Source: Mycobacterium sp. UM_WGJ
Lineage (GTDB): Bacteria > Actinomycetota > Actinomycetes > Mycobacteriales > Mycobacteriaceae
Direction: 5' to 3'
Assembly (NCBI RefSeq): GCF_000455125.1
Contig: NZ_AUWR01000020.1
Location: 1-64,000, forward strand
Length of the DNA stretch: 64,000 bases
The position numbers were made by a program, and so were the translations under genes. Below the pieces are notes generated by a model. That model worked only from the letters and a program-made list of their open reading frames with translations. It searched no databases and was not told the origin of the DNA. Shown piece after piece: positions 1 to 64,000 of the stretch. How positions within the stretch are numbered: position 1 is the stretch's first letter; every line of letters begins with the position of its first letter.

Positions 1-1
1 C

Positions 2-2386
2 GTCGACTACCTGCAGTCATTGATAGGTTCACCACCACCGGATCTGGTGGCGCCCAACGGATTGCCGGCAGGTGATCGCGCCCCTTTTGAGTTAACCGGA
101 GCGGAGGTGGCGCGCTACGCGGTACGCGCCACCGCCGCTCCGGTGAGCGGGATGGGGATGCCCGGTCTGTATGCCGCCAGGACCGTCGAGATCGTGACGG
201 CCGAGGCAGTCCAGGACGGGCTGACTGAAACGGCCGAGGCCCTGGCCGCAATTCTGCGCACACACGGCATTCGCGCGGCGATCGTGGCCCGACCCAGTGC
301 CGACGCCGAGGCGATCATCCATCTCGGCGGCCTGCGGCAAATCGCCACTCGTGACGAGGCGCTTGCCGTCAACCGGGTGCTCTTCGCCGACGCGCAGTCC
401 GTCGCAGCCCAATTCGCGGAACATGGTGGCGTCTTCGTCACCGTTCAAGACACCGGCGGCACCTTCGGTCTGCTCACCGACCCCGGCCTGCGGGCCTGGT
501 CGGGCGGGATCGGTGCGCTGGCCAAAACTGCTGCGCAGGAATGGACCAGTGCGCAGGTCAAGGCGATCGATATCGCCGTCGGACATCGTTCCCCGCTGGT
601 CGTCGCCGAGCAGATCGCCGACGAAGTCCTAGCCGGCGGGGTGGAGCTCGAAGTGGGCCTCGGTAGTCCACACGGGCGAACCACGGTCGTCGCGGACGAG
701 CAGCAGGTGAGCACCCGCACGCACCGCATCGGCCGGCAGGACGTCATTGTGGTCTCGGGTGGCGCCCGCGGGGTGACCGCCGGTTCGGTGATCGCCCTGG
801 CGCAGCAGACCCAGGCGGCGTTCGTGTTGATCGGGCGCACCGAACTCAGCGACGAACCGCCGGAAGCCCAGGGCTTGACCACCGATGCGGAGCTCAAGCG
901 GGCGCTGCTTGCCAGCGCTGCGGCGCAAGGACTCAAGGTCACACCCAAGCAGTTGGAGCAACAGGCGCAGCGCATCCTGGCCGACCGCGAGGTGCGGGCC
1001 ACTCTGGCCGCGCTGACCGCGGCCGGTTCCCGCGTCCGCTACGCCGCTGCCGACGTCCGTGACGCCGCGCAGCTGAGCGCGCTGCTGGACAGTGTGCGAA
1101 GCGAATTCGGTCCCATCACCGGCCTGGTGCACGGTGCCGGCGTACTCGCCGATGCGCCGCTGCACAAGAAGACCCTCGACGGGTTCGACCGGGTCTTCGA
1201 GACCAAGGTCGGCGGCGCGTGCGCGCTGCTGGATGCCACAGCCAACGATGCGCTCAAGGTGATCTGCCTCTTCTCGTCGGTGGCCGCGCGCAGCGGAAAC
1301 GTCGGCCAAAGCGACTACGCCATGGCCAATGAAATCCTCAACAAGGTGGCCTTGGCGGAGCAGGCCCGGCGCGGACCGTCCTGTCTGGTGCGGGCACTGG
1401 GTTGGGGCCCTTGGGATTCCGGCATGGTGACCCCGGGCCTCAAGGCGATGTTCGAGTCCCGCGGCATCTCGCTGATCCCACTCGCCGACGGCGCGCGCGC
1501 GTTTGTCGCCGACGTCCTCGACGGCGAGAGCGGAAGCTCCGAGGTGACTCTCGGCGACGGCGTACTGGCAGGGCTGCCCACGCATCCGATCCCGCCGGAA
1601 GGCAGGGTCGCGCGGGTGCTCGCCCACGTGACGCAGCAGCCCTACCTGCTCGACCACCGGGTCCAGGGCAATGTCGTGTTGCCCGTGGTGCAGGCGCTCG
1701 AATGGTTCATCCGGATGGCTGAGGCATGCCGGCCCGGCCACCACGTGGATCGGGTGCTCGACCTCAAGGTGCTGCGTGGTGTCACGCTCTACGAGTTCGA
1801 AAGGCACGGCAATCCCCTGATCGTGCGGTGTGTGCCCGTCGACGATCGGCCCGAACTGCTGACCGTGACGCTCTCCGACATCGAGGGCTCGACCGTGTAC
1901 TACTCAGCCAAACTCGAGATGCGTTCGGGCGCACCGGTGGTCCCGGGCGCCCTGGCCCCGGCCTCGGACGGTCGCAGGATCGACCGCGAAGCCTGCTACA
2001 CCGGTGGGGCACTGTTCCACGGTGCCGCATTCCGGGTGCTCGACGGCATGGACTGCGCCGAGACCACCGCGACGGCGTATCTGTCCGGATTGACGTCCGT
2101 GGGCTGGGCGGGGGAGGGCTGGGCGACCGACCCGGCCGCTGTCGACGGATGCCTGCAGGCGGCACTGGTCTGGAGCTACGAACTGCTCGGCCGCAATGTC
2201 CTTCCGCTGCGGGTGGGCGAGATCGTCCGCTACCGGTCCGGCGCGCTGGGTGCCGGCCTGCAGTGCGTGCTCACCGGTGGGGACGCCAAGACCAGCCGTG
2301 CCGTCTGCGATCTTGACCTGGTCGACGCCGACAACCAGCTGGTGATCAGTCTCAAACGACTCGAGTTGTATCCCTACGGCGGCTGA
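2..2386 (+). CDS. PfaA-like PUFA/polyketide synthase, C-terminal part (KR-DH), 5' end outside window
   Basis: The reading frame is open from the first bases of the window, so the protein begins upstream; the first residues resemble the end of an acyl-carrier domain. About 795 residues are visible. A ketoreductase domain (roughly 240-490, numbered from the TTG at 20) has a nucleotide-binding glycine motif (SGGARG) and the catalytic Tyr433 in SDYAMAN. A C-terminal PKS-type dehydratase (about 530-780) has an intact HxxxGxxxxP motif (His546) and the second catalytic Asp709 in DGCLQ. In PfaA proteins the order is KS-AT-ACPs-KR-DH, which fits this tail. Expected role: reduction and dehydration of the growing chain on the carrier domains of an iterative synthase in the cytosol. 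The next gene starts 21 bp downstream and supplies the PfaC functions. Family assignment is by domain order and motifs; the product is unknown. Confidence 0.85.
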   Translation, partial: VDYLQSLIGSPPPDLVAPNGLPAGDRAPFELTGAEVARYAVRATAAPVSGMGMPGLYAARTVEIVTAEAVQDGLTETAEALAAILRTHGIRAAIVARPSADAEAIIHLGGLRQIATRDEALAVNRVLFADAQSVAAQFAEHGGVFVTVQDTGGTFGLLTDPGLRAWSGGIGALAKTAAQEWTSAQVKAIDIAVGHRSPLVVAEQIADEVLAGGVELEVGLGSPHGRTTVVADEQQVSTRTHRIGRQDVIVVSGGARGVTAGSVIALAQQTQAAFVLIGRTELSDEPPEAQGLTTDAELKRALLASAAAQGLKVTPKQLEQQAQRILADREVRATLAALTAAGSRVRYAAADVRDAAQLSALLDSVRSEFGPITGLVHGAGVLADAPLHKKTLDGFDRVFETKVGGACALLDATANDALKVICLFSSVAARSGNVGQSDYAMANEILNKVALAEQARRGPSCLVRALGWGPWDSGMVTPGLKAMFESRGISLIPLADGARAFVADVLDGESGSSEVTLGDGVLAGLPTHPIPPEGRVARVLAHVTQQPYLLDHRVQGNVVLPVVQALEWFIRMAEACRPGHHVDRVLDLKVLRGVTLYEFERHGNPLIVRCVPVDDRPELLTVTLSDIEGSTVYYSAKLEMRSGAPVVPGALAPASDGRRIDREACYTGGALFHGAAFRVLDGMDCAETTATAYLSGLTSVGWAGEGWATDPAAVDGCLQAALVWSYELLGRNVLPLRVGEIVRYRSGALGAGLQCVLTGGDAKTSRAVCDLDLVDADNQLVISLKRLELYPYGG

Positions 2387-2407
2387 ATCGACGGCGGCTG
2401 ATTCGAA

Positions 2408-5400
2408 GTGAAGTTTGATCCGATCGCGATCGTCGGGCAGGGGTGTGTCCTGCCCGGGGGACTGAACGCGGGTGAGCTCTGGACAACGGTGCACGACGGC
2501 CGCGACGCATTGGGCTCACCCGGGCCGGATTACTGGGGGGTATCCCCGGAGCGCGTCCTGTGCGCCCCGGCGGACGTGCCCGAACTCGACCACACCTGGT
2601 CGGACCGCGGCGGCTACGTCCGCGGGTTCGACGACCTTTTCGATCCGCGCGGACTGTTCCTCGACGCCGACGACCTGGCCGGACTCGACCCGCTCTACCG
2701 GTGGGGAATCGAGGCGGCCAGACAAGCCCTGGACAGTGCGGGATGGCGGGCAGGTGAGGTGCCGGGTTCCGCCGGGATCGTCCTGGGCAACCTGAGCTAT
2801 CCGACCAAGAAGATGACCGACCTCGCCGAATCAGTCTGGCGGGGAGAAGAACCCGGAGTCGACTGGCGCAACCGCTTCATGTCCGGCCTGCCGGCTCACC
2901 TGATCGCGCAGGCATTGGGCCTGACTGGCGGAGCCGCGGCCCTCGACGCCGCCTGCGCCTCGTCGCTGTATGCCATCAAGCTGGCCTGCGATCGGCTACA
3001 CGACCGCACCGCCGACGTGATGTTCGCCGGCGGCATCAACGGCGCCAGTGATCTGCTGCTGCACGTCGGCTTCACCGCCTTACAGGCCCTGAGCCGAACG
3101 GGGAGGTCACGACCGTTCAACAACGGCGCCGACGGCCTGGTCCCCGCCGAGGGCGCCGCCATCCTGGTGCTGCGGCGGCTTGACGACGCGATCGTCGACG
3201 GCGACTCCATTCTGGGCGTCATCCGGGGCGTCGGCTTGAGCAATGACGGTCGGGGACATGGGTTTCTGGTGCCCTCCCAAAACGGCCAAGAACGCGCGAT
3301 GCGCCTGGCCTACGAGATGGCCGGACTTGAGCCGCGCGACATCTCCCTCATCGAATGCCACGCCACCGGGACATCGCGCGGTGACCTGACCGAACTGATG
3401 AGCATGGCGAGCATCTTCACCGGCATGACCGACGTGCCCATCGGTTCACTGAAATCCAATCTGGGCCACTCGATCACGGCATCCGGCGCGGCGGGAGCCA
3501 TCAAAGTACTGGCCGCGATGCGTGCCGGGATACGTCCCCCGACCCTGCACGCCGAAGATCCGCTCCCGTTCATCGCCGACTCGCCGTTCCGGTTGCTCAC
3601 TGAGGCCGAGCCCTGGGACACCGACGGGCCGCGTCGCGCCGCGGTCAACAACTTCGGCTTCGGCGGAAACAACGCCCACCTGCTGCTCGAAGAATGGGTC
3701 GAGGGACCCGGTCCCACGCCGGCTCCTCCGGTCGCCGCGCCCCGGGCCGAGCAGGAGATCGCGATCGTCGGCCTGAGCCTCCTGATCGGCGACGGTCACG
3801 GAACGGCCTCCGTCGCCGAGCACTTGAAGACATGTCAGCCGATACCCACCGGCCTGGCCGACGGAGCCCGCGGCGCACGCATGGACGAGGTCTGCCTGGA
3901 TCTGACCCAGACCCGCTTCCCACCGGCCGATCTCAAACAGACCCAGCCTCAACAACTGGCGTTGCTCGGTGCGGCCCTGGGCATCGGCGAGTTGATCAAG
4001 AGCCTGCCGCCGGACACCACCAGCGTCGTCGTCGGCATGGGCTGCGACGCCGAAGTCAACCGGTTCGGCCAGCGCTGGCGGCTGGCCGATGAATTCGACG
4101 ACCCCGGCCGGCTCGCCGCCGCTCGCGACGATGTCGTCGCGGGGTGGACCGCCGCGGGGGTCGTGGGAGCCATGCCCAACATCGTCGCGAACCGACTGAA
4201 CAGCCAATTCGATTTACGTGGGCCCAGTTTCACGGTGTCGCGCGAACAGCTCTCGGGCACCACGGCCCTGGAGATGGCCGCGCGGGCGTTACGCCGCGGA
4301 GAGGTCGACGCGGCCGTGGTCGGGGCGGTGGATCTCAGCTGCGAACCCGTGCATCAGGCGGCGGCGCGCGCCCTACTGCACCCCGATGAGCAGACACCCG
4401 CAGACGCCGCCGTCGTCCTGGTGCTCAAGCGCGCCGCCGACGCGCGCCGTGACGGCGACCCGGTGTACGCAACCCTGCTGCCCGATCAGCCGGTCGACGC
4501 CGAATGTCTGCACCTGGGCACCGTTCCCGGTGCGGTGAGCCTGTCGGCGTTGTTGGGTCACGCGCACGCCGCCTCGGGACTGCTGCATGTGGCCGCGGGC
4601 GTGCTCTATGCAGCCCTCGGAGTGTGGCCCGACGGCGAGCCCTGGACATCCGCGCAACGGCGCGTCGCCGTCGAACTCACCGGACTGGCCGGCCAGCGAC
4701 AACACATCACGCTGGTGTCCTCGGCAACCGGGCCGGAGGCCGCGGCCTTGACGGCGCCGGCAGCAGCCAACGGTGCCGGGAAACCCATCCGGCTCAACTT
4801 CCCCGCGCACCTGCCCGCGGTCCACCTGCCCCCACGCGTCCCGGCCCCAGGAACGAACCCCCCTGATCAACTGGAGCAATTCATGCCGATACAACTCCCG
4901 ATGCCTCCGGCTTTGGCAACGGTCGCGGAGTCGCTGGCCCGGCTGCCGCTGGGTGTCGCCGCGGCGACACCGGCGCTACCGGAACCGCAGCCGACTGCGG
5001 CCGACGCTGCCCCCGCGACGCCCGCCACCGCACCCGCCGGCGCAAGCCGGGCGATCCAGCCGGTCAAACCTGCCGACAAGGTGGTCCCGACCCCGACGGT
5101 GAAGCGTGAGCCGGTGGGCCTCAAGCTCGACAAGGACGGGTTGCGCGTGCACTCCTCGGGGAACATCTCCGAGATCTTCGGCCCGGCCTTCGCCGAGCAG
5201 GACCAATATCCGCGCCAGGTCCGGATGCCCGAACCGCCACTGCTGCTGGCGGATCGGCTGTTGGGCATCGACGCCGAGCCGGCTCGGCACGGCACCGGAA
5301 CGCTGTGGACCGAAACCGATGTCACCGCCGACTCCTGGTGGCTCCAGCAGGGCCGGATGCCCGCCGGTATCATGATCGAAAGCGGGCAGGCCGACCTGAT

Positions 5401-8400
5401 GCTTATCTCCTGGATGGGCGCGGATCTGCTCAACAAGAGCGAGCGGGTCTATCGGTTGCTCGGCTGCGAGGTCACCTACCTGGGTGGGTTGCCCGAGATC
5501 GGCGACACCCTGCGCTTCGACATCCACGTGGACGGCCACGCCCGGCAAGGCGATGTGCGGCTGTTCTTCTTCCACTACGACTGCACGATCGACGGTGTCG
5601 AGCGGATGTCGATGCGCAACGGCCAGGCCGGTTTCTTCACCGACGAGGAGCTGGCGGCATCCGGCGGGGTGTTGTGGCGGCCTGAGGAACAGACCGTCAG
5701 CGGACCGATGGAGCAGACGCCCGCCCAGACGTCGCGCACCTCGCTGCAGCGCGCCGACCTGGAGGCGATGGCGTCCGGTGAGATCTGGCGTACGTTCGGC
5801 GAGGGATTCGAGCGCGCCGGCAGCCACACTCGCACCCCCAGCATCCACGCCGGCGACATGCTCTTCGTCGACGAAGTGACGGATCTGGACTTCACCGGTG
5901 GGCCGTGGGGCCGCGGATATCTGCGGGCCGTCGCGCCCGTGACGCCGGAGAACTGCTTCTTCGCCGGCCATTTCAAGAACGATCCCTGCATGCCGGGCAC
6001 GCTGATGTATGAGGCGACCATGCAGACCATGGCGATCTACATGACCGCCCTGGGCATGACACTCGACTGCGACGGCTGGCGCTTCGAACCGGTTCCCTTC
6101 GAGACCTACAAGCTGCGCTGCCGGGGCCAGGTCACCCCGCAGTCGCGCGAGGTGGTCTACGAAGTGTTCGTCCGCGAGGTGATCGCCGGACCCGAGCCGA
6201 CACTGTTCGCCGACCTGCTGTGCACCGTCGACGGGCTGCCCGCCTTCCACTGCGAGCGGATGGGCCTGAAGCTGTCACCGGGCTGGCCGATGGACCTCGG
6301 CGCCAAGGAACTCGAAGGCTACGTCGAGCTCAAAGCGGTCGCCGAAGTCAACGGGTTCCGCTATGACTACCAGGCGATGCTCGCCAGTGCGATCGCCAAG
6401 CCGTCCATGGCGTTCGGACCGTTGTTCGAGAAGTTCGACTCTCCCCGCAAGGCGGCCCGCCTGCCCGGCCCGCCGTATCACTTCATGTCCCGGGTCACCG
6501 AACTGGTCGGTGAGACCGGCGTGATGAAGGCCGGCGCCGAAGTCGTCGTGGAGTACGACGTACCCGCCGACGCCTGGTATTTCGCCGAGAACGGTGCCGC
6601 CAACGGCCATGAGACGATGCCCAACGCGGTGCTCATGGAAGTCGCGCTGCAGCCCTGCGGCTGGCTGGCCAGCTACGTCGGCTGCCCGCTGGACGGTGAC
6701 GCGGACCTGTTCTTCCGCAACCTGGACGGGACCGGAACGCAACACCGGGAGGTGACCCCGGCGACGGGAACACTGCGCATCAAGGTGAAGCTGAAGAGCC
6801 TCGCCAAGGCCGCGGGAACCATCATCGTCGGCTTCGACGGGGAGATCGTGGCCGACGAGGGACCGGTCTACACCTTCGACACCGTGTTCGGCTACTTCAA
6901 ACGCGAAGCGCTGCAAAACCAGGTCGGTCTCCCGGTCAGCGACTCGCAACGCGCCTCTCTGGCGCAGCCCTCCGAGGCTCCGCTGGTCGACTTGACCACT
7001 CAGCCCGCCGAGTTCTTCGGGGCGGGAGCGCGGTTGGCAGACCCGATGCTGTTGATGGTCGATCGGGTCACCGGCCGCTGGCCCACCGGAGGCGCCGCCG
7101 GCCTGGGCCAATGGCGCGGCGTTAAAGACGTCAACCCCGGCGAGTGGTACTTCAAGGCGCACTTCTTCGGCGACCCGGTCCAACCGGGGTCCCTGGGCAT
7201 CGAGATGCTTTTGCAGCTCCTGCAGTTCGGGATGCTCGACCTCGGACTCGGCAAGGAAGCCGGACCGTCGGCCCGCTTCGAGCCGGCCGCCCTGCACGAC
7301 GCCATGACCTGGCGGTACCGCGGCCAGATCATCCCCACCAACAAGCAGATCACCGCACAGGTGGAGATCACCCGGATCGTCCGCGAGGACGCCGGCATCC
7401 TCGCGGTGGCCGAGGCATCGCTGTGGGTGGACGACAAGCGCATCTACACCGCCAGCAACCTGGGCATGCGCATCGTGGCAGGCCCGGAGGAGCGGCTGTC
7501 GCCGGCAGCTGCCGGGGCCATCACCACATCGGCAGCGGTACCGGGGAGCGCGGCGGGTGCAGCCGCTCCGGCATCGCTGCCGTCGGCGGAAACTGCTGCC
7601 GCGGTGCAGAACACCGCGCCCGTGACCACCACGATGGAAGTCACGCTCGATCCGGTCAACGACTCCTGGGTCGTCGATCACTGCCCCACGTACGTGATCC
7701 CGTCGCTGCCGATGATGTCGGTCATGGACCTGTTCGCCCAGGCGGCGGCCCGTGCCTCAGGCGGAGCCAAGGTCGTCGAGATCACCGATGTCCAGATGGT
7801 TCGCTGGGTCGTGGTCGACGCCCCGAAGCAGCTGCGGGTCGTGCTGGAGCAGACGCCGGAGGCCGGACATTCTCGGGGCCGCCTCGAAGTCTGGCGTGAT
7901 GCGCCGCGAGCAGAGTTGTCCCGCTGGGAAATTCACGCGCACGCCGTTGTCGTCACCGCCGCACAGTACAGCGGTGAACCCGAGCCGCCCGCCCCGCTGG
8001 AAGGTGCGGTGCCCTACGCCGATCCCTATGACGGAACGGTGTTTCACGGCCCGGCGTTCGCGACCCTGACCGAGGGCGCCCGGATCGGCCGCAACGGCTC
8101 GACCGGAACGCTCGCGATCGAGCGCTGCGCCGTTCCGGTCGGCGAACTGCAGCCGGGGCTGTTGGACGGCGCGCTGCATGTCGTACCGCACACCGCGATG
8201 AGCGTGTGGACCACCGACACCGCCGATCCGGCATCGTATGTCGATGCCAACGACCCCGACGTCGGGTTCCCGCGCCGCATCCTCTCGGCCCGGTTCTACT
8301 CCGACACCCCGGTGGCCGGAACCGTGGATGTCGAAGCCCGATTCGTGGGCTTCGACGACGACGAACGCCGTATGCCGATCTTCGACCTGTGGCTCAGCGT

Positions 8401-9730
8401 CGCCGGAAAACCCTGGGCCCGTATCCGGATGGCCGAGTTCCTGCTGAGCAAGGGACCGCTGGCCGAGGTCGGCGGGCCCGAACGACGCGCCTTCATGGGT
8501 GACCGGCAGGCGGTCCCGGGACTGTCGCTGAGCGAACGACTCGGGCGCGGCGTGCTGGAGCTCGACACCGCCCGGATGGCAACCCTCGACTGGTTCAAGG
8601 GCACTCTGCAGGCCGTGTACGGCACCGACAGCCAAGGCGATTCGCTGATGGTCGACATCGTGACCAAGGAAGCGGTCGCGGACGCAGTTCACAATGCGGT
8701 CCACCCCGCTCAGGTTCAGGTCATCGACGGAAAGGTGAGCTGCCCCGCGCTGCCGCTGGAGCGCATCACGGTCGACGTCGAGAAGCTCGGGCCGGGTGCG
8801 TGCCGTGCGAGCGCGTCAGCGGAAACCGACTGGGAGCCGGTCCGAGCCTGGTGGACCGAGAGCGCCGGCATGCCGGATGGCTGGTTCGGCGAGTTGGCCC
8901 TGGGAGCGGTGCTGTCGCGCTATGTACGCCACGTGGTGGTCACCGATCCGGCCGCGATGGCGGCCGTGCACGGCCGGCCGGTGTTGCTGCTGGCCAACCA
9001 CCAGGTGCAGGTCGAATCACTGTTGGGCACCACCATCGGATCGTGGCTGACCGGCACGAAAGTCGTCACTATCGGCCACGCCAAACACGAGACCGGCTGG
9101 GTCGGCAATCTGCTGCGGATGATCGACGCGGCGGCGGGCAAACAGTTGGGCCATCTCCGCTACTTCGACCAGCAGCAGCCCCAGGAGTTCTTCGGTCTGG
9201 TCGACGAACTCAAGCGGGAGACCGCGGCGCTGGGGGTGTCGGTCATGGTGCACGCCGACGGGACCCGCAGTGTGAGCTCGAGTCAGCGGGTGGAGAGGCT
9301 GACGTCGACACTGCTGGACATGGCGATCGAGATGGCGATGCCGATCGTGCCGGTGTACTTCGCGGGCGGCCTGCCCGAGGAGCCGTTGCCGCACAAGCTC
9401 GAAGTTCCCTACGGCCATGCCGCGCAGGACTACATCTTTGGCAGGCCGATTCTGCCCGAAGAGCTGCGCGGTCGTCCCTACGCCGAGCTGCGGCGTTACG
9501 TCATGGACGCGATCAACGCGCTCGCACCGTTCAGTGACGCACCGCACGCCCCGAACTACGATGTGGAGAGCCGGATTACGGCCGCCGCCCCGGGTGCCTC
9601 GCCGCTGGAGTCGGTGTGGTTCTGCATCGAGGACGCGCTGGACTCGCTGCCGGTCGACTGGCGAAACCTGATCGCCGACGAGGACTGGGAGCTGGCCGGG
9701 TTTCGGCAGTCAGCGAGCACAGCTCAGTAA
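2408..9730 (+). CDS. PfaC-like multidomain synthase: KS-CLF-DH-DH-DH-acyltransferase
   Basis: This is a 2440-residue protein with a GTG start. Visible domains are: an active ketosynthase (1-430; Cys183 in DAACASS, His318 in ECHATG, His354 in NLGHS); a second KS fold (450-800) in which the cysteine is replaced by Gln614 (SREQLSG), the signature of a chain-length factor; an Ala/Pro-rich linker (about 835-905); two FabA-like double-hotdog dehydratases (about 940-1310 with GHF at His1188, and 1330-1700 with AHF at His1585); a third, PKS-type hotdog (about 1740-2030, His1758 and Asp1920); and a PlsC-like acyltransferase (about 2170-2380, NH at 2197-2198 and DGTR at 2284-2287). KS-CLF-DH-DH is the core of PfaC in PUFA synthases, and a terminal acyltransferase is known from myxobacterial Pfa3. 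Likely role: chain extension, double-bond placement and transfer of the acyl chain to a lipid acceptor. No AT or ER domain is visible. Confidence 0.85.
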   Translation: MKFDPIAIVGQGCVLPGGLNAGELWTTVHDGRDALGSPGPDYWGVSPERVLCAPADVPELDHTWSDRGGYVRGFDDLFDPRGLFLDADDLAGLDPLYRWGIEAARQALDSAGWRAGEVPGSAGIVLGNLSYPTKKMTDLAESVWRGEEPGVDWRNRFMSGLPAHLIAQALGLTGGAAALDAACASSLYAIKLACDRLHDRTADVMFAGGINGASDLLLHVGFTALQALSRTGRSRPFNNGADGLVPAEGAAILVLRRLDDAIVDGDSILGVIRGVGLSNDGRGHGFLVPSQNGQERAMRLAYEMAGLEPRDISLIECHATGTSRGDLTELMSMASIFTGMTDVPIGSLKSNLGHSITASGAAGAIKVLAAMRAGIRPPTLHAEDPLPFIADSPFRLLTEAEPWDTDGPRRAAVNNFGFGGNNAHLLLEEWVEGPGPTPAPPVAAPRAEQEIAIVGLSLLIGDGHGTASVAEHLKTCQPIPTGLADGARGARMDEVCLDLTQTRFPPADLKQTQPQQLALLGAALGIGELIKSLPPDTTSVVVGMGCDAEVNRFGQRWRLADEFDDPGRLAAARDDVVAGWTAAGVVGAMPNIVANRLNSQFDLRGPSFTVSREQLSGTTALEMAARALRRGEVDAAVVGAVDLSCEPVHQAAARALLHPDEQTPADAAVVLVLKRAADARRDGDPVYATLLPDQPVDAECLHLGTVPGAVSLSALLGHAHAASGLLHVAAGVLYAALGVWPDGEPWTSAQRRVAVELTGLAGQRQHITLVSSATGPEAAALTAPAAANGAGKPIRLNFPAHLPAVHLPPRVPAPGTNPPDQLEQFMPIQLPMPPALATVAESLARLPLGVAAATPALPEPQPTAADAAPATPATAPAGASRAIQPVKPADKVVPTPTVKREPVGLKLDKDGLRVHSSGNISEIFGPAFAEQDQYPRQVRMPEPPLLLADRLLGIDAEPARHGTGTLWTETDVTADSWWLQQGRMPAGIMIESGQADLMLISWMGADLLNKSERVYRLLGCEVTYLGGLPEIGDTLRFDIHVDGHARQGDVRLFFFHYDCTIDGVERMSMRNGQAGFFTDEELAASGGVLWRPEEQTVSGPMEQTPAQTSRTSLQRADLEAMASGEIWRTFGEGFERAGSHTRTPSIHAGDMLFVDEVTDLDFTGGPWGRGYLRAVAPVTPENCFFAGHFKNDPCMPGTLMYEATMQTMAIYMTALGMTLDCDGWRFEPVPFETYKLRCRGQVTPQSREVVYEVFVREVIAGPEPTLFADLLCTVDGLPAFHCERMGLKLSPGWPMDLGAKELEGYVELKAVAEVNGFRYDYQAMLASAIAKPSMAFGPLFEKFDSPRKAARLPGPPYHFMSRVTELVGETGVMKAGAEVVVEYDVPADAWYFAENGAANGHETMPNAVLMEVALQPCGWLASYVGCPLDGDADLFFRNLDGTGTQHREVTPATGTLRIKVKLKSLAKAAGTIIVGFDGEIVADEGPVYTFDTVFGYFKREALQNQVGLPVSDSQRASLAQPSEAPLVDLTTQPAEFFGAGARLADPMLLMVDRVTGRWPTGGAAGLGQWRGVKDVNPGEWYFKAHFFGDPVQPGSLGIEMLLQLLQFGMLDLGLGKEAGPSARFEPAALHDAMTWRYRGQIIPTNKQITAQVEITRIVREDAGILAVAEASLWVDDKRIYTASNLGMRIVAGPEERLSPAAAGAITTSAAVPGSAAGAAAPASLPSAETAAAVQNTAPVTTTMEVTLDPVNDSWVVDHCPTYVIPSLPMMSVMDLFAQAAARASGGAKVVEITDVQMVRWVVVDAPKQLRVVLEQTPEAGHSRGRLEVWRDAPRAELSRWEIHAHAVVVTAAQYSGEPEPPAPLEGAVPYADPYDGTVFHGPAFATLTEGARIGRNGSTGTLAIERCAVPVGELQPGLLDGALHVVPHTAMSVWTTDTADPASYVDANDPDVGFPRRILSARFYSDTPVAGTVDVEARFVGFDDDERRMPIFDLWLSVAGKPWARIRMAEFLLSKGPLAEVGGPERRAFMGDRQAVPGLSLSERLGRGVLELDTARMATLDWFKGTLQAVYGTDSQGDSLMVDIVTKEAVADAVHNAVHPAQVQVIDGKVSCPALPLERITVDVEKLGPGACRASASAETDWEPVRAWWTESAGMPDGWFGELALGAVLSRYVRHVVVTDPAAMAAVHGRPVLLLANHQVQVESLLGTTIGSWLTGTKVVTIGHAKHETGWVGNLLRMIDAAAGKQLGHLRYFDQQQPQEFFGLVDELKRETAALGVSVMVHADGTRSVSSSQRVERLTSTLLDMAIEMAMPIVPVYFAGGLPEEPLPHKLEVPYGHAAQDYIFGRPILPEELRGRPYAELRRYVMDAINALAPFSDAPHAPNYDVESRITAAAPGASPLESVWFCIEDALDSLPVDWRNLIADEDWELAGFRQSASTAQ

Positions 9731-10638
9731 TCCCACACCGCCGGTACGCACCGAAAGGCGTTGCCGGCGGCGGCCACGTGGCACACCGACGGGAACGGGA
9801 GGTGAGTGGCCACCAGCGCTTCGCCGGTCGATGCCAGCTCCTGCAGCAGGCCGACCCGGACCTCGATCGACTGCTCCGGGTCGTGTTCGAATCCGTTGTG
9901 CCACTGGGGGTTGTCGAATCCGACCTGGAATATGGCGTCGCCGGCGAAGGTAAGTCGGTGATCACCGGATGCTAGCCGGACCACGCTGTGGCCGGGGGTG
10001 TGCCCGCCGGTACGTGTGGCGAGCACGCCGGGGGCCACCTCGTAGGACTTCTCGAAGGGGACCAGGTGGTTACGGTATTCGTCCAAGAACCGCGAGGCGA
10101 TCGATCGCAGCGCGTCCGGAACCGGAGCCGGCATGTTGGTCCCGGAAAAGTCGGGCGCCTCCCAGAACTCGGCTTCCGCGGCCGCGACGTGGATCCGCAG
10201 GTCCGGACGCAGTCGCGCTTTGACCCCGTCGGTGAGCAGTCCCCCTACGTGGTCCATGTGTAGGTGGGTCAGCACCACGTCGGTGATGGCAGACAGATCG
10301 ATGCCGGCAGCCTCCAGCCGACGGACTGCCTGGCCTGCACGCGGAAAGTCCGGAAACTCCATCCCGAGGCCGGCGTCGACGAGGATGGTCCGGTCACCGG
10401 AGCGCACCACGACCACGTTCAACGGCCAGTCGATGACGTCAGGCGGCAGGAACATGTCGTCGAGCCAGCCCGCCAGGCGGGACGAGTCGACGTTGGTGGC
10501 CATGGTCGCGGCGTTGATCGGCAGCACGCCGTCACTGATCACCAGCACCTCGATGTCGCCGACCTGTACCGCGTATCGCGATGGAACCAGATCGTTCGGC
10601 TCGTGACTCTCAGCACGTACGGCGGTGTTCAAGCTCAT
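9724..10638 (-). CDS. MBL-fold metallo-hydrolase
   Basis: The protein has 304 residues and contains the metal-binding HLHMDH motif (His125, His127, Asp129, His130), preceded by LVDAG and followed by GGHTPGH and FAGD segments, all typical of the metallo-beta-lactamase fold that binds two metal ions. The family includes lactonases, thioesterases and glyoxalase II; the substrate cannot be told here. The ATG start has a good ribosome binding site (AAGGAG, 6 nt upstream). It is convergent with the PUFA synthase gene and the two coding ends overlap by 7 bp, so it is not part of that operon. No signal peptide is seen, so the enzyme is probably cytosolic. Confidence 0.85.
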   Translation of the reverse strand: MSLNTAVRAESHEPNDLVPSRYAVQVGDIEVLVISDGVLPINAATMATNVDSSRLAGWLDDMFLPPDVIDWPLNVVVVRSGDRTILVDAGLGMEFPDFPRAGQAVRRLEAAGIDLSAITDVVLTHLHMDHVGGLLTDGVKARLRPDLRIHVAAAEAEFWEAPDFSGTNMPAPVPDALRSIASRFLDEYRNHLVPFEKSYEVAPGVLATRTGGHTPGHSVVRLASGDHRLTFAGDAIFQVGFDNPQWHNGFEHDPEQSIEVRVGLLQELASTGEALVATHLPFPSVCHVAAAGNAFRCVPAVWDY

Positions 10639-10817
10639 CTGCGTCTCCTTGATCGTCGGTCTGCGCCTGCCCGGATCGTTCGGATCGAGAATCGCGCGAC
10701 AGCGTCGGTCTGCGCACCCTGGAAACCGCGTAGTCCTTGGCGCCCCCCGGGGGCTCTGGAGCGTTTGTTGACTGCGGCCGAGGTGGACGGCTAACTTAGT
10801 GGCGATCGCGGCACGGC

Positions 10818-10839
10818 CGTCCAGCTACGCAGCTGGACG
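10818..10839. promoter_or_regulatory. Perfect 9-bp inverted repeat (GC-rich hairpin)
   Basis: The sequence CGTCCAGCT is followed by a 4-nt loop (ACGC) and its exact complement AGCTGGACG. No T-run follows, so a simple intrinsic terminator is unlikely. It lies about 57 bp upstream of the small membrane ORF at 10897 and could be an operator or a 5'-leader hairpin. Function is inferred only from symmetry and position. Confidence 0.4.
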
Positions 10840-10896
10840 TAGATCGGCCGTCAACGAATCGAGACCGACCAAGTCTTCGCAGACAGGAGCCCACTC

Positions 10897-10983
10897 ATGG
10901 CGTCAGCATCTCTGGGCGTCTACACGTGCCTCGCGTGTGTCGTGCTGCTTACCCTGGCACTCTTCTGGGCCAGCGGGTCCTGA
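10897..10983 (+). CDS. Candidate 28-residue single-span membrane peptide
   Basis: A short frame begins with ATG, preceded by AGGAG at a spacing of 8 nt, and ends with TGA. The predicted 28-residue peptide has a short polar N-terminus, a hydrophobic stretch (CLACVVLLTLALFW) long enough to cross the membrane once, and a short C-terminus. It sits between the divergent hydrolase gene and the convergent DUF1906 gene and has no obvious partner. I do not recognise a family. The ribosome binding site and the coherent hydrophobic helix are the only support, so this is a candidate. Confidence 0.4.
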   Translation: MASASLGVYTCLACVVLLTLALFWASGS

Positions 10984-10997
10984 TCGGTCGCACGACC

Positions 10998-11792
10998 TCA
11001 CGGATGTAGATTCCACTGGCCGCAGTCCTGGGCCAGGACGTCGTTGACGTCGACTTCTATCCCACCGACGATGGGCCCCGGGTTCGAGGCGGTACTCACA
11101 ATGCGCTGGTAGAGCACTGCCCCGGGATCGACCTGACCACGTGACCAGGATCGGGTCTGCCAGGCCCACCGCTTACCGGGTGTGCGTGAGACTCCGATGA
11201 CACCGTCGGCGGCCGCCCACTGGCACACGTTCACGCCCCCGTAGACGCCGGTTCGCTGCACTCCCAGTACCGAGTTGATTCCGCGAAACCACTGCAGTGC
11301 CACGGTGTTCCAGGTGTTGCGGTCGATGTCGTCGTCGACGCTGAAGAAGACCGGCGCGCTTTGGCCCCCGCCGGCGGCGGTGTGTATCTGCCAGGCGGTG
11401 CGTGCGTCGGCAACCCCGCCGGGGTAGCCCCGGGTGAAGTCCGACGGGGCCGTCCCGCCGGGCTTGCCGTACTGGAAGTTGCTGACGATCACCAGTCCCG
11501 CGGCGGTCAGTGACTCGGCGTAGGGCCGGGTGATCGGCTTGGCGCCGAAGTTGGAGCCGGGCCGCGACGTCGACACGTAGTTGATGACGCCGGCATGGCC
11601 CGCGGCACGGATGTCCTGCGCGGGAATCTGACGCATGGCGTAGTCGATCAGCGTGGGAGCCGCAGCCGAAGCCGTCGGTGCACCGGCCGACGCCGCGCCC
11701 AGCCCGGTGAGCGCTGCGGCGGATGCGTACCGCAGCGCGTCCCGTCGGGAAACGTGGTTCCGAGGGTGGGAAGTCCGCGGCGAGTCAGGCAC
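10998..11792 (-). CDS. Tat-exported DUF1906 (glycoside-hydrolase-like) protein
   Basis: The 264-residue product starts at GTG. Its N-terminus has a twin-arginine signal (SRRDALRYASAAALTG) and an Ala-rich stretch with probable cleavage after ASAA near residue 50, so it should be exported folded. The mature part is a DUF1906 domain, a TIM-barrel family related to glycoside hydrolases and sometimes annotated as a lysozyme-like or peptidoglycan-associated domain. Conserved stretches include DFTRGYPGG, FFSVDDDID and WFRGINSVLG. A clear paralogue lies at 18059-18859; more than half of the aligned residues match by eye. The acidic residues of FFSVDDDID are candidates for a catalytic site. The natural substrate is not known. 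Confidence 0.85.
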   Translation of the reverse strand: MPDSPRTSHPRNHVSRRDALRYASAAALTGLGAASAGAPTASAAAPTLIDYAMRQIPAQDIRAAGHAGVINYVSTSRPGSNFGAKPITRPYAESLTAAGLVIVSNFQYGKPGGTAPSDFTRGYPGGVADARTAWQIHTAAGGGQSAPVFFSVDDDIDRNTWNTVALQWFRGINSVLGVQRTGVYGGVNVCQWAAADGVIGVSRTPGKRWAWQTRSWSRGQVDPGAVLYQRIVSTASNPGPIVGGIEVDVNDVLAQDCGQWNLHP

Positions 11793-11915
11793 GGGCCGAT
11801 GTTAACAATGTGGCAGCTGTTAACTGTGTCGCCCGCGCCGGGAACCCTGAATGCTTTTCCCCGAACATCCTTGCTTTGCCCGGAGAACGAGTCGCCGACG
11901 GCTACGATTCGGTGC

Positions 11916-12839
11916 GTGTCGACGCCCGTCACCAGCACATCATCGCCGACGACTCCGCGCGCCCCTAGAGCCCCGCTCGTGGTTGCGGGCTGGTGCCTCG
12001 TTGCTATCTACATCGCCGCGATGGTAACGACGGCATTGAGTGCCGGATCGATATCCGCTGTAGCCGAAGCAATCTCGGGTGCCGCATTGGCGGCGTTCGT
12101 GGTGCTCCATACGTTGGCGCTCTATAAACCCGCCGGAGCCGTCGCCTACTTCGCCACGGCCGCGACGGTGGGTCTCGGCCTGGAGGCGTGCAGTACTGCG
12201 ACCGGCTTCCCGTTCGGCTTCTACGTCCATTACGCGGAAGGGCCTCGCGCGTTCGACGTTCCGGTGGTTGTCGTGGCGGCGTGGGTGATTCTGGCCTGGT
12301 TGGCGTGGATTCTGGCCCGGGTGATTGTGGGCGAGATCCACAATCGGCGGCTGTCCGTTGTGGTGACACCCGTCGTGGCCACCCTCATCGTCGGTGGCTA
12401 TGACCTGGTGATCGATCCGATCGGCGCCTACGTGCGTCACATGTTCGCCTACCGATCACCGAGTGGGGTCCTGGGTGTCCCGTTGAGCAACTACATCGGC
12501 TGGCTGATCACCGGGTGGGTGCTGTTTCAGACCTTTGCCTTGATCGAACGGCGGTGGCGACGCGACCCCGCAACCTCGACCCGATCGGCTTTGTTGATGC
12601 CGTCCATCATCTGGTTCGGTTTGGGCCTGCAGGTGAATCTCGGGCTGCTGCGCGCCGGCGATGCCACCACGACCATCCAGGGTGTGCCCGTTGCTCTGGC
12701 CGATATCTATGAGACGTCCGCTGAGATGACCTGGTTCATGATGGGCCTGGTGGTGGTGATCAGCGTGATACGGCTTTATCAGGGCACGCCGGCGACCTCG
12801 CCGGAGATCGCCGACTCGAGCGCACACCGCGCCGGCTAA
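11916..12839 (+). CDS. CruF/DUF422-family carotenoid biosynthesis membrane protein
   Basis: The frame is open far upstream, but the protein-like part begins at the GTG at 11916, giving 307 residues; upstream codons overlap the Tat signal region of the opposite-strand gene and look non-coding. It has about seven hydrophobic helices. The segments [14 protein letters not shown] and [10 protein letters not shown] match the pattern of DUF422, which includes the C50 carotenoid 1,2-hydratase CruF. No other carotenoid genes are in the window, so the pathway role is inferred from family only. The 3' end overlaps the convergent PPE gene by 4 bp. No clear ribosome binding site was found and the exact start is uncertain. 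Confidence 0.65.
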
Positions 12840-14044
12840 CCGACCCCGACGGGCCGCGGCATGACGGTCAGCTTGACGCCATAGCGCGGCGTGCCCAGAC
12901 CATAGCTGCCGTGGCGGCCGGCGCCGCCCGGAGGAATCGGGGGAGGCATCGCGGTCATCGACCGGTTTTCCGGGGCTACGGTCCAGCCGCTACCCATCCC
13001 AGCGGTAGGAGGTCCCGTCGGGGTGGCTGCCGCCCAGCTCGGGGGCGTCGACAACGAGCCGACCAGGGTGGCCCGGCCCACTCCCGCGGCCACCGGGGAG
13101 CTGCTGCCACCGGCAGCGCGGGCCGCGGTCTCCAGCTCACCAGTGGCCGTCGACGCCAGGGTCATGCCCGGCATGGTCCCGACCCCGCCGCGGGCCAGGG
13201 CGGCCGTGCCGCCATCCATGCCGCGCGCAAGAAAGCCGAGCGTGGCTAACCCGGAAAACCCCTCGATGTTGCCACCGGGGTCGAAAATGCCGGTGGCGGC
13301 GATCGTGTTCCACAGCTGGGCATTGATGTTCAAACCCGACCCGTCGTCGTGGCCCCAAGTTCCGTCGAAGAGGCCGTCGAAGAACTTCGTCCAGTGCCAG
13401 TCCGGATCCGTAGGACGCGAGCCCTCCGCCGGCGACGCGAGGCTCCGTAGCGCATCGGGCAGCTGGGTGTGGGCATCGGTGGGGTCCACACCGCCCGCGG
13501 CCTGCCTGCCGTCATCTCGATTGGTGGTTTCCGGCGCATTGGCAAAGGGGATCAGTTGGGTGGCGGTGGCGGAAGCCGCGGCGTAGCCATACATCGCCAC
13601 CGCGTCTTGCGCCCACATCTGGCCGTAGCGCGCTTCGGCCGCTGCGATCGCCGGTGTGTTCTGGCCCAGCGCGTTGGTCTTGACCAATGACGCCAACAAC
13701 ACGCGGTTGGTCTCGATCGCAGCCGGGGGCACCGTCATAGCGTGGGCCTCGGCATACGCCTCGGCCGCGGCGTAGGCCTGTGCCGCGGTCTGCTCAGCCT
13801 GCTCGGCGGTCACGCTCAACCACACGAAGTAAGGCTGGGCAGCCGCAGCCATCGCCGATGCAGATGGGCCCCACCAGCCTTGACTGCCCAGGCTCGCCAC
13901 CAGCCATTCGAACGACGTTGCCGCTGAACGCAATTCCGCGGACAGTAAATTCCATGACGCCGCAGCCGCCAGCATCGGCCCTGATCCTGCTCCGGCGTAC
14001 ATGCGCGCCGAATTGATCTCTGGTGGCATCGATCCGTAGTCCAT
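12836..14044 (-). CDS. PPE family protein
   Basis: With the ATG at 14044 the product has 402 residues and begins [11 protein letters not shown], the Pro-Pro-Glu signature. The conserved PPE domain (about 1-175) contains the WxG-type turn ([10 protein letters not shown]) and the [15 protein letters not shown] segment. The C-terminal half carries a degenerate SVP-type motif ([10 protein letters not shown]). PPE proteins are exported by ESX type VII systems as helical-bundle dimers with a PE protein and end up at the cell surface. The PE partner lies 14 bp upstream on the same strand, a classic PE-PPE operon. No ESX core genes are visible here, so the cognate system is elsewhere. Confidence 0.93.
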
Positions 14045-14058
14045 TGGCCAAAACCCTT

Positions 14059-14358
14059 TCAGTAGACGGAGATAACGTTTGCGGTATCGGTCATTGCGTA
14101 CGACTCTGCGCTGTGCAGCAGCGTTTTGACGAACATCTCGTGCACCTCCGCGGCGCGCTTGCTGATCGCTTGGTACATCTGTGCATGCCGCGCGAATTGC
14201 GCCGCGGTCAGTGCAGAAATCTCGTCGGCGGCGGCGGGAATCACGCCGGTGGTCGGCGCTGCGGCAGCGGCGCTTTGCGCGGATACCGTGTCGCCGACAC
14301 CGCGCAGATCGGCCGCTGTCGCGATGAGATCTTCGGGCAGTGCGTACACAAAAGACAT
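14059..14358 (-). CDS. PE family protein
   Basis: The 99-residue protein consists only of the PE domain: two predicted helices joined by an Ala-rich turn, beginning [11 protein letters not shown]. The type VII secretion signal YxxxD is visible near the C-terminus (YAMTD). The ATG start has AAGGAG upstream. It precedes its PPE partner by 14 bp and the two should form a secreted heterodimer. There is no PGRS or lipase extension. Confidence 0.93.
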
Positions 14359-14383
14359 CGGAGACTCTCCTTCGAGAGGACAT

Positions 14384-15289
14384 GACGAATTTCGCCGTCC
14401 TACAAGAACGGTCGCGTGCCGAAGCGGCGCAGGTCCACGTTTCGGACAGCGCTGATGCGGTGCGGGCGAACCGATTCAGGGGGTGAAGGCGGCGCCGGGG
14501 CAGGGTTCGAACGAAATGGTCGTCGATCTCGGATAAGGACTATCGCTCGTACTCAATGTCGCTCTCACCTCCTCACGGCCAGGGCACACGGGGATGCCGT
14601 TGCAGCGGGCACAGCGGGACTACCGAACCAGCGCAGAGTCGGCCGGACGGCACCCCTCTCGACAGAGTTTTGGCACTGCACGGCGTATCCAGTCGTATGC
14701 CGAAAGCCACTTGGGCTCAACCCTTAAGCCGGGAAGAGCTGTCCTGACCCTGGGCGTCTCTCGACGTTTGAGGTCAGTGGCCTGTATCCGTACAGACGCC
14801 TCACCTAGCGAGGTGCGTTCGCGGCCATGGTGGCATCACCGTGGGGGATAGTCAACTCGAATGTGAACCTCTGCGCTGCCCGATGAGTTGCCCAAAATGT
14901 AACGAGCATCGCGAATGATACTGGTGTTCTACATGTTTCGTGGGTGCGAAAAGTTTGCCCAGCAGCGGTTGATGTGCTCTTGCTGAGAATGTCAAAGCGG
15001 TGACAGGGTGAACGGCCAGAATTACCAATGCATCCCGACGCCAAGTACTCGACCCGAACTCCGGAATGCCTCGTAGCAAGGCGATTCGGTAGACCGATCC
15101 GGATAGAGCTCCTGCTACCTTCGAAAGTGCCCTCGGTCGATCTGAGTGCGCGTGGTCGCCTGAGCACGGTTCGGGTTCGACCCTTGACCGATGTCGCTCA
15201 GATTTACTTAAATGGGCTAGCAGTCACATCACCGGCTACCCGTGTCGGCAGTCCGCCGCGGACGGGCCACAGCGGGTGAGGAGGAACTT
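14384..15289. other. Gene-free intergenic stretch of about 900 bp
   Basis: I see no supported gene here on either strand: short frames lack ribosome binding sites and recognisable protein sequence. The middle part (about 14880-15000) looks lower in GC than the flanks. Small dyads exist (CTGTA/TACAG and CACCT/AGGTG near 14790-14820), but they are too short to interpret. The stretch separates the divergent PE-PPE operon from the thioesterase operon and probably holds both promoters. Confidence 0.5.
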
Positions 15290-16264
15290 GTGCAGACGTC
15301 GGCGTCCGAGGTCTCCGCTCACCCCGACTACGGCGGTCCCCTGCTCGGGTCGGGAAGTCAACTGGAACGCGCCACGCTCGACGCGCTGGACCGGCTGCAG
15401 CAGGTGCTGACGCTGCACTCACTGGGCGAGGACCGATTCCGGGCGGACAACGAGGCCGGCCGGTTCGGCCGGATCTTCGGCGGCCAGCTCATCGCCCAGG
15501 CGATGACAGCGGCCGCGGCCACGGTCCCCGAGCTGACCGCCCATTCCATTCACGCGTCGTTTCTGCGTCCCGGCGACTCGGGCGTACCACTGGAGATCGT
15601 CGTCGACCGCACTCGCGACGGGCGCACCATGTCGGCACGGCAGGTCACCATCCAGCAGGGCGGTCGCACCCTCGTGGTGGCGACGGTGTCCTTCGACACC
15701 AGCCCGGACAGCACAGACGCCGACCCCGTGCCGTTGCCCGGGCCCGCACCGGAAGCCCTTCCGCTGCTACAGCACTGGGTGCAGCACGCCCCGCCATACC
15801 TGGCCGGGCGAGGGAACACCTGGATAGAACGGCCCCCGCCGCTGGAAGTTCGCACCGCCGAAGCCCCGGTCTTCCTGGGCGGCGCCCAAGCGCCGGGTCC
15901 GCGTGCCCATTGGATGCGGTTGCCGCGTGGAATCGACGGCGATCACCAGCTGCACGCGGTGCTGCTTGCCTACGCCAGCGACTACCTGCTGGTGGATACC
16001 GCGTTTCGTGCCCACCCGCAGCCGGTCGACCATGCCACGCACACCGGCCTGACCTTGGACCACAGCGTGTGGCTGCACCGTGCAGTCCACTTCGATCGAT
16101 GGCACCTCTACACCCAGCAGACCGTCGCAACGGCCGGACACCGCGCCCTGGTGCACGGCACCATGGTCGATGACACCGGCCGCCATGTGGCCAGCACCGC
16201 ACAAGAAGTGCTCGTCCGGCCGATAGCCGAGCCGCCGGGACGGCAGAAACCCGGGGACCAGTAG
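15290..16264 (+). CDS. tesB: Acyl-CoA thioesterase II
   Basis: I chose the GTG at 15290 because GAGGAGG lies just upstream at good spacing; this gives 324 residues. The protein is a double hotdog of the TesB type: an N-terminal half with GRIFGGQLIAQA and HSIHASFLRPGD, and a C-terminal half with LDHSVWLH and HLYTQQT, which supply the Asp and Gln expected in the catalytic triad. TesB hydrolyses acyl-CoA to free acid and CoA and often accompanies beta-oxidation genes. Its stop overlaps the GTG of the following SDR by one base, so the two are translationally coupled. It is the first gene of a five-gene co-directional run. Confidence 0.9.
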   Translation: MQTSASEVSAHPDYGGPLLGSGSQLERATLDALDRLQQVLTLHSLGEDRFRADNEAGRFGRIFGGQLIAQAMTAAAATVPELTAHSIHASFLRPGDSGVPLEIVVDRTRDGRTMSARQVTIQQGGRTLVVATVSFDTSPDSTDADPVPLPGPAPEALPLLQHWVQHAPPYLAGRGNTWIERPPPLEVRTAEAPVFLGGAQAPGPRAHWMRLPRGIDGDHQLHAVLLAYASDYLLVDTAFRAHPQPVDHATHTGLTLDHSVWLHRAVHFDRWHLYTQQTVATAGHRALVHGTMVDDTGRHVASTAQEVLVRPIAEPPGRQKPGDQ

Positions 16265-17085
16265 TGGTCCTGCGCGCAGAGACGGCGACACTCGATGGAC
16301 GCGTAGCGGTCATCACCGGCGGCGGTTCGGGAATCGGCCGCGGTATCGCCGAGGGCTTCGCGGAATTCGGCGCTCGGGTGGTGATCTGGGAACGCGACGC
16401 CGAAGCGGCCCGAGCGACCGCGAAGCTGGTCGGCGGTCATGCCTGCGCAATCGATGTCCGCGACTCCGGCCAGGTCGATGCGGCAATGGCGGAAACCCTT
16501 GCCACGGTGGGCTTGCCGACGGTGTTGGTCAACAATGCCGGCGGGGTGTTCTTCTCCCCGTTGCTGGAAACCGCACCCAAGGGGTGGGACACCCTGATCC
16601 GCTCCAACCTCACCCAGGTCCTGCTCTGCACGCAGCGCGTCGCGCAAACACTGGTCCAACACGGCGCGGCCGGCAGCATCATCAATGTCGCCAGCATCGA
16701 AGGCACCCGTGCCGCGCCTGGCTATGCGGCCTACGCGGCGGCGAAAGCGGGTGTCATCAACCTGACTAAAACGGCGGCTCTGGAGTTGGCGCCGCACGGC
16801 ATCCGGGTCAACTGCCTGGCCCCGGACCTCACGCTCACCGAAGGTATCGAACGAGTCGGCTCGGCAGAGATGCTGGCCGGCGTGGCCCACATGATTCCGA
16901 TGGGCCGCCCCGGCCATGTCGACGAGATGGCCGGGGCCGCGGTCTTTCTGGCCGGCGACCTGAGTTCGTACGTGACCGGCCAGACGCTTCACGTCGACGG
17001 CGGAACCCACGCCGCGGGCGGCTGGTACCACCATCCCGACGGTGGCGATTACATCCTCGGCCCGCCACGGCCGACGACCACTTAG
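16264..17085 (+). CDS. SDR family NAD(P)-dependent oxidoreductase
   Basis: This is a 273-residue classical short-chain dehydrogenase. The Rossmann motif TGGGSGIG is at about residues 18-25, NNAG at about 90, and the catalytic YAAYAAAK segment follows a serine in NVASIEG. The C-terminus ends LHVDGGTHAAGGWYH, typical of the FabG-like subfamily. The GTG start overlaps the upstream thioesterase stop (TAGTG). A role in oxidising a hydroxyacyl-CoA or alcohol intermediate is likely from the neighbourhood, but the substrate is unknown. Confidence 0.88.
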   Translation: MVLRAETATLDGRVAVITGGGSGIGRGIAEGFAEFGARVVIWERDAEAARATAKLVGGHACAIDVRDSGQVDAAMAETLATVGLPTVLVNNAGGVFFSPLLETAPKGWDTLIRSNLTQVLLCTQRVAQTLVQHGAAGSIINVASIEGTRAAPGYAAYAAAKAGVINLTKTAALELAPHGIRVNCLAPDLTLTEGIERVGSAEMLAGVAHMIPMGRPGHVDEMAGAAVFLAGDLSSYVTGQTLHVDGGTHAAGGWYHHPDGGDYILGPPRPTTT

Positions 17086-17109
17086 CAACTCCACGCGAAG
17101 GAGAGGCGT

Positions 17110-18030
17110 ATGCGGTTCGCGTTCACCTACCCGATCATCACCCATCCCTGCCATCCGGAGCTGGTTTCGCCGCAGGCGGTGAGCACCGTTGCGCGGGCCG
17201 CCGAAGCCGCCGGGTTTGACGCCATGGGTTTCACCGACCACCCGGCACCGACACAGCGCTGGCTCGACGCCGGCGGCCACGACAGTCTCGATCCCTTCGT
17301 GGCGATGGGATTCGCCGCGGCGCATACCGAAACGATCCGGTTCATCCCGAACGTCGTTGTCTTGCCCTACCGCAACCCGTTCGTGGTGGCGAAATCGGGT
17401 GCGACCCTGGATCTGTTGTCGGGGGGAAGGTTCACCTTGGCCGTCGGTGTGGGCTACCTCAAGGGCGAGTTCGCCGCTTTGGGGGTGGACTTCGAGGAGC
17501 GCGCCGCACTGGTCGAAGAGAGCCTGGACGTCATCCGAGCCATCTGGACCGGTGACGACGTCTCATTCGAGGGCCGGCATTTTCGCGCCCGCGGGATCAC
17601 CGCGCACCCGCGACCGGTCAGCAGCCCCCATCCGCCGATCTGGATCGGCGGAAACACCGGCAAAGCGCGTCAACGGGTCGCGACACGGGGCCAGGGCTGG
17701 GCGCCGTTCCCGGCGTCGCCCGGCCTGGCCAGCACCGCCCGCACTGCCGAAATGAATTCGGTCGAAGCCCTGACCGCGGGCATCGACGACCTGAAACGGC
17801 GCTGCGACGAGGCCGGCCGTGACTGGGCCGCCATCGACATCTGTTTCTCGAACCTCGTCGGCGGCCGTCCCGGCTACGACGGCTTCGATCCCGGCGCCTA
17901 CCTGGACGGCCTGGGCCGGCTGGCCGAAGCCGGCGTGACCTGGGTACAGGTCACCGTTCCCGGCGACAGCCTCAGCCATACGGTCGAGGCACTGGGCCAG
18001 TTCGGCGAATCGGTGATCAGCACATTGTAG
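17110..18030 (+). CDS. LLM-class (probable F420-dependent) oxidoreductase
   Basis: The protein has 306 residues, starts at ATG and has AAGGAG upstream. It has the TIM-barrel luciferase-like fold signature: GFTDHPAP near the N-terminus, the central LSGGRFTLAVGVGY motif that contacts the flavin phosphate, and PPIWIGGNTGKA further on. Family members of this length in mycobacteria are usually annotated as F420-dependent (Rv2161c-type). It is 24 bp downstream of the SDR and likely in the same transcript. A second member lies at 21095-21961. Confidence 0.88.
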   Translation: MRFAFTYPIITHPCHPELVSPQAVSTVARAAEAAGFDAMGFTDHPAPTQRWLDAGGHDSLDPFVAMGFAAAHTETIRFIPNVVVLPYRNPFVVAKSGATLDLLSGGRFTLAVGVGYLKGEFAALGVDFEERAALVEESLDVIRAIWTGDDVSFEGRHFRARGITAHPRPVSSPHPPIWIGGNTGKARQRVATRGQGWAPFPASPGLASTARTAEMNSVEALTAGIDDLKRRCDEAGRDWAAIDICFSNLVGGRPGYDGFDPGAYLDGLGRLAEAGVTWVQVTVPGDSLSHTVEALGQFGESVISTL

Positions 18031-18058
18031 GAACGTCTCGCCGGTACCCTTGCCAGTT

Positions 18059-18859
18059 GTGACGCGTTCCGCTTCGCGCCGCGACCTGCTGAGGTATGCC
18101 GCGTTACTTCCCCCGGCGCTGGCCGTGCCCGGCGTCCTCGGGGCGACGGTCGGCGCACCGAGGTCCCGTGCGAACGGGCTGCAGGTCATTGATTTCGCCC
18201 ACCGGCTGGTGCCGCCCGACCAGATCAAGGCCGCCGGATTCGACGGGGCGATGGTGTACGTCTCCGAGCTCCGTCCGGGCGCCACCTTCGACTTCAAACC
18301 CGTCACCCGCGACTACGCCGACGGGCTGCGTGCCGCCGGCCTGCAGGTCGCCAGTTGCTACCAGTTCGGCAAACCAGGCTGGACACAGTCGCCGTCGGAC
18401 TTCACCCGGGGTTACGACGGCGGCGTGGCCGATGCGCAGACGGCGCTGCGGCTGCATGCCGCGGCCGGGGGACCCCCGTCGGCGCCGATCTACTTCAGTG
18501 TCGACGAGGACATCGACGCCACAACATGGAGGAAGCTGGCGCTCCAATGGTTTCGCGGGATCAACTCCGTCCTGGGCGTTGACCGCACGGGCATCTACGG
18601 CGGCGCGCGCCAATGCACCTGGGCGATCAACGATGGGGTGATCGGACAGTCGACCAGCCCGGGTCACCGGTGGGCATGGCAGACCCGGGCATGGTCGCAC
18701 GGAGACCGCGAACCGGCAGCCGTACTCTTCCAACGAGACATCGTCACCGCGACCGAGCCGGGTTTCGTCATCGACGGCGCGCATGTGGATGTCAACGACG
18801 TCCTCGCAGCGGACTTCGGTCAATGGGACCTCGCCCGACCACAGGGGGAACTTTCGTGA
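18059..18859 (+). CDS. Tat-exported DUF1906 (glycoside-hydrolase-like) protein, second copy
   Basis: Translation from the GTG at 18059 gives 266 residues beginning with a twin-arginine signal (SRRDLLRYAALLPPALAV), so export through Tat is expected. The DUF1906 domain has DFTRGYDGG, YFSVDEDID, WFRGINSVLG and HRWAWQTRAW, which match the paralogue at 10998-11792 closely. The stop codon overlaps the next gene by 4 nt (GTGA). Finding a cell-wall-type exported domain inside an operon of acyl-CoA and F420 enzymes is odd; it may be a later insertion into the operon or a sign that the pathway touches an envelope lipid. A TTG nine bases upstream is an alternative start. Confidence 0.83.
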   Translation: MTRSASRRDLLRYAALLPPALAVPGVLGATVGAPRSRANGLQVIDFAHRLVPPDQIKAAGFDGAMVYVSELRPGATFDFKPVTRDYADGLRAAGLQVASCYQFGKPGWTQSPSDFTRGYDGGVADAQTALRLHAAAGGPPSAPIYFSVDEDIDATTWRKLALQWFRGINSVLGVDRTGIYGGARQCTWAINDGVIGQSTSPGHRWAWQTRAWSHGDREPAAVLFQRDIVTATEPGFVIDGAHVDVNDVLAADFGQWDLARPQGELS

Positions 18860-19587
18860 TCGGCACATCCTGGGACGCGCCACGGGTGGCCCGGTGGTCC
18901 GGCATACTGGGCGCCGTCCTGCCCGCGGCCACGTTGCTGGCTTACCCGATCTGGTCTTTCCCGGAAACCCGAACGCAGGCCGTCGACGTGGCGCGGTGGA
19001 CCATGGTTCACCACGACCGGTTGGTTGTGGCGATGGCGCTCAACACCATCGGCGTCACGCTCTGGTTCGTCTTCGGGGCCGCGGTGTGGGCCTACCTGCG
19101 GGATCGGCTGCCCATGAAGTCGATCCTTCCGACCTGCTTCGCCGCCGGCTTCATCGGATGCCTGACGCTGCTGCTCAGCGGGTTCACCGCCTTTGACCTC
19201 CTGCTGTACCGGCGCCGCAGTGCCGACGCGGCGTCACTGCTTTACGACCTGACGTTCGGACTGCTGGCCATGTCGGGGATGCCCCTGGTGGTGGCGCTGG
19301 GCGCGTTCGTGATCGCGGTCTATGCGCGCCAGGCGTTGCCGGCCTACACCGGTCACCTGGCACTGGCTGCCGCCGTGGTCCATCCGGTGCTGCTCCTGAC
19401 GTTCGTCTTCCGCAGCGGCCCGCTGTCGCTGGAGGGCTACTCGATCACCGCGATGCCGGCATTCTTGTTCGCCTGGATCCTCGGGACGGCGCTGGCAATG
19501 CCCCGCTCCAGCGCTGGCGCACCCCCGGGCACGGCGTCAGCGCAACGTCGCGGGTCCGGCGTGCGGATCACCTCGCCAGGGCGCTAG
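18856..19587 (+). CDS. Polytopic membrane protein of unknown function
   Basis: The GTG at 18856 overlaps the stop of the upstream gene (GTGA) and has a purine-rich GGGGGAA before it, giving 243 residues. About six hydrophobic helices are visible, with short charged loops such as YLRDRLPMK and LLYRRRSADA. The C-terminus is Ala/Pro/Arg-rich and probably cytosolic. I do not recognise a family. Its 3' end overlaps the convergent TetR gene by 51 bp. Coupling to the DUF1906 gene suggests joint expression. Confidence 0.75.
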   Translation: MIGTSWDAPRVARWSGILGAVLPAATLLAYPIWSFPETRTQAVDVARWTMVHHDRLVVAMALNTIGVTLWFVFGAAVWAYLRDRLPMKSILPTCFAAGFIGCLTLLLSGFTAFDLLLYRRRSADAASLLYDLTFGLLAMSGMPLVVALGAFVIAVYARQALPAYTGHLALAAAVVHPVLLLTFVFRSGPLSLEGYSITAMPAFLFAWILGTALAMPRSSAGAPPGTASAQRRGSGVRITSPGR

Positions 19588-20154
19588 CAGCAGTTCGCAG
19601 GCGCGCCGCATGTCGCGTTCGGCCTGCGCCGGCGTCGTCTCACCCATCACCGCCCAAGACAAGATGCCGTAGGCGCACTGCTCGACCAGTAGCGCCAACT
19701 GGGTGTCCCGCCGTGCGGGCCGAGAGATCCCGGCCACCGACAAGATGCGGGCACGCAGGTTGAAGTCCCCGGTTGCCGGCGACTCGGACCGGCGGGCATT
19801 GACCGAGATGACCATTGCGCGAGCCAGCCGAGGCCGCGCGAGCATCGAACGGCAGATGCCGACCATGAGGTCGGTGACGTCGGCCGCCGGGCAGCCCGTC
19901 GGCGAGTGCGACGGGCCGGCGGTCCGGGTGTAGTGCAACAACAACGCGCTGAACAGGTGATGCTTGGTGGGGTAGTAGCGGTAGAGGGTTGCGATCGACA
20001 CCGCCGACCGGTCGGCCACATCCTGCATCCGAACGGCTTCCAGCCCGTCGCTGGCACCGAGCCGGGCCGCCGTGGCAAGGATGCGTTCGCAGCGTTGCCG
20101 TTGCGCGGCCGTGGTGGGAACAGCGGCGTCGCGCTCAACCGGCGGGCGGGGCAT
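19537..20154 (-). CDS. TetR-family transcriptional regulator
   Basis: The 205-residue product has an N-terminal helix-turn-helix (MQDVADRSAVSIATLYRYYPTKHHLF, about 43-68, shown here only as a location) followed by an all-helical ligand domain. It is the second gene after an SDR on the minus strand; its ATG overlaps the SDR end by 20 bp, so both are transcribed together from the divergent promoter region around 20988-21007, where a dyad lies. It likely represses this SDR and the divergent LLM/FadE genes. The ligand is unknown but is probably an acyl-CoA or related lipid. Confidence 0.88.
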   Translation of the reverse strand: MPRPPVERDAAVPTTAAQRQRCERILATAARLGASDGLEAVRMQDVADRSAVSIATLYRYYPTKHHLFSALLLHYTRTAGPSHSPTGCPAADVTDLMVGICRSMLARPRLARAMVISVNARRSESPATGDFNLRARILSVAGISRPARRDTQLALLVEQCAYGILSWAVMGETTPAQAERDMRRACELLLAPWRGDPHAGPATLR

Positions 20155-20974
20155 CAGAAGCTCGGGGGGCCGTTGCGAGCAACTTCTGCATCAGCCGATG
20201 CGAGGCGAGCACAGCTTCGGCCCGATCTGTGATGGCGTGCACCGCAGGACTGTCGGCGTGGGCCGAGATGACGTGCACCGGTCCCCGCGGAAGCTGTTCG
20301 AGCCCTTCACGGGCGACATCGGCCGGATCGGACACGCGCAGCCCCGGCAGGTCGAAGTTGAGGCCGGCCCGTGCCATCGCAGGCGTCCTGGTCACCCCGA
20401 GCACCAACTCCAGGACGTGCACGTTGTAGTCGCGCAACTCCAGCCACAGGCCCTCGGCGTAGATCCTGCTGAACGCCTTCACGCCCCCGTATACGGTCTG
20501 CCGCGCTGAACCGAGATACCCGGTCAGTGACCCGACCAGCAGCAGGCCACCGCGCCGCCGGCTGCGCATCGGTTTCCCGAAATGGTGGATCAGCGCCAGC
20601 GGCGTCCGAACGTTCAGGTCGAGCACTCGCTCGAAGGCCGCCAGGTCGCCGTCGAGGAACTGTGTGCTGTGAGTGTTGGCGCCCGCGTTGTAGATCAGCA
20701 ACCCGACCTCGATATCCGACGTCGCCTCGCCGATCCGGGCGACCGCATCCGCGGCAGTCAGATCCACGGCCAGCTCACGGACGCGCACGCCACGCGTCCT
20801 GCATTGATCGGCGGTGTCGCGCAGCGGGTCTGGCTTGCGCGCGACCAGGACCAGATTGATGCCGGCGTCGGCCAGCTGGAAGGCGAACTCGGCGCCGACG
20901 CCTTCCGAGCCGCCGGCGACCACAGCCCAGGGGCCGTACTGCTGTACCCACCCGGGTTGACCACCGCTAGACAA
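20135..20974 (-). CDS. SDR family oxidoreductase
   Basis: The start is a TTG, chosen because GGAGG sits 6 nt upstream and no ATG or GTG fits better; the product has 279 residues. It has a slightly unusual Rossmann motif (AGGSEGVG), the YNAG segment and the catalytic YGGVK. The mid-region LLLVGSLTGYLG supplies the serine. It is the first gene of a two-gene operon with the TetR regulator and is divergent from the LLM gene at 21095. The substrate is unknown. Confidence 0.85.
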   Translation of the reverse strand: MSSGGQPGWVQQYGPWAVVAGGSEGVGAEFAFQLADAGINLVLVARKPDPLRDTADQCRTRGVRVRELAVDLTAADAVARIGEATSDIEVGLLIYNAGANTHSTQFLDGDLAAFERVLDLNVRTPLALIHHFGKPMRSRRRGGLLLVGSLTGYLGSARQTVYGGVKAFSRIYAEGLWLELRDYNVHVLELVLGVTRTPAMARAGLNFDLPGLRVSDPADVAREGLEQLPRGPVHVISAHADSPAVHAITDRAEAVLASHRLMQKLLATAPRASDAPPAG

Positions 20975-20987
20975 GAGACGCCTCCAT

Positions 20988-21007
20988 AACTAAAATTCAT
21001 TCTAGTT
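20988..21007. promoter_or_regulatory. 20-bp dyad, probable TetR operator
   Basis: The sequence reads AACTAAAATTCATTCTAGTT. Eight of ten positions are symmetrical (AACTA on the left, TAGTT on the right). It is AT-rich within GC-rich surroundings and lies between the SDR-TetR operon and the divergent LLM gene. The location suggests autoregulation by the TetR protein at 19537-20154. Confidence 0.5.
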
Positions 21008-21094
21008 TAGCTCCATGAGGCTATCCCACTCGCGCGGCGCAACGAAAGGCGTAGAGCCCTTGCGGTACAACGGTCCCCGGATTCGGTCCCGCTG

Positions 21095-21961
21095 ATGCGG
21101 CTTGGCTTGGCGACACCGGTCGTCATCCAGGTCCCTGGCGCAGCCTCGAGCTGGGAAGCCGACGGCAACGTCGAGGACATCAGCCAGATCGCCGCGGCGG
21201 CAGATGAACTCGGCTTCGCCTACCTCACTTGCTCGGAACATGTCGCGGTGCCCGCCGAGGCCGCGGCCGGTCGCGGGACGACCTACTGGGACCCGTTGGC
21301 CACGCTCTCGTTTCTGGCCGCCCGCACCCGCTCCATTCGGTTGGTGACATCGGTTGTGGTGCTGGGCTACCACCATCCGCTGGAGCTCGCCAAACGGTAC
21401 GGGACCCTCGACCGGCTCAGCGGCGGCCGGCTGACCCTCGGCGTCGGGGTCGGATCGCTGCGTGAGGAGTTCGACCTGCTCGGCTGCGCGTGGGATGACC
21501 GCGGCGCCCGGGCTGATGACGCAATGAAGGCGTTGCGGGCGTCGCTATCGACCACCCACCCCGCCTATCACGGCGCCTTCTACAGCTTCGACTCGATGGT
21601 CGTGCAGCCGTGCGCGGTACAGCAGCGAGTTCCGATCTGGGTCGGCGGACACACCCGCCGTTCGCTTCGGCGGGCGGTGGACCTGGGTGACGGCTGGACG
21701 CCGTTCGGCCTGCGTATTGAGGAGCTGACGAAACACCTTGGCTCTGTGGATCTCCCGGACAGCTTCGCAGTCGTGCTGTCGACGCCGCCGCTGGACCCGA
21801 TCGGGTCCCCGCAGCAGACCCTCGATCGGATCGGCAGGCTCGCTGACGTCGGTGCCACCGATGTCAGTTGTATGATCGCAGCGCGCTCTTCGGCGCACTT
21901 CCGTGACCAGCTGATCGCACTGGCGGAGTTGGCCGACCTGTCGCCCCGGGTCGGGCGATGA
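21095..21961 (+). CDS. LLM-class (probable F420-dependent) oxidoreductase
   Basis: The 288-residue protein begins at ATG. It contains LTCSEHV near residue 45, the RLSGGRLTLGVGVGSL motif at about 105-120 and the PIWVGGHTRRSL segment, all conserved with the paralogue at 17110-18030. It should bind F420 or a flavin and reduce or oxidise an organic substrate that cannot be predicted. Its stop overlaps the next gene by 4 nt (ATGA). It is the first gene of a four-gene operon with a SnoaL-like protein and two acyl-CoA dehydrogenases. Confidence 0.88.
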   Translation: MRLGLATPVVIQVPGAASSWEADGNVEDISQIAAAADELGFAYLTCSEHVAVPAEAAAGRGTTYWDPLATLSFLAARTRSIRLVTSVVVLGYHHPLELAKRYGTLDRLSGGRLTLGVGVGSLREEFDLLGCAWDDRGARADDAMKALRASLSTTHPAYHGAFYSFDSMVVQPCAVQQRVPIWVGGHTRRSLRRAVDLGDGWTPFGLRIEELTKHLGSVDLPDSFAVVLSTPPLDPIGSPQQTLDRIGRLADVGATDVSCMIAARSSAHFRDQLIALAELADLSPRVGR

Positions 21962-22452
21962 TCGAGCAACGGCTGGCCGAACTGGAGCGGCGCCTGCAGC
22001 AGGTCGAGGACGAGCGCGCCATCGAGCGGCTGATCGCGTCCTACGGCCCGCTGGTGGACGCCGGCGACTCCGAATCGACTGCGGCGTTGTGGCAACACGA
22101 TGGGGTCTACGACGTCGAGAACTGGTTGATGAACGGCCGCGAGGAGATTGCGGCGATGGTGCACTCTCGTGGTCACCAGGATCTGATCGCTCGCGGATGT
22201 ATGCATTTTCTGGGCCCGGCGGTGGTCACCGTGACCGGTGACGAGGCGGTCGCCGTGTGTGACTCGATGCTGCTGGTCAAACAAGGCAACCAGTTTCGCG
22301 TCGCGCGCGGCGGCGCCAACTACTTTCACCTCGGCCGGGTGGCGGGCGCGCCCGGCCGGTGGCAGATCGTCAGGCGGATCACCCGGATGCTCGACGGCAC
22401 CGAGCAGGGTCGTGCGCTGTTGGTGGACGGCATCGCTGGGCGCATCCGTTAG
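21958..22452 (+). CDS. SnoaL-like / NTF2-fold protein
   Basis: This 164-residue protein starts with a charged helix (about 1-25) followed by an IERLIASYGPLVDAGD segment and the HDGVYDVENW region typical of the SnoaL-like cone fold. Members act as isomerases, hydratases or ring-opening enzymes, or simply bind ligands; in actinobacterial lipid and steroid clusters they often accompany acyl-CoA dehydrogenases. Translational coupling to the upstream LLM gene (ATGA overlap) supports a shared pathway. Catalytic residues cannot be assigned. Confidence 0.8.
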   Translation: MIEQRLAELERRLQQVEDERAIERLIASYGPLVDAGDSESTAALWQHDGVYDVENWLMNGREEIAAMVHSRGHQDLIARGCMHFLGPAVVTVTGDEAVAVCDSMLLVKQGNQFRVARGGANYFHLGRVAGAPGRWQIVRRITRMLDGTEQGRALLVDGIAGRIR

Positions 22453-22556
22453 GCAAGCCCGCGCGTATCAGCCGAGGCGGCGGGAGTCGGGTCGCACAGC
22501 ACGGCGGCTAGACTTCGCGGAAAAGCGTCTATCCGCCGATACGGCAGGGGAGATTA

Positions 22557-23789
22557 ATGGATCTGCGGTGGTCGGAGGAAGACCGGGCGTTTCAAGCGGA
22601 GGTGCGGGATTTTCTCGACCAAAAGCTGACCCCGGAGCTGCGGCGCGCGGGTCGGCTGATGACCAGCGTCTACGCCGATCACGAGGCCAGCATGGCGTGG
22701 CAGGCGATTCTGCATGAGCGGGGTTGGGCGGCGCCCGCGTGGCCGGTGGAGCACGGCGGCTGTGATTGGAGCCTGACCCAGCACTACATCTTCAGCCGCG
22801 AGTCGACGCTTGCCGGTGCACCGTCGTTGTCGCCGATGGGAATCCGGATGGTCGCGCACGCCATCGTCCGGTACGGAACGGACGCACAGAAGGACTACTT
22901 CTTGCCCCGGATTCTCACCGGTGAGGTGTTCTTCTGTCAGGGGTACTCCGAGCCGGAAGCCGGATCGGACTTGGCCGCTTTGTCGATGGCCGCCACCGTC
23001 GACGGTGACGACCTGGTCTGTACCGGCAGCAAGATCTGGACCACCCACGCCGGCGAGGCGAACTGGATGTTCGCCCTGGTACGGACCTCCCGGACCGCCA
23101 AGAAGCAGCAGGGCATCACGTTCGTGCTGATCGACATGACCTCGCCCGGCATCGAGATCCGGCCGCTGGTGATGACCTCCGGGGAAGAGATCCAGAACCA
23201 GGTGTTCTTCGACGAGGTGCGGGTCCCCAAGACGAACGTCATCGGAGAGATCGACAGCGGCTGGACCGTCGCGAAGTACCTGCTCGAATTCGAGCGCGGC
23301 GGCGGCGCGGTGGCCCCGGGCCTGCAGGTGGTGGCCGAGGAGATCGCCACGGCGGCCAAGGACCAGCCGGGACCGCGCGGTGGCAAGCTCGCCGACGACG
23401 ACGCCTTCATGCGCAAGCTGGCGGACGCGCGGATTCGCGCCGAGGTATTGGAGATCCTGGAATACCAGGTGCTCACCGCCGTGGCCGAGGGGCGTAATCC
23501 CGGAGCGTCGTCGTCGATGCTGAAGATCTTGGGCACCGAGTTGAGCCAGGAACTGACCGCGCTGGCGTTGGAGGCGGCCGGACCGCGCGGACGCATCTAT
23601 CAGCCGCATGTCACCGCGCCTGGAGGGCCGATCGCCGACTACCAGCCGCCCGCCGACGGATATGCGTCTGGCGAACCGTGGCAGGCGGTGGCTCCCCTGC
23701 GCTACTTCAACGACCGGGCCGGCTCAATCTACGCCGGTAGCAACGAAATTCAGCGGAATATTCTGGCCAAGGCGGCATTGGGGCTCTAA
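22557..23789 (+). CDS. Acyl-CoA dehydrogenase, subunit with the C-terminal FAD tail motif
   Basis: The 410-residue product has an ATG start with AGGGGAGA upstream. It has the acyl-CoA dehydrogenase fold: an N-terminal helical part (MDLRWSEEDRAF), the central beta-domain with CQGYSEPEAGSDLA and WTTHAGEANW, and a C-terminal AGSNEIQRNILAK tail. The usual QxxGGxGY motif is missing; its place is taken by PRGRIYQPHVT. The following gene has the complementary set. Such pairs form alpha2beta2 enzymes that handle bulky CoA thioesters in mycobacterial steroid side-chain degradation (FadE28-FadE29 type). Its stop overlaps the next ATG (TAATG). Confidence 0.9.
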   Translation: MDLRWSEEDRAFQAEVRDFLDQKLTPELRRAGRLMTSVYADHEASMAWQAILHERGWAAPAWPVEHGGCDWSLTQHYIFSRESTLAGAPSLSPMGIRMVAHAIVRYGTDAQKDYFLPRILTGEVFFCQGYSEPEAGSDLAALSMAATVDGDDLVCTGSKIWTTHAGEANWMFALVRTSRTAKKQQGITFVLIDMTSPGIEIRPLVMTSGEEIQNQVFFDEVRVPKTNVIGEIDSGWTVAKYLLEFERGGGAVAPGLQVVAEEIATAAKDQPGPRGGKLADDDAFMRKLADARIRAEVLEILEYQVLTAVAEGRNPGASSSMLKILGTELSQELTALALEAAGPRGRIYQPHVTAPGGPIADYQPPADGYASGEPWQAVAPLRYFNDRAGSIYAGSNEIQRNILAKAALGL

Positions 23790-24913
23790 TGGACTTCAAC
23801 GTGAACACTGAGCAGCAGATGCTGCGTGACGGCATCACCAAGTTCCTCGCCGCGCGCTACGACCTCGAGACGAGCCGCGCCGCGGCCAAGACCGGAGCCG
23901 GCTGGCAGCCCGAGATCTGGCGCGCCTTCGCCGGTGAACTGGGCATCCTTGGCGCGACACTCCCCGAAGAGTTCGACGGAATTGGCGGCGGCGCAGTCGA
24001 ACTCATGGTCATCACTGAGGCGCTCGGGCATGCGCTGGTGATTGAGCCCTATGTCGACACTGTGGTGGTCGCCGGCGGTCTGCTGCACCGCTCCGGCAGC
24101 CCGGTCGCAGCCGGCGTGCTCAAGGAGCTGGTCGCCGGTACCGCGGTGGCGGCCCTGGCCGCCGCGGAGCCGGGTTCGGCCGACCGGTGGCAGGATGCGG
24201 AGACCCTGGCGCGCCCCGATGGGGACGGCTGGGTGCTGAACGGCTCGAAGATCATGGCTGTGGCGGCACCGCTGGCCACGCACCTGCTGATCACCGCCCG
24301 CATCGAGGGTGAAGACGGAATCTCGCTGTTCCTCACCGAGGCCGACGCCGCGGGAATCACCCTGCATCCGTATCGCACCATCGACGACCGCAGCGCGGCC
24401 GACATCACCTTCACCGATCTGCGGCTCGGCGCCGACGCCCTGCTGGGCGAGCGTGGCGGTGCGTGGCCGTCATTGGCGCAGGCCCGGGACGAGGGCGCCG
24501 CGGCGATCTGCTCCGAGGCGGTGGGCTGCATGCGGAAAGTCTTGGCGGACACCGTCGAGTACTGCAAGCAGCGCCAGCAGTTCGGGCAGCCCATCGGCAG
24601 CTTCCAAGTTCTGCAACACCGGATGGTCGACATGTTCATGGAGGTGGAGCAGTCGGCTGCCGCGGTCTACCTGGCGATCCTCAACCTCGAGGCCGACGAG
24701 GCAACCCGGGCCCGTGCGGTGTCGGCCGGCAAGGCCACCATCGGCCGGGCGGCCCGATTCGTCGGCCAGGAGGCGGTGCAGCTGCACGGCGGGATGGGCA
24801 TGACCGAAGAGTTGGCGATCGGCCACTACTTCAAGCGGCTCACCGCAATTCAATACGAGTTCGGAACCACCGACGCCCACATCGCCCGCTACGCGGAGCT
24901 CACAAAGGCGTAG
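23789..24913 (+). CDS. Acyl-CoA dehydrogenase, partner subunit
   Basis: The 374-residue protein overlaps the upstream gene by one base. It has the acyl-CoA dehydrogenase fold with QRQQFGQPIGSFQVLQH and the QLHGGMGMTEE motif, but lacks the T-x-x-IQ-x-x-IAR tail that normally completes the FAD site; the protein ends with HIARYAELTKA. Each subunit of the pair therefore carries half of a complete site, which is the hallmark of heteromeric mycobacterial acyl-CoA dehydrogenases. The probable reaction is alpha,beta-desaturation of an acyl-CoA with a bulky tail. Confidence 0.9.
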   Translation: MDFNVNTEQQMLRDGITKFLAARYDLETSRAAAKTGAGWQPEIWRAFAGELGILGATLPEEFDGIGGGAVELMVITEALGHALVIEPYVDTVVVAGGLLHRSGSPVAAGVLKELVAGTAVAALAAAEPGSADRWQDAETLARPDGDGWVLNGSKIMAVAAPLATHLLITARIEGEDGISLFLTEADAAGITLHPYRTIDDRSAADITFTDLRLGADALLGERGGAWPSLAQARDEGAAAICSEAVGCMRKVLADTVEYCKQRQQFGQPIGSFQVLQHRMVDMFMEVEQSAAAVYLAILNLEADEATRARAVSAGKATIGRAARFVGQEAVQLHGGMGMTEELAIGHYFKRLTAIQYEFGTTDAHIARYAELTKA

Positions 24914-24918
24914 GCCGA

Positions 24919-25236
24919 CTACTTCCGCAAGTGCTGCGGGCAGTACGCATTGGCGGAGACGGCCGCGAACTTCGCGGCGCCGTCCATCGTCAGCCCGGGA
25001 TTGTCGGCCGTGAGTTGTTTGACGACCTGCAAACCCGTCTCGCCGTTGTTGGCCATGCTGCAGACGGCATGGCCGGCCACAATGGCCTGATCGCTACCGG
25101 CGAAGGTGAGCCCCGCGGCTCGTAGGTCAGACAGGAAAGCGGCGTCACCGCCGTCGCCGTCGCCGGGATCCGCGTACGCCGGCGCGGCGCACCCGATGAC
25201 GGCGGCAATGCCCAAGATCGCTAACACGCTGCGCAT
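24919..25236 (-). CDS. DUF732 secreted protein
   Basis: The ATG at 25236 has AGGAGG upstream and gives 105 residues. The first 22 residues form a Sec signal peptide (cleavage likely after AYA). The mature part matches the DUF732 pattern: FLSDLRAAGLTFAG, a GHAVCSMANNG cysteine and a second cysteine in NAYCPQHL, likely forming a disulfide. DUF732 proteins are common small exported mycobacterial proteins of unknown role. It is 35 bp downstream of the bicarbonate transporter gene and probably in the same transcript. Confidence 0.88.
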   Translation of the reverse strand: MRSVLAILGIAAVIGCAAPAYADPGDGDGGDAAFLSDLRAAGLTFAGSDQAIVAGHAVCSMANNGETGLQVVKQLTADNPGLTMDGAAKFAAVSANAYCPQHLRK

Positions 25237-25271
25237 ATCGTTCCTCCTACGTTGCATGCTGTGCAATCCCC

Positions 25272-26447
25272 CTACTGCGACGTGATGAGACGGGCGATCT
25301 CGATGTAGAGGGGAATGCCGATGGTGACGTTGTAGGCGAATGTCAGACCCAGCGATGCGGCCAACGGCAGGCTGGGACTGGCTTCCGGGATCGCCAGTCG
25401 CTGGATCGCCGGCACCGCGATGTACGACGCCGCGGCGCACAGCACGGCGAACAGAACGTACGTGCCCAGCTGGAAATGGACGCCGGTCAGCTGCGAGTAG
25501 GTGTGTGCGACAAACAGACCCAGCGTTGCGAAGAGGTTGGGAGCCAGCAGGCCGAAGAGGATGAAACCACGGCCGGCGGACTTCAGGTCCTTCAGCTTGC
25601 GCGCCGCGGTCAACCCCATCTCGAGTAGGAAGAGGCACAACACGCCCTGGAACGCGGTGACGAAGACCGGGTCGTCCACACCGGTGACCTTCGAGCCCTG
25701 CAGGCCACTGATGAAACCGATCGCGATGCCACCGAGCAGCAGGCAGATGCCCGGGTTGAGGAAGACCTCTCGCACCAGTTCCCGGCTGATCAGGCGCCCG
25801 TTCGAGGCCACCCCGGTCTCCACGCGACGCTCGGGGCTCGTCTCGATGGCCAGGCCGCCGGTGGGGTCACCGGCCTGCGTGGCGCCCACGGCTGTCGGGA
25901 CCGAAACGGCCGGCACCGTGTAGCCCGGCTCGTGGGGCATGTTGCCCGACGCGTCCATACCGCGGTGGCGCAACCGGGCGACCAGGAACAGCGCCACCAA
26001 GCAGCCGGGGATCTCCATGATGGCCAGCATGACCGGCATGTAGGCGTCGAAGGCCATGCCGATGGTGGCCAGTACGCCCATGCAGGTGGCGAAGGTTCCG
26101 GCCGAATCGGAGCCGTAGTAGCCCGCGACCGTTGCGCGGTCGACTTCCCGCATCTTGGTCAGGTACTTCAGCAACAGGTAGGCGATGGTGCCGATCAGGA
26201 AGTTCAGCACGAAGCCGGTGAGCATGAATCCGAGGATTCCGCCGACCTGGGACAGGTCGATGCCGGCGAGCTCCTCGCCCCCGTGCCAGCCGATGGCCAG
26301 CAGCAGGTACATCGTCAGGCCCTGATACATCGCGTTCGGAAACTCGAAGGGCACCTTGGCCAGTGCGAGCAGGAAGCCGAAGTAGAAGAACAACAACAGT
26401 GGCTTGAACAGGTTGTGCGTGAAGTTCTGCCAGAACTCGAGAAGCAT
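25272..26447 (-). CDS. SbtA-type sodium-dependent bicarbonate transporter
   Basis: The 391-residue product has about ten hydrophobic helices in two halves separated by a soluble, less conserved loop (about 165-225). Both halves show family features: VAGYYGSDSAGTFATC in the first and AAASYIAVPAIQRLAIPEASPSL in the second, as in SbtA/DUF897 carriers, which import bicarbonate together with sodium. In cyanobacteria SbtA is controlled by the PII-like SbtB; I see no SbtB gene nearby. It lies 51 bp downstream of a PPE gene and 35 bp upstream of a DUF732 gene, all on the minus strand. The substrate is inferred from family membership. Confidence 0.85.
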   Translation of the reverse strand: MLLEFWQNFTHNLFKPLLLFFYFGFLLALAKVPFEFPNAMYQGLTMYLLLAIGWHGGEELAGIDLSQVGGILGFMLTGFVLNFLIGTIAYLLLKYLTKMREVDRATVAGYYGSDSAGTFATCMGVLATIGMAFDAYMPVMLAIMEIPGCLVALFLVARLRHRGMDASGNMPHEPGYTVPAVSVPTAVGATQAGDPTGGLAIETSPERRVETGVASNGRLISRELVREVFLNPGICLLLGGIAIGFISGLQGSKVTGVDDPVFVTAFQGVLCLFLLEMGLTAARKLKDLKSAGRGFILFGLLAPNLFATLGLFVAHTYSQLTGVHFQLGTYVLFAVLCAAASYIAVPAIQRLAIPEASPSLPLAASLGLTFAYNVTIGIPLYIEIARLITSQ

Positions 26448-26498
26448 TACTCTCTCTTTTCGGGGAAGGGGGAAGGCTTTTGGCGCCGTTGGTGGGCG

Positions 26499-27827
26499 TC
26501 AGCTGTGGGGCGTTGCGGCTTTCTTGGCGCCCTTGAGGTGCACGGCGTGAACGCCGGGTTTGCGGGACAGTTCGTCAAGCAGTTCGTCGAGTCCGGCCTG
26601 ATCGACGTTCCAGTGTTGGACCGCCTCGGGTTGGCTCTGCAGCTTGGCGATCACCGCGTCGAGCTTGACCGGAGTCTTGGCCTTGCCGCCCTGGATCCGG
26701 ATCCGCCCGGAGCCGGCGTTCGCGGTCCGGGGGCTGGCACTGCCCAGGGCACCGCCGGCCATGCTGCCCAGTGCCGCCTGGTTGAGCAGGCCGCCGGCCA
26801 TTCCCGCGGCCGGGGCGGCAGCCAGGCCCGCGGCGGGCGCGCCGGTGGCCGCCAGCCGGATCGCCGGGCTGGCAGAGGCCCAGCTCGGCGGGACAGACAG
26901 GTTGCCCACCAGGTTCGCCTCCGACATGGTGGCCGACACCGTCGAGGCAAGACCTGCGGAGGCGGCTCCGGCACGAAGCCCGGCGCCGAGCCCGCTGAGC
27001 GGCAGGCCTTCGAAAACCCGGCCTATCGGAGTTCCGAACTTGAGGAAGTTCTGGATCGGGAAGTTCACTAGCAGCGAGACGTCGTTGAATGGTGTGGTCA
27101 GCCCCGCCGGACCCTTGAAGGCGGCGAACAGCGACGCGAAGTTGGCTGGAGCACTCGGGTTGCCGGTCAGCTGGACGAGCAGGTTGTTGACGAAGGTGTT
27201 GTACTGGGTCGCCAGGTCGGCCAGGAAATCCAGGATCGAGTTGCTGCCCGAGGTGGCTGCCGCCGACCCCGTGCTGGCCGCCGAGGTGGCTGCGGCGGTC
27301 CCGGTGGTGGTCTGCGGAGGCTCGGTGAACGCGGTGATCTTGGTGGCCGCGGCGGCCGATGCGGCATAGGTCTGCATCGCAGCGGCGTCCTGCGCCCACA
27401 TCTCCAGGTACTGGGCTTCGTTGGCCGCGATGGCCGCGAGATTCTGGCCGAGGAAGTTCGTGGCGTACAGCATCTGGTTCTGGGTCCGGTTGGCCGTGAC
27501 GACTTCCGGCGGAACGACCGCCGCGTGCGCCGCTTCGTAGGCGGTGGCCGCGGCCTGCGCCTGGGCGGCCGCCTGCGCCGCGGTGGCCGCGGTCGTCGAC
27601 ATCCAGGCGGTGAAGGGCTGGGCGGCCGCCGTCATCGCCGCCGCCGACGGACCGGTCCACGATTCACCGGTCAGCGAGGCGAGCACCGCGTCGTATTCAG
27701 ATGCCGCGGTGCTTAATTCGCTGGCGAGACGACCCCACGCCGTGGCGGCGGCAATCAGCGGCCCGGAGCCGGGGCCGGCGTACATGTTGGTCGAGGTGAT
27801 TTCCGGCGGGAGAAAAGAGAAGTACAT
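26499..27827 (-). CDS. PPE family protein (PPE-SVP type)
   Basis: Translation from the ATG at 27827 gives 442 residues starting MYFSFLPPEIT. The PPE domain has the WxG-type turn (GESWTGPSAAAM) and WAQDAAAMQTYAASAA; the C-terminal part has the GNLSVPPSWA motif that defines the PPE-SVP group. Unlike most, it ends with a charged tail of about 60 residues (KLDAVIAKLQSQ, LDELLDELSRKPG). No PE gene is adjacent. Spacing to the other PPE gene (68 bp) and to SbtA (51 bp) suggests an operon. Expected location: cell surface after ESX secretion. Confidence 0.92.
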   Translation of the reverse strand: MYFSFLPPEITSTNMYAGPGSGPLIAAATAWGRLASELSTAASEYDAVLASLTGESWTGPSAAAMTAAAQPFTAWMSTTAATAAQAAAQAQAAATAYEAAHAAVVPPEVVTANRTQNQMLYATNFLGQNLAAIAANEAQYLEMWAQDAAAMQTYAASAAAATKITAFTEPPQTTTGTAAATSAASTGSAAATSGSNSILDFLADLATQYNTFVNNLLVQLTGNPSAPANFASLFAAFKGPAGLTTPFNDVSLLVNFPIQNFLKFGTPIGRVFEGLPLSGLGAGLRAGAASAGLASTVSATMSEANLVGNLSVPPSWASASPAIRLAATGAPAAGLAAAPAAGMAGGLLNQAALGSMAGGALGSASPRTANAGSGRIRIQGGKAKTPVKLDAVIAKLQSQPEAVQHWNVDQAGLDELLDELSRKPGVHAVHLKGAKKAATPHS

Positions 27828-27895
27828 TTCGACACCCTTATCTGGTCGAGTGCGACTGAGTCGGCTGGGGGAGGCCACGTTTCGTCATCGCGGGG

Positions 27896-29164
27896 TCATT
27901 CGTCGAGTGCCGGAATGACGATGATGGTGGCCGCCGCGGGATCGGCTTCACCGGGCGGAATGGGGCCGAAGGCATCGGACCCGCCGCTGTTGCGCAGCGA
28001 CCGGGTCACCGCGCCGACGGACTGGGTCGCGGTGCCGCCCAGGCCGCGGCCCAACAGGCTGGACAGTGCCATCTCGCCGAACATGGCGTCCTGACCGGCG
28101 ACGGCCGCCATCGGGGCGGCCTCCAGGGTTGCCGGCAGTGACGAAGCCATGCTGACCAACTTGGTCGCGGGTGCCGCAACTGTCCATGATGCCGGCACCG
28201 AGAGCTTGCCGACCGACGCCGCGTTGCCCAGTACACCTGTGGCACTGCTCAGGCTTGCCGCCGGTAGTGCTGTTTGTGCGAGCGGTGCCAGCGGCAGCAG
28301 CGCTCCGGTGATGGCTTTCGGGCCGGCGAAGAAGGACTGCGCAGCCATCGAGTTCATGATCCAGGAGTACAGCTGCCCGAACGCCAGCCAATAGCCACCG
28401 GGGATCGTCGACCAGCCGAGCGGGGTTGTGGGCCCGGTCAGTGTAGAAAAGATCAAGTTCCAGTTGGCTAAGAGATCCGATGGTGTTGTCGCCGCCGCGG
28501 TCCCCATGGGGTTGGAGACCAGCGACTGCAGTGCCTGGGGCATCGCATTCAGCAGCTGGGAGACCTGCTGCGAGATGTTGGAGGCCGCCGAGTTTCCGGT
28601 TGCCTCTGCCGTCGCTGCCAACTGGTTGGCCGCGCCGGCCGGATTGGTGGTCTCCGGGGGCTGGCTGAACGGGCTGAGCTGCGTTGCCGCCGCGGCCGAG
28701 CCGGCGTAGCCGTACATCGCCCCCGCGTCCTGCGCCCACATCTCCGCGTAGTGAATCTCGGTGGCTGCGATCGCCGGCGTGTTCTGCCCGAGGAGATTCG
28801 TCGCGATCAGGGTTACCAGCTGCATCCTGTTCGCTGCCACCACCGGCGGTGGCACGGTGGCCGCGAAGGCCGCCTCGTAGGCTGCTGCCGCGGCGCGGGC
28901 CTGGTTGGCTGAGAGTTCGGCTTGGGCGGCGGTCGTGCTCATCCAGGTCACGTACGGCTCGGCTGCGGCGGCCATCGAAGTGGACGACGGGCCGGACCAT
29001 TCGCCCGTAAGGCTCGATACCACGGACTCGTAGGACGAAGCCGCCGAACCCAATTCCGCGGCGAGCGCATCCCAAGCTGAAGCGGCCGCCAGCAGGGGGC
29101 CGGAGCCCGCACCCGCGTACATCCGTCCGGAATTGATCTCCGGCGGCAATGCAGCAAAATCCAT
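27896..29164 (-). CDS. PPE family protein (PPE-SVP type)
   Basis: This is a 422-residue PPE protein beginning [18 protein letters not shown], with AAGGAG upstream of the ATG. The PPE domain contains [12 protein letters not shown] and [18 protein letters not shown]; the SVP motif appears as [12 protein letters not shown]. The C-terminus is short and acidic. It is the first gene of the apparent PPE-PPE-SbtA-DUF732 run. It is related to the neighbouring PPE, so the two may come from a local duplication. Confidence 0.93.
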
Positions 29165-29637
29165 ATCGGGTGACTCCTTACGTCACGCGTCTTGACTGTC
29201 GACGCTCGAAACTCGCGTAGAAACCCGAACGCTAGACGGCCGTTGTCTATTCGAGGTTCCTGCGATGTAAACAGCGTGCGACTTTTTCAGTTGATAGTGG
29301 TAGCAGTACATCTTCGAAAACTGTTGTGAGGCAGCTGTCATCAGGCTATCCGCGGCGATTCCCCGCTTACATCAAGCTTTTTGACGGCTCTAATGCCCTA
29401 ATTTCCAAACGAGAGAAATCGCAGCCGATTCGAGTTATCCGGCTGCGTCATCAGCCGGTTTGTCGAATCCGGTCTACGCCTCTACGTTCGGCGAAATTGT
29501 TCTTCACAAGCGTCATCTCAGTCGGACTGATCGTACGCAGTGTTTACTGGAAACTAGCTGTCAGCGAACTGGCTCTTCCCTGTCGCTGTACTGCAGGCGT
29601 CCTGCCAGGCTTGAAGATCCTCGTACCGAGCCGAAGG
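29165..29637. other. Gene-free intergenic stretch of about 470 bp
   Basis: No gene is supported. The sequence is visibly lower in GC than the surroundings. It must hold the promoter of the PPE operon at its left end and the 3' region of the HadAB gene at its right end. I found no convincing terminator, RNA or repeat. Confidence 0.5.
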
Positions 29638-30666
29638 TCAGCGGAAGCGGACGTTCATGGTCGCCAGGCCGAAGATCTTCCGGCTCTCGGACTTCGCGGC
29701 GACCAAAATGACACCGCTGCGGGTCTCCGGGTCCAGCGACTTGATCCGGCCGCTGAATTCGATGTCGGCGCCTTCCTTGGCGGACACGATCGCGGGCGCG
29801 GACAGTCGTACGGCGTAGCGGGTGACCGCGCCCGGGTCGCCGGTCCAGGAGGAGGCGAAGCCCGCGCCCAGGCCCATGGTGAGCATGCCGTGGGCAATCA
29901 CATCGGGGAGACCGGCCAGCTTGGCGATCTCCTCGTCCCAGTGGATGGGGTTGGCGTCGCCGGCGACACCGGCATAGTTCACCAGGTCGCCCCGGGACAG
30001 CCGGGTGTGATGCACCGGCAGTGCGTCGCCGACCTTCACGTCGTCGAAGGAGGGTGTGGCAGGGGTGCGGGTCAGGCCGCCCTCGGAGATCCGGACTTCG
30101 CCGGCGGGCCGCACCGTCTTTTCGTAGCGGGCGGCCGATTCGCCGACGTCAAGGATGTTGACGTCGTGCATCATGGCCCGCTGCACCGCGGTCTTGACCT
30201 CCGGGCCGATGTCCTCGGCGGTGACACCGACGACGGTGGTGTGCAGGGTGTGCACCACTTCCCCAGCCGTGTCGGTGAAGGTGTTGGTGACGGTGATCAG
30301 GTCGCGGCCAGCGATTCGCCGCACCGAGGTCAGCTCGACGTCGATGGTCAGGTCGTCGCCGTCGACGATCGGGCGGTGCTGCTCGAAGACCTCTTCGGTC
30401 TGCATGTAGGTGTCGTAGCCGACGACAACGGATTCGAACATGCGCCGGTTGCACGCCATGCCCGGGGTCGAGGTGAACGTCAACGGCGCCACCAGACCCG
30501 AGTAGCCCATTTCCGCGGCAGCGGCGACGTCCCAGTGTGCGGGGTGATAGTCCTGCACGGCGCGCGCGTACTCGCGGACCTTCTCCCGGCCGACCACGTA
30601 GGTGCCGTCCATCTGGTAGTAGTGGCCGACCCGCGATTCCAGCGCCGACGTCTCTGCTGTGGTCAT
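29638..30666 (-). CDS. Fused (3R)-hydroxyacyl-ACP dehydratase, HadA/HadB type
   Basis: From the ATG at 30666 the product has 342 residues (a TTG 12 bases upstream is possible). The N-terminal half is a HadA-like hotdog (GREKVREYARAVQDYHPAHWD), the C-terminal half a HadB/MaoC-like hotdog with the hydratase motif GDANPIHWD (Asp237 and His242) and AHGMLTMG. In most mycobacteria HadA and HadB are separate and form heterodimers in the FAS-II mycolic-acid cycle, dehydrating 3-hydroxyacyl-AcpM; here both are on one chain. It follows cydC by 53 bp on the same strand and might be cotranscribed with the cyd operon, although the two functions are unrelated. Confidence 0.87.
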   Translation of the reverse strand: MTTAETSALESRVGHYYQMDGTYVVGREKVREYARAVQDYHPAHWDVAAAAEMGYSGLVAPLTFTSTPGMACNRRMFESVVVGYDTYMQTEEVFEQHRPIVDGDDLTIDVELTSVRRIAGRDLITVTNTFTDTAGEVVHTLHTTVVGVTAEDIGPEVKTAVQRAMMHDVNILDVGESAARYEKTVRPAGEVRISEGGLTRTPATPSFDDVKVGDALPVHHTRLSRGDLVNYAGVAGDANPIHWDEEIAKLAGLPDVIAHGMLTMGLGAGFASSWTGDPGAVTRYAVRLSAPAIVSAKEGADIEFSGRIKSLDPETRSGVILVAAKSESRKIFGLATMNVRFR

Positions 30667-30719
30667 GAGTTGACTCAACCGTTCTATCGGCTGGTTTGCG
30701 GAAAGCCGACTAAAGCACC

Positions 30720-32426
30720 CTAGCGGGGACCGCGAGCGCGGCGTAGCCGGGCGCTGCGGGTCGCCGCCGTTGGGTCAGCGGGGACCGCGAGCGCGGCGTA
30801 GCCGGGCGCTGCGCCGTTGTCGGGCAGGTGATGGGTGGCCACCACCACCGTCCGGTCGGCTTCGAACAGCCCGGGCGCGGCCAAGACGGCCCGCAGCAGG
30901 TTGTTCGCGTCGGTGGCGTCGAGGTGCTCGGTGGGTTCGTCGAGCAGCACGATCCGGGCCGGCGAGAGCAGGGCCCGGGCCAGTAGCAGGCGCCGCCGCT
31001 GCCCCGCCGACAGGGCGTCGGCGCCGCCGGCCAGCACGGTGGCCAAACCGTCCGGCAGACCCGCCAGCCACTGCCCGAGCCCCACCCGGCTCAATGTGCT
31101 GACCAGCTCGTCGTCGCGGCAATCGCCCCGCGCCACCAGCAGATTGTCCCGGACTGTGGTCGCGAAGACGTGTGCGTCTTCGGCGAAAAAACTGATCGCG
31201 GATCGCAGGTCCGCTTCGGAAAGCTCCTGCAGTACGGTCCCGCCGACGGAAACGTGACCGGTCAGCGGTGCCAGCAGTCCGGCCAGGGTCATCAGCAGCG
31301 TGGTCTTGCCGGCTCCGCTGGGACCGGTGATGGCCAGCCGGTCTCCGGGCGCCAGCTCAAGCCGCACGGGCACGGACTGATCCCGTCGATATCCGGACCG
31401 CAGATCGGCGTGCAGCGAGGGCGGGGTGGCCGAATCCGCCCGCAGGGCTGCCGGCGTGTCCGCCGTCACGGGGTCGGCCGGTGCCAGGTCGAGCAGCCGC
31501 GTCGCCGCGATCCGTGCACGGGTCAGGGCGACGGCGGCGCCCGGCAGGGCGGTGGTCGCCTCGAACGCGGACAGCGGCAACAACATCAGAATTGCCACGG
31601 TGGTAGGTGCCACGGCATCGGCCAGTCCGATCCCGGCTACCACGGCGCCCAACACGCTGACCCCGATCGCGGCGGTGGGCAGGGCAGCGGCGATCGCGGC
31701 CGGTTCGGCGGCCCCGTCCAGAGCCGCGCCCCACGCCTGCTGCCGGCGTTGGGATTCGCCGATGACGGCGGGCAGCCGCCCGGCGATCCGGAGCTGGGGG
31801 GCGTGGTCGAGTGCGTCCATGGCTGCGACGTCACGCTGGGCGAGGTGGTCGCGGGCCGTGTGTTCCTGCGCCGCGGCGGCCCGCGCGGCCAGCCATGGTG
31901 CCACGACACCGGCGACCAGCAGGCAGACGGCCAGCACCATCGCTGCCACCGGCGAGATCACCGCGATCACCGCGGTGGCGACCACGCCCAGCACCGCGGC
32001 GACCCCGATCGGCAGCAGGGCACGTACCAGGACGTCTGCCAGCTCGTCGACATCGGCGCCTACCCGCGCCACCAATTCACCACTGTGCAACCGCACGGCG
32101 TTCTGCACCGGGCCACGGGCCAGTCGCCGGTAGAGCTGTCCACGGGCGGTGCCCGCGGCCCGCAGCGCCGCGTCATGGCTCACCAGCCGCTCGCAGTAGT
32201 GCAGTACGCCGCGCGAGATCGCGAACGCCCGCACCGCCACCACCGCGATCGACAGGTCCAGCACCGGCGGCATCTGCCAGGCCCGCGTGATCAGCCAGGC
32301 CGAGATCGCGGCCAACGCGAGCGCACTGCACAGCGACAACGTCGCGAGCTGGCCGGCCAACAGCAGCCGCGGCAGGCGCGGGCGCAGCAGCGCGACGGCC
32401 TCCCGCAGCGGATCAGGCCGGCGCAT
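30720..32426 (-). CDS. cydC: Thiol reductant ABC exporter subunit CydC
   Basis: The ATG at 32426 gives 568 residues beginning MRRPDPLREAVALLRP. Six membrane helices (to about 300) are followed by an ATPase domain with Walker A GPSGAGKTT (Lys374), signature LSAGQRRRL and Walker B VLLDEPTEHLD. CydC pairs with CydD to export cysteine and glutathione-type thiols, needed for cytochrome bd assembly. The start overlaps the cydD end by 14 bp. The extreme C-terminus is encoded by a 37-bp duplicated segment read in two frames, so the last 15 or so residues are probably not conserved. Confidence 0.93.
   Translation of the reverse strand: MRRPDPLREAVALLRPRLPRLLLAGQLATLSLCSALALAAISAWLITRAWQMPPVLDLSIAVVAVRAFAISRGVLHYCERLVSHDAALRAAGTARGQLYRRLARGPVQNAVRLHSGELVARVGADVDELADVLVRALLPIGVAAVLGVVATAVIAVISPVAAMVLAVCLLVAGVVAPWLAARAAAAQEHTARDHLAQRDVAAMDALDHAPQLRIAGRLPAVIGESQRRQQAWGAALDGAAEPAAIAAALPTAAIGVSVLGAVVAGIGLADAVAPTTVAILMLLPLSAFEATTALPGAAVALTRARIAATRLLDLAPADPVTADTPAALRADSATPPSLHADLRSGYRRDQSVPVRLELAPGDRLAITGPSGAGKTTLLMTLAGLLAPLTGHVSVGGTVLQELSEADLRSAISFFAEDAHVFATTVRDNLLVARGDCRDDELVSTLSRVGLGQWLAGLPDGLATVLAGGADALSAGQRRRLLLARALLSPARIVLLDEPTEHLDATDANNLLRAVLAAPGLFEADRTVVVATHHLPDNGAAPGYAALAVPADPTAATRSARLRRARGPR
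30722..30813. repeat. 37-bp direct repeat at the 3' end of cydC
   Basis: An identical 37-bp segment occurs at 30722-30758 and 30777-30813. The offset is 55 bp, which is not a multiple of three, so the two copies are read in different frames of cydC and the second copy creates the present stop. Without the duplication the frame would run a few codons further to another stop. A recent slipped-strand duplication is the simplest explanation. Confidence 0.85.
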
Positions 32427-34086
32427 GATCTGCGGTTCCCACGCTGTGCACGGTGACGACCCGGTCGCCGATCGCCAGCACCGGTGTTCGGTGGCCCACC
32501 ACCACGACCGTCGCTCCGGCGCGCGCGCGTCGCACCAACTCGGCCAGGACCCGTCGTTCGGCGGCGGCGTCCAGGTGGGCCGTCGGTTCGTCGAGCAACA
32601 GCACCGGCGCTGTCGAGCCCAGCGCTCGCGCCAGCCCCAGCCGCTGCCGCTGCCCCAACGACAAGCCGACACCACCGCGACCCAACCTGGTGTGCAGCCC
32701 GTCCGGCAGCCCAGCGATCACGTCGTCGAAACCTGCAGCGGCGCATGCGGTATCGGTGTCGATGAGATTGCCGAACAACGCGAGGTTGTCCGCCGCGGTG
32801 CCCGGGATCAGCGCCGGACGCTGTGGCAGCCAGGACAGTTGGGCCCACCACGCCGGCTGGTCGAGGGCGGCGATATCGACGCCGCCCACCGTGATGCGTC
32901 CGGAGCTGGGTGTGGTGAGGCCGGCGATCGCCGCCAGTGTGGTGCTCTTGCCGGCGCCGTTGGCTCCGGTCAGCACGGTGACCTGGCCGGGTTCGATCAC
33001 TGTGGTCAGGCCGGCCGGCGCAGCGCCGTCTCGGCCGGCGACGCTGAGCCGATCGAGGCGAATCGGGGCACCACGCGCGGCTACCGTGCGGGTTCCCGGC
33101 GCTTGGCGGGGAGGTTCACCGATCAGCGCAAAGGCCTTCTCGGCGGCGGCGCGCCCATCCTGGGCCGCGTGAAACTCCAGCCCGATCCGGCGCAGCGGCC
33201 AGTACACGTCGGGTACCAGCAGCAACACCGTCAGCCCGGCGGTCAACGTCATCTCGCCGAACACCAGGCGCAGGCCGATGCTGACGGCCACCACCGCCAC
33301 GCTCAGCGTGGCCAGCAATTCGAGCACCAGCGCCGACAGGAACGCGATCCGCAGGGTGGCCATCGTCGACCGGCGCTGCGCATCGGACAGTTCGGCGATA
33401 CGGCGCTCCGGCCCGGCCGCCCGCCCCAGTGCGCGCAGGGTCGGGATGCCGGCGATCAGGTCCAGCAGCCGCGCCCGCAAGGTCGTCATGGCCGCCAGGG
33501 CCGCCGCCGAGCGATCCGCGGTGGCCAGGCCGATAAGCACCATGAACACCGGGATCAGCGGCAGCGTGATCATCACGAGCACCGCCGCGCGCCGGTCGTA
33601 GCAGGCGATCACCAGCACGGTCACCGGGGTCAGGATCGCCGCCAGCAGGAGTGCGGGCAGGTAGGCGGTGAAGTAGGGACGCAGTCCGTCCAGTCCCCGG
33701 GTGACGACGGTTGCGGCGGCGTCCCGTTCGGTGGCCAGCCGGCGGGGGGAGCGCGCGGTGACCGCGGTCAGCACTTGTCCGCTCAGCTCGGCGATCACCG
33801 CGCTGGCTCCGCGCTGGCCCAGGCGGGCTTGCAGCCAGTGCGCCAGGGTGCGCGCCGTCCACAACAGCGCGAGTGCCGCCAGCAGCGGTGACCAGTGCGC
33901 GATGCTGCGTGTCGACGGTTCGGTGATCACTCCAGACACGATGTCGGCCAACACGATCGCGGACCCGATTGCGCAGGCCGAGATCACCACCCCGCAGCCC
34001 ACCATGGCCAGCAGAAAGCGGCGCACCGCCGTCGATGCCTGCCAAAGCCGCGGGTCCAGCGGCGCCCGAGCTCCCCGGGCGCTCAG
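32413..34086 (-). CDS. cydD: Thiol reductant ABC exporter subunit CydD
   Basis: CydD has six membrane helices and an ATPase domain with Walker A GANGAGKST (Lys380), signature LSLGQRQRL and Walker B LLLDEPTAHLD. I place the start at a CTG (34086) that overlaps the cydB stop as CTGA, because the family-typical PLDPRLW segment lies just after it; the first standard start, GTG at 34026, would remove that segment. Product length is then 557 residues. The gene lies between cydB and cydC in a fully overlapping operon. Function is as half of the heterodimeric CydDC exporter. Confidence 0.9.
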   Translation of the reverse strand: MSARGARAPLDPRLWQASTAVRRFLLAMVGCGVVISACAIGSAIVLADIVSGVITEPSTRSIAHWSPLLAALALLWTARTLAHWLQARLGQRGASAVIAELSGQVLTAVTARSPRRLATERDAAATVVTRGLDGLRPYFTAYLPALLLAAILTPVTVLVIACYDRRAAVLVMITLPLIPVFMVLIGLATADRSAAALAAMTTLRARLLDLIAGIPTLRALGRAAGPERRIAELSDAQRRSTMATLRIAFLSALVLELLATLSVAVVAVSIGLRLVFGEMTLTAGLTVLLLVPDVYWPLRRIGLEFHAAQDGRAAAEKAFALIGEPPRQAPGTRTVAARGAPIRLDRLSVAGRDGAAPAGLTTVIEPGQVTVLTGANGAGKSTTLAAIAGLTTPSSGRITVGGVDIAALDQPAWWAQLSWLPQRPALIPGTAADNLALFGNLIDTDTACAAAGFDDVIAGLPDGLHTRLGRGGVGLSLGQRQRLGLARALGSTAPVLLLDEPTAHLDAAAERRVLAELVRRARAGATVVVVGHRTPVLAIGDRVVTVHSVGTADHAPA

Positions 34087-35126
34087 GACGGCTGCCTCGC
34101 CAGCCCGATGGACGGCGGAATCTGATCCGCTGAGATCCGTTGCCGGAACACCCAGTACGTCCAGCCCTGGTACACCATCGCCAGCGGGGCGAAGATCACC
34201 GCGGCCCAGGTCATGATCTTCAAGGTGTACGGGGTGGACGAGGCGTTGTAGATCGTCAGGCTCCACTGCGGATCCAACGTGGAGGGCAGCAGGGCCGGGT
34301 ACAGGGCGCCGAACAGCAAGACGACCACCGCCGCGACGACGACGGCGCTGCAGGCGAAAGCCCAGCCGTCGGACACCCGGCGCCGCACCAGCGCCACCGC
34401 CGCCACCTGCGCCACCACCGCGACGCCCAGCACCAGCCACGTCCACCCGGTGCCGTAGGCGAGTTGGGTCCACACCCCGAAGCCGCCGACCAGCGCGGTC
34501 ACCGGTAGCGCGAGCCGGGTCGCGAAGCGGTGCGCGTCATCACGGATCGCCCCGGAGGTCTTCAACGCGGTGAAGACCGCGCCGTAGAACAGGAACAGTC
34601 CGCCGGTGGCCAGACCCCCCAACACGGTGTAGGCGTTGATCACGTCGCGCAACGCCAGGCGGACATGGTGATCGGCGTCTACCGGCAGGCCTCGGACCAG
34701 GACCGCGAACGCCACGCCCCACAGAATCGCCGGCAGCCAGGAACCGGCGGCGATGCCGAAGTCCGCCCAGGCTCGCCACTTCGGGTCGTCGACCTTGCCG
34801 CGCCACTCGATGGCGACGGCCCGCACGATCATGCCGAACAGGATGGCCAGCAGCGGCAGGTACAGCGCCGAGAACACCGTGGCATACCAGCCCGGGAACG
34901 CGGCGAACATCGCGCCGCCGGCGGTGATCAACCAGACCTCGTTGCCGTCCCAGACCGGGCCGATGGTGTTCAGCGCGGCCCGACGGTGCGCTTCCGCTGA
35001 ACCACCGGTACTGACGCGGCCGAACGGTGCCATCAACATCCCCACCCCGAAGTCGAAGCCCTCCAAGACGAAGAATCCGAGAAACAGCACCGCGACCAGT
35101 ACGAACCACACCTGTTGTAGGTCCAT
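34083..35126 (-). CDS. cydB: Cytochrome d ubiquinol oxidase subunit II
   Basis: The 347-residue protein has a strong ribosome binding site (GAAGGAGG) before its ATG. It has about eight hydrophobic helices and starts with the family pattern LGFFVLEGFDFGVGML, followed by GPVWDGNEVWLI. It forms the cytochrome bd oxidase with CydA in the plasma membrane, reducing oxygen at high affinity with menaquinol as the electron donor in mycobacteria. It is 20 bp downstream of cydA. Confidence 0.96.
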   Translation of the reverse strand: MDLQQVWFVLVAVLFLGFFVLEGFDFGVGMLMAPFGRVSTGGSAEAHRRAALNTIGPVWDGNEVWLITAGGAMFAAFPGWYATVFSALYLPLLAILFGMIVRAVAIEWRGKVDDPKWRAWADFGIAAGSWLPAILWGVAFAVLVRGLPVDADHHVRLALRDVINAYTVLGGLATGGLFLFYGAVFTALKTSGAIRDDAHRFATRLALPVTALVGGFGVWTQLAYGTGWTWLVLGVAVVAQVAAVALVRRRVSDGWAFACSAVVVAAVVVLLFGALYPALLPSTLDPQWSLTIYNASSTPYTLKIMTWAAVIFAPLAMVYQGWTYWVFRQRISADQIPPSIGLARQPS

Positions 35127-35146
35127 CGCGATGACCTCCTTCTACG

Positions 35147-36616
35147 TCAGTAGGCGAACGACAGTGGCGCCACGTCGTTCTCGCCGGGCGGCGCCGGCGG
35201 AGCGGGTTCGGCGTCGTGCTCCAGTGGTCCCTCGGCCACGTAGCGTCTGATCAACCAGAACCAGATCACCGCGAGCACCGCATAAACCAGGGTGAACATC
35301 ACCAGCGAGGTGACCACCACACCCACGCTGTTTCCCGACACGCCCTCGGCGACGGTCAGCCGTACATTCGGGTCCCCGGTCGGGTTGGGGACGACAACCC
35401 AAGGCTGGCGGCCCATTTCGGTGAAGACCCAGCCGGCGCTGTTAGCCAGGAACGGGGTCGGGATGGTCAGCAGGGCCAGCCAGGAGAACCAGCGCTGGTT
35501 CGGGATCCGCCCGCGGCGGGTCAACCACAGCGCGGCAAGCGCGAACAGCACCGGTAACAGCAGCAGGCCGATCATCGCGCGGAACGACCAGTACGTGACG
35601 AACAGGTTCGGCCGATAGTCGCCGGGGCCGAACTTCTGCTCGTAGTGCTGCTGGATGTCGCGGACCCCGTCGAGCCGAACGCCGGTGAATCGGCCCTCGG
35701 CCAGGAACGGCAGCACATAGGGCACCTCGATCACCCGGGTCAGGTGGTCGCAGTTGTTCTGCCGTCCGACGGTCAGCACTGAGAAGCTCGGGTCGGTGGC
35801 GGTGTCGCACAACGATTCCGCCGACGCCATCTTCATCGGTTGCTGGACGAACATCAGCTTGCCCTGAATGTCGCCGGTGAAGAACAGTCCAACCGCGGCG
35901 GCCAGTGCGACGAGGCACCCGAGGATCGTTGCCGGCCGGTACAGAGTGGCCGCGTCACTGCCGGCGGTCTGCGGGGCGCCGTCGGCACGGGACCGGACCA
36001 TCCACCAGGCGCTGACCGCGGCGACGAACGTCCCGGCGGTCAAGAACGCGCCGGCAACCGCGTGCGACAGGGCGGCCTGGGCGGTGTTGTTGGTGAACAG
36101 CGCCATGATGCTGTCCAGTTCGGCGCGTTTGGTCTCCGGATTGAAGTGAGCGCCGACCGGGTGCTGCATGAAGGAGTTGGCGGCGATGATGAAGAACGCC
36201 GACACGTTGGTGGCGATGGCGACGACCCAGATGCACGCCAGGTGCACCACCCTCGGCAATCGGCTCCACCCGAAGATCCACAGCCCGATGAAGGTGGACT
36301 CGAAGAAGAAGGCGGCCAGTCCCTCCATCGCCAGTGGTGCCCCGAACACGTCGCCGACGAACCGCGAGTACTCGCTCCAGTTCATGCCGAACTGGAATTC
36401 CTGCACGATCCCGGTAGCGACCCCCAGCGCGAAATTGATCAGGAACAGCTTGCCGAAGAACTTCGTCAGCCGATACCAGGCGACGTTGTCGGTGAGCACC
36501 CACACCGTCTGCATGACCGCGACCAACGGGGCTAAACCTATGGTCAGCGGCACAAAAATGAAGTGATAGACGGTGGTGATCCCGAACTGCCACCGCGATA
36601 CGTCGACAACATCCAT
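35147..36616 (-). CDS. cydA: Cytochrome d ubiquinol oxidase subunit I
   Basis: The ATG at 36616, with GGGAG upstream, gives 489 residues. The N-terminus has SRWQFGITTVYHF, with His18 matching the heme ligand near the N-terminus of CydA, and the conserved GRQPW motif is at 402-406. The quinol-binding loop is of the short type usual for actinobacteria. It is the catalytic heme subunit of cytochrome bd. An upstream dyad at 36644-36665 may control the whole cydABDC operon, which in mycobacteria is induced when the bcc-aa3 branch is limited or oxygen is low. Confidence 0.96.
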   Translation of the reverse strand: MDVVDVSRWQFGITTVYHFIFVPLTIGLAPLVAVMQTVWVLTDNVAWYRLTKFFGKLFLINFALGVATGIVQEFQFGMNWSEYSRFVGDVFGAPLAMEGLAAFFFESTFIGLWIFGWSRLPRVVHLACIWVVAIATNVSAFFIIAANSFMQHPVGAHFNPETKRAELDSIMALFTNNTAQAALSHAVAGAFLTAGTFVAAVSAWWMVRSRADGAPQTAGSDAATLYRPATILGCLVALAAAVGLFFTGDIQGKLMFVQQPMKMASAESLCDTATDPSFSVLTVGRQNNCDHLTRVIEVPYVLPFLAEGRFTGVRLDGVRDIQQHYEQKFGPGDYRPNLFVTYWSFRAMIGLLLLPVLFALAALWLTRRGRIPNQRWFSWLALLTIPTPFLANSAGWVFTEMGRQPWVVVPNPTGDPNVRLTVAEGVSGNSVGVVVTSLVMFTLVYAVLAVIWFWLIRRYVAEGPLEHDAEPAPPAPPGENDVAPLSFAY

Positions 36617-36643
36617 GGGCGATCTCCCGGAGCTGCAGGGCAA

Positions 36644-36665
36644 CTACTACGACAGAGCGTAGTAG
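36644..36665. promoter_or_regulatory. Perfect 7-bp inverted repeat upstream of cydA
   Basis: CTACTAC and GTAGTAG are separated by 8 bases, 28 to 49 bp upstream of the cydA start. A second, overlapping dyad (CAGAGC/GCTCTG, 36653-36670) shares the same bases. The site does not match the CRP consensus TGTGA-N6-TCACA. It may be a repressor site or RNA structure in the leader. Confidence 0.45.
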
Positions 36666-36731
36666 CTCTGGCGGGTGGCAACAGACCGTTGTTATGCGGA
36701 TAACGATGCCACCGCGACGTGACTTGAGTTG

Positions 36732-37304
36732 CTAAAACGGGGCGGTCACGCCGTGCTCGAAGATTCGGGTGAGCGTCGGCACGATGCTGTGGCGGGAGAT
36801 GAGGCCGTGTGCTGCGTCGCTGCAGGCTTTGACCATCATCCCGAACAACGCGATCCGGATCCATTCCGTGCTGAGTCCGGGGTCGAAGACGCCTTCTTCT
36901 TGACCGCGCGCGATGAGTTCAAGGATCGGCGCGGAGTTCGGCAGGTGCTCGGCGGGGACATCGCGCAGTACCGCGGGGTCTGCGAACAGGAACACGATCC
37001 GATCGCCTTCGGGTACCAGGGTGGTGATCACCCGCCGCATCGCCTCGATGGCCGGGCCCTCGGCTGTCGCTGCCGTCGCGAGGATGTCGCTGATGATGCG
37101 GACCGAATCCAGAGTGGTTTCGTAAATCAGCCGCTCTCGGTCGGCGAAATAGCGGTGCAGGGTCGAGCGAGCGACCTGGGCGGCCGCAGCGATCTCGGGC
37201 AACGTGGCGGTGCGGTCGCGGGCGAGCACCGACGCCGTCGCCTCGAGGATCGCCGCCCGTGTGCGTGCTTGCGAACCGGTCAGCGTCCGGTCATCGACGT
37301 CCAT
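36732..37304 (-). CDS. TetR-family transcriptional regulator
   Basis: The ATG at 37304 gives 190 residues. The HTH region includes TLPEIAAAAQVARSTLHRYF, with FADRERLIYE after it. The rest is an all-helical ligand domain. The gene is divergent from the membrane protein-mmpS-mmpL operon, and a long palindrome lies between the two starts, so it most likely represses that operon and itself. A longer start further upstream would run into the operator and is less likely. Confidence 0.9.
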   Translation of the reverse strand: MDVDDRTLTGSQARTRAAILEATASVLARDRTATLPEIAAAAQVARSTLHRYFADRERLIYETTLDSVRIISDILATAATAEGPAIEAMRRVITTLVPEGDRIVFLFADPAVLRDVPAEHLPNSAPILELIARGQEEGVFDPGLSTEWIRIALFGMMVKACSDAAHGLISRHSIVPTLTRIFEHGVTAPF

Positions 37305-37326
37305 GACCGGATGATATCTTGTCGCG

Positions 37327-37364
37327 CGTCCATTAATGGGACGTTGACGTCTCATTAATGGACG
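37327..37364. promoter_or_regulatory. 38-bp palindrome with two CATTAATG cores, probable TetR operator
   Basis: Both ends read CGTCCATTAATG or its complement, and 32 of 38 bases pair symmetrically around the centre. The two 8-bp cores, each itself palindromic, are centred 22 bp apart, about two helical turns, so two dimers could bind on the same face. It lies between the TetR start (37304) and the operon start (37453). Confidence 0.7.
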
Positions 37365-37452
37365 TATAGTGTCCGCGTTCGGGTGGAGTTGTCCATCCAG
37401 AGAGTGCGGCCGCGCACTGCGTGCGCGCTACAGATCGGGGGCGGGCGTTGCC

Positions 37453-37914
37453 ATGAGCTGGACCATGTTCGGCACCAATTGGCACCTCTTCGGTGACCTT
37501 GCGGTGGTCGCTTTCGTGGCGTTACTGGTCTTCGCGACCGGGACGTTTCGCTACATCCGGCGATTGCGCAACCGTCCGCCCCTCCCGATCAGCGAAGGAA
37601 TCGGCGCCCGAAAATTCGTACTGGCCAAGGTCCGCAAGGGCGAGGCGCTGGAACCGCAGGAGCTGGAGTTCGCCACTCGCACGATCGACGATCAGCGAAG
37701 CCCGCTGGCCTTCTGCATTCCCGCCACGATCTTCTCGCTCGGATGCTTCTACGTCCTCGGCAGCCTGGAGCAGCTACACGGTGCCACTCCGTCGGAGCGG
37801 ACCTTCCTGGGGCTCATTCCGATGCTCGGCGCATTCAATGTGACCGCCCAGCTGCTGCGGACGGCGAAACTGAAGAAGAGGCTCCCGGCGCTGCCCGGCG
37901 AGGCGGACGAATGA
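37453..37914 (+). CDS. Small membrane protein preceding mmpS
   Basis: The ATG at 37453 gives 153 residues with an N-terminal membrane helix (about 10-35), a basic stretch (RYIRRLRNRPP), a soluble part, and two further hydrophobic segments (about 85-130). I do not recognise a named family. Its stop overlaps the mmpS start (ATGA), so it is translationally coupled to the MmpS-MmpL exporter and may be an accessory subunit. Confidence 0.8.
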   Translation: MSWTMFGTNWHLFGDLAVVAFVALLVFATGTFRYIRRLRNRPPLPISEGIGARKFVLAKVRKGEALEPQELEFATRTIDDQRSPLAFCIPATIFSLGCFYVLGSLEQLHGATPSERTFLGLIPMLGAFNVTAQLLRTAKLKKRLPALPGEADE

Positions 37915-38354
37915 GCCCCCGTGCACCGCGGCGGTCACTGCTGGCACGCGCCTGGATGCCGTTGGTCGCGGTCATCGCGCTCGGCTTAGGCGCGCTGGGC
38001 ATGTGGAAGGTTCACCAGATGTCGGCACCGGGGCCGGTACTGACCGTCAATCCGCCCCAGGCAGCAGAGAAGTTCAACCCGAAGAAGCTCACCTATGAGG
38101 TGTTCGGCTCCGTCGGCGCGGGCGCCTTGCTGTCCTACGTCGACATCGACGGGCACCCGCACACGGTCGAGCTGGACACCCTGCCGTGGACCCATGAGGA
38201 GACGACGATGCTCACGGTGGTCTCCGGCAGTATCTCGGCGCAGGTGCGCGGCGACTATGTCGGTTGCCGGATCCTGGTCGACGACGTGATTCGCGACGAG
38301 CGGACCAATGCCCATCCCAACGCGGACATCAGTTGCCGGGTGAAGTCCGCATGA
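37911..38354 (+). CDS. MmpS-family periplasmic accessory protein
   Basis: The protein has 147 residues: one N-terminal membrane helix (about 13-33) followed by a periplasmic beta-rich domain with KLTYEVFGS and two cysteines (VGCRILVDD and DISCRVK) that probably pair. MmpS proteins work with an MmpL partner in lipid or siderophore export. The start overlaps the upstream stop, and its own stop overlaps the mmpL start, both as ATGA. Confidence 0.92.
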   Translation: MSPRAPRRSLLARAWMPLVAVIALGLGALGMWKVHQMSAPGPVLTVNPPQAAEKFNPKKLTYEVFGSVGAGALLSYVDIDGHPHTVELDTLPWTHEETTMLTVVSGSISAQVRGDYVGCRILVDDVIRDERTNAHPNADISCRVKSA

Positions 38355-41185
38355 GCGGACATCGCGCGGCCCGCCCACTGGCGGCCCGGCTGGTCCGCAT
38401 GCTGTCCATTCCGATCATCGTGTTCTGGGCACTGTTGGCGGTGGTGACCAATACCTTTGTGCCGCAGGTGGAGAGGGTCGCCGAGGAACTCGCCGGCCCG
38501 ATGGTCCCCACCTATGCGCCCTCGCAGGCCGCGATGCTGGCGATCGGGGAGAAGTTCCAGGAGTCCGATTCGACGAGCATGACGATGCTGGTGCTGGAAG
38601 CCGATCGTCTACTGGGGGAGCAGGACCACCGCTACTACGACGCACTGGTGCGTACGCTGCAGGCCGACACCGAACACGTCCAGTACGTGATGGACACCTG
38701 GGGGAAGCCGATCACCGCCGCCGGCGCCCAGAGCGTCGACGGCAAGGCCGCCTATGTGCTGCTGCGACTGGCCGGCGACATCGGGCAGTTGCAGGCCAAC
38801 GACTCCGTGGCCGCGGTACGGCACACGGTCGCCACCTCCGACCCGCCGGCGGGGCTGACCGTCTACGTCAGCGGCGCGGCACCGCTGGCCGCCGACACCG
38901 TCGCGATCGCGAATTCGAGCCTGAACAACATCACGATCGCGACGATCTTCCTCATCATCTTCATGCTGCTGCTGGTCTACCGGTCCTACATCACCATGCT
39001 GGTGCCGCTGTTCGGCGTGCTGATCCTGATGCTGGCGGCCAAGGGGGTCATCGCGACCCTCGGCCACTTCGGCTACATCCAGCTGTCGTCGTTCGCGGTG
39101 AACTTGGTCGTTGCGCTGACCCTGGGCGCGGGAACCGATTACGGCATCTTCTTGATGGGCCGCTACCACGAGGCACGGCTGAACGGCGAGAGCCGTGAAG
39201 ACGCGTTCTACACGGCGTATCGCGGGGTGTCGCACGTGATCCTGGGTTCCGGGCTCACGATCGCCGGCGCGGCGTTCTGCCTGAGTTTCGCCCGCTTGAA
39301 CTACTTCAACACGATGGGGCCCGCGGTGGCGCTCAGCATGGTGCTGACGGTCACCGGCGCGTTGACGCTCGGACCGGCGATTCTGAGTGTGGGCAGCCTG
39401 ATCGGGCTGTTCGATCCTCGCCAGCAGGTCAAAGCACGGCTGTACCGCCGAATCGCCACCAGCGTGGTCCGCTGGCCCAAGCCGATCCTGACGGCCAGCG
39501 TCGCCGCGGTGGCTGCGGGGGCGATCTTCGTGCCGACCTATGTGGTCAGCTTCGACGACCGCAGTTACCAGCCGCACGATTCGGCCGCCAACCTCGGGTT
39601 CGCGGCCGCCGATCGGCACTTTCCCCAAAGCAAATTGTTCTCCGAGATGCTAATGATCGAGTCCGATCACGACATGCGTAACTCGGCGGACTTCATCACC
39701 CTGGACCGGGTGGCCAAGGCGCTCATCAGGCTTCCGGGCGTCGCGATGGTGCAGAGCATCACCCGGCCCATGGGGCGCGCACTGGAACACGCGTCGCTGC
39801 CCTACCTGTTCACCACCCAAGGCAGCGGCAACGGCCAGCAACTGCCGTTCACTCGGGAGCAGAACGCCAACACCGAACGGCAGGCGCAGATCATGGCGCA
39901 TTCGGTGGAGGTGCTGCAGAGCACGATCGTGTTGACGCAGACGCTGGCCGACGAGATGCATGCCACGGTGCTCACCATGGAGGAGATGCAGGCGCTCACC
40001 GAACAGATGGATGAGGAGATCTCCAATCTCGATGACTTCATGAGGCCCATCCGGAGCTACTTCTATTGGGAACCACACTGTTTCGATATCCCGGTCTGCT
40101 GGGCGTTCCGATCGCTGTGGGACATGATGGACAGCGTCGACAAACTGGCGGCGAACATCAAAGACGCGGTATCGCATCTGGAAGTCGTCGATACGCTGCT
40201 GCCGCCGATGGTCGCGCAACTGAACAAGATGGCCGACGACCAGATCGCGTTGCAAGCATTGATCGTGAACACCTACGGCCCCACGAGCATTCAGGCCGAG
40301 AATACCGATCAGACCTTCGGTGACATGATCAATGTCGGCAACGATTTCGACGCCTCTGGAAGTGACGACTTCTTCTACATACCCCGCCCGGCATTCGACA
40401 ACGAGGACGTCAAAACCGGGATGCAGCTGATGATGTCCCCGGACGGCAAGGCCGCTCGGTTCATCGTCACCCACGAAGGTAACGCGATGGGTCCCGAGGG
40501 CGTCGAGCACGTGGAGCGGTTCCCCGACGCGATCAAGATCGCGTTGAAGGAGACCTCGCTGGCCGGCGCCAAGATCTACATCGGCGGATCGGGCTCGAAC
40601 AACAAAGACATTCAGCAGTACTCACGATCGGATCTGCTGATCGCCGCGATCGCGGCCTTCGTGCTGATCTTCCTGATCATGCTGGTCATCACCCGAAGTC
40701 TGGTGGCGGCGTTGGTGATTCCCGGTACCGTGGCATTCTCCTATGCCGGCGCGTTCGGGTTGTCGGTATTGATCTGGCAGCATCTGATCGGGCTGCATCT
40801 GCACTGGCTGATCCTGCCGCTGACGTTCATCATCCTGGTGGCGGTCGGCTCGGACTACAACCTGCTGCTGATCGCCCGGCTCAAAGAGGAACTCGGTGCC
40901 GGGCTCAACACCGGTCTGATCCGGGCGCTGGGCAGCACCGGCGGGGTGGTGACCTCGGCCGGCCTGGTGTTCGCCTTCACCATGCTGGCGATGCTCGCCA
41001 GCGATCTGCGCACCATCGGACAGCTGGGATCGACGGTGTGCATCGGCCTGCTGCTGGACACCCTGATCGTGCGGTCGTTCATCGTGCCGTCGCTGGTGCG
41101 GATCTACGGGCCGTGGTTCTGGTGGCCGACGATCGTGCGGAAACGGCCACTGCGGCAGCGGCCGCAGGTGACTACGCCGGTGTGA
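38351..41185 (+). CDS. MmpL-family RND transporter (MmpL4/5-like)
   Basis: The 944-residue protein has the MmpL layout: membrane helix 1, a large extracytoplasmic domain, helices 2-6 containing the GTDYGIFLMGRYHEA motif, a second large domain, and a second set of helices with GSDYNLLLIARLKEE. The second domain holds a long heptad-rich stretch (about 520-590) and the FYWEPHCFDIPVC segment seen in MmpL4/MmpL5-type exporters. These use the proton gradient to export lipids or mycobactin-type siderophores together with MmpS. The cargo is unknown. The gene is controlled, by position, by the TetR at 36732. Its 3' end overlaps the convergent TetR gene by 14 bp. Confidence 0.94.
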   Translation: MSGHRAARPLAARLVRMLSIPIIVFWALLAVVTNTFVPQVERVAEELAGPMVPTYAPSQAAMLAIGEKFQESDSTSMTMLVLEADRLLGEQDHRYYDALVRTLQADTEHVQYVMDTWGKPITAAGAQSVDGKAAYVLLRLAGDIGQLQANDSVAAVRHTVATSDPPAGLTVYVSGAAPLAADTVAIANSSLNNITIATIFLIIFMLLLVYRSYITMLVPLFGVLILMLAAKGVIATLGHFGYIQLSSFAVNLVVALTLGAGTDYGIFLMGRYHEARLNGESREDAFYTAYRGVSHVILGSGLTIAGAAFCLSFARLNYFNTMGPAVALSMVLTVTGALTLGPAILSVGSLIGLFDPRQQVKARLYRRIATSVVRWPKPILTASVAAVAAGAIFVPTYVVSFDDRSYQPHDSAANLGFAAADRHFPQSKLFSEMLMIESDHDMRNSADFITLDRVAKALIRLPGVAMVQSITRPMGRALEHASLPYLFTTQGSGNGQQLPFTREQNANTERQAQIMAHSVEVLQSTIVLTQTLADEMHATVLTMEEMQALTEQMDEEISNLDDFMRPIRSYFYWEPHCFDIPVCWAFRSLWDMMDSVDKLAANIKDAVSHLEVVDTLLPPMVAQLNKMADDQIALQALIVNTYGPTSIQAENTDQTFGDMINVGNDFDASGSDDFFYIPRPAFDNEDVKTGMQLMMSPDGKAARFIVTHEGNAMGPEGVEHVERFPDAIKIALKETSLAGAKIYIGGSGSNNKDIQQYSRSDLLIAAIAAFVLIFLIMLVITRSLVAALVIPGTVAFSYAGAFGLSVLIWQHLIGLHLHWLILPLTFIILVAVGSDYNLLLIARLKEELGAGLNTGLIRALGSTGGVVTSAGLVFAFTMLAMLASDLRTIGQLGSTVCIGLLLDTLIVRSFIVPSLVRIYGPWFWWPTIVRKRPLRQRPQVTTPV

Positions 41186-41768
41186 TCGCCGGAGCCACCC
41201 AGCGTCGCAAGAAGGCGCGCAGCTGCGCGCCACGACGCGGTGGACGGCCTGGGTCGATGACCAGCGACTGCAGCACGCGCAACATGAACTCCACCAGCTG
41301 ATCCAGGTCGTCGCTGGCGAAACCCGCGGCGGCCCAATCGACGTCGAACCGTTCGACGATCGAGCGCCCGAATGTCAGCGCCGCATCCGAGGTGACTCCG
41401 GCGGAGAACGCGCTGGCCTTGCCGGGCGTCATCAGCAGGCTCATGTAGCGCTCTCCGGGAAGGAGTTCCAGGGTGTGCGCGATGCCCTCCACGACGGACT
41501 CGGCGGGATCGTGGATACCGCGGACGTGGTCGGCCAGGCCGTCGAGGAAGGGGCCGACCTCGGCGACTGCGGTCGCGATCAGCAGCGCTTCGGTACTGGG
41601 GAAATAGCGATACACCGTCTGGCGGGTGACGCCGACGTCCTTGGCCACATCGGAGATCCCGAAGTTCATCCCGGACTGATCGATTCGCCGCCGGGTCGCG
41701 TCGAGGAGGCGGGCGATGGCCTCGTCATCGTCGGCCGGCTTTGCGCCCGACCACCCGTGGGTGCGCAT
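41172..41768 (-). CDS. TetR-family transcriptional regulator
   Basis: This 198-residue regulator has an HTH (ISDVAKDVGVTRQTVYRYF) near residues 38-56 and FPSTEALL after it. It is divergent from the Rieske oxygenase gene, and a 25-bp dyad lies between them, so it probably controls that gene. It is clearly paralogous to the TetR at 48064-48684: both begin with RTxGWxG and share QTxYRYFPSTE and a related C-terminal half. Confidence 0.9.
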   Translation of the reverse strand: MRTHGWSGAKPADDDEAIARLLDATRRRIDQSGMNFGISDVAKDVGVTRQTVYRYFPSTEALLIATAVAEVGPFLDGLADHVRGIHDPAESVVEGIAHTLELLPGERYMSLLMTPGKASAFSAGVTSDAALTFGRSIVERFDVDWAAAGFASDDLDQLVEFMLRVLQSLVIDPGRPPRRGAQLRAFLRRWVAPAITPA

Positions 41769-41805
41769 GTGCGAACGTTACCGCCCGCCCGGCGCTCCCA
41801 CTGGA

Positions 41806-41830
41806 CCATACATATCTATCATGTGTATGG
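41806..41830. promoter_or_regulatory. 25-bp dyad, probable TetR operator
   Basis: The arms CCATACA and TGTATGG are exact complements, and much of the AT-rich middle is also symmetrical. It lies 31-55 bp upstream of the oxygenase GTG and 38 bp from the TetR ATG, where a shared repressor would block both promoters. Confidence 0.65.
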
Positions 41831-41860
41831 TCAGGGCGGCGATGCCGAAAGGAGCTTCTG

Positions 41861-43033
41861 GTGACGATCCCTCCGCAAGAGCGCACCGGTGCACTGGACA
41901 CCGAACTCACCCGGCGGGCACTGCGGTTGGTGCTCGACAAAACCACCGAGATGGCAGATGACGTGCTGCGCGTACCGCTGCACTACTACCGGGACGCAAA
42001 GGTCACCGAGATCGAGGAGTCCCAGATCCTGCGGCGCACCCCGCTGGCGATCGTGCCGAGCGTGCAGGTACCGGCGCCCAACGACTACGTCGTGCGGTCG
42101 GTGCTGGGGGATTCGCTCCTGGTCACTCGGGACAAGGATGGCCGCAGCCACGTCTTCCTCAACTACTGCCGCCACCGCGGCGCCAAGCCGGCCTGCGGGG
42201 AGGGCAGTGCGGCGCGGTTCACCTGCCCGTATCACGCATGGACGTACCGCAACGACGGGAAGCTGCTGAGCGTCCCAGGCAGCACCGGCTTCACCGGAAT
42301 GGCCAAGGACGACTATGGGCTGGTCGAACTGCCCAACACCGAGAGCCACGGATTCATCTGGGCCGTGCTGACGGTCGGTGCCGACATCGATGTCGAGGCG
42401 CACCTCGGCGACGTCGGCCCCGACCTGGAAGCGTTGAACTACACCTCCTTCGGCTACCACGACTACCGCGAATTCGAGTCCGAGGTGTCGTGGAAGGGCG
42501 CCTTGGAGGCGTTCGCCGAGAGCTACCACTTCCCGTTCGTGCACGGTGAGAGCCTCATCGGTCAGAACGCCCTGGCGAACACGTCGATCCACGACCGCTT
42601 CGGCAGACACCACCGAATGGGCTTCCCGTTCAACTGGATCACGAACCTGGAAAGCGACGCGAACGCTTCGTGGGATGTGCGCGACAACATGGGGCTGATC
42701 TATTGGATCTACCCGAACATCATCTTGGCGAACAGCTCCGTCGGCGTGGAAGTCATCGACATCCTGCCCGCCGGATCCCCGACCCGCTGCACGGTCCGGC
42801 ACAGCTGGCTGGCCCGGGTTCCGGCCGTCGACGACGCCACCCGCTCCGGTTACGACATGATCTTCGCCGCGGTCCACGCGGCGGTGCGCGATGAGGACTT
42901 CACCATGCTGCCGCAATGTGGCGAGGGGGTCCGCCACGGCCAGCACGACCATATGATCATCGGCCGCAACGAAATCGGCGTCCAGCACATGATCCGGACG
43001 TTCGCCGACGAACTGGGTATCGCGCTGAGCTGA
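41861..43033 (+). CDS. Rieske non-heme iron oxygenase, large subunit
   Basis: I chose the GTG at 41861 because AAAGGAG precedes it; the product has 390 residues. The Rieske [2Fe-2S] ligands are Cys103-x-His105 and Cys122-x2-His125. The catalytic domain has the iron-binding ESYHFPFVHGE segment and the acidic DEDF motif near the C-terminus. These enzymes hydroxylate or dihydroxylate aromatic or other hydrophobic compounds, or remove methyl groups. No reductase, ferredoxin or small subunit gene is adjacent, so electrons must come from elsewhere. It is convergent with the epoxide hydrolase gene. Confidence 0.92.
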   Translation: MTIPPQERTGALDTELTRRALRLVLDKTTEMADDVLRVPLHYYRDAKVTEIEESQILRRTPLAIVPSVQVPAPNDYVVRSVLGDSLLVTRDKDGRSHVFLNYCRHRGAKPACGEGSAARFTCPYHAWTYRNDGKLLSVPGSTGFTGMAKDDYGLVELPNTESHGFIWAVLTVGADIDVEAHLGDVGPDLEALNYTSFGYHDYREFESEVSWKGALEAFAESYHFPFVHGESLIGQNALANTSIHDRFGRHHRMGFPFNWITNLESDANASWDVRDNMGLIYWIYPNIILANSSVGVEVIDILPAGSPTRCTVRHSWLARVPAVDDATRSGYDMIFAAVHAAVRDEDFTMLPQCGEGVRHGQHDHMIIGRNEIGVQHMIRTFADELGIALS

Positions 43034-43037
43034 CGAA

Positions 43038-44177
43038 CTAGAACACCGCCTGCTCCACCAGGACGTCGGCGAATGCCGCCAGGTCAGCGGCGAAGATTGC
43101 GGGCTGCTCGAAGGCGGCGAAGTGCCCGCCGCGGTCCGCGACGCTGTAATGAACGAGGTTGTAGCGGTTGGCAGCCCACGCCCGCGGTGTCTGCAGCAGC
43201 TCATACGGGTAAACCGCGTAGCCGGTCGGCACGCTGACCCGCCCCCGCCACGAGCTGAGCGCGCCGTTGCCGGCGCGGGCGGACTCGCAGTACAGCCGGG
43301 CCGATGACGTCCCGGTCACCGTCAGCCAGTAGAACATCAGGTTGTCGATCAGCCGATCGGCGCTGATCGGCATGCCCTCGCGAATGTCGCACCAGGCGTG
43401 GAACTTCTCCAGAATCCAGCCGGCCAGGCCCACCGGGGAGTCGTCGAGGCCGAAGCCCAGCGAATGGGGACGAGTGGCCTGGAGATTCAGGTAGGCGGTG
43501 CCGTCGGCGGTGCGCTGCACCGAGTCGATGATCGCCGCCTGCTCTGCCGGTGTCACCGCGGCCATCAGTTCGGGGTTGTCGTGATCGGGCGGGGCGAAGC
43601 ACATGTTGGTGTGGATGGCCGCGACGCGGCCCGCGTGGTGCTCGCCGAGGTGGCGGGTGACCAGCGCGCCCCAGTCGCCGCCCTGGGCGACGTAACGGTC
43701 ATAGCCCAGCTGCCCCATCACGTCGTCTGCTGCGGCTGCCACGGCCGCCACGTCGACACCGGTCCGACGGGTGGGCCCGGAGAACCCGTAGCCGGGCATC
43801 GAGATGACCACGACGTGGAATCGCTTCCGTAGCAGCGGCACCGCGTCCAGGAACTCCACAATCGAGCCGGGCCAGCCGTGGGTGATCAGCAGGGGGATGG
43901 CGTCGGGCTCGGATGACCGGATGTGCAGGAAGTGCACGCGCTGCCCGGCGGCCTCGGTGACGAACGAGCCGAGCGCGTTGACCTCGGACTCGACGCGTCG
44001 CCAGTCGTATGCGTGCAGCCAGTGCTCCACCACAGAGCGCAGGAAGCTTTGGTCGGTGCCGTAATCCCATGCGGCGCCCTCGATCTCCGCCGGCCAGCGG
44101 GTGTTGGCGAGCCGGCGGCGCAGATCATCGAGTTCGGCTTCGGGGACGTGTAGCGGCAACGGTTCAGGGTGAGTCAC
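43038..44177 (-). CDS. Epoxide hydrolase (microsomal-type alpha/beta hydrolase)
   Basis: The product has 379 residues, with a GTG start. An N-terminal EHN-type segment (LDDLRRRLANTRWP, HWLHAYDWR) is followed by an alpha/beta hydrolase fold with the oxyanion motif HGWPG, the nucleophile Asp168 in QGGDWGA, and the catalytic His near the end (DRGGHFAAFEQP). It opens epoxides to diols. It starts within the end of the upstream TetR gene (14-bp overlap), so the regulator and enzyme are coexpressed. Confidence 0.92.
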   Translation of the reverse strand: MTHPEPLPLHVPEAELDDLRRRLANTRWPAEIEGAAWDYGTDQSFLRSVVEHWLHAYDWRRVESEVNALGSFVTEAAGQRVHFLHIRSSEPDAIPLLITHGWPGSIVEFLDAVPLLRKRFHVVVISMPGYGFSGPTRRTGVDVAAVAAAADDVMGQLGYDRYVAQGGDWGALVTRHLGEHHAGRVAAIHTNMCFAPPDHDNPELMAAVTPAEQAAIIDSVQRTADGTAYLNLQATRPHSLGFGLDDSPVGLAGWILEKFHAWCDIREGMPISADRLIDNLMFYWLTVTGTSSARLYCESARAGNGALSSWRGRVSVPTGYAVYPYELLQTPRAWAANRYNLVHYSVADRGGHFAAFEQPAIFAADLAAFADVLVEQAVF

Positions 44178-44772
44178 GGTGGCCTCCGGTCAGTCCGTCG
44201 ATGATGTGGTCGCTGACGAAGCGGCGCACGGCGCGGGGGTTGTCGAGGTTCACCCGCATCGGCGGCAGCAGTTCGAAGCTGAACAGCATCCGCACGATCC
44301 ATTCCCCGGCGCGGCCGGCGTCGAGAGTGTCCTCGACTTCACCGCGCCGCTGCGCGGCACGCACCAGTGGCATCCACAGTGCCACCGAGCGCTGCATCAG
44401 GTCGTCGCCGCCGTGCTCGAGCAGCAGGACCAGCACGCTCTGATTGATCGTGCGCGGCTCGGCCGCCGATCTGCGCCGATGCGCCGAGATCAACACCGCC
44501 GCGGCCGCAACCTGCTCGGCCAGGGTGTCCAGCTCGTTGACCTCGGCGGCCATGGTCGCGATGAATGCCGCGGACAGATGATCGAGTGCGGCGGCGATGG
44601 CCTCATCGCGGGTGCCGAAGACGTTGTGCACGGTGCCGCGGGACACGCCCGCCGCTTCGGCGACCGCGGTCAGGCTGAAACGCCGGGGGCCGAGATGGCG
44701 CAGGGTTTCGGTGGCGGCCAGGAGCAGCGGCGCGGGGAGCGGTTTCGACGACTTCTCACCGGGCACTTGCAC
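44164..44772 (-). CDS. TetR-family transcriptional regulator
   Basis: The 202-residue product starts at GTG (44772; another GTG six bases in is possible). Its HTH is FSLTAVAEAAGVSRGTVHNV, an unusual ending in which the common YxYF is replaced by VHNVFG. It is the first gene of a two-gene operon with the epoxide hydrolase and is divergent from the amidohydrolase gene. The dyad at 44768-44792 overlaps its start, which suggests autoregulation. Confidence 0.87.
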   Translation of the reverse strand: MQVPGEKSSKPLPAPLLLAATETLRHLGPRRFSLTAVAEAAGVSRGTVHNVFGTRDEAIAAALDHLSAAFIATMAAEVNELDTLAEQVAAAAVLISAHRRRSAAEPRTINQSVLVLLLEHGGDDLMQRSVALWMPLVRAAQRRGEVEDTLDAGRAGEWIVRMLFSFELLPPMRVNLDNPRAVRRFVSDHIIDGLTGGHRDSP

Positions 44773-44792
44773 ACATTATCGAGATGTGTACA
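44768..44792. promoter_or_regulatory. 25-bp dyad, probable TetR operator
   Basis: The arms TGCACACAT and ATGTGTACA match at 8 of 9 positions around a 7-bp centre. The site covers the first codon of the TetR gene and lies about 55 bp before the amidohydrolase start. Note its resemblance in the GTGTA core to the operator at 41806-41830. Confidence 0.6.
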
Positions 44793-44846
44793 AATTGATC
44801 AACACCGTTCTTGGGTGCGCGCGACACCACAGTGAAGGAGACGGCT

Positions 44847-46610
44847 GTGTACGACCTCACGATCACCGGTGGGACCGTCGTGGACGGGACGGGAGAACAG
44901 CGCTACCTCGCCGACGTCGGCGTCCGGGACGGACGCATCGTGGCGGTGCAGCGCCGTACCGGAACCGATGATCCGGGACTGACGGGGCCGGCGGCCGAAA
45001 CGATCGATGCCACCGGCAAAGTCGTCGCACCCGGGTTCGTCGACATCCACACCCACTACGACGGGCAGGTCAGCTGGGACAACCTCCTGGAGCCGTCCAG
45101 CGGTCACGGCGTGACCACGATCGTCAGCGGCAACTGCGGGGTCGGGTTCGCCCCGGTGCGGCCCGGCAGCGAGGAATGGCTGATCAAGCTGATGGAGGGC
45201 GTCGAGGACATTCCGGGCACCGCACTCACCGAAGGCATCACCTGGGGATGGGAGAGCTATCCGGAGTACCTCGACGTACTTGACGGGAAGAACTTCGCCG
45301 TCGACGTCGGCAGTCAGGTCGCCCACGGGGCGATCCGCGCCTACGCCATGGGCGAGCGCGGTGCCCGCAACGAGCCGGCGACTCCCGATGACATCGCGGC
45401 CATGAGCCGCTTGGTGCAGCAGGCCATCGAGGCTGGGGCGCTGGGCTTTTCGACGTCACGGACGTTGACCCACCGGGCGATGGACGGCGAGCCGGTGCCG
45501 GGAACTTTCGCCGCCGAAGACGAACTGTTCGGGCTGGGCCGGGCGATGGCCGCCGGCGGTCAAGCCGTATTCGAGCTGGCGCCGCAGGGCACGGCCGGCG
45601 AGGACATCGTCGCGCCGAAGAAGGAACTCGAGTGGATGCAGCGCCTGGCCGCCGAGGTCGACCGTCCGGTGTCGTTCGCACTGATCCAGGTCGACGCCGA
45701 CCCCAACCTGTGGCGTGAGCAACTCGACATCTCCGCGGCCGCACATCAGGCCGGTAGTGCGCTGTACCCACAGGTCGCCGCCCGCCCGTTCGGCATGCTG
45801 CTCGGTTTCGCCGGGCATCACGCCTTCACCCACCGGCCGACCTACCGGCGGCTGAAGGCCCAGTGCAGCCGCGTGGAACTCGCACAACGCCTTGCCGAAC
45901 CGGCGGTCAAGGCCGCGATCCTGTCCGAACAGGATCTGCCCGTGGACACCTCGCTGCAGTTCGACGCGATGTTCGCTCTGGTGCAGCACTCACTGCACCG
46001 GATCTATGACCTGGGTGACCCGCCGGACTACGAGCCGACCCCGGACCGCTCGGTGGCCGCGATCGCCGCGGCGCGCGGTGATGATCCGTTGTCGACGCTG
46101 TATGACCTGATGCTGCAGGCCGACGCCGGTGCCATGTTGATGCTGCCGTTCTTCAACTACGCCGATGGCAATCACGACGCGATCCGCGAGATGCTCACCC
46201 ACCCCGCCGGTGTGCTGGGTCTCTCCGACGGCGGCGCGCACTGCGGAATGATCTGCGACGCTTCTTACCCCACTTATCTGCTCACCCACTGGGCGCGCGA
46301 CCGCCATCGCGGCGACAAGCTGCCCCTGGAGTACGTGGTGCGCAAACAGTGCCGCGACACCGCGCAGTTGTTCGGCCTGGGCGATCGCGGCGTCATCGAG
46401 GTCGGCAAGAAGGCCGACATCAACGTGATCGACATGGACGCGCTCAACCTGCTCCCGGCTCGGATGGCCTATGACCTGCCGGCCGGCGGGCGCCGCCTGC
46501 TGCAGGGCGCGAGCGGGTATGTTGCGACGATCGTCAGCGGTACCGTCACCCGGCGCAACGGCGTCGACACCGGTGCACGGCCGGGCCGTCTGGTGCGCGG
46601 AGCGCGCTAG
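44847..46610 (+). CDS. Amidohydrolase, N-acyl-D-amino-acid deacylase family
   Basis: With the GTG at 44847 (GAAGGAG upstream) the product has 587 residues. It has the amidohydrolase layout: a small N-terminal beta domain ([10 protein letters not shown]), the metal-binding HxH (His68 and His70 in DIHTHYDGQ), [10 protein letters not shown], and a C-terminal DGGAHCGM segment, ending with a beta domain that includes [10 protein letters not shown]. The D-aminoacylase branch hydrolyses N-acyl amino acids; in actinobacterial catabolic clusters members may act on other amides. Substrate unknown. Confidence 0.88.
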
Positions 46611-46637
46611 TCGGCCATCACCGAAAGGAACCAGCAC

Positions 46638-47150
46638 TTGTCTCGGATGCATCCATGTGAGCAGGTCGGCCTCGACTTCCTCGAGCGGGCGCCGCAGCGG
46701 TTCAGCAACAGCGTTGACCTGGCCGTGACGCCCGAGGAGATCTGGGAGGTGCTGGCCGACGCCGAAGCCTGGCCGCACTGGGCCAGTGTCATCACCAACG
46801 TGACCTGGACCAGCCCGGAACCGCACGGTGTCGGCACCACCCGGGTCGTCGACATGCGGGGCGGTATCGTCGGCGACGAGGAGTTCCTGGCCTGGGAACC
46901 CGGACGGCACATGGCCTTTCGCTTCAATGCGAGCTCGACCTCGGCGCTGGCGGTGTTCGTCGAGGACTACCTCATCGAGCCCATCCCGCGGGGGTGCCGG
47001 CTCACCTGGACCCTGGCCAATCGGTTGACCGGCCCGGCAGCGTGGTTCTCGCCGATCAGCGGGCCACTGATGAATCTCGGATTTCGCCGATTTCTGTCCA
47101 ACCTGCGCCGTTACACCGACAAGCGTTTCGAGACGGCGAGCCGCGGGTAG
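46638..47150 (+). CDS. SRPBCC-family lipid/ligand-binding protein
   Basis: A TTG start at 46638 is favoured by GAAAGGAA at a spacing of 8 nt; an ATG follows nine bases later. The product has 170 residues with the SRPBCC helix-grip pattern: VTPEEIWEVLADAEAWPHWA near the start and a long C-terminal helix (GFRRFLSNLRRYTDKR). Such proteins bind hydrophobic ligands or act as cyclases or dehydratases. The following SDR starts directly after its stop, so they are coupled. Confidence 0.83.
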   Translation: MSRMHPCEQVGLDFLERAPQRFSNSVDLAVTPEEIWEVLADAEAWPHWASVITNVTWTSPEPHGVGTTRVVDMRGGIVGDEEFLAWEPGRHMAFRFNASSTSALAVFVEDYLIEPIPRGCRLTWTLANRLTGPAAWFSPISGPLMNLGFRRFLSNLRRYTDKRFETASRG

Positions 47151-48095
47151 ATGAGCGCGTCCGGATGGTCACTGGAGCAGGCAGCTCCGCAGGCGGGCCG
47201 GACCGCGGTCGTGACCGGTGCCAACACCGGAGTCGGCCTCGAAGTCGCGCGGGGATTGGCGATCCTCGGCGCCACTGTCGTGTTGGCCTGCCGCAACACC
47301 GACGCGGCTGCCGCGGCCCGGCAAGACATCCTCCGGTCGGCGCCGGCCGCCCGCGTCGACGTGGTGCATCTGGATGTCAGCGACCTGGCGTCGGTACGGG
47401 CCTGCGCGGCCGAGCTGCGGGCCGATTACCCGGTCATCGACCTCTTGGTCAACAACGCCGGTGTCATGCACCAGACCCGCCAGCTGACCGTCGACGGCTT
47501 CGAGGGTGATTTCGGCACGAACTTCCTCGGGCCGTTCGCGCTGACCGGACTGCTGCTGGATCGCGTGCTCGCCTCCGCGGCGGGACGGATCATCGCGGTG
47601 AGCAGCAAGACCCACCGCAGCGGCCGGATCGCGTTCGACGATCTGCAGTTGGCCACGTCGTTCACCGCGTCGAGGGCCTACACCCAGTCCAAGCTTGCCC
47701 AACTGATGGCCACCTACGAACTTCAGCGGCGGCTGGAATCGTCTGCCGGCTCGGCGATCGCGTTGGCGGCGCACCCCGGTGGGACTCGCACCTCGATCCT
47801 GCGCGAGCAGTCCAGGGCGGTGCGCTGGGTGTTCAACAGCCGGTCTCGTTATGTGACGGGGTGGTTCACCCAGGGCCCGGCCGAGGGGGCCCTGCCGATG
47901 CTGCGGGCAGCCACCGACCCGGCCGCGAGGGGCGGTCAGTTCTACGGTCCGGGTGGGCGTTTCGAGCAGATCGGCCCGCCGGTGTTGGTGCGGGCCGCCG
48001 GCCGAGCCTTAGACACCGAGGCGCAGCGCCGGCTGTGGAAGGTCGCCGAAGCGCTGACCGGCGTCACCTACTCGCTGACGAGCGATCCGGCGTAG
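47151..48095 (+). CDS. SDR family oxidoreductase (retinol-dehydrogenase-like)
   Basis: The 314-residue product has TGANTGVG at about residues 22-29, LACRN, VNNAGVM and the catalytic YTQSKLA. The length and the motifs fit the extended retinol dehydrogenase/protochlorophyllide reductase-like SDRs, which often act on hydrophobic alcohols or ketones. It abuts the SRPBCC gene with no spacing. Its 3' end overlaps the convergent TetR gene by 32 bp. Confidence 0.88.
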   Translation: MSASGWSLEQAAPQAGRTAVVTGANTGVGLEVARGLAILGATVVLACRNTDAAAAARQDILRSAPAARVDVVHLDVSDLASVRACAAELRADYPVIDLLVNNAGVMHQTRQLTVDGFEGDFGTNFLGPFALTGLLLDRVLASAAGRIIAVSSKTHRSGRIAFDDLQLATSFTASRAYTQSKLAQLMATYELQRRLESSAGSAIALAAHPGGTRTSILREQSRAVRWVFNSRSRYVTGWFTQGPAEGALPMLRAATDPAARGGQFYGPGGRFEQIGPPVLVRAAGRALDTEAQRRLWKVAEALTGVTYSLTSDPA

Positions 48096-48684
48096 CGCTG
48101 CGCGCCGCGCTCACCGCCGGGCCGATCCACCGGCGCAACAGGCGCCGTAGTTCGTCGCCCGATGCGGGCAACGGGGCCAGGATGAACGACTGCAACGTGC
48201 GCAGCACCATCTCGATGATGTCCTCGACGTCCCGATCGTTGAAGCCGGACCAGTCGACGTCGAGACGGTCCAGCAGGGAGTGCCCGAAGCTTCGGCCGGT
48301 GTCGGTCGTGACAGTCACCGCGAAGGCGCTGGCCTGTTGGGTGCGCAGCAGCAGGCCGACGTACGGGTCGTGGGGGAGGCGTTCCAGGGTGAGTGCGACG
48401 CCCTCAGCGACGGCTTCGCCGGGATCGGTTATTCCGGCCAAAGCTTCGGCCAACTGATCCAGAAAGGCGCCGGCGCCATCGGCGGCCGTTGCCGTCAGCA
48501 GTTCCTCGGTGCTGGGGAAGTAGCGATAGATCGTCTGCCGGGTGACGCCCAGCGTGCGCGCGACGTCGGCGATGCTGGTCTGCTCACCGCGTTCGTCGAT
48601 GGTTCGGCGGGTGGCTTGCAGAATCCGTGCCACCGCCTCCTCGTCGCTGGCGGGCACATTGCCGGCCCAGCCGCGGGTGCGCAT
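48064..48684 (-). CDS. TetR-family transcriptional regulator
   Basis: The ATG at 48684 gives 206 residues with the HTH IADVARTLGVTRQTIYRYF. It is a paralogue of the TetR at 41172-41768, and both sit divergent from a catabolic enzyme gene. Here the divergent gene is an aldehyde dehydrogenase. I could not find an operator comparable with those of the other TetR genes in the 140-bp intergenic region. Confidence 0.9.
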   Translation of the reverse strand: MRTRGWAGNVPASDEEAVARILQATRRTIDERGEQTSIADVARTLGVTRQTIYRYFPSTEELLTATAADGAGAFLDQLAEALAGITDPGEAVAEGVALTLERLPHDPYVGLLLRTQQASAFAVTVTTDTGRSFGHSLLDRLDVDWSGFNDRDVEDIIEMVLRTLQSFILAPLPASGDELRRLLRRWIGPAVSAARSATPDRSSASR

Positions 48685-48824
48685 CAGAACCTCCGTGCCC
48701 TGCTTCGACGCCGATTCATAGCCGGAACCGTAACCGCGGTGGCCGATGCCCACTGTTGACCACGCCGCGTCCGCAATGCTAAGCAGGTGCACAGCATCTG
48801 CCGTCGCGACCGAAGGACCCGCCC

Positions 48825-50282
48825 ATGACCGTGCAGTCGGTGATCGATGATCTTGCGAAGCGGCCCGGTACCGGTGAAGTCATCCCGGTCATCGACCCGG
48901 CCACCGAGGAACAGATCACCGAGTTCCGCGACGCCGGACCCGAAGCCGTCAACGAGGCTGTCGCCCGCGCCAAGGCGGCCTACCAATCCGGTGTGTGGAC
49001 TGATCTCCCGGCTCGCCAGCGCGCCAAGGTGCTGTGGCGGCTCGCTGACCTGATGGATGAGCACGCCGCGGAGTTCGCCGAGCTGGAGTCCCTGGACGCC
49101 GGCATGCCGCCCGCGCAGGCCGAGATGATCGTGTCCACCTGCGCGGAGTTCTACCGGTATTACGCGGGCTGGTGCACCAAGCTCAACGGCAGCAGCTACC
49201 AGGTGCAGATGGAGGGTGGCGTCAACAGCACCTACGCCAACATGCACGCCTACACCGTGAAGGAACCCTACGGCGTGGTGGGCCTGATCTATCCGTGGAA
49301 CGGCCCGTTGTTCAACGCCTGCGCCAAGGTCGCCCCGGCGCTGGCGGCCGGCTGCAGCAGCGTCGTCAAGCCGGCGGAGGAGACGCCGCTGTCGGCGGTG
49401 CTGCTGGAGCGGCTGATCGCGCAGGCCGGGGTTCCCGACGGTGTCACCAACTTCGTCATCGGCTACGGCGCCACCGCCGGCGCGGCGATCACCGCCCACC
49501 CCGATGTGGAGAAAGTCGCCTTCACCGGCTCGACCGATGTCGGCAAGGAGATCATGCGCAACTCCGCGGACAACCTGAAGAAGGTGACGCTGGAGCTGGG
49601 CGGGAAGTCCCCGGTGCTGATCTATGCCGATGCAGACCTGGACATGGCGATCATGATGGCCGCGATGGGCATCTTCGTGCATTCGGGTCAGGGCTGTGTC
49701 TGCGGTTCGCGGATCTTCGTGGAGCGCAGCGTCTATGAGCGAGTGGTCGCCGGCATCGCGATGATCGGGGAGAACTTGGTGCTCGGCGGGCCCAAGGACG
49801 ACGGCGCCATGATCAGCCCACTGGTCAGCGCCAAGCAGCTCGCGCGCGTCATGGGCTACATCGACCAGGGACGCAAGGACGGTGTCGAGGTGGTGTCGGG
49901 CGGTTACCGGGTGGACCGTAAGGGTTACTTCGTGAAGCCGACCGTGCTGACCGGTGTCGACCCGGCCACCAGTCGGCTGTACCGGGAAGAGATCTTCGGA
50001 CCGGTCGTCACGGTTTTGCCGTTCGATGACGACGACGAAGCCGTGGCGATGGCCAATGACACCAGCTACGGTCTGGCGGCCACGGCGTGGACCACTAACC
50101 TGGCACGCGCGCATAACCTGGGCAAGCGCCTGCAGGCCGGCACCGTAACGTTGAACTGTCAGCTGGTCTTCGACCACAATGTGCCGTTCGGCGGCTACAA
50201 GCAGTCCGGCATGGGCCACGAGTTCGGCTACGAGGGCATCGACGGCTACCTCAAGACCAAATCGATCTGGGCGGCCCTGTAG
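48825..50282 (+). CDS. Aldehyde dehydrogenase
   Basis: This is a 485-residue NAD(P)-dependent aldehyde dehydrogenase. The general base Glu257 is in LELGGKS and the catalytic Cys291 in GQGCVCGSR. PWNGPLF and the GSTDVGKE nucleotide-binding segment are also visible. The ATG has GAAGGA upstream. It oxidises an aldehyde to an acid, consistent with the end of a pathway that begins with the oxygenase or SDR nearby. It ends 3 bp before the convergent MMPL gene. Confidence 0.93.
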   Translation: MTVQSVIDDLAKRPGTGEVIPVIDPATEEQITEFRDAGPEAVNEAVARAKAAYQSGVWTDLPARQRAKVLWRLADLMDEHAAEFAELESLDAGMPPAQAEMIVSTCAEFYRYYAGWCTKLNGSSYQVQMEGGVNSTYANMHAYTVKEPYGVVGLIYPWNGPLFNACAKVAPALAAGCSSVVKPAEETPLSAVLLERLIAQAGVPDGVTNFVIGYGATAGAAITAHPDVEKVAFTGSTDVGKEIMRNSADNLKKVTLELGGKSPVLIYADADLDMAIMMAAMGIFVHSGQGCVCGSRIFVERSVYERVVAGIAMIGENLVLGGPKDDGAMISPLVSAKQLARVMGYIDQGRKDGVEVVSGGYRVDRKGYFVKPTVLTGVDPATSRLYREEIFGPVVTVLPFDDDDEAVAMANDTSYGLAATAWTTNLARAHNLGKRLQAGTVTLNCQLVFDHNVPFGGYKQSGMGHEFGYEGIDGYLKTKSIWAAL

Positions 50283-50285
50283 CGG

Positions 50286-52334
50286 TCAGCGTGGCTGATT
50301 GGGCCACCAGACCCGGCCGCCGATCAGTGCGAACAACGCCGGAATCACCAGGGTGCGAACGACGAAGGTGTCCAACAGGATTCCCAAGCCCACGATGATG
50401 CCCAGCTGAGTCAGCACGATCAACGGCAGCACCCCGAGCACGCAGAACACCGCAGCCAGCACGATGCCGGCGCTGGTGATGACTCCGCCGGTGGCTGACA
50501 CCGCGCGCACCATGCCGTCGCGGGTGCCGTGTGCGGGCGTCTCTTCGCGGGCGCGGGTCACCAGGAAGATCGTGTAGTCCACGCCCAGCGCCACCAGGAA
50601 CAGGAAAGCGAACAGGGGAGTGCTGTTGTCCAGCGCCGGAAATCCGAACAGGTGCAGACTGGCCCAGCAGCCCAACCCGAGCGCGGCGACCGCGCTGAGC
50701 ACCGTCGCCGCAACCAGGACCGGCGGGGCCAACACGGCCCGAAGCAGCACGAACAACACGGTGAGCACCACCAGCAGGATCAGCGGGATCAGCACCGCGC
50801 GGTCGCGCACGGCCGCGTCGCGCACATCGAGGGCCTGCGCGTCGGCGCCACCCACCATCGCGCGGGTGTCTACCGCGCCGACCGAATCTCGAAGTCCGGC
50901 AACGGTGTTAAAGGCGGCTTCGGTTGCCGGGGCGGCGTCGAGCACCGCAGACCACATGGTTCGGCCGGTCTCGGACATACCCGTCTGGACCACCGAGACG
51001 ACGCCCGGAACCGCGGTGATCGCCCGCTTGAGCTGCTGCGACCGGGCGGTGGGGCCGATCACGACGGTCGGACTGACCGCACCGTCCGGAAAGTGCGCTG
51101 CCAGCGTGTCGAATCCGGTCACCGAGTCGGCCTGTAACCGGAACTGCTCGGTCTGCGACAACCCGATACCGGCGCCCAGCAGGCCGGTGGCCGACACCGC
51201 CAGGACGGCGATCGCCGCCGTGCACACCACGGCCGGGCGGCGCGAGACGGCCGCGGCGACGCGGTACCACGGGCCGGCCGGGGTGGCTCCATTGTCGACA
51301 GCCCGGGGAATGAACGGCCAGAACACCTTCCGGCCGACCAACGCCAGCAACGGGGGTAAAACCAACAGCACGAATACGGCGGCCACCACCAGCCCGCAAC
51401 TGGCGCAGATCCCCAGGCTGCGGGTACTCGGGGTCACCGCCAAGATCAACGTCAGCAGAGCCAGCACCACGGTCGCGTTACTGGCCAGGATCGCCGGGGC
51501 GGCGGCGGCCACCGCCCGGCGCAGCGCGGTCCGATGGTCGGGCTGTGAGCGCAGTTCTTCGCGGTAGCGCGAAATCAGCAGCAGCGCATAGTTGGTGCCG
51601 GCCCCGAAGACCAGGACGCTGGTGATGCCTGCGGTGGAGCCGTCAAAGGTCACGCCCGCGGCGCGTGCGACATCGGAGCCCACTACGGTGGCCACCCGAT
51701 CGGCGAACGCGATCACCAGCAGCGGTACCAGCCACAACACCGGCGACCGGTAGGTGACGATCAACAGCAGTGCCACCACCAGCGCGGTGACCACCAACAG
51801 GGTCACGTTGGCGCCGGTGAAGGCATCGGCGATGTCGGCGCCGAACGCCGGCCCGCCGGTGACGTGGGTTGACAGCGTCGGAGGCAAGCCGTCGGCGGCC
51901 GCCGCTCGCAGGGCTTTGACCGCATCGGTGAGCTCGAAGCCGGACAAGTCGGCAGCCAAGGGCACCGTCGCCAGGGCCGCCTGCTGATCGGTGGACAGCA
52001 TCGCCGGCGGTGCCGGGCCGTCGAGCACTTGGGGCACCTGCGTCATACGGTCACGTGCGGCATTGACCGCTGCGACGTCGGCCGGCGTCAGGGGCCCACC
52101 ATCGCTGCGGGTGGCGACCAGCAGCGCGGCCGCCTGGTCCCCACCGGCGAAGGTGGACTGCGCCGCGGCGACACGGGCGGATTCGGCGCTGGGCGGCAGC
52201 GCCTCGGGGGATTGTGTCGCGGACGCGTTGTCGTTGCCGAGCGCCATCAGTGCGACGGCGATCAGGATCGGAACCAGCGCAACGAGCCAGGAACGGCGGG
52301 CGCTGACCGCCGTGGACAAGCGCTCCCACAGCAT
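50286..52334 (-). CDS. MMPL-family RND transporter (short type)
   Basis: The ATG at 52334 gives 682 residues; a TTG 24 bases upstream is a weaker option. Two repeats of one plus five membrane helices are visible, with FGAGTNYALLLISRYREE in the first repeat and ALGVDYTIFLVTRAREE in the second. It lacks the long periplasmic coiled coil and the FYWEPHCFD segment of the larger MmpL proteins in this window. There is no MmpS partner next to it. Cargo unknown; short MMPL proteins export lipids or drugs. Confidence 0.9.
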   Translation of the reverse strand: MLWERLSTAVSARRSWLVALVPILIAVALMALGNDNASATQSPEALPPSAESARVAAAQSTFAGGDQAAALLVATRSDGGPLTPADVAAVNAARDRMTQVPQVLDGPAPPAMLSTDQQAALATVPLAADLSGFELTDAVKALRAAAADGLPPTLSTHVTGGPAFGADIADAFTGANVTLLVVTALVVALLLIVTYRSPVLWLVPLLVIAFADRVATVVGSDVARAAGVTFDGSTAGITSVLVFGAGTNYALLLISRYREELRSQPDHRTALRRAVAAAAPAILASNATVVLALLTLILAVTPSTRSLGICASCGLVVAAVFVLLVLPPLLALVGRKVFWPFIPRAVDNGATPAGPWYRVAAAVSRRPAVVCTAAIAVLAVSATGLLGAGIGLSQTEQFRLQADSVTGFDTLAAHFPDGAVSPTVVIGPTARSQQLKRAITAVPGVVSVVQTGMSETGRTMWSAVLDAAPATEAAFNTVAGLRDSVGAVDTRAMVGGADAQALDVRDAAVRDRAVLIPLILLVVLTVLFVLLRAVLAPPVLVAATVLSAVAALGLGCWASLHLFGFPALDNSTPLFAFLFLVALGVDYTIFLVTRAREETPAHGTRDGMVRAVSATGGVITSAGIVLAAVFCVLGVLPLIVLTQLGIIVGLGILLDTFVVRTLVIPALFALIGGRVWWPNQPR

Positions 52335-52401
52335 CCGGCGAGCATGGCACCGAATCAACGGCCAAACAACCGAATGCCCTCAGATCGCCTACTGTGAGCT
52401 C

Positions 52402-53028
52402 GTGCCCGGCCGTGCGAAGACAGCGATCTCGCGCCGCATCTTCCTGCGCGGTGCCGCCTAGTCGGTGCCGGTTTTCGGCCTAGCGTTCGCCGCCCCGCGC
52501 GCGCTGGCGGCGCCGGCGGGTTCGCCCGGGTGCGGCGATCCGCACGAGCTGATCGACAACTGCGCAGTGGAGCTGCCGGAGGAATTCAGCTGGACCAGCT
52601 TCTCCACCACCAGGGCGATCGGCGGTGGAACCAACTACGCGATCCAGTTCACCACCAGGATTCAGCCCGGTCCGCCGGTGCCGGCGGACGCCACCGGCTA
52701 CCGCATCGACAGCCTCAGCATCGCCGGCATCAGGCCCGACGGTTCGGCGTTCTCGGTGGTGCCGTCGATCGGCGAGACCGGTGACCGGGCGATCTGGATC
52801 CGGACGATGGACTCGTCGCTCGGATTCGTGCTGGATGTGCCCTGGGATGTCAAGCACTTGGTGCGCACGTTCACCTACACCTACAACGTGGTCTACCTCA
52901 ATTCATCCACCGAGATTCAAACCTGTACCTACGTCACGACGATGCGACTCGCCAACAACGGAGCCGTCGACGGCGGGGTCGGTTCGGTCGCGTTCTCCCC
53001 GCCGCGGTTGGCCTCCTGCGGCGTATGA
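52402..53028 (+). pseudogene. Tat-signal secreted protein interrupted by an in-frame TAG
   Basis: From the GTG at 52402 the frame encodes a twin-arginine signal start (ISRRIFLRGAA), then hits TAG at 52459-52461, then continues in the same frame with a hydrophobic signal core (VPVFGLAFAAPRALAAPA) and a mature domain of about 165 residues. Removing the stop would give one normal Tat substrate of 208 residues. The mature part has three cysteines and is beta-rich, but I do not recognise a family. Translation could restart at the GTG at 52465, but that form lacks the arginine pair. A true nonsense mutation, a sequence error or readthrough are all possible. Confidence 0.7.
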
Positions 53029-53029
53029 A

Positions 53030-53752
53030 TCAGCAGACCGGTATCGGCTGATCGTCGTCGCGGTGGCCGAAAATCCCGAAGCTGTCGATCAGGTGCGCCG
53101 ACGGCTCGGGCGACCAGTCCCATCCGGCGATCTGACTGCGGGAGCGCCTGCTGAACAGCCCGCGCATCAGCTCGTAACCTTCAGCCCGCAACACGGTGAC
53201 GGATTCACCTGAACCACACCGCCACTGCTGCCCCAGCTCGTCGCTGATCACCAAGGTGCTGGTGTCGGGCAGGCGTCGGCCCGGCAGATAACCCAGGACG
53301 TCCAAAAACGGCTGCCAGTGTTCGCGGTCGATCCGCGGCAGGACCAGCGCCTCGCGCAGGTCGGCTTCATGGCAGATCGCGTCGGCGGCGAGGTTGGGCC
53401 CGGTGAACCGCTCCGGCAGACTGGCCTCGACCGCCGGGGAGGCGCGCTCCCATTCGTCGAGCAGTTCCTCAACCGGGCGGTCGCGACGTTCGGCAACGTG
53501 CCGCGCCGTCCACGAGTCACCCGGCGCGCCATCGAGTCGCTGCGCCAAGACGTCCGCGGCGCCACCGGTGAGGTGGGCCAACACGTCGTGCACCGACCAT
53601 CCCGGTGTCGCCGGAACCGGGAGCTGCAACTGGTCCTCGGTGAGCCCGGCCGCCAGGCTGCTGATCCTGGCGCGTGCGGCCCGGTAGCAGGCGTCAAGCA
53701 AGGGAGCTTCCTCTCCGCACCGCCGCAGACGTACCCGAATTGACCATCGCAA
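53030..53752 (-). CDS. Maleylpyruvate isomerase N-terminal / DinB-like family protein
   Basis: The protein is about 240 residues from a TTG at 53752 or 223 from a TTG at 53701; both have purine-rich sites upstream, and no ATG or GTG is available nearby. The N-terminal helical bundle has the family pattern LPVPATPGWSVHDVLAHLTGGAADVL, with the histidines expected to bind a metal, then HEADLREAL. These proteins are related to mycothiol-dependent enzymes such as maleylpyruvate isomerase. The gene lies 1 bp from the convergent pseudogene and downstream of the large mmpL gene. Confidence 0.78.
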   Translation of the reverse strand: MRWSIRVRLRRCGEEAPLLDACYRAARARISSLAAGLTEDQLQLPVPATPGWSVHDVLAHLTGGAADVLAQRLDGAPGDSWTARHVAERRDRPVEELLDEWERASPAVEASLPERFTGPNLAADAICHEADLREALVLPRIDREHWQPFLDVLGYLPGRRLPDTSTLVISDELGQQWRCGSGESVTVLRAEGYELMRGLFSRRSRSQIAGWDWSPEPSAHLIDSFGIFGHRDDDQPIPVC

Positions 53753-53832
53753 GCCCCTCTCCGTGGCGCATGGGACCCACGATACAGACAAATTAAGAAA
53801 AATAAGACTATCTTGGCGTAACAGTAAGATCC

Positions 53833-56793
53833 TTAGCCGGCGGGGACGGCCGGCGGTGCCATCGGGGCCGGTGGCTTCGGCGCGGGCGTGAAGGTGTCTT
53901 CCTGTTCGGCGGCGGCAGTCACGGTGGCCGCGCGCTCGGCGCGGGCGGCGGACACGGCCGTGATCGGGGTCGGGCGGCGGTGCACGTTGATCGGCCACCA
54001 GAACCACCGGCCGAGCAGCGCCGCGATCGACGGGGTGATGAGGCTGCGGACGATGAACGTGTCGAACAACAGGCCCAATCCGATCGTGGTGCCGATCTGG
54101 CCGACAGACCGCAGGTCGCTGGCGATCATCGCGATCATGGTGAAGGCGAACACCATGCCGGCCGCCGTCACCACCTTGCCGGTGGCGCCCATCGCCCGGA
54201 TCAGCCCGGTGCGCAGGCCGGTGGCAGTGCCGCTGTTGATCTCTTCCTTCATCCGCGAGACCACCAGCAGGTTGTAGTCCGACCCCACCGCCAGCAGCAC
54301 GATCACCGACATCGCGATCACCAGCCACTGCAGTTCGATGCCGAACACGTACTGCCACAACAGCACTGACAACCCGAACGAGGAGGCCAGCGAGAGCACC
54401 ACGGTGCCGACGATCACGATCGAGGCCACCAGCGCCCGGGTGATCAGCAGCATCACCACGAAGATCAACACGATCGCCGCGATCGCCGCGATCAGCAGGT
54501 CGTAGTGCGCACCGGTCGCGATATCGGCGTAGGTGGCTGCGGTTCCGCCCAGATAGAACTTCGCCTTGGCCAGCGGCGTGCCCTTGACGGCTTCCTTGGC
54601 GGCTTGCAGTTCGGCGCCGACGTGCGAGATGCCGTCGACGGTCGCCGGATCGGTGTCATGGGTGATCAGGATGCGGGCCGCCGAGCCGTCCGGCGACATC
54701 ATCAACTCCATCCCGCGCTGGAAGTCGGGACTGTCGAACGCTTCCGGCGGTAGGTAGAACATGTCGTCGTTGCGGGCGTCGTCGAATACCTGGCCCATCA
54801 CCGCGGCGGTGTCGGTCATCTGCTCCAGCTGCGTCACCACCTGGCTGAAGCTGCTGTGCATGGTCAACATCAGGTCGCGCATGTTGGTGGTGATGGCGAT
54901 CATCGGCGGGATCTGATCGGCGATTGCCGGGGTGATCTCGTCGACCCGGTCCATCTGCTGGGCCAGCGCCGCGGTGTTCTCCGCCAGTTTGTCGAAGCCG
55001 TCGGTGGCGTCGAACGCCGCTCGGAACGCGTTGCAGACGCCGATATCGAAGCAGTGCGGCTCCCAATAGAAGTAGTTGCGCAGCGGGCGGAATTGGTCGT
55101 CGAAGTCGGCGATGCGGTCTCGGACCTCGGCCATGGTGCCTTCCATGTCGTGGGTCGCCTCGTCGGTGCCGTGGGTGGCATCGGAGAGTCGCACGGTGAG
55201 CCCGTGCAGCCGGTCCATCACCGTGATCATCGACGAGAGCTGGTCGGCCATGGTCTGGGTGTCATCGAGGCGGGCGCGCAAGAACTGCAGGTTCTCGGCC
55301 ATCGTGACGCCCTGGGCGCTGATCTGGAACGGCACCGATCCATGTTCCATGGGCGGGCCCAGCGGCCGAGTGATGCTCTGCACCCGTTCGATGCCGGGAA
55401 CCCGGAAGATGTTGCGGGCGATGCGGTCCAGCACCAGCATGTCGCGGGGATTGCGCATGTCGTGATCGGATTCGACCATCAGCATGTCGGGGTTCATCCG
55501 CGCGGAGCTGAAGTGCTTCTCGGCTGCGGCGTAGCCGATGTTGGACGGTACGTCGGCCGGGATGTAGTGCCGGTTGTCGTAGCTGGTCTTATACCCGGGC
55601 AGCGCCAGGACGCCCACGGCGGCAACGGCACTGGCAGCGGCCAGGATCGGCAGTGGCCATCGCACCACGGCGGTGCCCACCTTGCGCCACCCGCCGGTGT
55701 TGGCGACCTGCTTGGGGTCCAGCAGCCCGAAGCGGCTGCTGATCGCGAGGACCGCCGGAGCGAAGGTCAAGCCCATCGCCAGGATGGTGAACATGCCCAG
55801 AGCGCAGGGCACCGCCAGGGTGTTGAAGTAGTTCAGCCGGGTGAAGTGCAGGCACAGCATCGCCCCGGCGATGGTCAGGCCGGAGCCTGCGATGACGTGG
55901 CTGACGCTGGACAGCGTTGTGTTCTGGGCGGTCTCACGGTCCTCGCCGGCATTGCGTGCCTCGTGGTAGCGCCCGATCAAAAAGATCCAATAGTCGGTTC
56001 CGGCCGCGATGGCCAGCGCGGTGAGGATGCTGACCACGAATGTCGAGATCGCGAATGCGTGGGAATCGCTCAACACCGCGATCAGTCCGCGGGCCACGCT
56101 CATCTCGGTGACAACCACTGCCAGCCCGATCAGCGTGGTCGCGATCGAGCGGTAGACCACCAGCAGCATCACCGCGATGACGGCCATGGTGATACCGGTC
56201 ATCTTCACCATCGAGGCGTCGCCGGCCTCGTTGGTGTCGGCGACCAGGGCCGCCTGACCGGTCACGTAGGAACGCAGACCGGCTGGTGGGTCGGAGTCCT
56301 CGACGATCTTGCGCACCGCGTCCACCGATTCCACACCCTGTGCCGAGCCCTGGTTGCCCGCCAGATGCACCTGCACGTAGGCGGCCCGGCCGTCCTCGCT
56401 CTGCGAGCCCGCCGAGGTGACTCGGTCGCCCCAGAAGTCCTGCACGTGCTCGACGTGGGTGGTGTCGGCCCGCAGGGTCGTCACCAGCTCGTCGTAGTAG
56501 CGGTGGGCGTCTTCTGCTAACTCGGCGTCGCTCTCCAGCACGATCATCAGCACGCTGTCGCTGGTGAACTCACCGAACTTCTCCCCGATGTGCTTCATCG
56601 CGATCACCGACGGCGCGTCCTGCGGGGAGAGCGAGACGGCGTTGCGGGCGCCGACGTTCTCCAGTTGCGGCACCAGCAGATTGGTCGCGGCGGCCGCGGC
56701 AAGCCAGAACAGGATGATCGGGATGGCGCACGCGCGGATCAGCCGCGGGAACCGCGGTGCTCCCGGGCCGGTCGGGCTGTGGAGGCCGCTCAT
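53833..56793 (-). CDS. MmpL-family RND transporter (MmpL4/5-like), second system
   Basis: The 986-residue protein has the same layout as the MmpL at 38351-41185: AAGTDYWIFLIGRYHEA in the first helix block, a large second periplasmic domain with a heptad-rich stretch, FYWEPHCFDIGVC, and GSDYNLLVVSRMKEE in the second block. The C-terminus adds a Pro/Ala-rich cytosolic tail (about 945-986). The start overlaps the mmpS stop (ATGA). The similarity to the first system suggests duplication followed by divergence of cargo. Expression is probably controlled by the divergent TetR at 57360. Confidence 0.94.
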   Translation of the reverse strand: MSGLHSPTGPGAPRFPRLIRACAIPIILFWLAAAAATNLLVPQLENVGARNAVSLSPQDAPSVIAMKHIGEKFGEFTSDSVLMIVLESDAELAEDAHRYYDELVTTLRADTTHVEHVQDFWGDRVTSAGSQSEDGRAAYVQVHLAGNQGSAQGVESVDAVRKIVEDSDPPAGLRSYVTGQAALVADTNEAGDASMVKMTGITMAVIAVMLLVVYRSIATTLIGLAVVVTEMSVARGLIAVLSDSHAFAISTFVVSILTALAIAAGTDYWIFLIGRYHEARNAGEDRETAQNTTLSSVSHVIAGSGLTIAGAMLCLHFTRLNYFNTLAVPCALGMFTILAMGLTFAPAVLAISSRFGLLDPKQVANTGGWRKVGTAVVRWPLPILAAASAVAAVGVLALPGYKTSYDNRHYIPADVPSNIGYAAAEKHFSSARMNPDMLMVESDHDMRNPRDMLVLDRIARNIFRVPGIERVQSITRPLGPPMEHGSVPFQISAQGVTMAENLQFLRARLDDTQTMADQLSSMITVMDRLHGLTVRLSDATHGTDEATHDMEGTMAEVRDRIADFDDQFRPLRNYFYWEPHCFDIGVCNAFRAAFDATDGFDKLAENTAALAQQMDRVDEITPAIADQIPPMIAITTNMRDLMLTMHSSFSQVVTQLEQMTDTAAVMGQVFDDARNDDMFYLPPEAFDSPDFQRGMELMMSPDGSAARILITHDTDPATVDGISHVGAELQAAKEAVKGTPLAKAKFYLGGTAATYADIATGAHYDLLIAAIAAIVLIFVVMLLITRALVASIVIVGTVVLSLASSFGLSVLLWQYVFGIELQWLVIAMSVIVLLAVGSDYNLLVVSRMKEEINSGTATGLRTGLIRAMGATGKVVTAAGMVFAFTMIAMIASDLRSVGQIGTTIGLGLLFDTFIVRSLITPSIAALLGRWFWWPINVHRRPTPITAVSAARAERAATVTAAAEQEDTFTPAPKPPAPMAPPAVPAG

Positions 56794-57236
56794 GCCGCTT
56801 TCACCACGCAGAACGCCGCGGCGCTGTGGCCATCGGACTGGTGCTCGTCGCGCAGTTCGCCGTTGACGGTGATCCGGCAGCCCAATTCGTGGCCGTCACC
56901 TTGCGCCATGACGTTGGCGAACACGCTGGGCTGCGTGGTGGTCAGGGTCAGCGACCAGGGCAGCGAGTGGAACCGGGTCTCCCGGGACTGGGCGCGCTCG
57001 TCGACGTAGCTGACCATGCCCGACGTCGACTCGGGTCCGTAGAGCTCATAGGTGACGTACTTCGGCACGGTGGAGACGATCTCGCCACCGGCGCCACGGG
57101 CAACCGCCGCTCCGTCTGCGCCGAATACGCCGTGGAGCCGGTAGATGACCAGTCCGCCGATCGCGGCGACCGGCACGATCACCAGCGCGATCCACAGCCG
57201 CTCGAGCGGACCGCGCAGCTTTTCCATTGCCCTCAT
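56790..57236 (-). CDS. MmpS-family periplasmic accessory protein, second system
   Basis: The 148-residue protein starts at ATG 57236 (a second ATG nine bases in is possible). One membrane helix (about 15-35) is followed by a beta-rich periplasmic domain with KYVTYELYGP and two cysteines (LGCRITVNG, AAFCVVKAA). It is coupled to the mmpL start. It partners the MmpL in envelope export. Confidence 0.92.
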   Translation of the reverse strand: MRAMEKLRGPLERLWIALVIVPVAAIGGLVIYRLHGVFGADGAAVARGAGGEIVSTVPKYVTYELYGPESTSGMVSYVDERAQSRETRFHSLPWSLTLTTTQPSVFANVMAQGDGHELGCRITVNGELRDEHQSDGHSAAAFCVVKAA

Positions 57237-57241
57237 GACGC

Positions 57242-57279
57242 TTAACCTTACGACCGTAAATAAACGCGTGTAAAGTTAA
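57242..57279. promoter_or_regulatory. Inverted repeat between mmpS-mmpL and TetR gene
   Basis: TTAACCTTAC and GTAAAGTTAA match at 9 of 10 positions and are separated by 18 bp. The whole stretch is AT-rich and lies directly upstream of mmpS and 80 bp before the divergent TetR start. It likely contains the mmpS promoter and the repressor site. Confidence 0.5.
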
Positions 57280-57359
57280 AAGGTGCCAGCTCACACTTGC
57301 GCGGAAGATGTTATGCGGAACGCAGGTGGGGACAACTCACAGACCGTTAGGATCACCGC

Positions 57360-57977
57360 GTGCCCACTCCCCCTCGTCGGCGCAATATGCGAGGTCACGG
57401 CGCGCTGCTGCGCGACGAGATCCTGGCCGCCGCTGTCCGGGTCATCGATAGCGCGGACAGCGAGGCGGAGGTTTCGCTGCGCCGCATTGCCCGGGAGGCC
57501 GGCATCGCAGCGCCGTCGGTGTATGCGCACTTCGACGACCTGGAGCGGGTCCTCGAGTCGGTCGCCGAGTCGAGCTGGGTTCAGGTCTCCGAAGAGATCG
57601 CCGAATACGTCCAGCAGGCCACTGACCCGCGGGAACGCCTGCTCATCGGGTGTCGGGTGTACGTGTCGTTCGCACAGCGGCATCCACTGCGCTACGCCCT
57701 GATGACCCAGGATGGTCACGCTCCGCCGGCGGCTCGCCGGGCGCTGGCCGTCGTAACCCGAGGGTTGCTGGCCTGCCGGGGGGAGACTCCGGTTTCGGAC
57801 TCGGATCCCGATTCGGACCGGATCGCGGCGGCGTTGTCGGTTGCGCTGCACGGTGTCGCGATGCTGCATCGCACCGACACCCCGAATCTGTGGCTCAGTG
57901 ATTTCAGCACCGACGAGGTGATCGGAACGCTGGTTGACGGCGCAACGTTACTGCTGGCCGAGGCGGAACGAGTCTGA
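57360..57977 (+). CDS. TetR-family transcriptional regulator
   Basis: The GTG at 57360 gives 205 residues. The HTH is SLRRIAREAGIAAPSVYAHF, followed by DDLERVLESV. The C-terminal part matches the TetR C-terminal domain in which SFAQRHPLRYALM is typical. It is divergent from mmpS-mmpL and is the likely repressor of that exporter. Confidence 0.9.
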   Translation: MPTPPRRRNMRGHGALLRDEILAAAVRVIDSADSEAEVSLRRIAREAGIAAPSVYAHFDDLERVLESVAESSWVQVSEEIAEYVQQATDPRERLLIGCRVYVSFAQRHPLRYALMTQDGHAPPAARRALAVVTRGLLACRGETPVSDSDPDSDRIAAALSVALHGVAMLHRTDTPNLWLSDFSTDEVIGTLVDGATLLLAEAERV

Positions 57978-58103
57978 GCTGACGGCCACGGTGGCCTATC
58001 AGCGGTAGCCGCAATACCCGGCGCGACTTCAGGTGGCTTTCATTGGGCGCTCAGCTCAAGCGGCCCTACGCGCCCGGTCGAGTGGGTGCCGGCGGCTCGA
58101 GCG

Positions 58104-58553
58104 CTAACCGCCGCTGGGAGCGGGCGCCGGGGCCGGGGGCCGAGCCTGCGGCACGAAGCCCTTCAGCACATCGGGCAGGCCCACCGATTGCTGCGGCACC
58201 GGTGCGCAGGTGGGCGGACATTCGGTCAACTGCCAGGTCTGGCAGCGGTCGGTCCGGAAGGTGGTGTCGCTGGGCTCGATCAGCACAACCTGTGGCTTCT
58301 TGGTCATCGCGCTGTCGACGACCTTGTCGCCGCTGTTTCGACGCCAGTAGCAGGCGTTGCCGTCGCGGGGGCCGTCGGAGCGGTAGGTGCCCGGGACGAT
58401 GTCCTTGCCGACCGCGAAGGTGCCGTCGGTGTCGATCACCTGCTTGGGCGCGGGCGGGGGAGGAGGGGCCGGATCAGCCCCGGCGACTCCGGCCGCGGTG
58501 AACCAGGTCGCCAGCGCGATCGCCGTCGTCCCGGCCAGCTCCATTAATCTCAT
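58104..58553 (-). CDS. Small secreted protein of unknown function
   Basis: The ATG at 58553 gives 149 residues with a signal peptide (cleavage likely after VAGA near residue 26), a Pro-rich stretch, and a domain with GTFAVGKDIVPGTYRS, CYWRR and CQTWQLTECPPTC. The four cysteines could form two disulfides. The C-terminus is Pro/Ala-rich. Similar VGxDIxPGTYR segments occur in several actinobacterial exported proteins, but I cannot name the family. It sits 56 bp downstream of the methyltransferase gene on the same strand. Confidence 0.8.
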   Translation of the reverse strand: MRLMELAGTTAIALATWFTAAGVAGADPAPPPPPAPKQVIDTDGTFAVGKDIVPGTYRSDGPRDGNACYWRRNSGDKVVDSAMTKKPQVVLIEPSDTTFRTDRCQTWQLTECPPTCAPVPQQSVGLPDVLKGFVPQARPPAPAPAPSGG

Positions 58554-58609
58554 ACCTAACGAAGGTACCGCCACGCAATAACGGGGGACGGTCGTCACCG
58601 GCCGGCTGC

Positions 58610-59251
58610 CTACGGCTTGACCCCGACGGTGATCAGATCCGACACGACCAGCGTCCACGCCGGACGCGCCACCCGATGCTGGTCGGGAACGGTAAAACCG
58701 GCGTCGGTGAACAGCGTGCGCATCTGGCTGGGCGTCGGTTGACGCGCCGGATTCCACCGGATCCCGGTCAGCGCCTCGAGTGGGTCGGACAGCCGGGGGC
58801 TCATCGCCGTGACCGCCGCCATCCCGCCCGGCGCCAGCACCCGGTAGAACTCCCGTACCGCGGCCGGCTGGTTGAAGAAGTGAAACGCCGAGCTGGTGAC
58901 CACCGCATCAAGCGCGCCGTCGTCAAATGGCAATTGCTCGGCAGGCCCGGTCAGCCACTGCACGCGCGACGAACGCTCTTGCGCCTCCTTGAGCATTCCG
59001 TCGGACATGTCCACCCCGTAGACCGCCTCCGGGGACAGCTCACGTTCGATGCGGTCGGCCAGGATGCCGGTGCCGCACGCGACGTCGGCGACCCGGGCCG
59101 GCTTGTGCGACCGTAGCGCGGCAATCAGCTCGTCCTGGGCCGGGCGATAGACCCAACGTTGCAGGAATCCGGTGTCATAGGCGGGAGCGGCGAAGCTCCA
59201 AAACCGGGTGACTACGTCGTTGAACGCTTGGCGCGGAGCTTGAGACGACAT
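58610..59251 (-). CDS. Class I SAM-dependent methyltransferase
   Basis: The ATG at 59251 gives 213 residues. The SAM-binding motif VADVACGTG is at about 53-61, followed by YGVDMSDGML, FDDGALDAVVTS and YRVLAPGGMAAV, all in the expected order of a methyltransferase-11-type Rossmann fold. The substrate is unknown. It is divergent from the rhomboid gene by 55 bp. Confidence 0.9.
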   Translation of the reverse strand: MSSQAPRQAFNDVVTRFWSFAAPAYDTGFLQRWVYRPAQDELIAALRSHKPARVADVACGTGILADRIERELSPEAVYGVDMSDGMLKEAQERSSRVQWLTGPAEQLPFDDGALDAVVTSSAFHFFNQPAAVREFYRVLAPGGMAAVTAMSPRLSDPLEALTGIRWNPARQPTPSQMRTLFTDAGFTVPDQHRVARPAWTLVVSDLITVGVKP

Positions 59252-59306
59252 GGCGTGAAATCTACGCCGCGGTGCTCGGGCAAGCGCGCTCTGAGAAGGT
59301 ATAGCC

Positions 59307-60104
59307 ATGACCGTCTGCTATCGGCACCCCGACCGGTCCACCGCACTGCGCTGTACGCGGTGCGACCGCTACATCTGCGGCGACTGCATGCGCGGCGCCT
59401 CCGTCGGCCAGCACTGCCTGGACTGTGCGCACGCCGGCGCCGCACCGGGGCGCCGGACGAACGTGCTCACTCGGGTCGTCACCGGCACCCCGGTGGTCAC
59501 CTACGGGCTGATCGCGTTGAGCGTGCTGGCCTTCGTCGCGCAGTTGTCCTCGCACGAGCTGGAGTCCGAGTTGGTGCTCTGGACGCCGGCGGTGGCCGAC
59601 GGGCAGATCTACCGCCTGCTGACGTCGGCATTCCTGCATTACGGTCCGATGCACCTACTGCTCAACATGTGGGCGCTGTATGTGGTGGGACCAGCACTCG
59701 AAGGCAGTCTCGGCCGAGTGCGCTACACCACGCTGTATCTGCTCAGCGCGTTGGGCGGTTCGGTTGCGGCCTATCTGCTGGCGCCGCTGAACGCCGCAAC
59801 GGCTGGTGCCTCCGGCGCCATTTTCGGGCTGTTCGGTGCCACCTTGGTCCTTGGCCGCCGGTTGAACGTCGACGTCGGGTGGATCGGTGCCCTGATTGTC
59901 ATCAACCTGGTCTTCACCTTCACCGTGCCGAACATCAGCTGGCAAGGTCACCTGGGCGGTCTGATCACCGGGTTGGTGACCGCCTCCGTCTACGGTTACC
60001 CGCCGCTGGCCTACCGGGGCCGACTTCAGGCCGCAATCGTTCTTGTGGTGTTGGGCGTCTTGGTAGCGCTGATCTGGTGGCGCACTGCCGAATTGGTCTC
60101 CTGA
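59307..60104 (+). CDS. Rhomboid-family intramembrane serine protease with N-terminal zinc finger
   Basis: The protein has 265 residues. The N-terminal 40 residues have the pattern C-x2-H...C-x2-C...C-x2-C...H-x-C-x2-C, a B-box-like zinc-binding unit. The rhomboid domain follows with six membrane helices, the catalytic Ser169 in GASG and His215 in QGHLGG. Actinobacterial rhomboids with this arrangement are widespread; they cut membrane proteins within the bilayer, but the target here is unknown. Confidence 0.92.
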   Translation: MTVCYRHPDRSTALRCTRCDRYICGDCMRGASVGQHCLDCAHAGAAPGRRTNVLTRVVTGTPVVTYGLIALSVLAFVAQLSSHELESELVLWTPAVADGQIYRLLTSAFLHYGPMHLLLNMWALYVVGPALEGSLGRVRYTTLYLLSALGGSVAAYLLAPLNAATAGASGAIFGLFGATLVLGRRLNVDVGWIGALIVINLVFTFTVPNISWQGHLGGLITGLVTASVYGYPPLAYRGRLQAAIVLVVLGVLVALIWWRTAELVS

Positions 60105-60208
60105 TCACGAGCGTGTCCTCCCGCTGAGCCGCCGGGTGGCCCCCTAAGCTTTCGGTGGTCCACCAGCGAGAGGATCGACCAATCGGCGCCAACGGCGACC
60201 AAGATGAC

Positions 60209-62326
60209 ATGAGTCGACCGGTCGGGAACCGGACTCGCCAGGCCACCTCGATGCGCACCTCGGGTAAATCCCGCTGGGTTGCGCCGGCCCCGCGTGCCGC
60301 CCGGTTGACCACCGCGCGCGCCGCGGACCGGGTTCGGCGGGAGCGACGACGCCCGGGCATTCACGCCCTGGATGGTCTGCGTGCGATAGCCGTCGCGCTG
60401 GTGTTGGCCGACCACGGCGGCATTCCCGGACTCTCGGGTGGGTTCCTGGGCGTGGATGTGTTCTTTGTGCTCAGCGGGTTCCTGATCACCTCGCTGCTCA
60501 TCGACGAGCTGGGCCGGACCGGCCGCATCGACCTCACCGGGTTTTGGATCCGGCGGATCCGCCGGCTGCTGCCGGCGCTGGTGCTCATGGTGCTGACCGT
60601 CGCGATCGCCCACGAGCTGCTGCCGTCGGAGGCGGTGGTGGGCCTGCGCGAGGACGCGATCGCCGCCTTCTTCTGGATGGCCAACTGGCGGTTCGTCGCT
60701 CAGCACACGGACTACTTCACCGAGGCCGGCACCCCGTCGCCGCTGCAGCACACCTGGTCGCTGGGCGTCGAGGAGCAGTACTACTTCCTGTGGCCCCTGC
60801 TGCTGATCGCGATCGCGCTGCTGCTGGGGGCCCGGGCGCGGCGTCGCGGCGGGTGGGCTTCCGTCGGCGGGGTGCGCCTGACGGTCTTCCTGGTGGCCAG
60901 CGCGGGGGCGGCGGCCTCGGCGACGGCCGCGGAGATGCTCGCCTCTGATGCCACCCGTGACCGGGTCTACTTCGGCACCGACACCCGCGCGCAGGCCCTG
61001 CTGATCGGTGCCGCGGCCGCGGCCCTGCTGGTGGGCGACTGGCCGGCGCTGACCGCCGGCTGGTCGGTGGTGCGGAGCCGCCGCGCCCTGTGGGTCGCCC
61101 GGCTGATGCCGCTGCTGGGCCTGGGCGTGCTGGCGATGGCGGTCCACCGCGCCACCGGCACGGCCGCGGAGTTCCGCGGTGGCCTGCTCACCCTGGTGGC
61201 CGTCGCCGCGATCGCGGTGATCGCCCCGGTCGCCCTGCACCAGAGCGGCCTGGTCGCTCGGGTGCTGGCCTGGTCCCCGCTGGTGTGGCTGGGGACCATC
61301 TCCTACGGCGTCTACCTGTGGCACTGGCCGGTCTTCCTGGTGCTCAACGGTCAGCGCACCGGCTGGTCGGGGTGGGCGCTGTTCGGCGTACGGTGCGCCG
61401 CCACGCTGGCGCTGGCGGCGGTGTCGTGGTGGGCCATCGAGGAGCCGATCCGGCGGTGGCGGCCCGCGCGGGTGTCGCTGCTGCCGCTGGGGGCGGCGGT
61501 CAGCGGAACCGCTGTGGCGGTCACCGTGCTGGTGGTCCCGGTCGTCGAGCGGCCCACGGCCGAAAACGGAGTGACCCCGGATGTGGCCGCGGCCGCGGCG
61601 GTGTCCCCCTCACCCCCGGCACGGCTTTCGGACGCCAAGAAGCCACGCCCGCAGCCCGCGCGGCGCGACCCGAACCGGCCGCGCACCGTGTCGGTGTTCG
61701 GTGATTCGATCGGCTGGACCCTGATGCACTATCTGCCGGAAACCCCCGGCTATGACTTCATCGATCACACTGTCGTCGGCTGCAGCATCGTGCGCGCCGG
61801 TCCGTACCGCTGGGCCGGCAAGACCATCGATCAGGGCAAGGAATGCGACGGATGGCCTGCCCGCTGGACTCGGCAGGTCAAGGCCGACCAGCCCGACGTC
61901 GTGCTGTTGTTCGTCGGCCGCTGGGAGACCGTGGACCGAGTCAACGAGGGCCAGTGGTCGCACATCGGCGACCCGACGTTCGACGCCTATCTGATCGCGG
62001 AGCTGCGCCGTGCGCTCGACGTGCTGGAGTCCGCCGGCAGCCGGGTCGTGGTGACGACCGTGCCCTACAGCCGTTACGGCGAGCGGCCCGACGGCAGCCT
62101 GTGGCCTGAGGACAAACCAGAGCGCGTCGACCGCTGGAACGCGTTGCTGCGCCGCGAGGTCTCCGGGCGGAGTGCGGTCACGGTGATGGACCTGAACAAG
62201 AAGCTGGGACCGGCGGGCACCTATACCGCCAAAGTCGACGGCATCAAGGTCCGCAGCGACGGTATTCACCTCACGCCCGAAGGGGTGAAGTGGCTGCTGC
62301 CGTGGCTGGAGGAATCGCTGAGCTGA
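60209..62326 (+). CDS. OafA/YrhL-type acyltransferase 3 with C-terminal SGNH domain
   Basis: I use the ATG at 60209 (705 residues); a GTG at 60155 is possible. After a basic cytosolic N-terminus come about ten or eleven membrane helices of the acyltransferase-3 family, starting with HALDGLRAIAVALVLADHGG and GVDVFFVLSGFLI. The C-terminal part (about 480-705) is an extracytoplasmic SGNH hydrolase-like domain with FGDSIGW and DGIHLTPEG. Such two-domain proteins O-acylate cell-envelope glycans: the membrane part brings the acyl group across and the SGNH part transfers it. The acceptor is unknown. Confidence 0.92.
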   Translation: MSRPVGNRTRQATSMRTSGKSRWVAPAPRAARLTTARAADRVRRERRRPGIHALDGLRAIAVALVLADHGGIPGLSGGFLGVDVFFVLSGFLITSLLIDELGRTGRIDLTGFWIRRIRRLLPALVLMVLTVAIAHELLPSEAVVGLREDAIAAFFWMANWRFVAQHTDYFTEAGTPSPLQHTWSLGVEEQYYFLWPLLLIAIALLLGARARRRGGWASVGGVRLTVFLVASAGAAASATAAEMLASDATRDRVYFGTDTRAQALLIGAAAAALLVGDWPALTAGWSVVRSRRALWVARLMPLLGLGVLAMAVHRATGTAAEFRGGLLTLVAVAAIAVIAPVALHQSGLVARVLAWSPLVWLGTISYGVYLWHWPVFLVLNGQRTGWSGWALFGVRCAATLALAAVSWWAIEEPIRRWRPARVSLLPLGAAVSGTAVAVTVLVVPVVERPTAENGVTPDVAAAAAVSPSPPARLSDAKKPRPQPARRDPNRPRTVSVFGDSIGWTLMHYLPETPGYDFIDHTVVGCSIVRAGPYRWAGKTIDQGKECDGWPARWTRQVKADQPDVVLLFVGRWETVDRVNEGQWSHIGDPTFDAYLIAELRRALDVLESAGSRVVVTTVPYSRYGERPDGSLWPEDKPERVDRWNALLRREVSGRSAVTVMDLNKKLGPAGTYTAKVDGIKVRSDGIHLTPEGVKWLLPWLEESLS

Positions 62327-62382
62327 CCGTCACAGCAAACGCGTGAGGGCAACGTCACAGCAGCTCAGCGGTTCAAATTTCA

Positions 62383-62397
62383 GTTAGTTTCGCTAAC
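62383..62397. promoter_or_regulatory. Short dyad GTTAG-N5-CTAAC upstream of the carboxylic acid reductase gene
   Basis: Five-base arms are separated by TTTCG, about 70 bp upstream of the start codon, in an AT-rich promoter-like region with TAACATAGTAT next to it. The arms are short, so a regulatory role is only possible. Confidence 0.3.
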
Positions 62398-62466
62398 ATA
62401 GTATCTGTCGGCGCAGAATGCGCCCCTCAAAAATCACTTTCCACGATAGCTATTAGAGGTTTGAAC

Positions 62467-64000
62467 ATGTCCCCTGTTTCTCCCACCGCTGACGAGGAGC
62501 AACTCGCCCGCCGCATCGCCGATCTCGTCGCCACCGACCCGCAGTTCGCCGCTGCCCGACCCGATCCGGCCGTCGCCGCCGTTGTCGAAGGGCTGTCGCG
62601 GCCGGCGCAGATCGCCCGGGCCATCTTCGACGGCTACGCCGAGCGACCGGCGCTCGGACAGCGTGCCGTCGAGTACGTCACCGATTCGGGCACCGGCCGT
62701 ACCGCCGCCGCACTGCTGCCGCACTACGAGACCATCACCTACGCCGAACTGGGGGAGCGCGTCCGCGCCGCGGCCGCCGCCCTGTCCGCCGGTGCGGTGC
62801 GGCCCGGCGACCGGGTTGCGGTGCTGGGCTTCACCAGCGTCGACTACACGGTCATCGACGTGGCGCTGGGCCAGATCGGCGCCGTGTCGGTGCCGCTACA
62901 GACCTCAGCGGCGATCAGCGCGTTGGTCCCGATCGTGGCCGAGACCGAGCCCCGGGTGATCGCTGCCAGTGTGGACTCGCTGTCCGATGCGGTCGAGTTG
63001 GTACTGACCGGCCCGGCCCCCACCCGCCTGGTGGTGTTCGACTACCACGGGCAGGTCGACGACCACCGCGAGGCGCTCGCCGATGCGCGGGCGCGACTGG
63101 CCGGCGTCGAGGTGGTTGTCGAGCCGCTCGCCGACCTGCTGACACGGGGCCGCACGCTGTCTTTGCCGGACTTTTCGGCCCAGGCGGACGCTGGCGACGA
63201 CCCCAACCCGCTGGCACTGCTGGTCTACACCTCGGGCAGCACCGGCGCCCCCAAGGGTGCGATGTACCCCGAGAGCAACGTGGCCCGGATGTGGGTGCGG
63301 TCGGCCAAGAACTGGTTCGGCCCGACTGCCGTCTCGATCACGCTGAACTTCATGCCGATGAGCCACATCATGGGCCGGGGCATCTTGTACGGCACTCTCG
63401 GCAACGGCGGTACCGCCTACTTCAGCGCACGCAGCGACCTGTCCACCTTCCTCGAAGACCTCGCCCTGGTTCGCCCGACCGAACTGAACTTCGTCCCCCG
63501 GATCTGGGAGATGCTCTACCAACACTTCCGCAGCGAAGCCGACGGTGTGAGCGGAGACCGGGCTGCCGCCGAAGCGCAGGTCTTGGCGCAGATGCGTGCC
63601 GAGCTGCTCGGCGGGCGGTGCGTGTTCGCGATGACCGGCTCGGCGCCGATCTCCGACGAGCTGCGGTCTTGGGTGGATCAGCTCACCGAGCAGCATGTGC
63701 TCAACGGCTACGGTTCCACCGAAGCGGGCATGGTGCTCTTCGACGGCGAAGTGCAGCGGCCGCCGGTTCTCGACTACAAGCTGGTCGACGTGCCGGATCT
63801 GGGCTACTTCGGCACCGACACCCCGCACCCGCGCGGTGAACTGCTGCTCAAGACCGAGAACCTGTTCCCCGGTTACTACAAGCGTCCTGAGGTGACCGCC
63901 GAGGTGTTTGACGCCGACGGCTACTACCGGACCGGCGACGTGGTGGCCGAGATCGCACCGGACCACCTGGTCTACGTCGACCGGCGCAACAACGTGCTCA
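62467..64000 (+). CDS. car: Carboxylic acid reductase (FadD9/Car type), N-terminal part, runs off window
   Basis: The ATG has AGAGG upstream; 511 codons are present without a stop. The visible part is the adenylation domain: the ATP-binding motif YTSGSTGAPKG from Tyr254, PMSHIMGRG, GYGSTEAG around 415 and RTGDVVAEI near the end. The N-terminal extension of about 60 residues (EEQLARRIADLVATDPQFAAA) is characteristic of carboxylic acid reductases rather than plain acyl-CoA ligases. The carrier protein and reductase domains should follow beyond the window. These enzymes reduce aryl and fatty acids to aldehydes with ATP and NADPH and need a phosphopantetheinyl transferase. Confidence 0.9.
   Translation, partial: MSPVSPTADEEQLARRIADLVATDPQFAAARPDPAVAAVVEGLSRPAQIARAIFDGYAERPALGQRAVEYVTDSGTGRTAAALLPHYETITYAELGERVRAAAAALSAGAVRPGDRVAVLGFTSVDYTVIDVALGQIGAVSVPLQTSAAISALVPIVAETEPRVIAASVDSLSDAVELVLTGPAPTRLVVFDYHGQVDDHREALADARARLAGVEVVVEPLADLLTRGRTLSLPDFSAQADAGDDPNPLALLVYTSGSTGAPKGAMYPESNVARMWVRSAKNWFGPTAVSITLNFMPMSHIMGRGILYGTLGNGGTAYFSARSDLSTFLEDLALVRPTELNFVPRIWEMLYQHFRSEADGVSGDRAAAEAQVLAQMRAELLGGRCVFAMTGSAPISDELRSWVDQLTEQHVLNGYGSTEAGMVLFDGEVQRPPVLDYKLVDVPDLGYFGTDTPHPRGELLLKTENLFPGYYKRPEVTAEVFDADGYYRTGDVVAEIAPDHLVYVDRRNNVL

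What the first reader, a model, noticed from the sequence alone, without database searches (positions are those of the whole stretch)
2..9730. PUFA-synthase-like locus in a mycobacterium
The two genes show the hallmark parts of a PfaA/PfaC-type iterative synthase: KR-DH tail, then KS, a chain-length factor with Gln614 in place of the catalytic Cys, and two double-hotdog dehydratases. Such synthases are best known from marine gammaproteobacteria, thraustochytrids and myxobacteria. Mycobacteria are known to make polyunsaturated phleic acids, so a dedicated synthase would be of interest, but the link to phleic acids is my inference. The fused architecture is also distinct from the KS-CLF-DH-DH PfaC of marine bacteria.
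Basis: partly seen in the sequence, partly recalled or inferred. Interest (0 to 1): 0.85.

Follow-up and report, generated by a model that had tools for sequence, protein, structure and literature searches.

The report
Fat-making megasynthase in a soil mycobacterium
A mycobacterium carries genes for the enzyme machine that builds polyunsaturated fatty acids, of the kind known from soil myxobacteria, which suggests that some mycobacteria may make such fats for their membranes.

Summary
Window 2-9730 is the downstream half of a pfa (PUFA synthase) operon in a Mycolicibacter-like mycobacterium: the KR-PS-DH end of PfaA, then a 2440-aa PfaC. The upstream half lies at the end of contig C53 of the same draft: PfaD (over its curated cut-off) and the KS-AT start of PfaA, cut at the contig end. 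Intact relatives show pfaD-pfaA-pfaC together, mostly with three tandem ACPs. KS and CLF domains group with Pfa sequences, not with the genome's own PKSs; dN/dS is 0.10-0.21. KS-CLF-DH-DH-DH4-AGPAT without an AT is the layout of Sorangium, a type L (myxobacterial) synthase, so the architecture is not new. Most likely it builds a polyunsaturated acyl chain and transfers it to a lysophospholipid; Sorangium is reported to make linoleic acid. The phleic-acid link is not supported: published phleate genes are a different set. 22 of 248 sampled genomes of the genus carry this type. In one clade a fatty-acyl-AMP ligase, and where read a mycocerosate-synthase-like PKS, follow the operon. No product has been shown.

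The parts
2..2386 (+). C-terminal part of pfaA (Pfa2): KR (about 746-1417) and PKS-type dehydratase PS-DH (about 1625-2377); the gene's start with KS-AT lies on contig C53, the ACP part is not in the assembly
   Evidence: N-terminal KS-AT half on contig C53; no ACP hit there
2408..9730 (+). pfaC (Pfa3), 2440 aa, 21 bases after the pfaA stop; dN/dS 0.10-0.21 against 6 relatives
2417..3709 (+). KS domain of PfaC with intact Cys-His-His
   Evidence: tree
3743..4777 (+). chain-length factor domain (borders approximate); Gln614 (codon 4247-4249) replaces the catalytic Cys
   Evidence: tree
5141..7477 (+). two FabA-like dehydratase/isomerase domains (DH2, DH3); His1188 (5969-5971) and His1585 (7160-7162)
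7610..8449 (+).
8972..9361 (+).

Best explanation
The window carries the 3' half of a type L (myxobacterial, Sorangium-like) PUFA synthase operon, pfaD-pfaA-pfaC. Shown by sequence: the domain set KS-AT and KR-PS-DH in PfaA, KS-CLF-DH2-DH3-DH4-AGPAT in PfaC and a separate ER, with the catalytic residues that were checked present. Shown in relatives only: the tandem ACPs. Inferred: malonyl units are condensed iteratively on the ACPs by the two KS sites; KR and the dehydratases make enoyl intermediates that are either reduced by PfaD or isomerised by the FabA-like DHs, leaving methylene-interrupted double bonds; the chain-length factor and the dehydratases, DH4 among them, set length and double-bond pattern; the C-terminal acyltransferase ends the cycle by moving the acyl chain from ACP to 1-acylglycerol-3-phosphate, so that the product enters phospholipid. 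As PfaC lacks the AT domain, the product is guessed to be short (C18, linoleic-type) rather than EPA or DHA.
Against: No ACP can be seen in this genome's own pfaA (none of 24 PF00550 hits lies there), and C53-C20 adjacency rests on synteny with relatives. The acyltransferase match of the window protein alone is under Pfam's cut-off (21.3 against 23 bits), the stretch alone matches no PDB chain, its motif has E where the PlsC structure has D, and that half could not be folded alone. Searches found no report of PUFA in this lineage, in a partial library. Product length is an analogy with one organism, and a background passage of PMC8436480 lists S. cellulosum together with Aetherobacter under a wider set of PUFAs.
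Confidence: 0.72

Rival explanations
1. A Pfa-type synthase that makes a specialised lipid building block rather than a membrane PUFA: the acyl chain is passed on to another enzyme, such as an acyl-AMP ligase and PKS, or used as an ester on an envelope lipid.
For: In 5 of 5 fetched loci of one slow-grower clade (G110, G143, G164, G235, G242) a fatty-acyl-AMP ligase follows pfaC; in G143 a MAS/Pks2-like PKS follows it (NF041183 2655 bits against 2400), with copies 80-84% identical behind the operon of M. numidiamassiliense and M. ahvazicum. Published Pfa-like systems serve specialised metabolites, and Mycobacterium examples with PKS-NRPS genes are reported (PMC13291983, section 7).
Against: The ligase is not next to the operon in the window's lineage: in G000, G069, G022, G073 and G016 the best hits are 56-57% identical and lie elsewhere. 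The acyltransferase His and Glu are kept in 75 of 75 loci that cover them, which points to direct esterification.
Confidence: 0.2
2. It is the phleic acid synthase.
For: Mycobacteria do make polyunsaturated C36-C40 phleic acids (passages of PMC11633156 and PMC5524727).
Against: papA3, pks, fadD23 and mmpL10 are reported as genes for trehalose polyphleates (PMC5524727, discussion passage). Only 22 of 248 sampled genomes of the genus hold the window's type. Phleic double bonds are spaced by four carbons (recalled, not looked up), Pfa bonds by three. No PapA-like protein was among the 23 further window proteins and 6 proteins of C53 scanned with Pfam; not every frame of the window was scanned.
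Confidence: 0.03
3. A decayed or inactive locus, or an assembly or binning artefact.
For: The pfaA gene is cut at the contig edge; two of 9 relatives have split frames (G164 pfaA, G242 pfaC); one M. angelicum copy (L065) lacks the DH2 His.
Against: dN/dS 0.10-0.21, active-site residues present in the window, same neighbours in complete relative genomes, window GC even at 0.65-0.70, assembly listed as 100% complete with 0.02% contamination.
Confidence: 0.03
4. An ordinary mycobacterial type I PKS.
For: The KS also scores against Pks13 and Pks2 models.
Against: KS of PfaA and of PfaC fall in Pfa clades (100/100 each), the 7 own PKS KSs in another (100/99); CLFs form a clade of 23 rows at 100/100.
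Confidence: 0.01

Closest known systems
Sorangium cellulosum pfa cluster, type L (loci L105, L113)
   Same: pfaA-pfaC order, KS-CLF-DH-DH-DH4-AGPAT co-linear, CLF-to-DH gap of 353 and 481 aa, below the 576 aa and more of loci with an insert (window 211 aa); type L has pfaD at the 5' end (PMC3098273 passage)
   Different: 35-56% identical by domain in L105, 80% over a partial PfaA KS; not the sister group: the nearest PfaC KS set is Archangium, Terriglobia, Actinacidiphila and an actinobacterial MAG (95/93)
Minicystis rosea / Aetherobacter Pfa1-Pfa2-Pfa3 (PMC8436480, PMC6731297)
   Same: ER; KS-AT-ACP-KR-DH1; KS-CLF-DH2-DH3-(DH4 in M. rosea)-AGPAT
   Different: those Pfa3 proteins carry an AT2 domain, for which the mycobacterial loci leave no room after the CLF; products there are AA/DTA or DPA/DHA. 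Compared through the papers only, their sequences were not fetched
Second mycobacterial Pfa-like type (loci L136-L140)
   Same: PfaA with ACPs, KS-CLF-DH-DH; PfaD in the three loci that reach that far
   Different: long insert after the CLF, no DH4 and no AGPAT; 44-54% identical over the DH-DH part only; some beside genes that read as dTDP-sugar, MmpL or NRPS genes; separate KS clade. Probably the kind reported in PMC13291983 clade IV (inference)
Marine pfaABCDE (Moritella, Shewanella)
   Same: KS-CLF similar to 6riw (E 2.5e-99; assignment of that entry recalled), FabA-like DH pair, PfaD
   Different: no PfaB seen next to the operon; extra DH4 and AGPAT. Marine sequences were not fetched

Membership tests
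Pfa-type PUFA synthase, type L | PfaD-family enoyl reductase at the 5' end | tested here: met
   590.9 bits, cut-off 449.25, on contig C53 of the same genome just before the pfaA start; before pfaA in 9 of 9 relatives
Pfa-type PUFA synthase, type L | PfaA with KS, AT, KR, PS-DH | tested here: met
   halves found on C53 and C20, each alone below the model's cut-off; whole protein 1580 and 1600 bits in two relatives, cut-off 1010.1
Pfa-type PUFA synthase, type L | tandem ACPs in PfaA | tested here: inconclusive
   not visible in this draft; three in 6 of 8 relatives, two and one in the other two
Pfa-type PUFA synthase, type L | KS-CLF with inactive CLF site | tested here: met
   Gln614; CLF clade
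Pfa-type PUFA synthase, type L | two FabA-like dehydratases | tested here: met
Pfa-type PUFA synthase, type L | C-terminal AGPAT domain of Pfa3 | tested here: met
   PF01553 in 26 of 26 aligned sequences at E <= 0.01, window protein alone below the cut-off; profile match to PlsC 5kym, E 0.0034; activity not tested
Pfa-type PUFA synthase, type L | KS phylogeny with Pfa, not PKS | tested here: met
Pfa-type PUFA synthase, type L | PPTase (PfaE) for the ACPs | tested here: inconclusive
   two PF01648 proteins in the genome, on other contigs; which acts is not known
Pfa-type PUFA synthase, type L | makes polyunsaturated fatty acid | not testable with these tools
   no chemistry
Aetherobacter/Minicystis subtype (long-chain PUFA makers) | AT2 domain between CLF and DH2 | tested here: not met
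   gap 211 aa in the window, at most 295 aa in mycobacterial loci, 576-919 aa in loci with an insert
Trehalose polyphleate (phleic acid) locus | papA3, pks, fadD23, mmpL10 together | tested here: inconclusive
   no PapA or PKS among the neighbours scanned; MMPL genes lie 28 kb or more away and orthology was not tested
Modular or MAS-like mycobacterial PKS | KS groups with mycobacterial PKS KSs | tested here: not met
   (in one search the fork of the own PKSs has 94/96)

The most novel reading that the evidence does not exclude
Several lineages of mycobacteria make polyunsaturated fatty acids without oxygen. In the M. terrae-complex lineage the synthase's own acyltransferase puts them straight into phospholipid; in a slow-grower clade an acyl-AMP ligase hands the chain to a mycocerosate-synthase-like PKS that adds methyl-branched units, giving a polyunsaturated, methyl-branched envelope lipid not yet described.
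Probability: 0.3. Interest if true: 0.78.

Novelty: new member of a known kind. Interest (0 to 1): 0.55.

Why it matters
Mycobacterial lipids are among the best studied bacterial lipids, yet de novo membrane PUFAs are not part of the usual picture (my own knowledge). A conserved, selected PUFA synthase with a built-in acyltransferase of the phospholipid kind gives a directly testable prediction, extends the AGPAT-bearing type (written in 2016 to occur only in the type L cluster of myxobacteria, PMC4882568 passage) to the genus Mycobacterium, and offers an actinobacterial source of PUFA synthase parts without an AT2 domain.

Tried and rejected
Phleic acid synthase: rejected as above. Special meaning of Gln614: rejected, as Q and E alternate among relatives. 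A new architecture: rejected, as Sorangium and other bacteria have the same order. Direct transfer from myxobacteria: not supported, as the sister set of the mycobacterial KSs is mixed. Ligase-PKS coupling as part of the window's own system: rejected for this lineage.

Led nowhere: phmmer of the DH4-AGPAT stretch alone against the PDB found nothing up to E 1, the profile did; paper searches for PUFA in the M. terrae complex; a search for an AT signature motif in the CLF-DH gap found none, even where an AT is likely, so gap length and the weak AT hits (25-28% in L082, L085, L087, L089, L111, L122) carry that point. In VIA-align the acyltransferase half was barely tested, as the DH fold fills the list; no acyltransferase appears among the 50 rows, which proves nothing.

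Rows dropped and labels: one search used 71 of 109 extracted KS rows (named or own loci); its labels L141 and L142 'Myco2nd' are wrong, both are of the window's type; its program flagged long branches. One search counted loci L071 and L107, which are mycobacterial, among the others; one search is the recount. L056 gave no usable CLF-DH gap. dN/dS used 6 of the 9 relatives fetched (not G164, G143, G242). In one search G164 was left out (pfaA split).

Full report
What is there. The window is G000:C20:1-64000, a contig of a 4.47-Mb draft of 116 contigs. Its first frame is open at the contig edge, 2-2386, and the second runs 2408-9730. The first holds KR and PS-DH and matches positions 1825-2568 of the PfaA model; the second holds KS, a second KS-like half without the catalytic Cys, and FabA-like domains. 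Nearest named relatives over the PfaC C-terminal part are Mycolicibacter species at 89-93%, so the strain is a member of or close to the M. terrae complex; its species was not identified, and that these species belong to that complex is recalled.

The missing half. In the same genome, contig C53 (22,447 bases) ends with a PfaD gene over its curated cut-off (590.9 against 449.25 bits) followed by a frame with KS and AT that scores 957 bits over positions 5-949 of the PfaA model and runs off the contig end in a Pro/Ala-rich linker. So PfaA is cut in two by an assembly gap where the ACPs belong; none of the genome's 24 ACP-family hits lies there. Relatives suggest why: their PfaA has up to three ACPs with the same motif LGIDSIKRVEIL, three in 6 of 8 relatives counted, two in G242, one in G235. 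In G069 (95% identical over the PfaC C-terminal part), acyl-CoA dehydrogenase and PAP2-DAG kinase genes precede pfaD-pfaA-pfaC, and an Rv2525c-like gene, a PPE gene, a TesB-like thioesterase and a luciferase-like gene follow it; the same genes are found near the end of C53 and after pfaC on C20. Whole PfaA proteins of two relatives score 1580 and 1600 bits against a cut-off of 1010.1.

Kinship. In a tree of 71 KS rows the window's PfaA KS lies in a clade of PfaA KSs (22 rows, 100/100) and its PfaC KS in a clade of PfaC KSs (39 rows, 100/100), while the genome's seven PKS KSs lie in another (100/99) (the program flagged long branches). CLFs form a clade of 23 rows at 100/100 (where the fork of the own PKSs has 94/96). 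Mycobacterial PfaC KSs of this type are one clade (17 rows, 100/100); the nearest others are from Archangium, Terriglobia, Actinacidiphila and an actinobacterial MAG (95/93). References from marine bacteria were not fetched; the only one seen is the 6riw alignment.

Distribution. In 248 sampled genomes of the genus (own included), 51 matched the PfaC C-terminal query: 22 over both halves (the window's type), 27 only over the DH-DH part (second type), two with only C-terminal fragments; one of the 22, G023, also has the second type (sorting mine). In 394 genomes of the class, 6 matched the DH4-AGPAT stretch: 5 of this genus and one outside it over DH4 only. Of 31 genomes drawn as relatives, own included, 4 matched. 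The five second-type loci read have a long stretch between CLF and DH and no DH4 or AGPAT match. PfaC of the window's type is under purifying selection: dN/dS 0.10, 0.11, 0.12, 0.16, 0.20 and 0.21 against six relatives.

How it most likely works. Iterative condensation on the ACP array; KR, four dehydratases and PfaD decide between saturation and isomerised double bonds; the CLF and the dehydratases set the pattern; the acyltransferase transfers the chain to lysophosphatidic acid. The release step is the one proposed for myxobacteria (passages of PMC4882568, PMC8436480). All of this is inference from domains. PfaC here lacks the AT that the long-chain makers have: CLF-to-DH gap 211 aa, at most 295 aa in mycobacterial loci, against 576-919 aa in loci with an insert. 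Sorangium, also without AT, is reported to make only linoleic acid (PMC4882568 passage), though a background passage of PMC8436480 names it in a list with wider products. So a C18 product is my guess by analogy.

Ligase-PKS neighbours. In 5 of 5 fetched loci of one slow-grower clade a fatty-acyl-AMP ligase stands behind pfaC, and in G143 a PKS scoring over the cut-off of a Pks2-type model and a saccharopine-dehydrogenase-like gene follow; M. numidiamassiliense and M. ahvazicum have the same pair. The window's lineage has no such ligase next to the operon. This is the most novel lead, untested.

What is in print. Passages of PMC3098273 list Actinobacteria with Pfa-like clusters; the word search there met 'mycobacteri' twice, neither time as a holder. 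Section 7 of PMC13291983 (read) reports Pfa-like genes with PKS-NRPS genes in Mycobacterium fortunisiensis and a Mycolicibacterium sp., and with NRPS genes in M. simulans. So Pfa-like genes in mycobacteria are known; the nine searches (listings, with passages read) gave no report of this AGPAT-bearing type in mycobacteria, in an incomplete library. Verdict: real, well supported as a PUFA synthase; new member of a known kind; product open.

Noticed in passing
L136, L137, L138, L139, L140 (G098, G172, G049, G023, G082): A second, separate Pfa-like type in mycobacteria, with a long insert after the CLF and no DH4/AGPAT, some beside genes that read as dTDP-sugar, MmpL or NRPS genes (these gene names are my reading of the first residues, no family search was run).
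   Followed up: partly
L051:6224-14514 (G143) and behind the operon in L060, L069: FadD28/FadD21-like acyl-AMP ligase and MAS/Pks2-like PKS directly behind the pfa operon, suggesting PUFA-primed methyl-branched lipids.
   Followed up: partly
L017:7325-8869 (-), contig C53: A fused PAP2 phosphatase-DAG kinase protein lies before pfaD in 4 of 10 genomes compared (window's, G069, G022, G073); it could handle the phosphatidic acid that the acyltransferase would make.
   Followed up: partly
window 62461-64000 on to L145:1-1989: AMP-binding, ACP and reductase parts in one frame at the window's right edge, like a carboxylic acid reductase (name recalled).
   Followed up: no
window 15242-16264: TesB-like acyl-CoA thioesterase 5.5 kb behind pfaC, kept near the operon in 4 of 4 Mycolicibacter-like relatives compared.
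   Followed up: no
L107: A contig binned as an Opitutia MAG is 82% identical to the mycobacterial PfaC region and is probably a mycobacterial contaminant.
   Followed up: no
L065, L066 (M. angelicum); G113, G216: Two divergent copies of the synthase in one genome; the M. angelicum copy in L065 has lost the active-site His of the first FabA-like domain.
   Followed up: partly
L060, L071 (M. numidiamassiliense): Two copies of the synthase region on one contig with the same score, in opposite directions about 100 kb apart (G244); not examined.
   Followed up: no
window 38264-41185, 50286-52358, 53833-56793: Three MMPL-family transporter genes within 20 kb.
   Followed up: no
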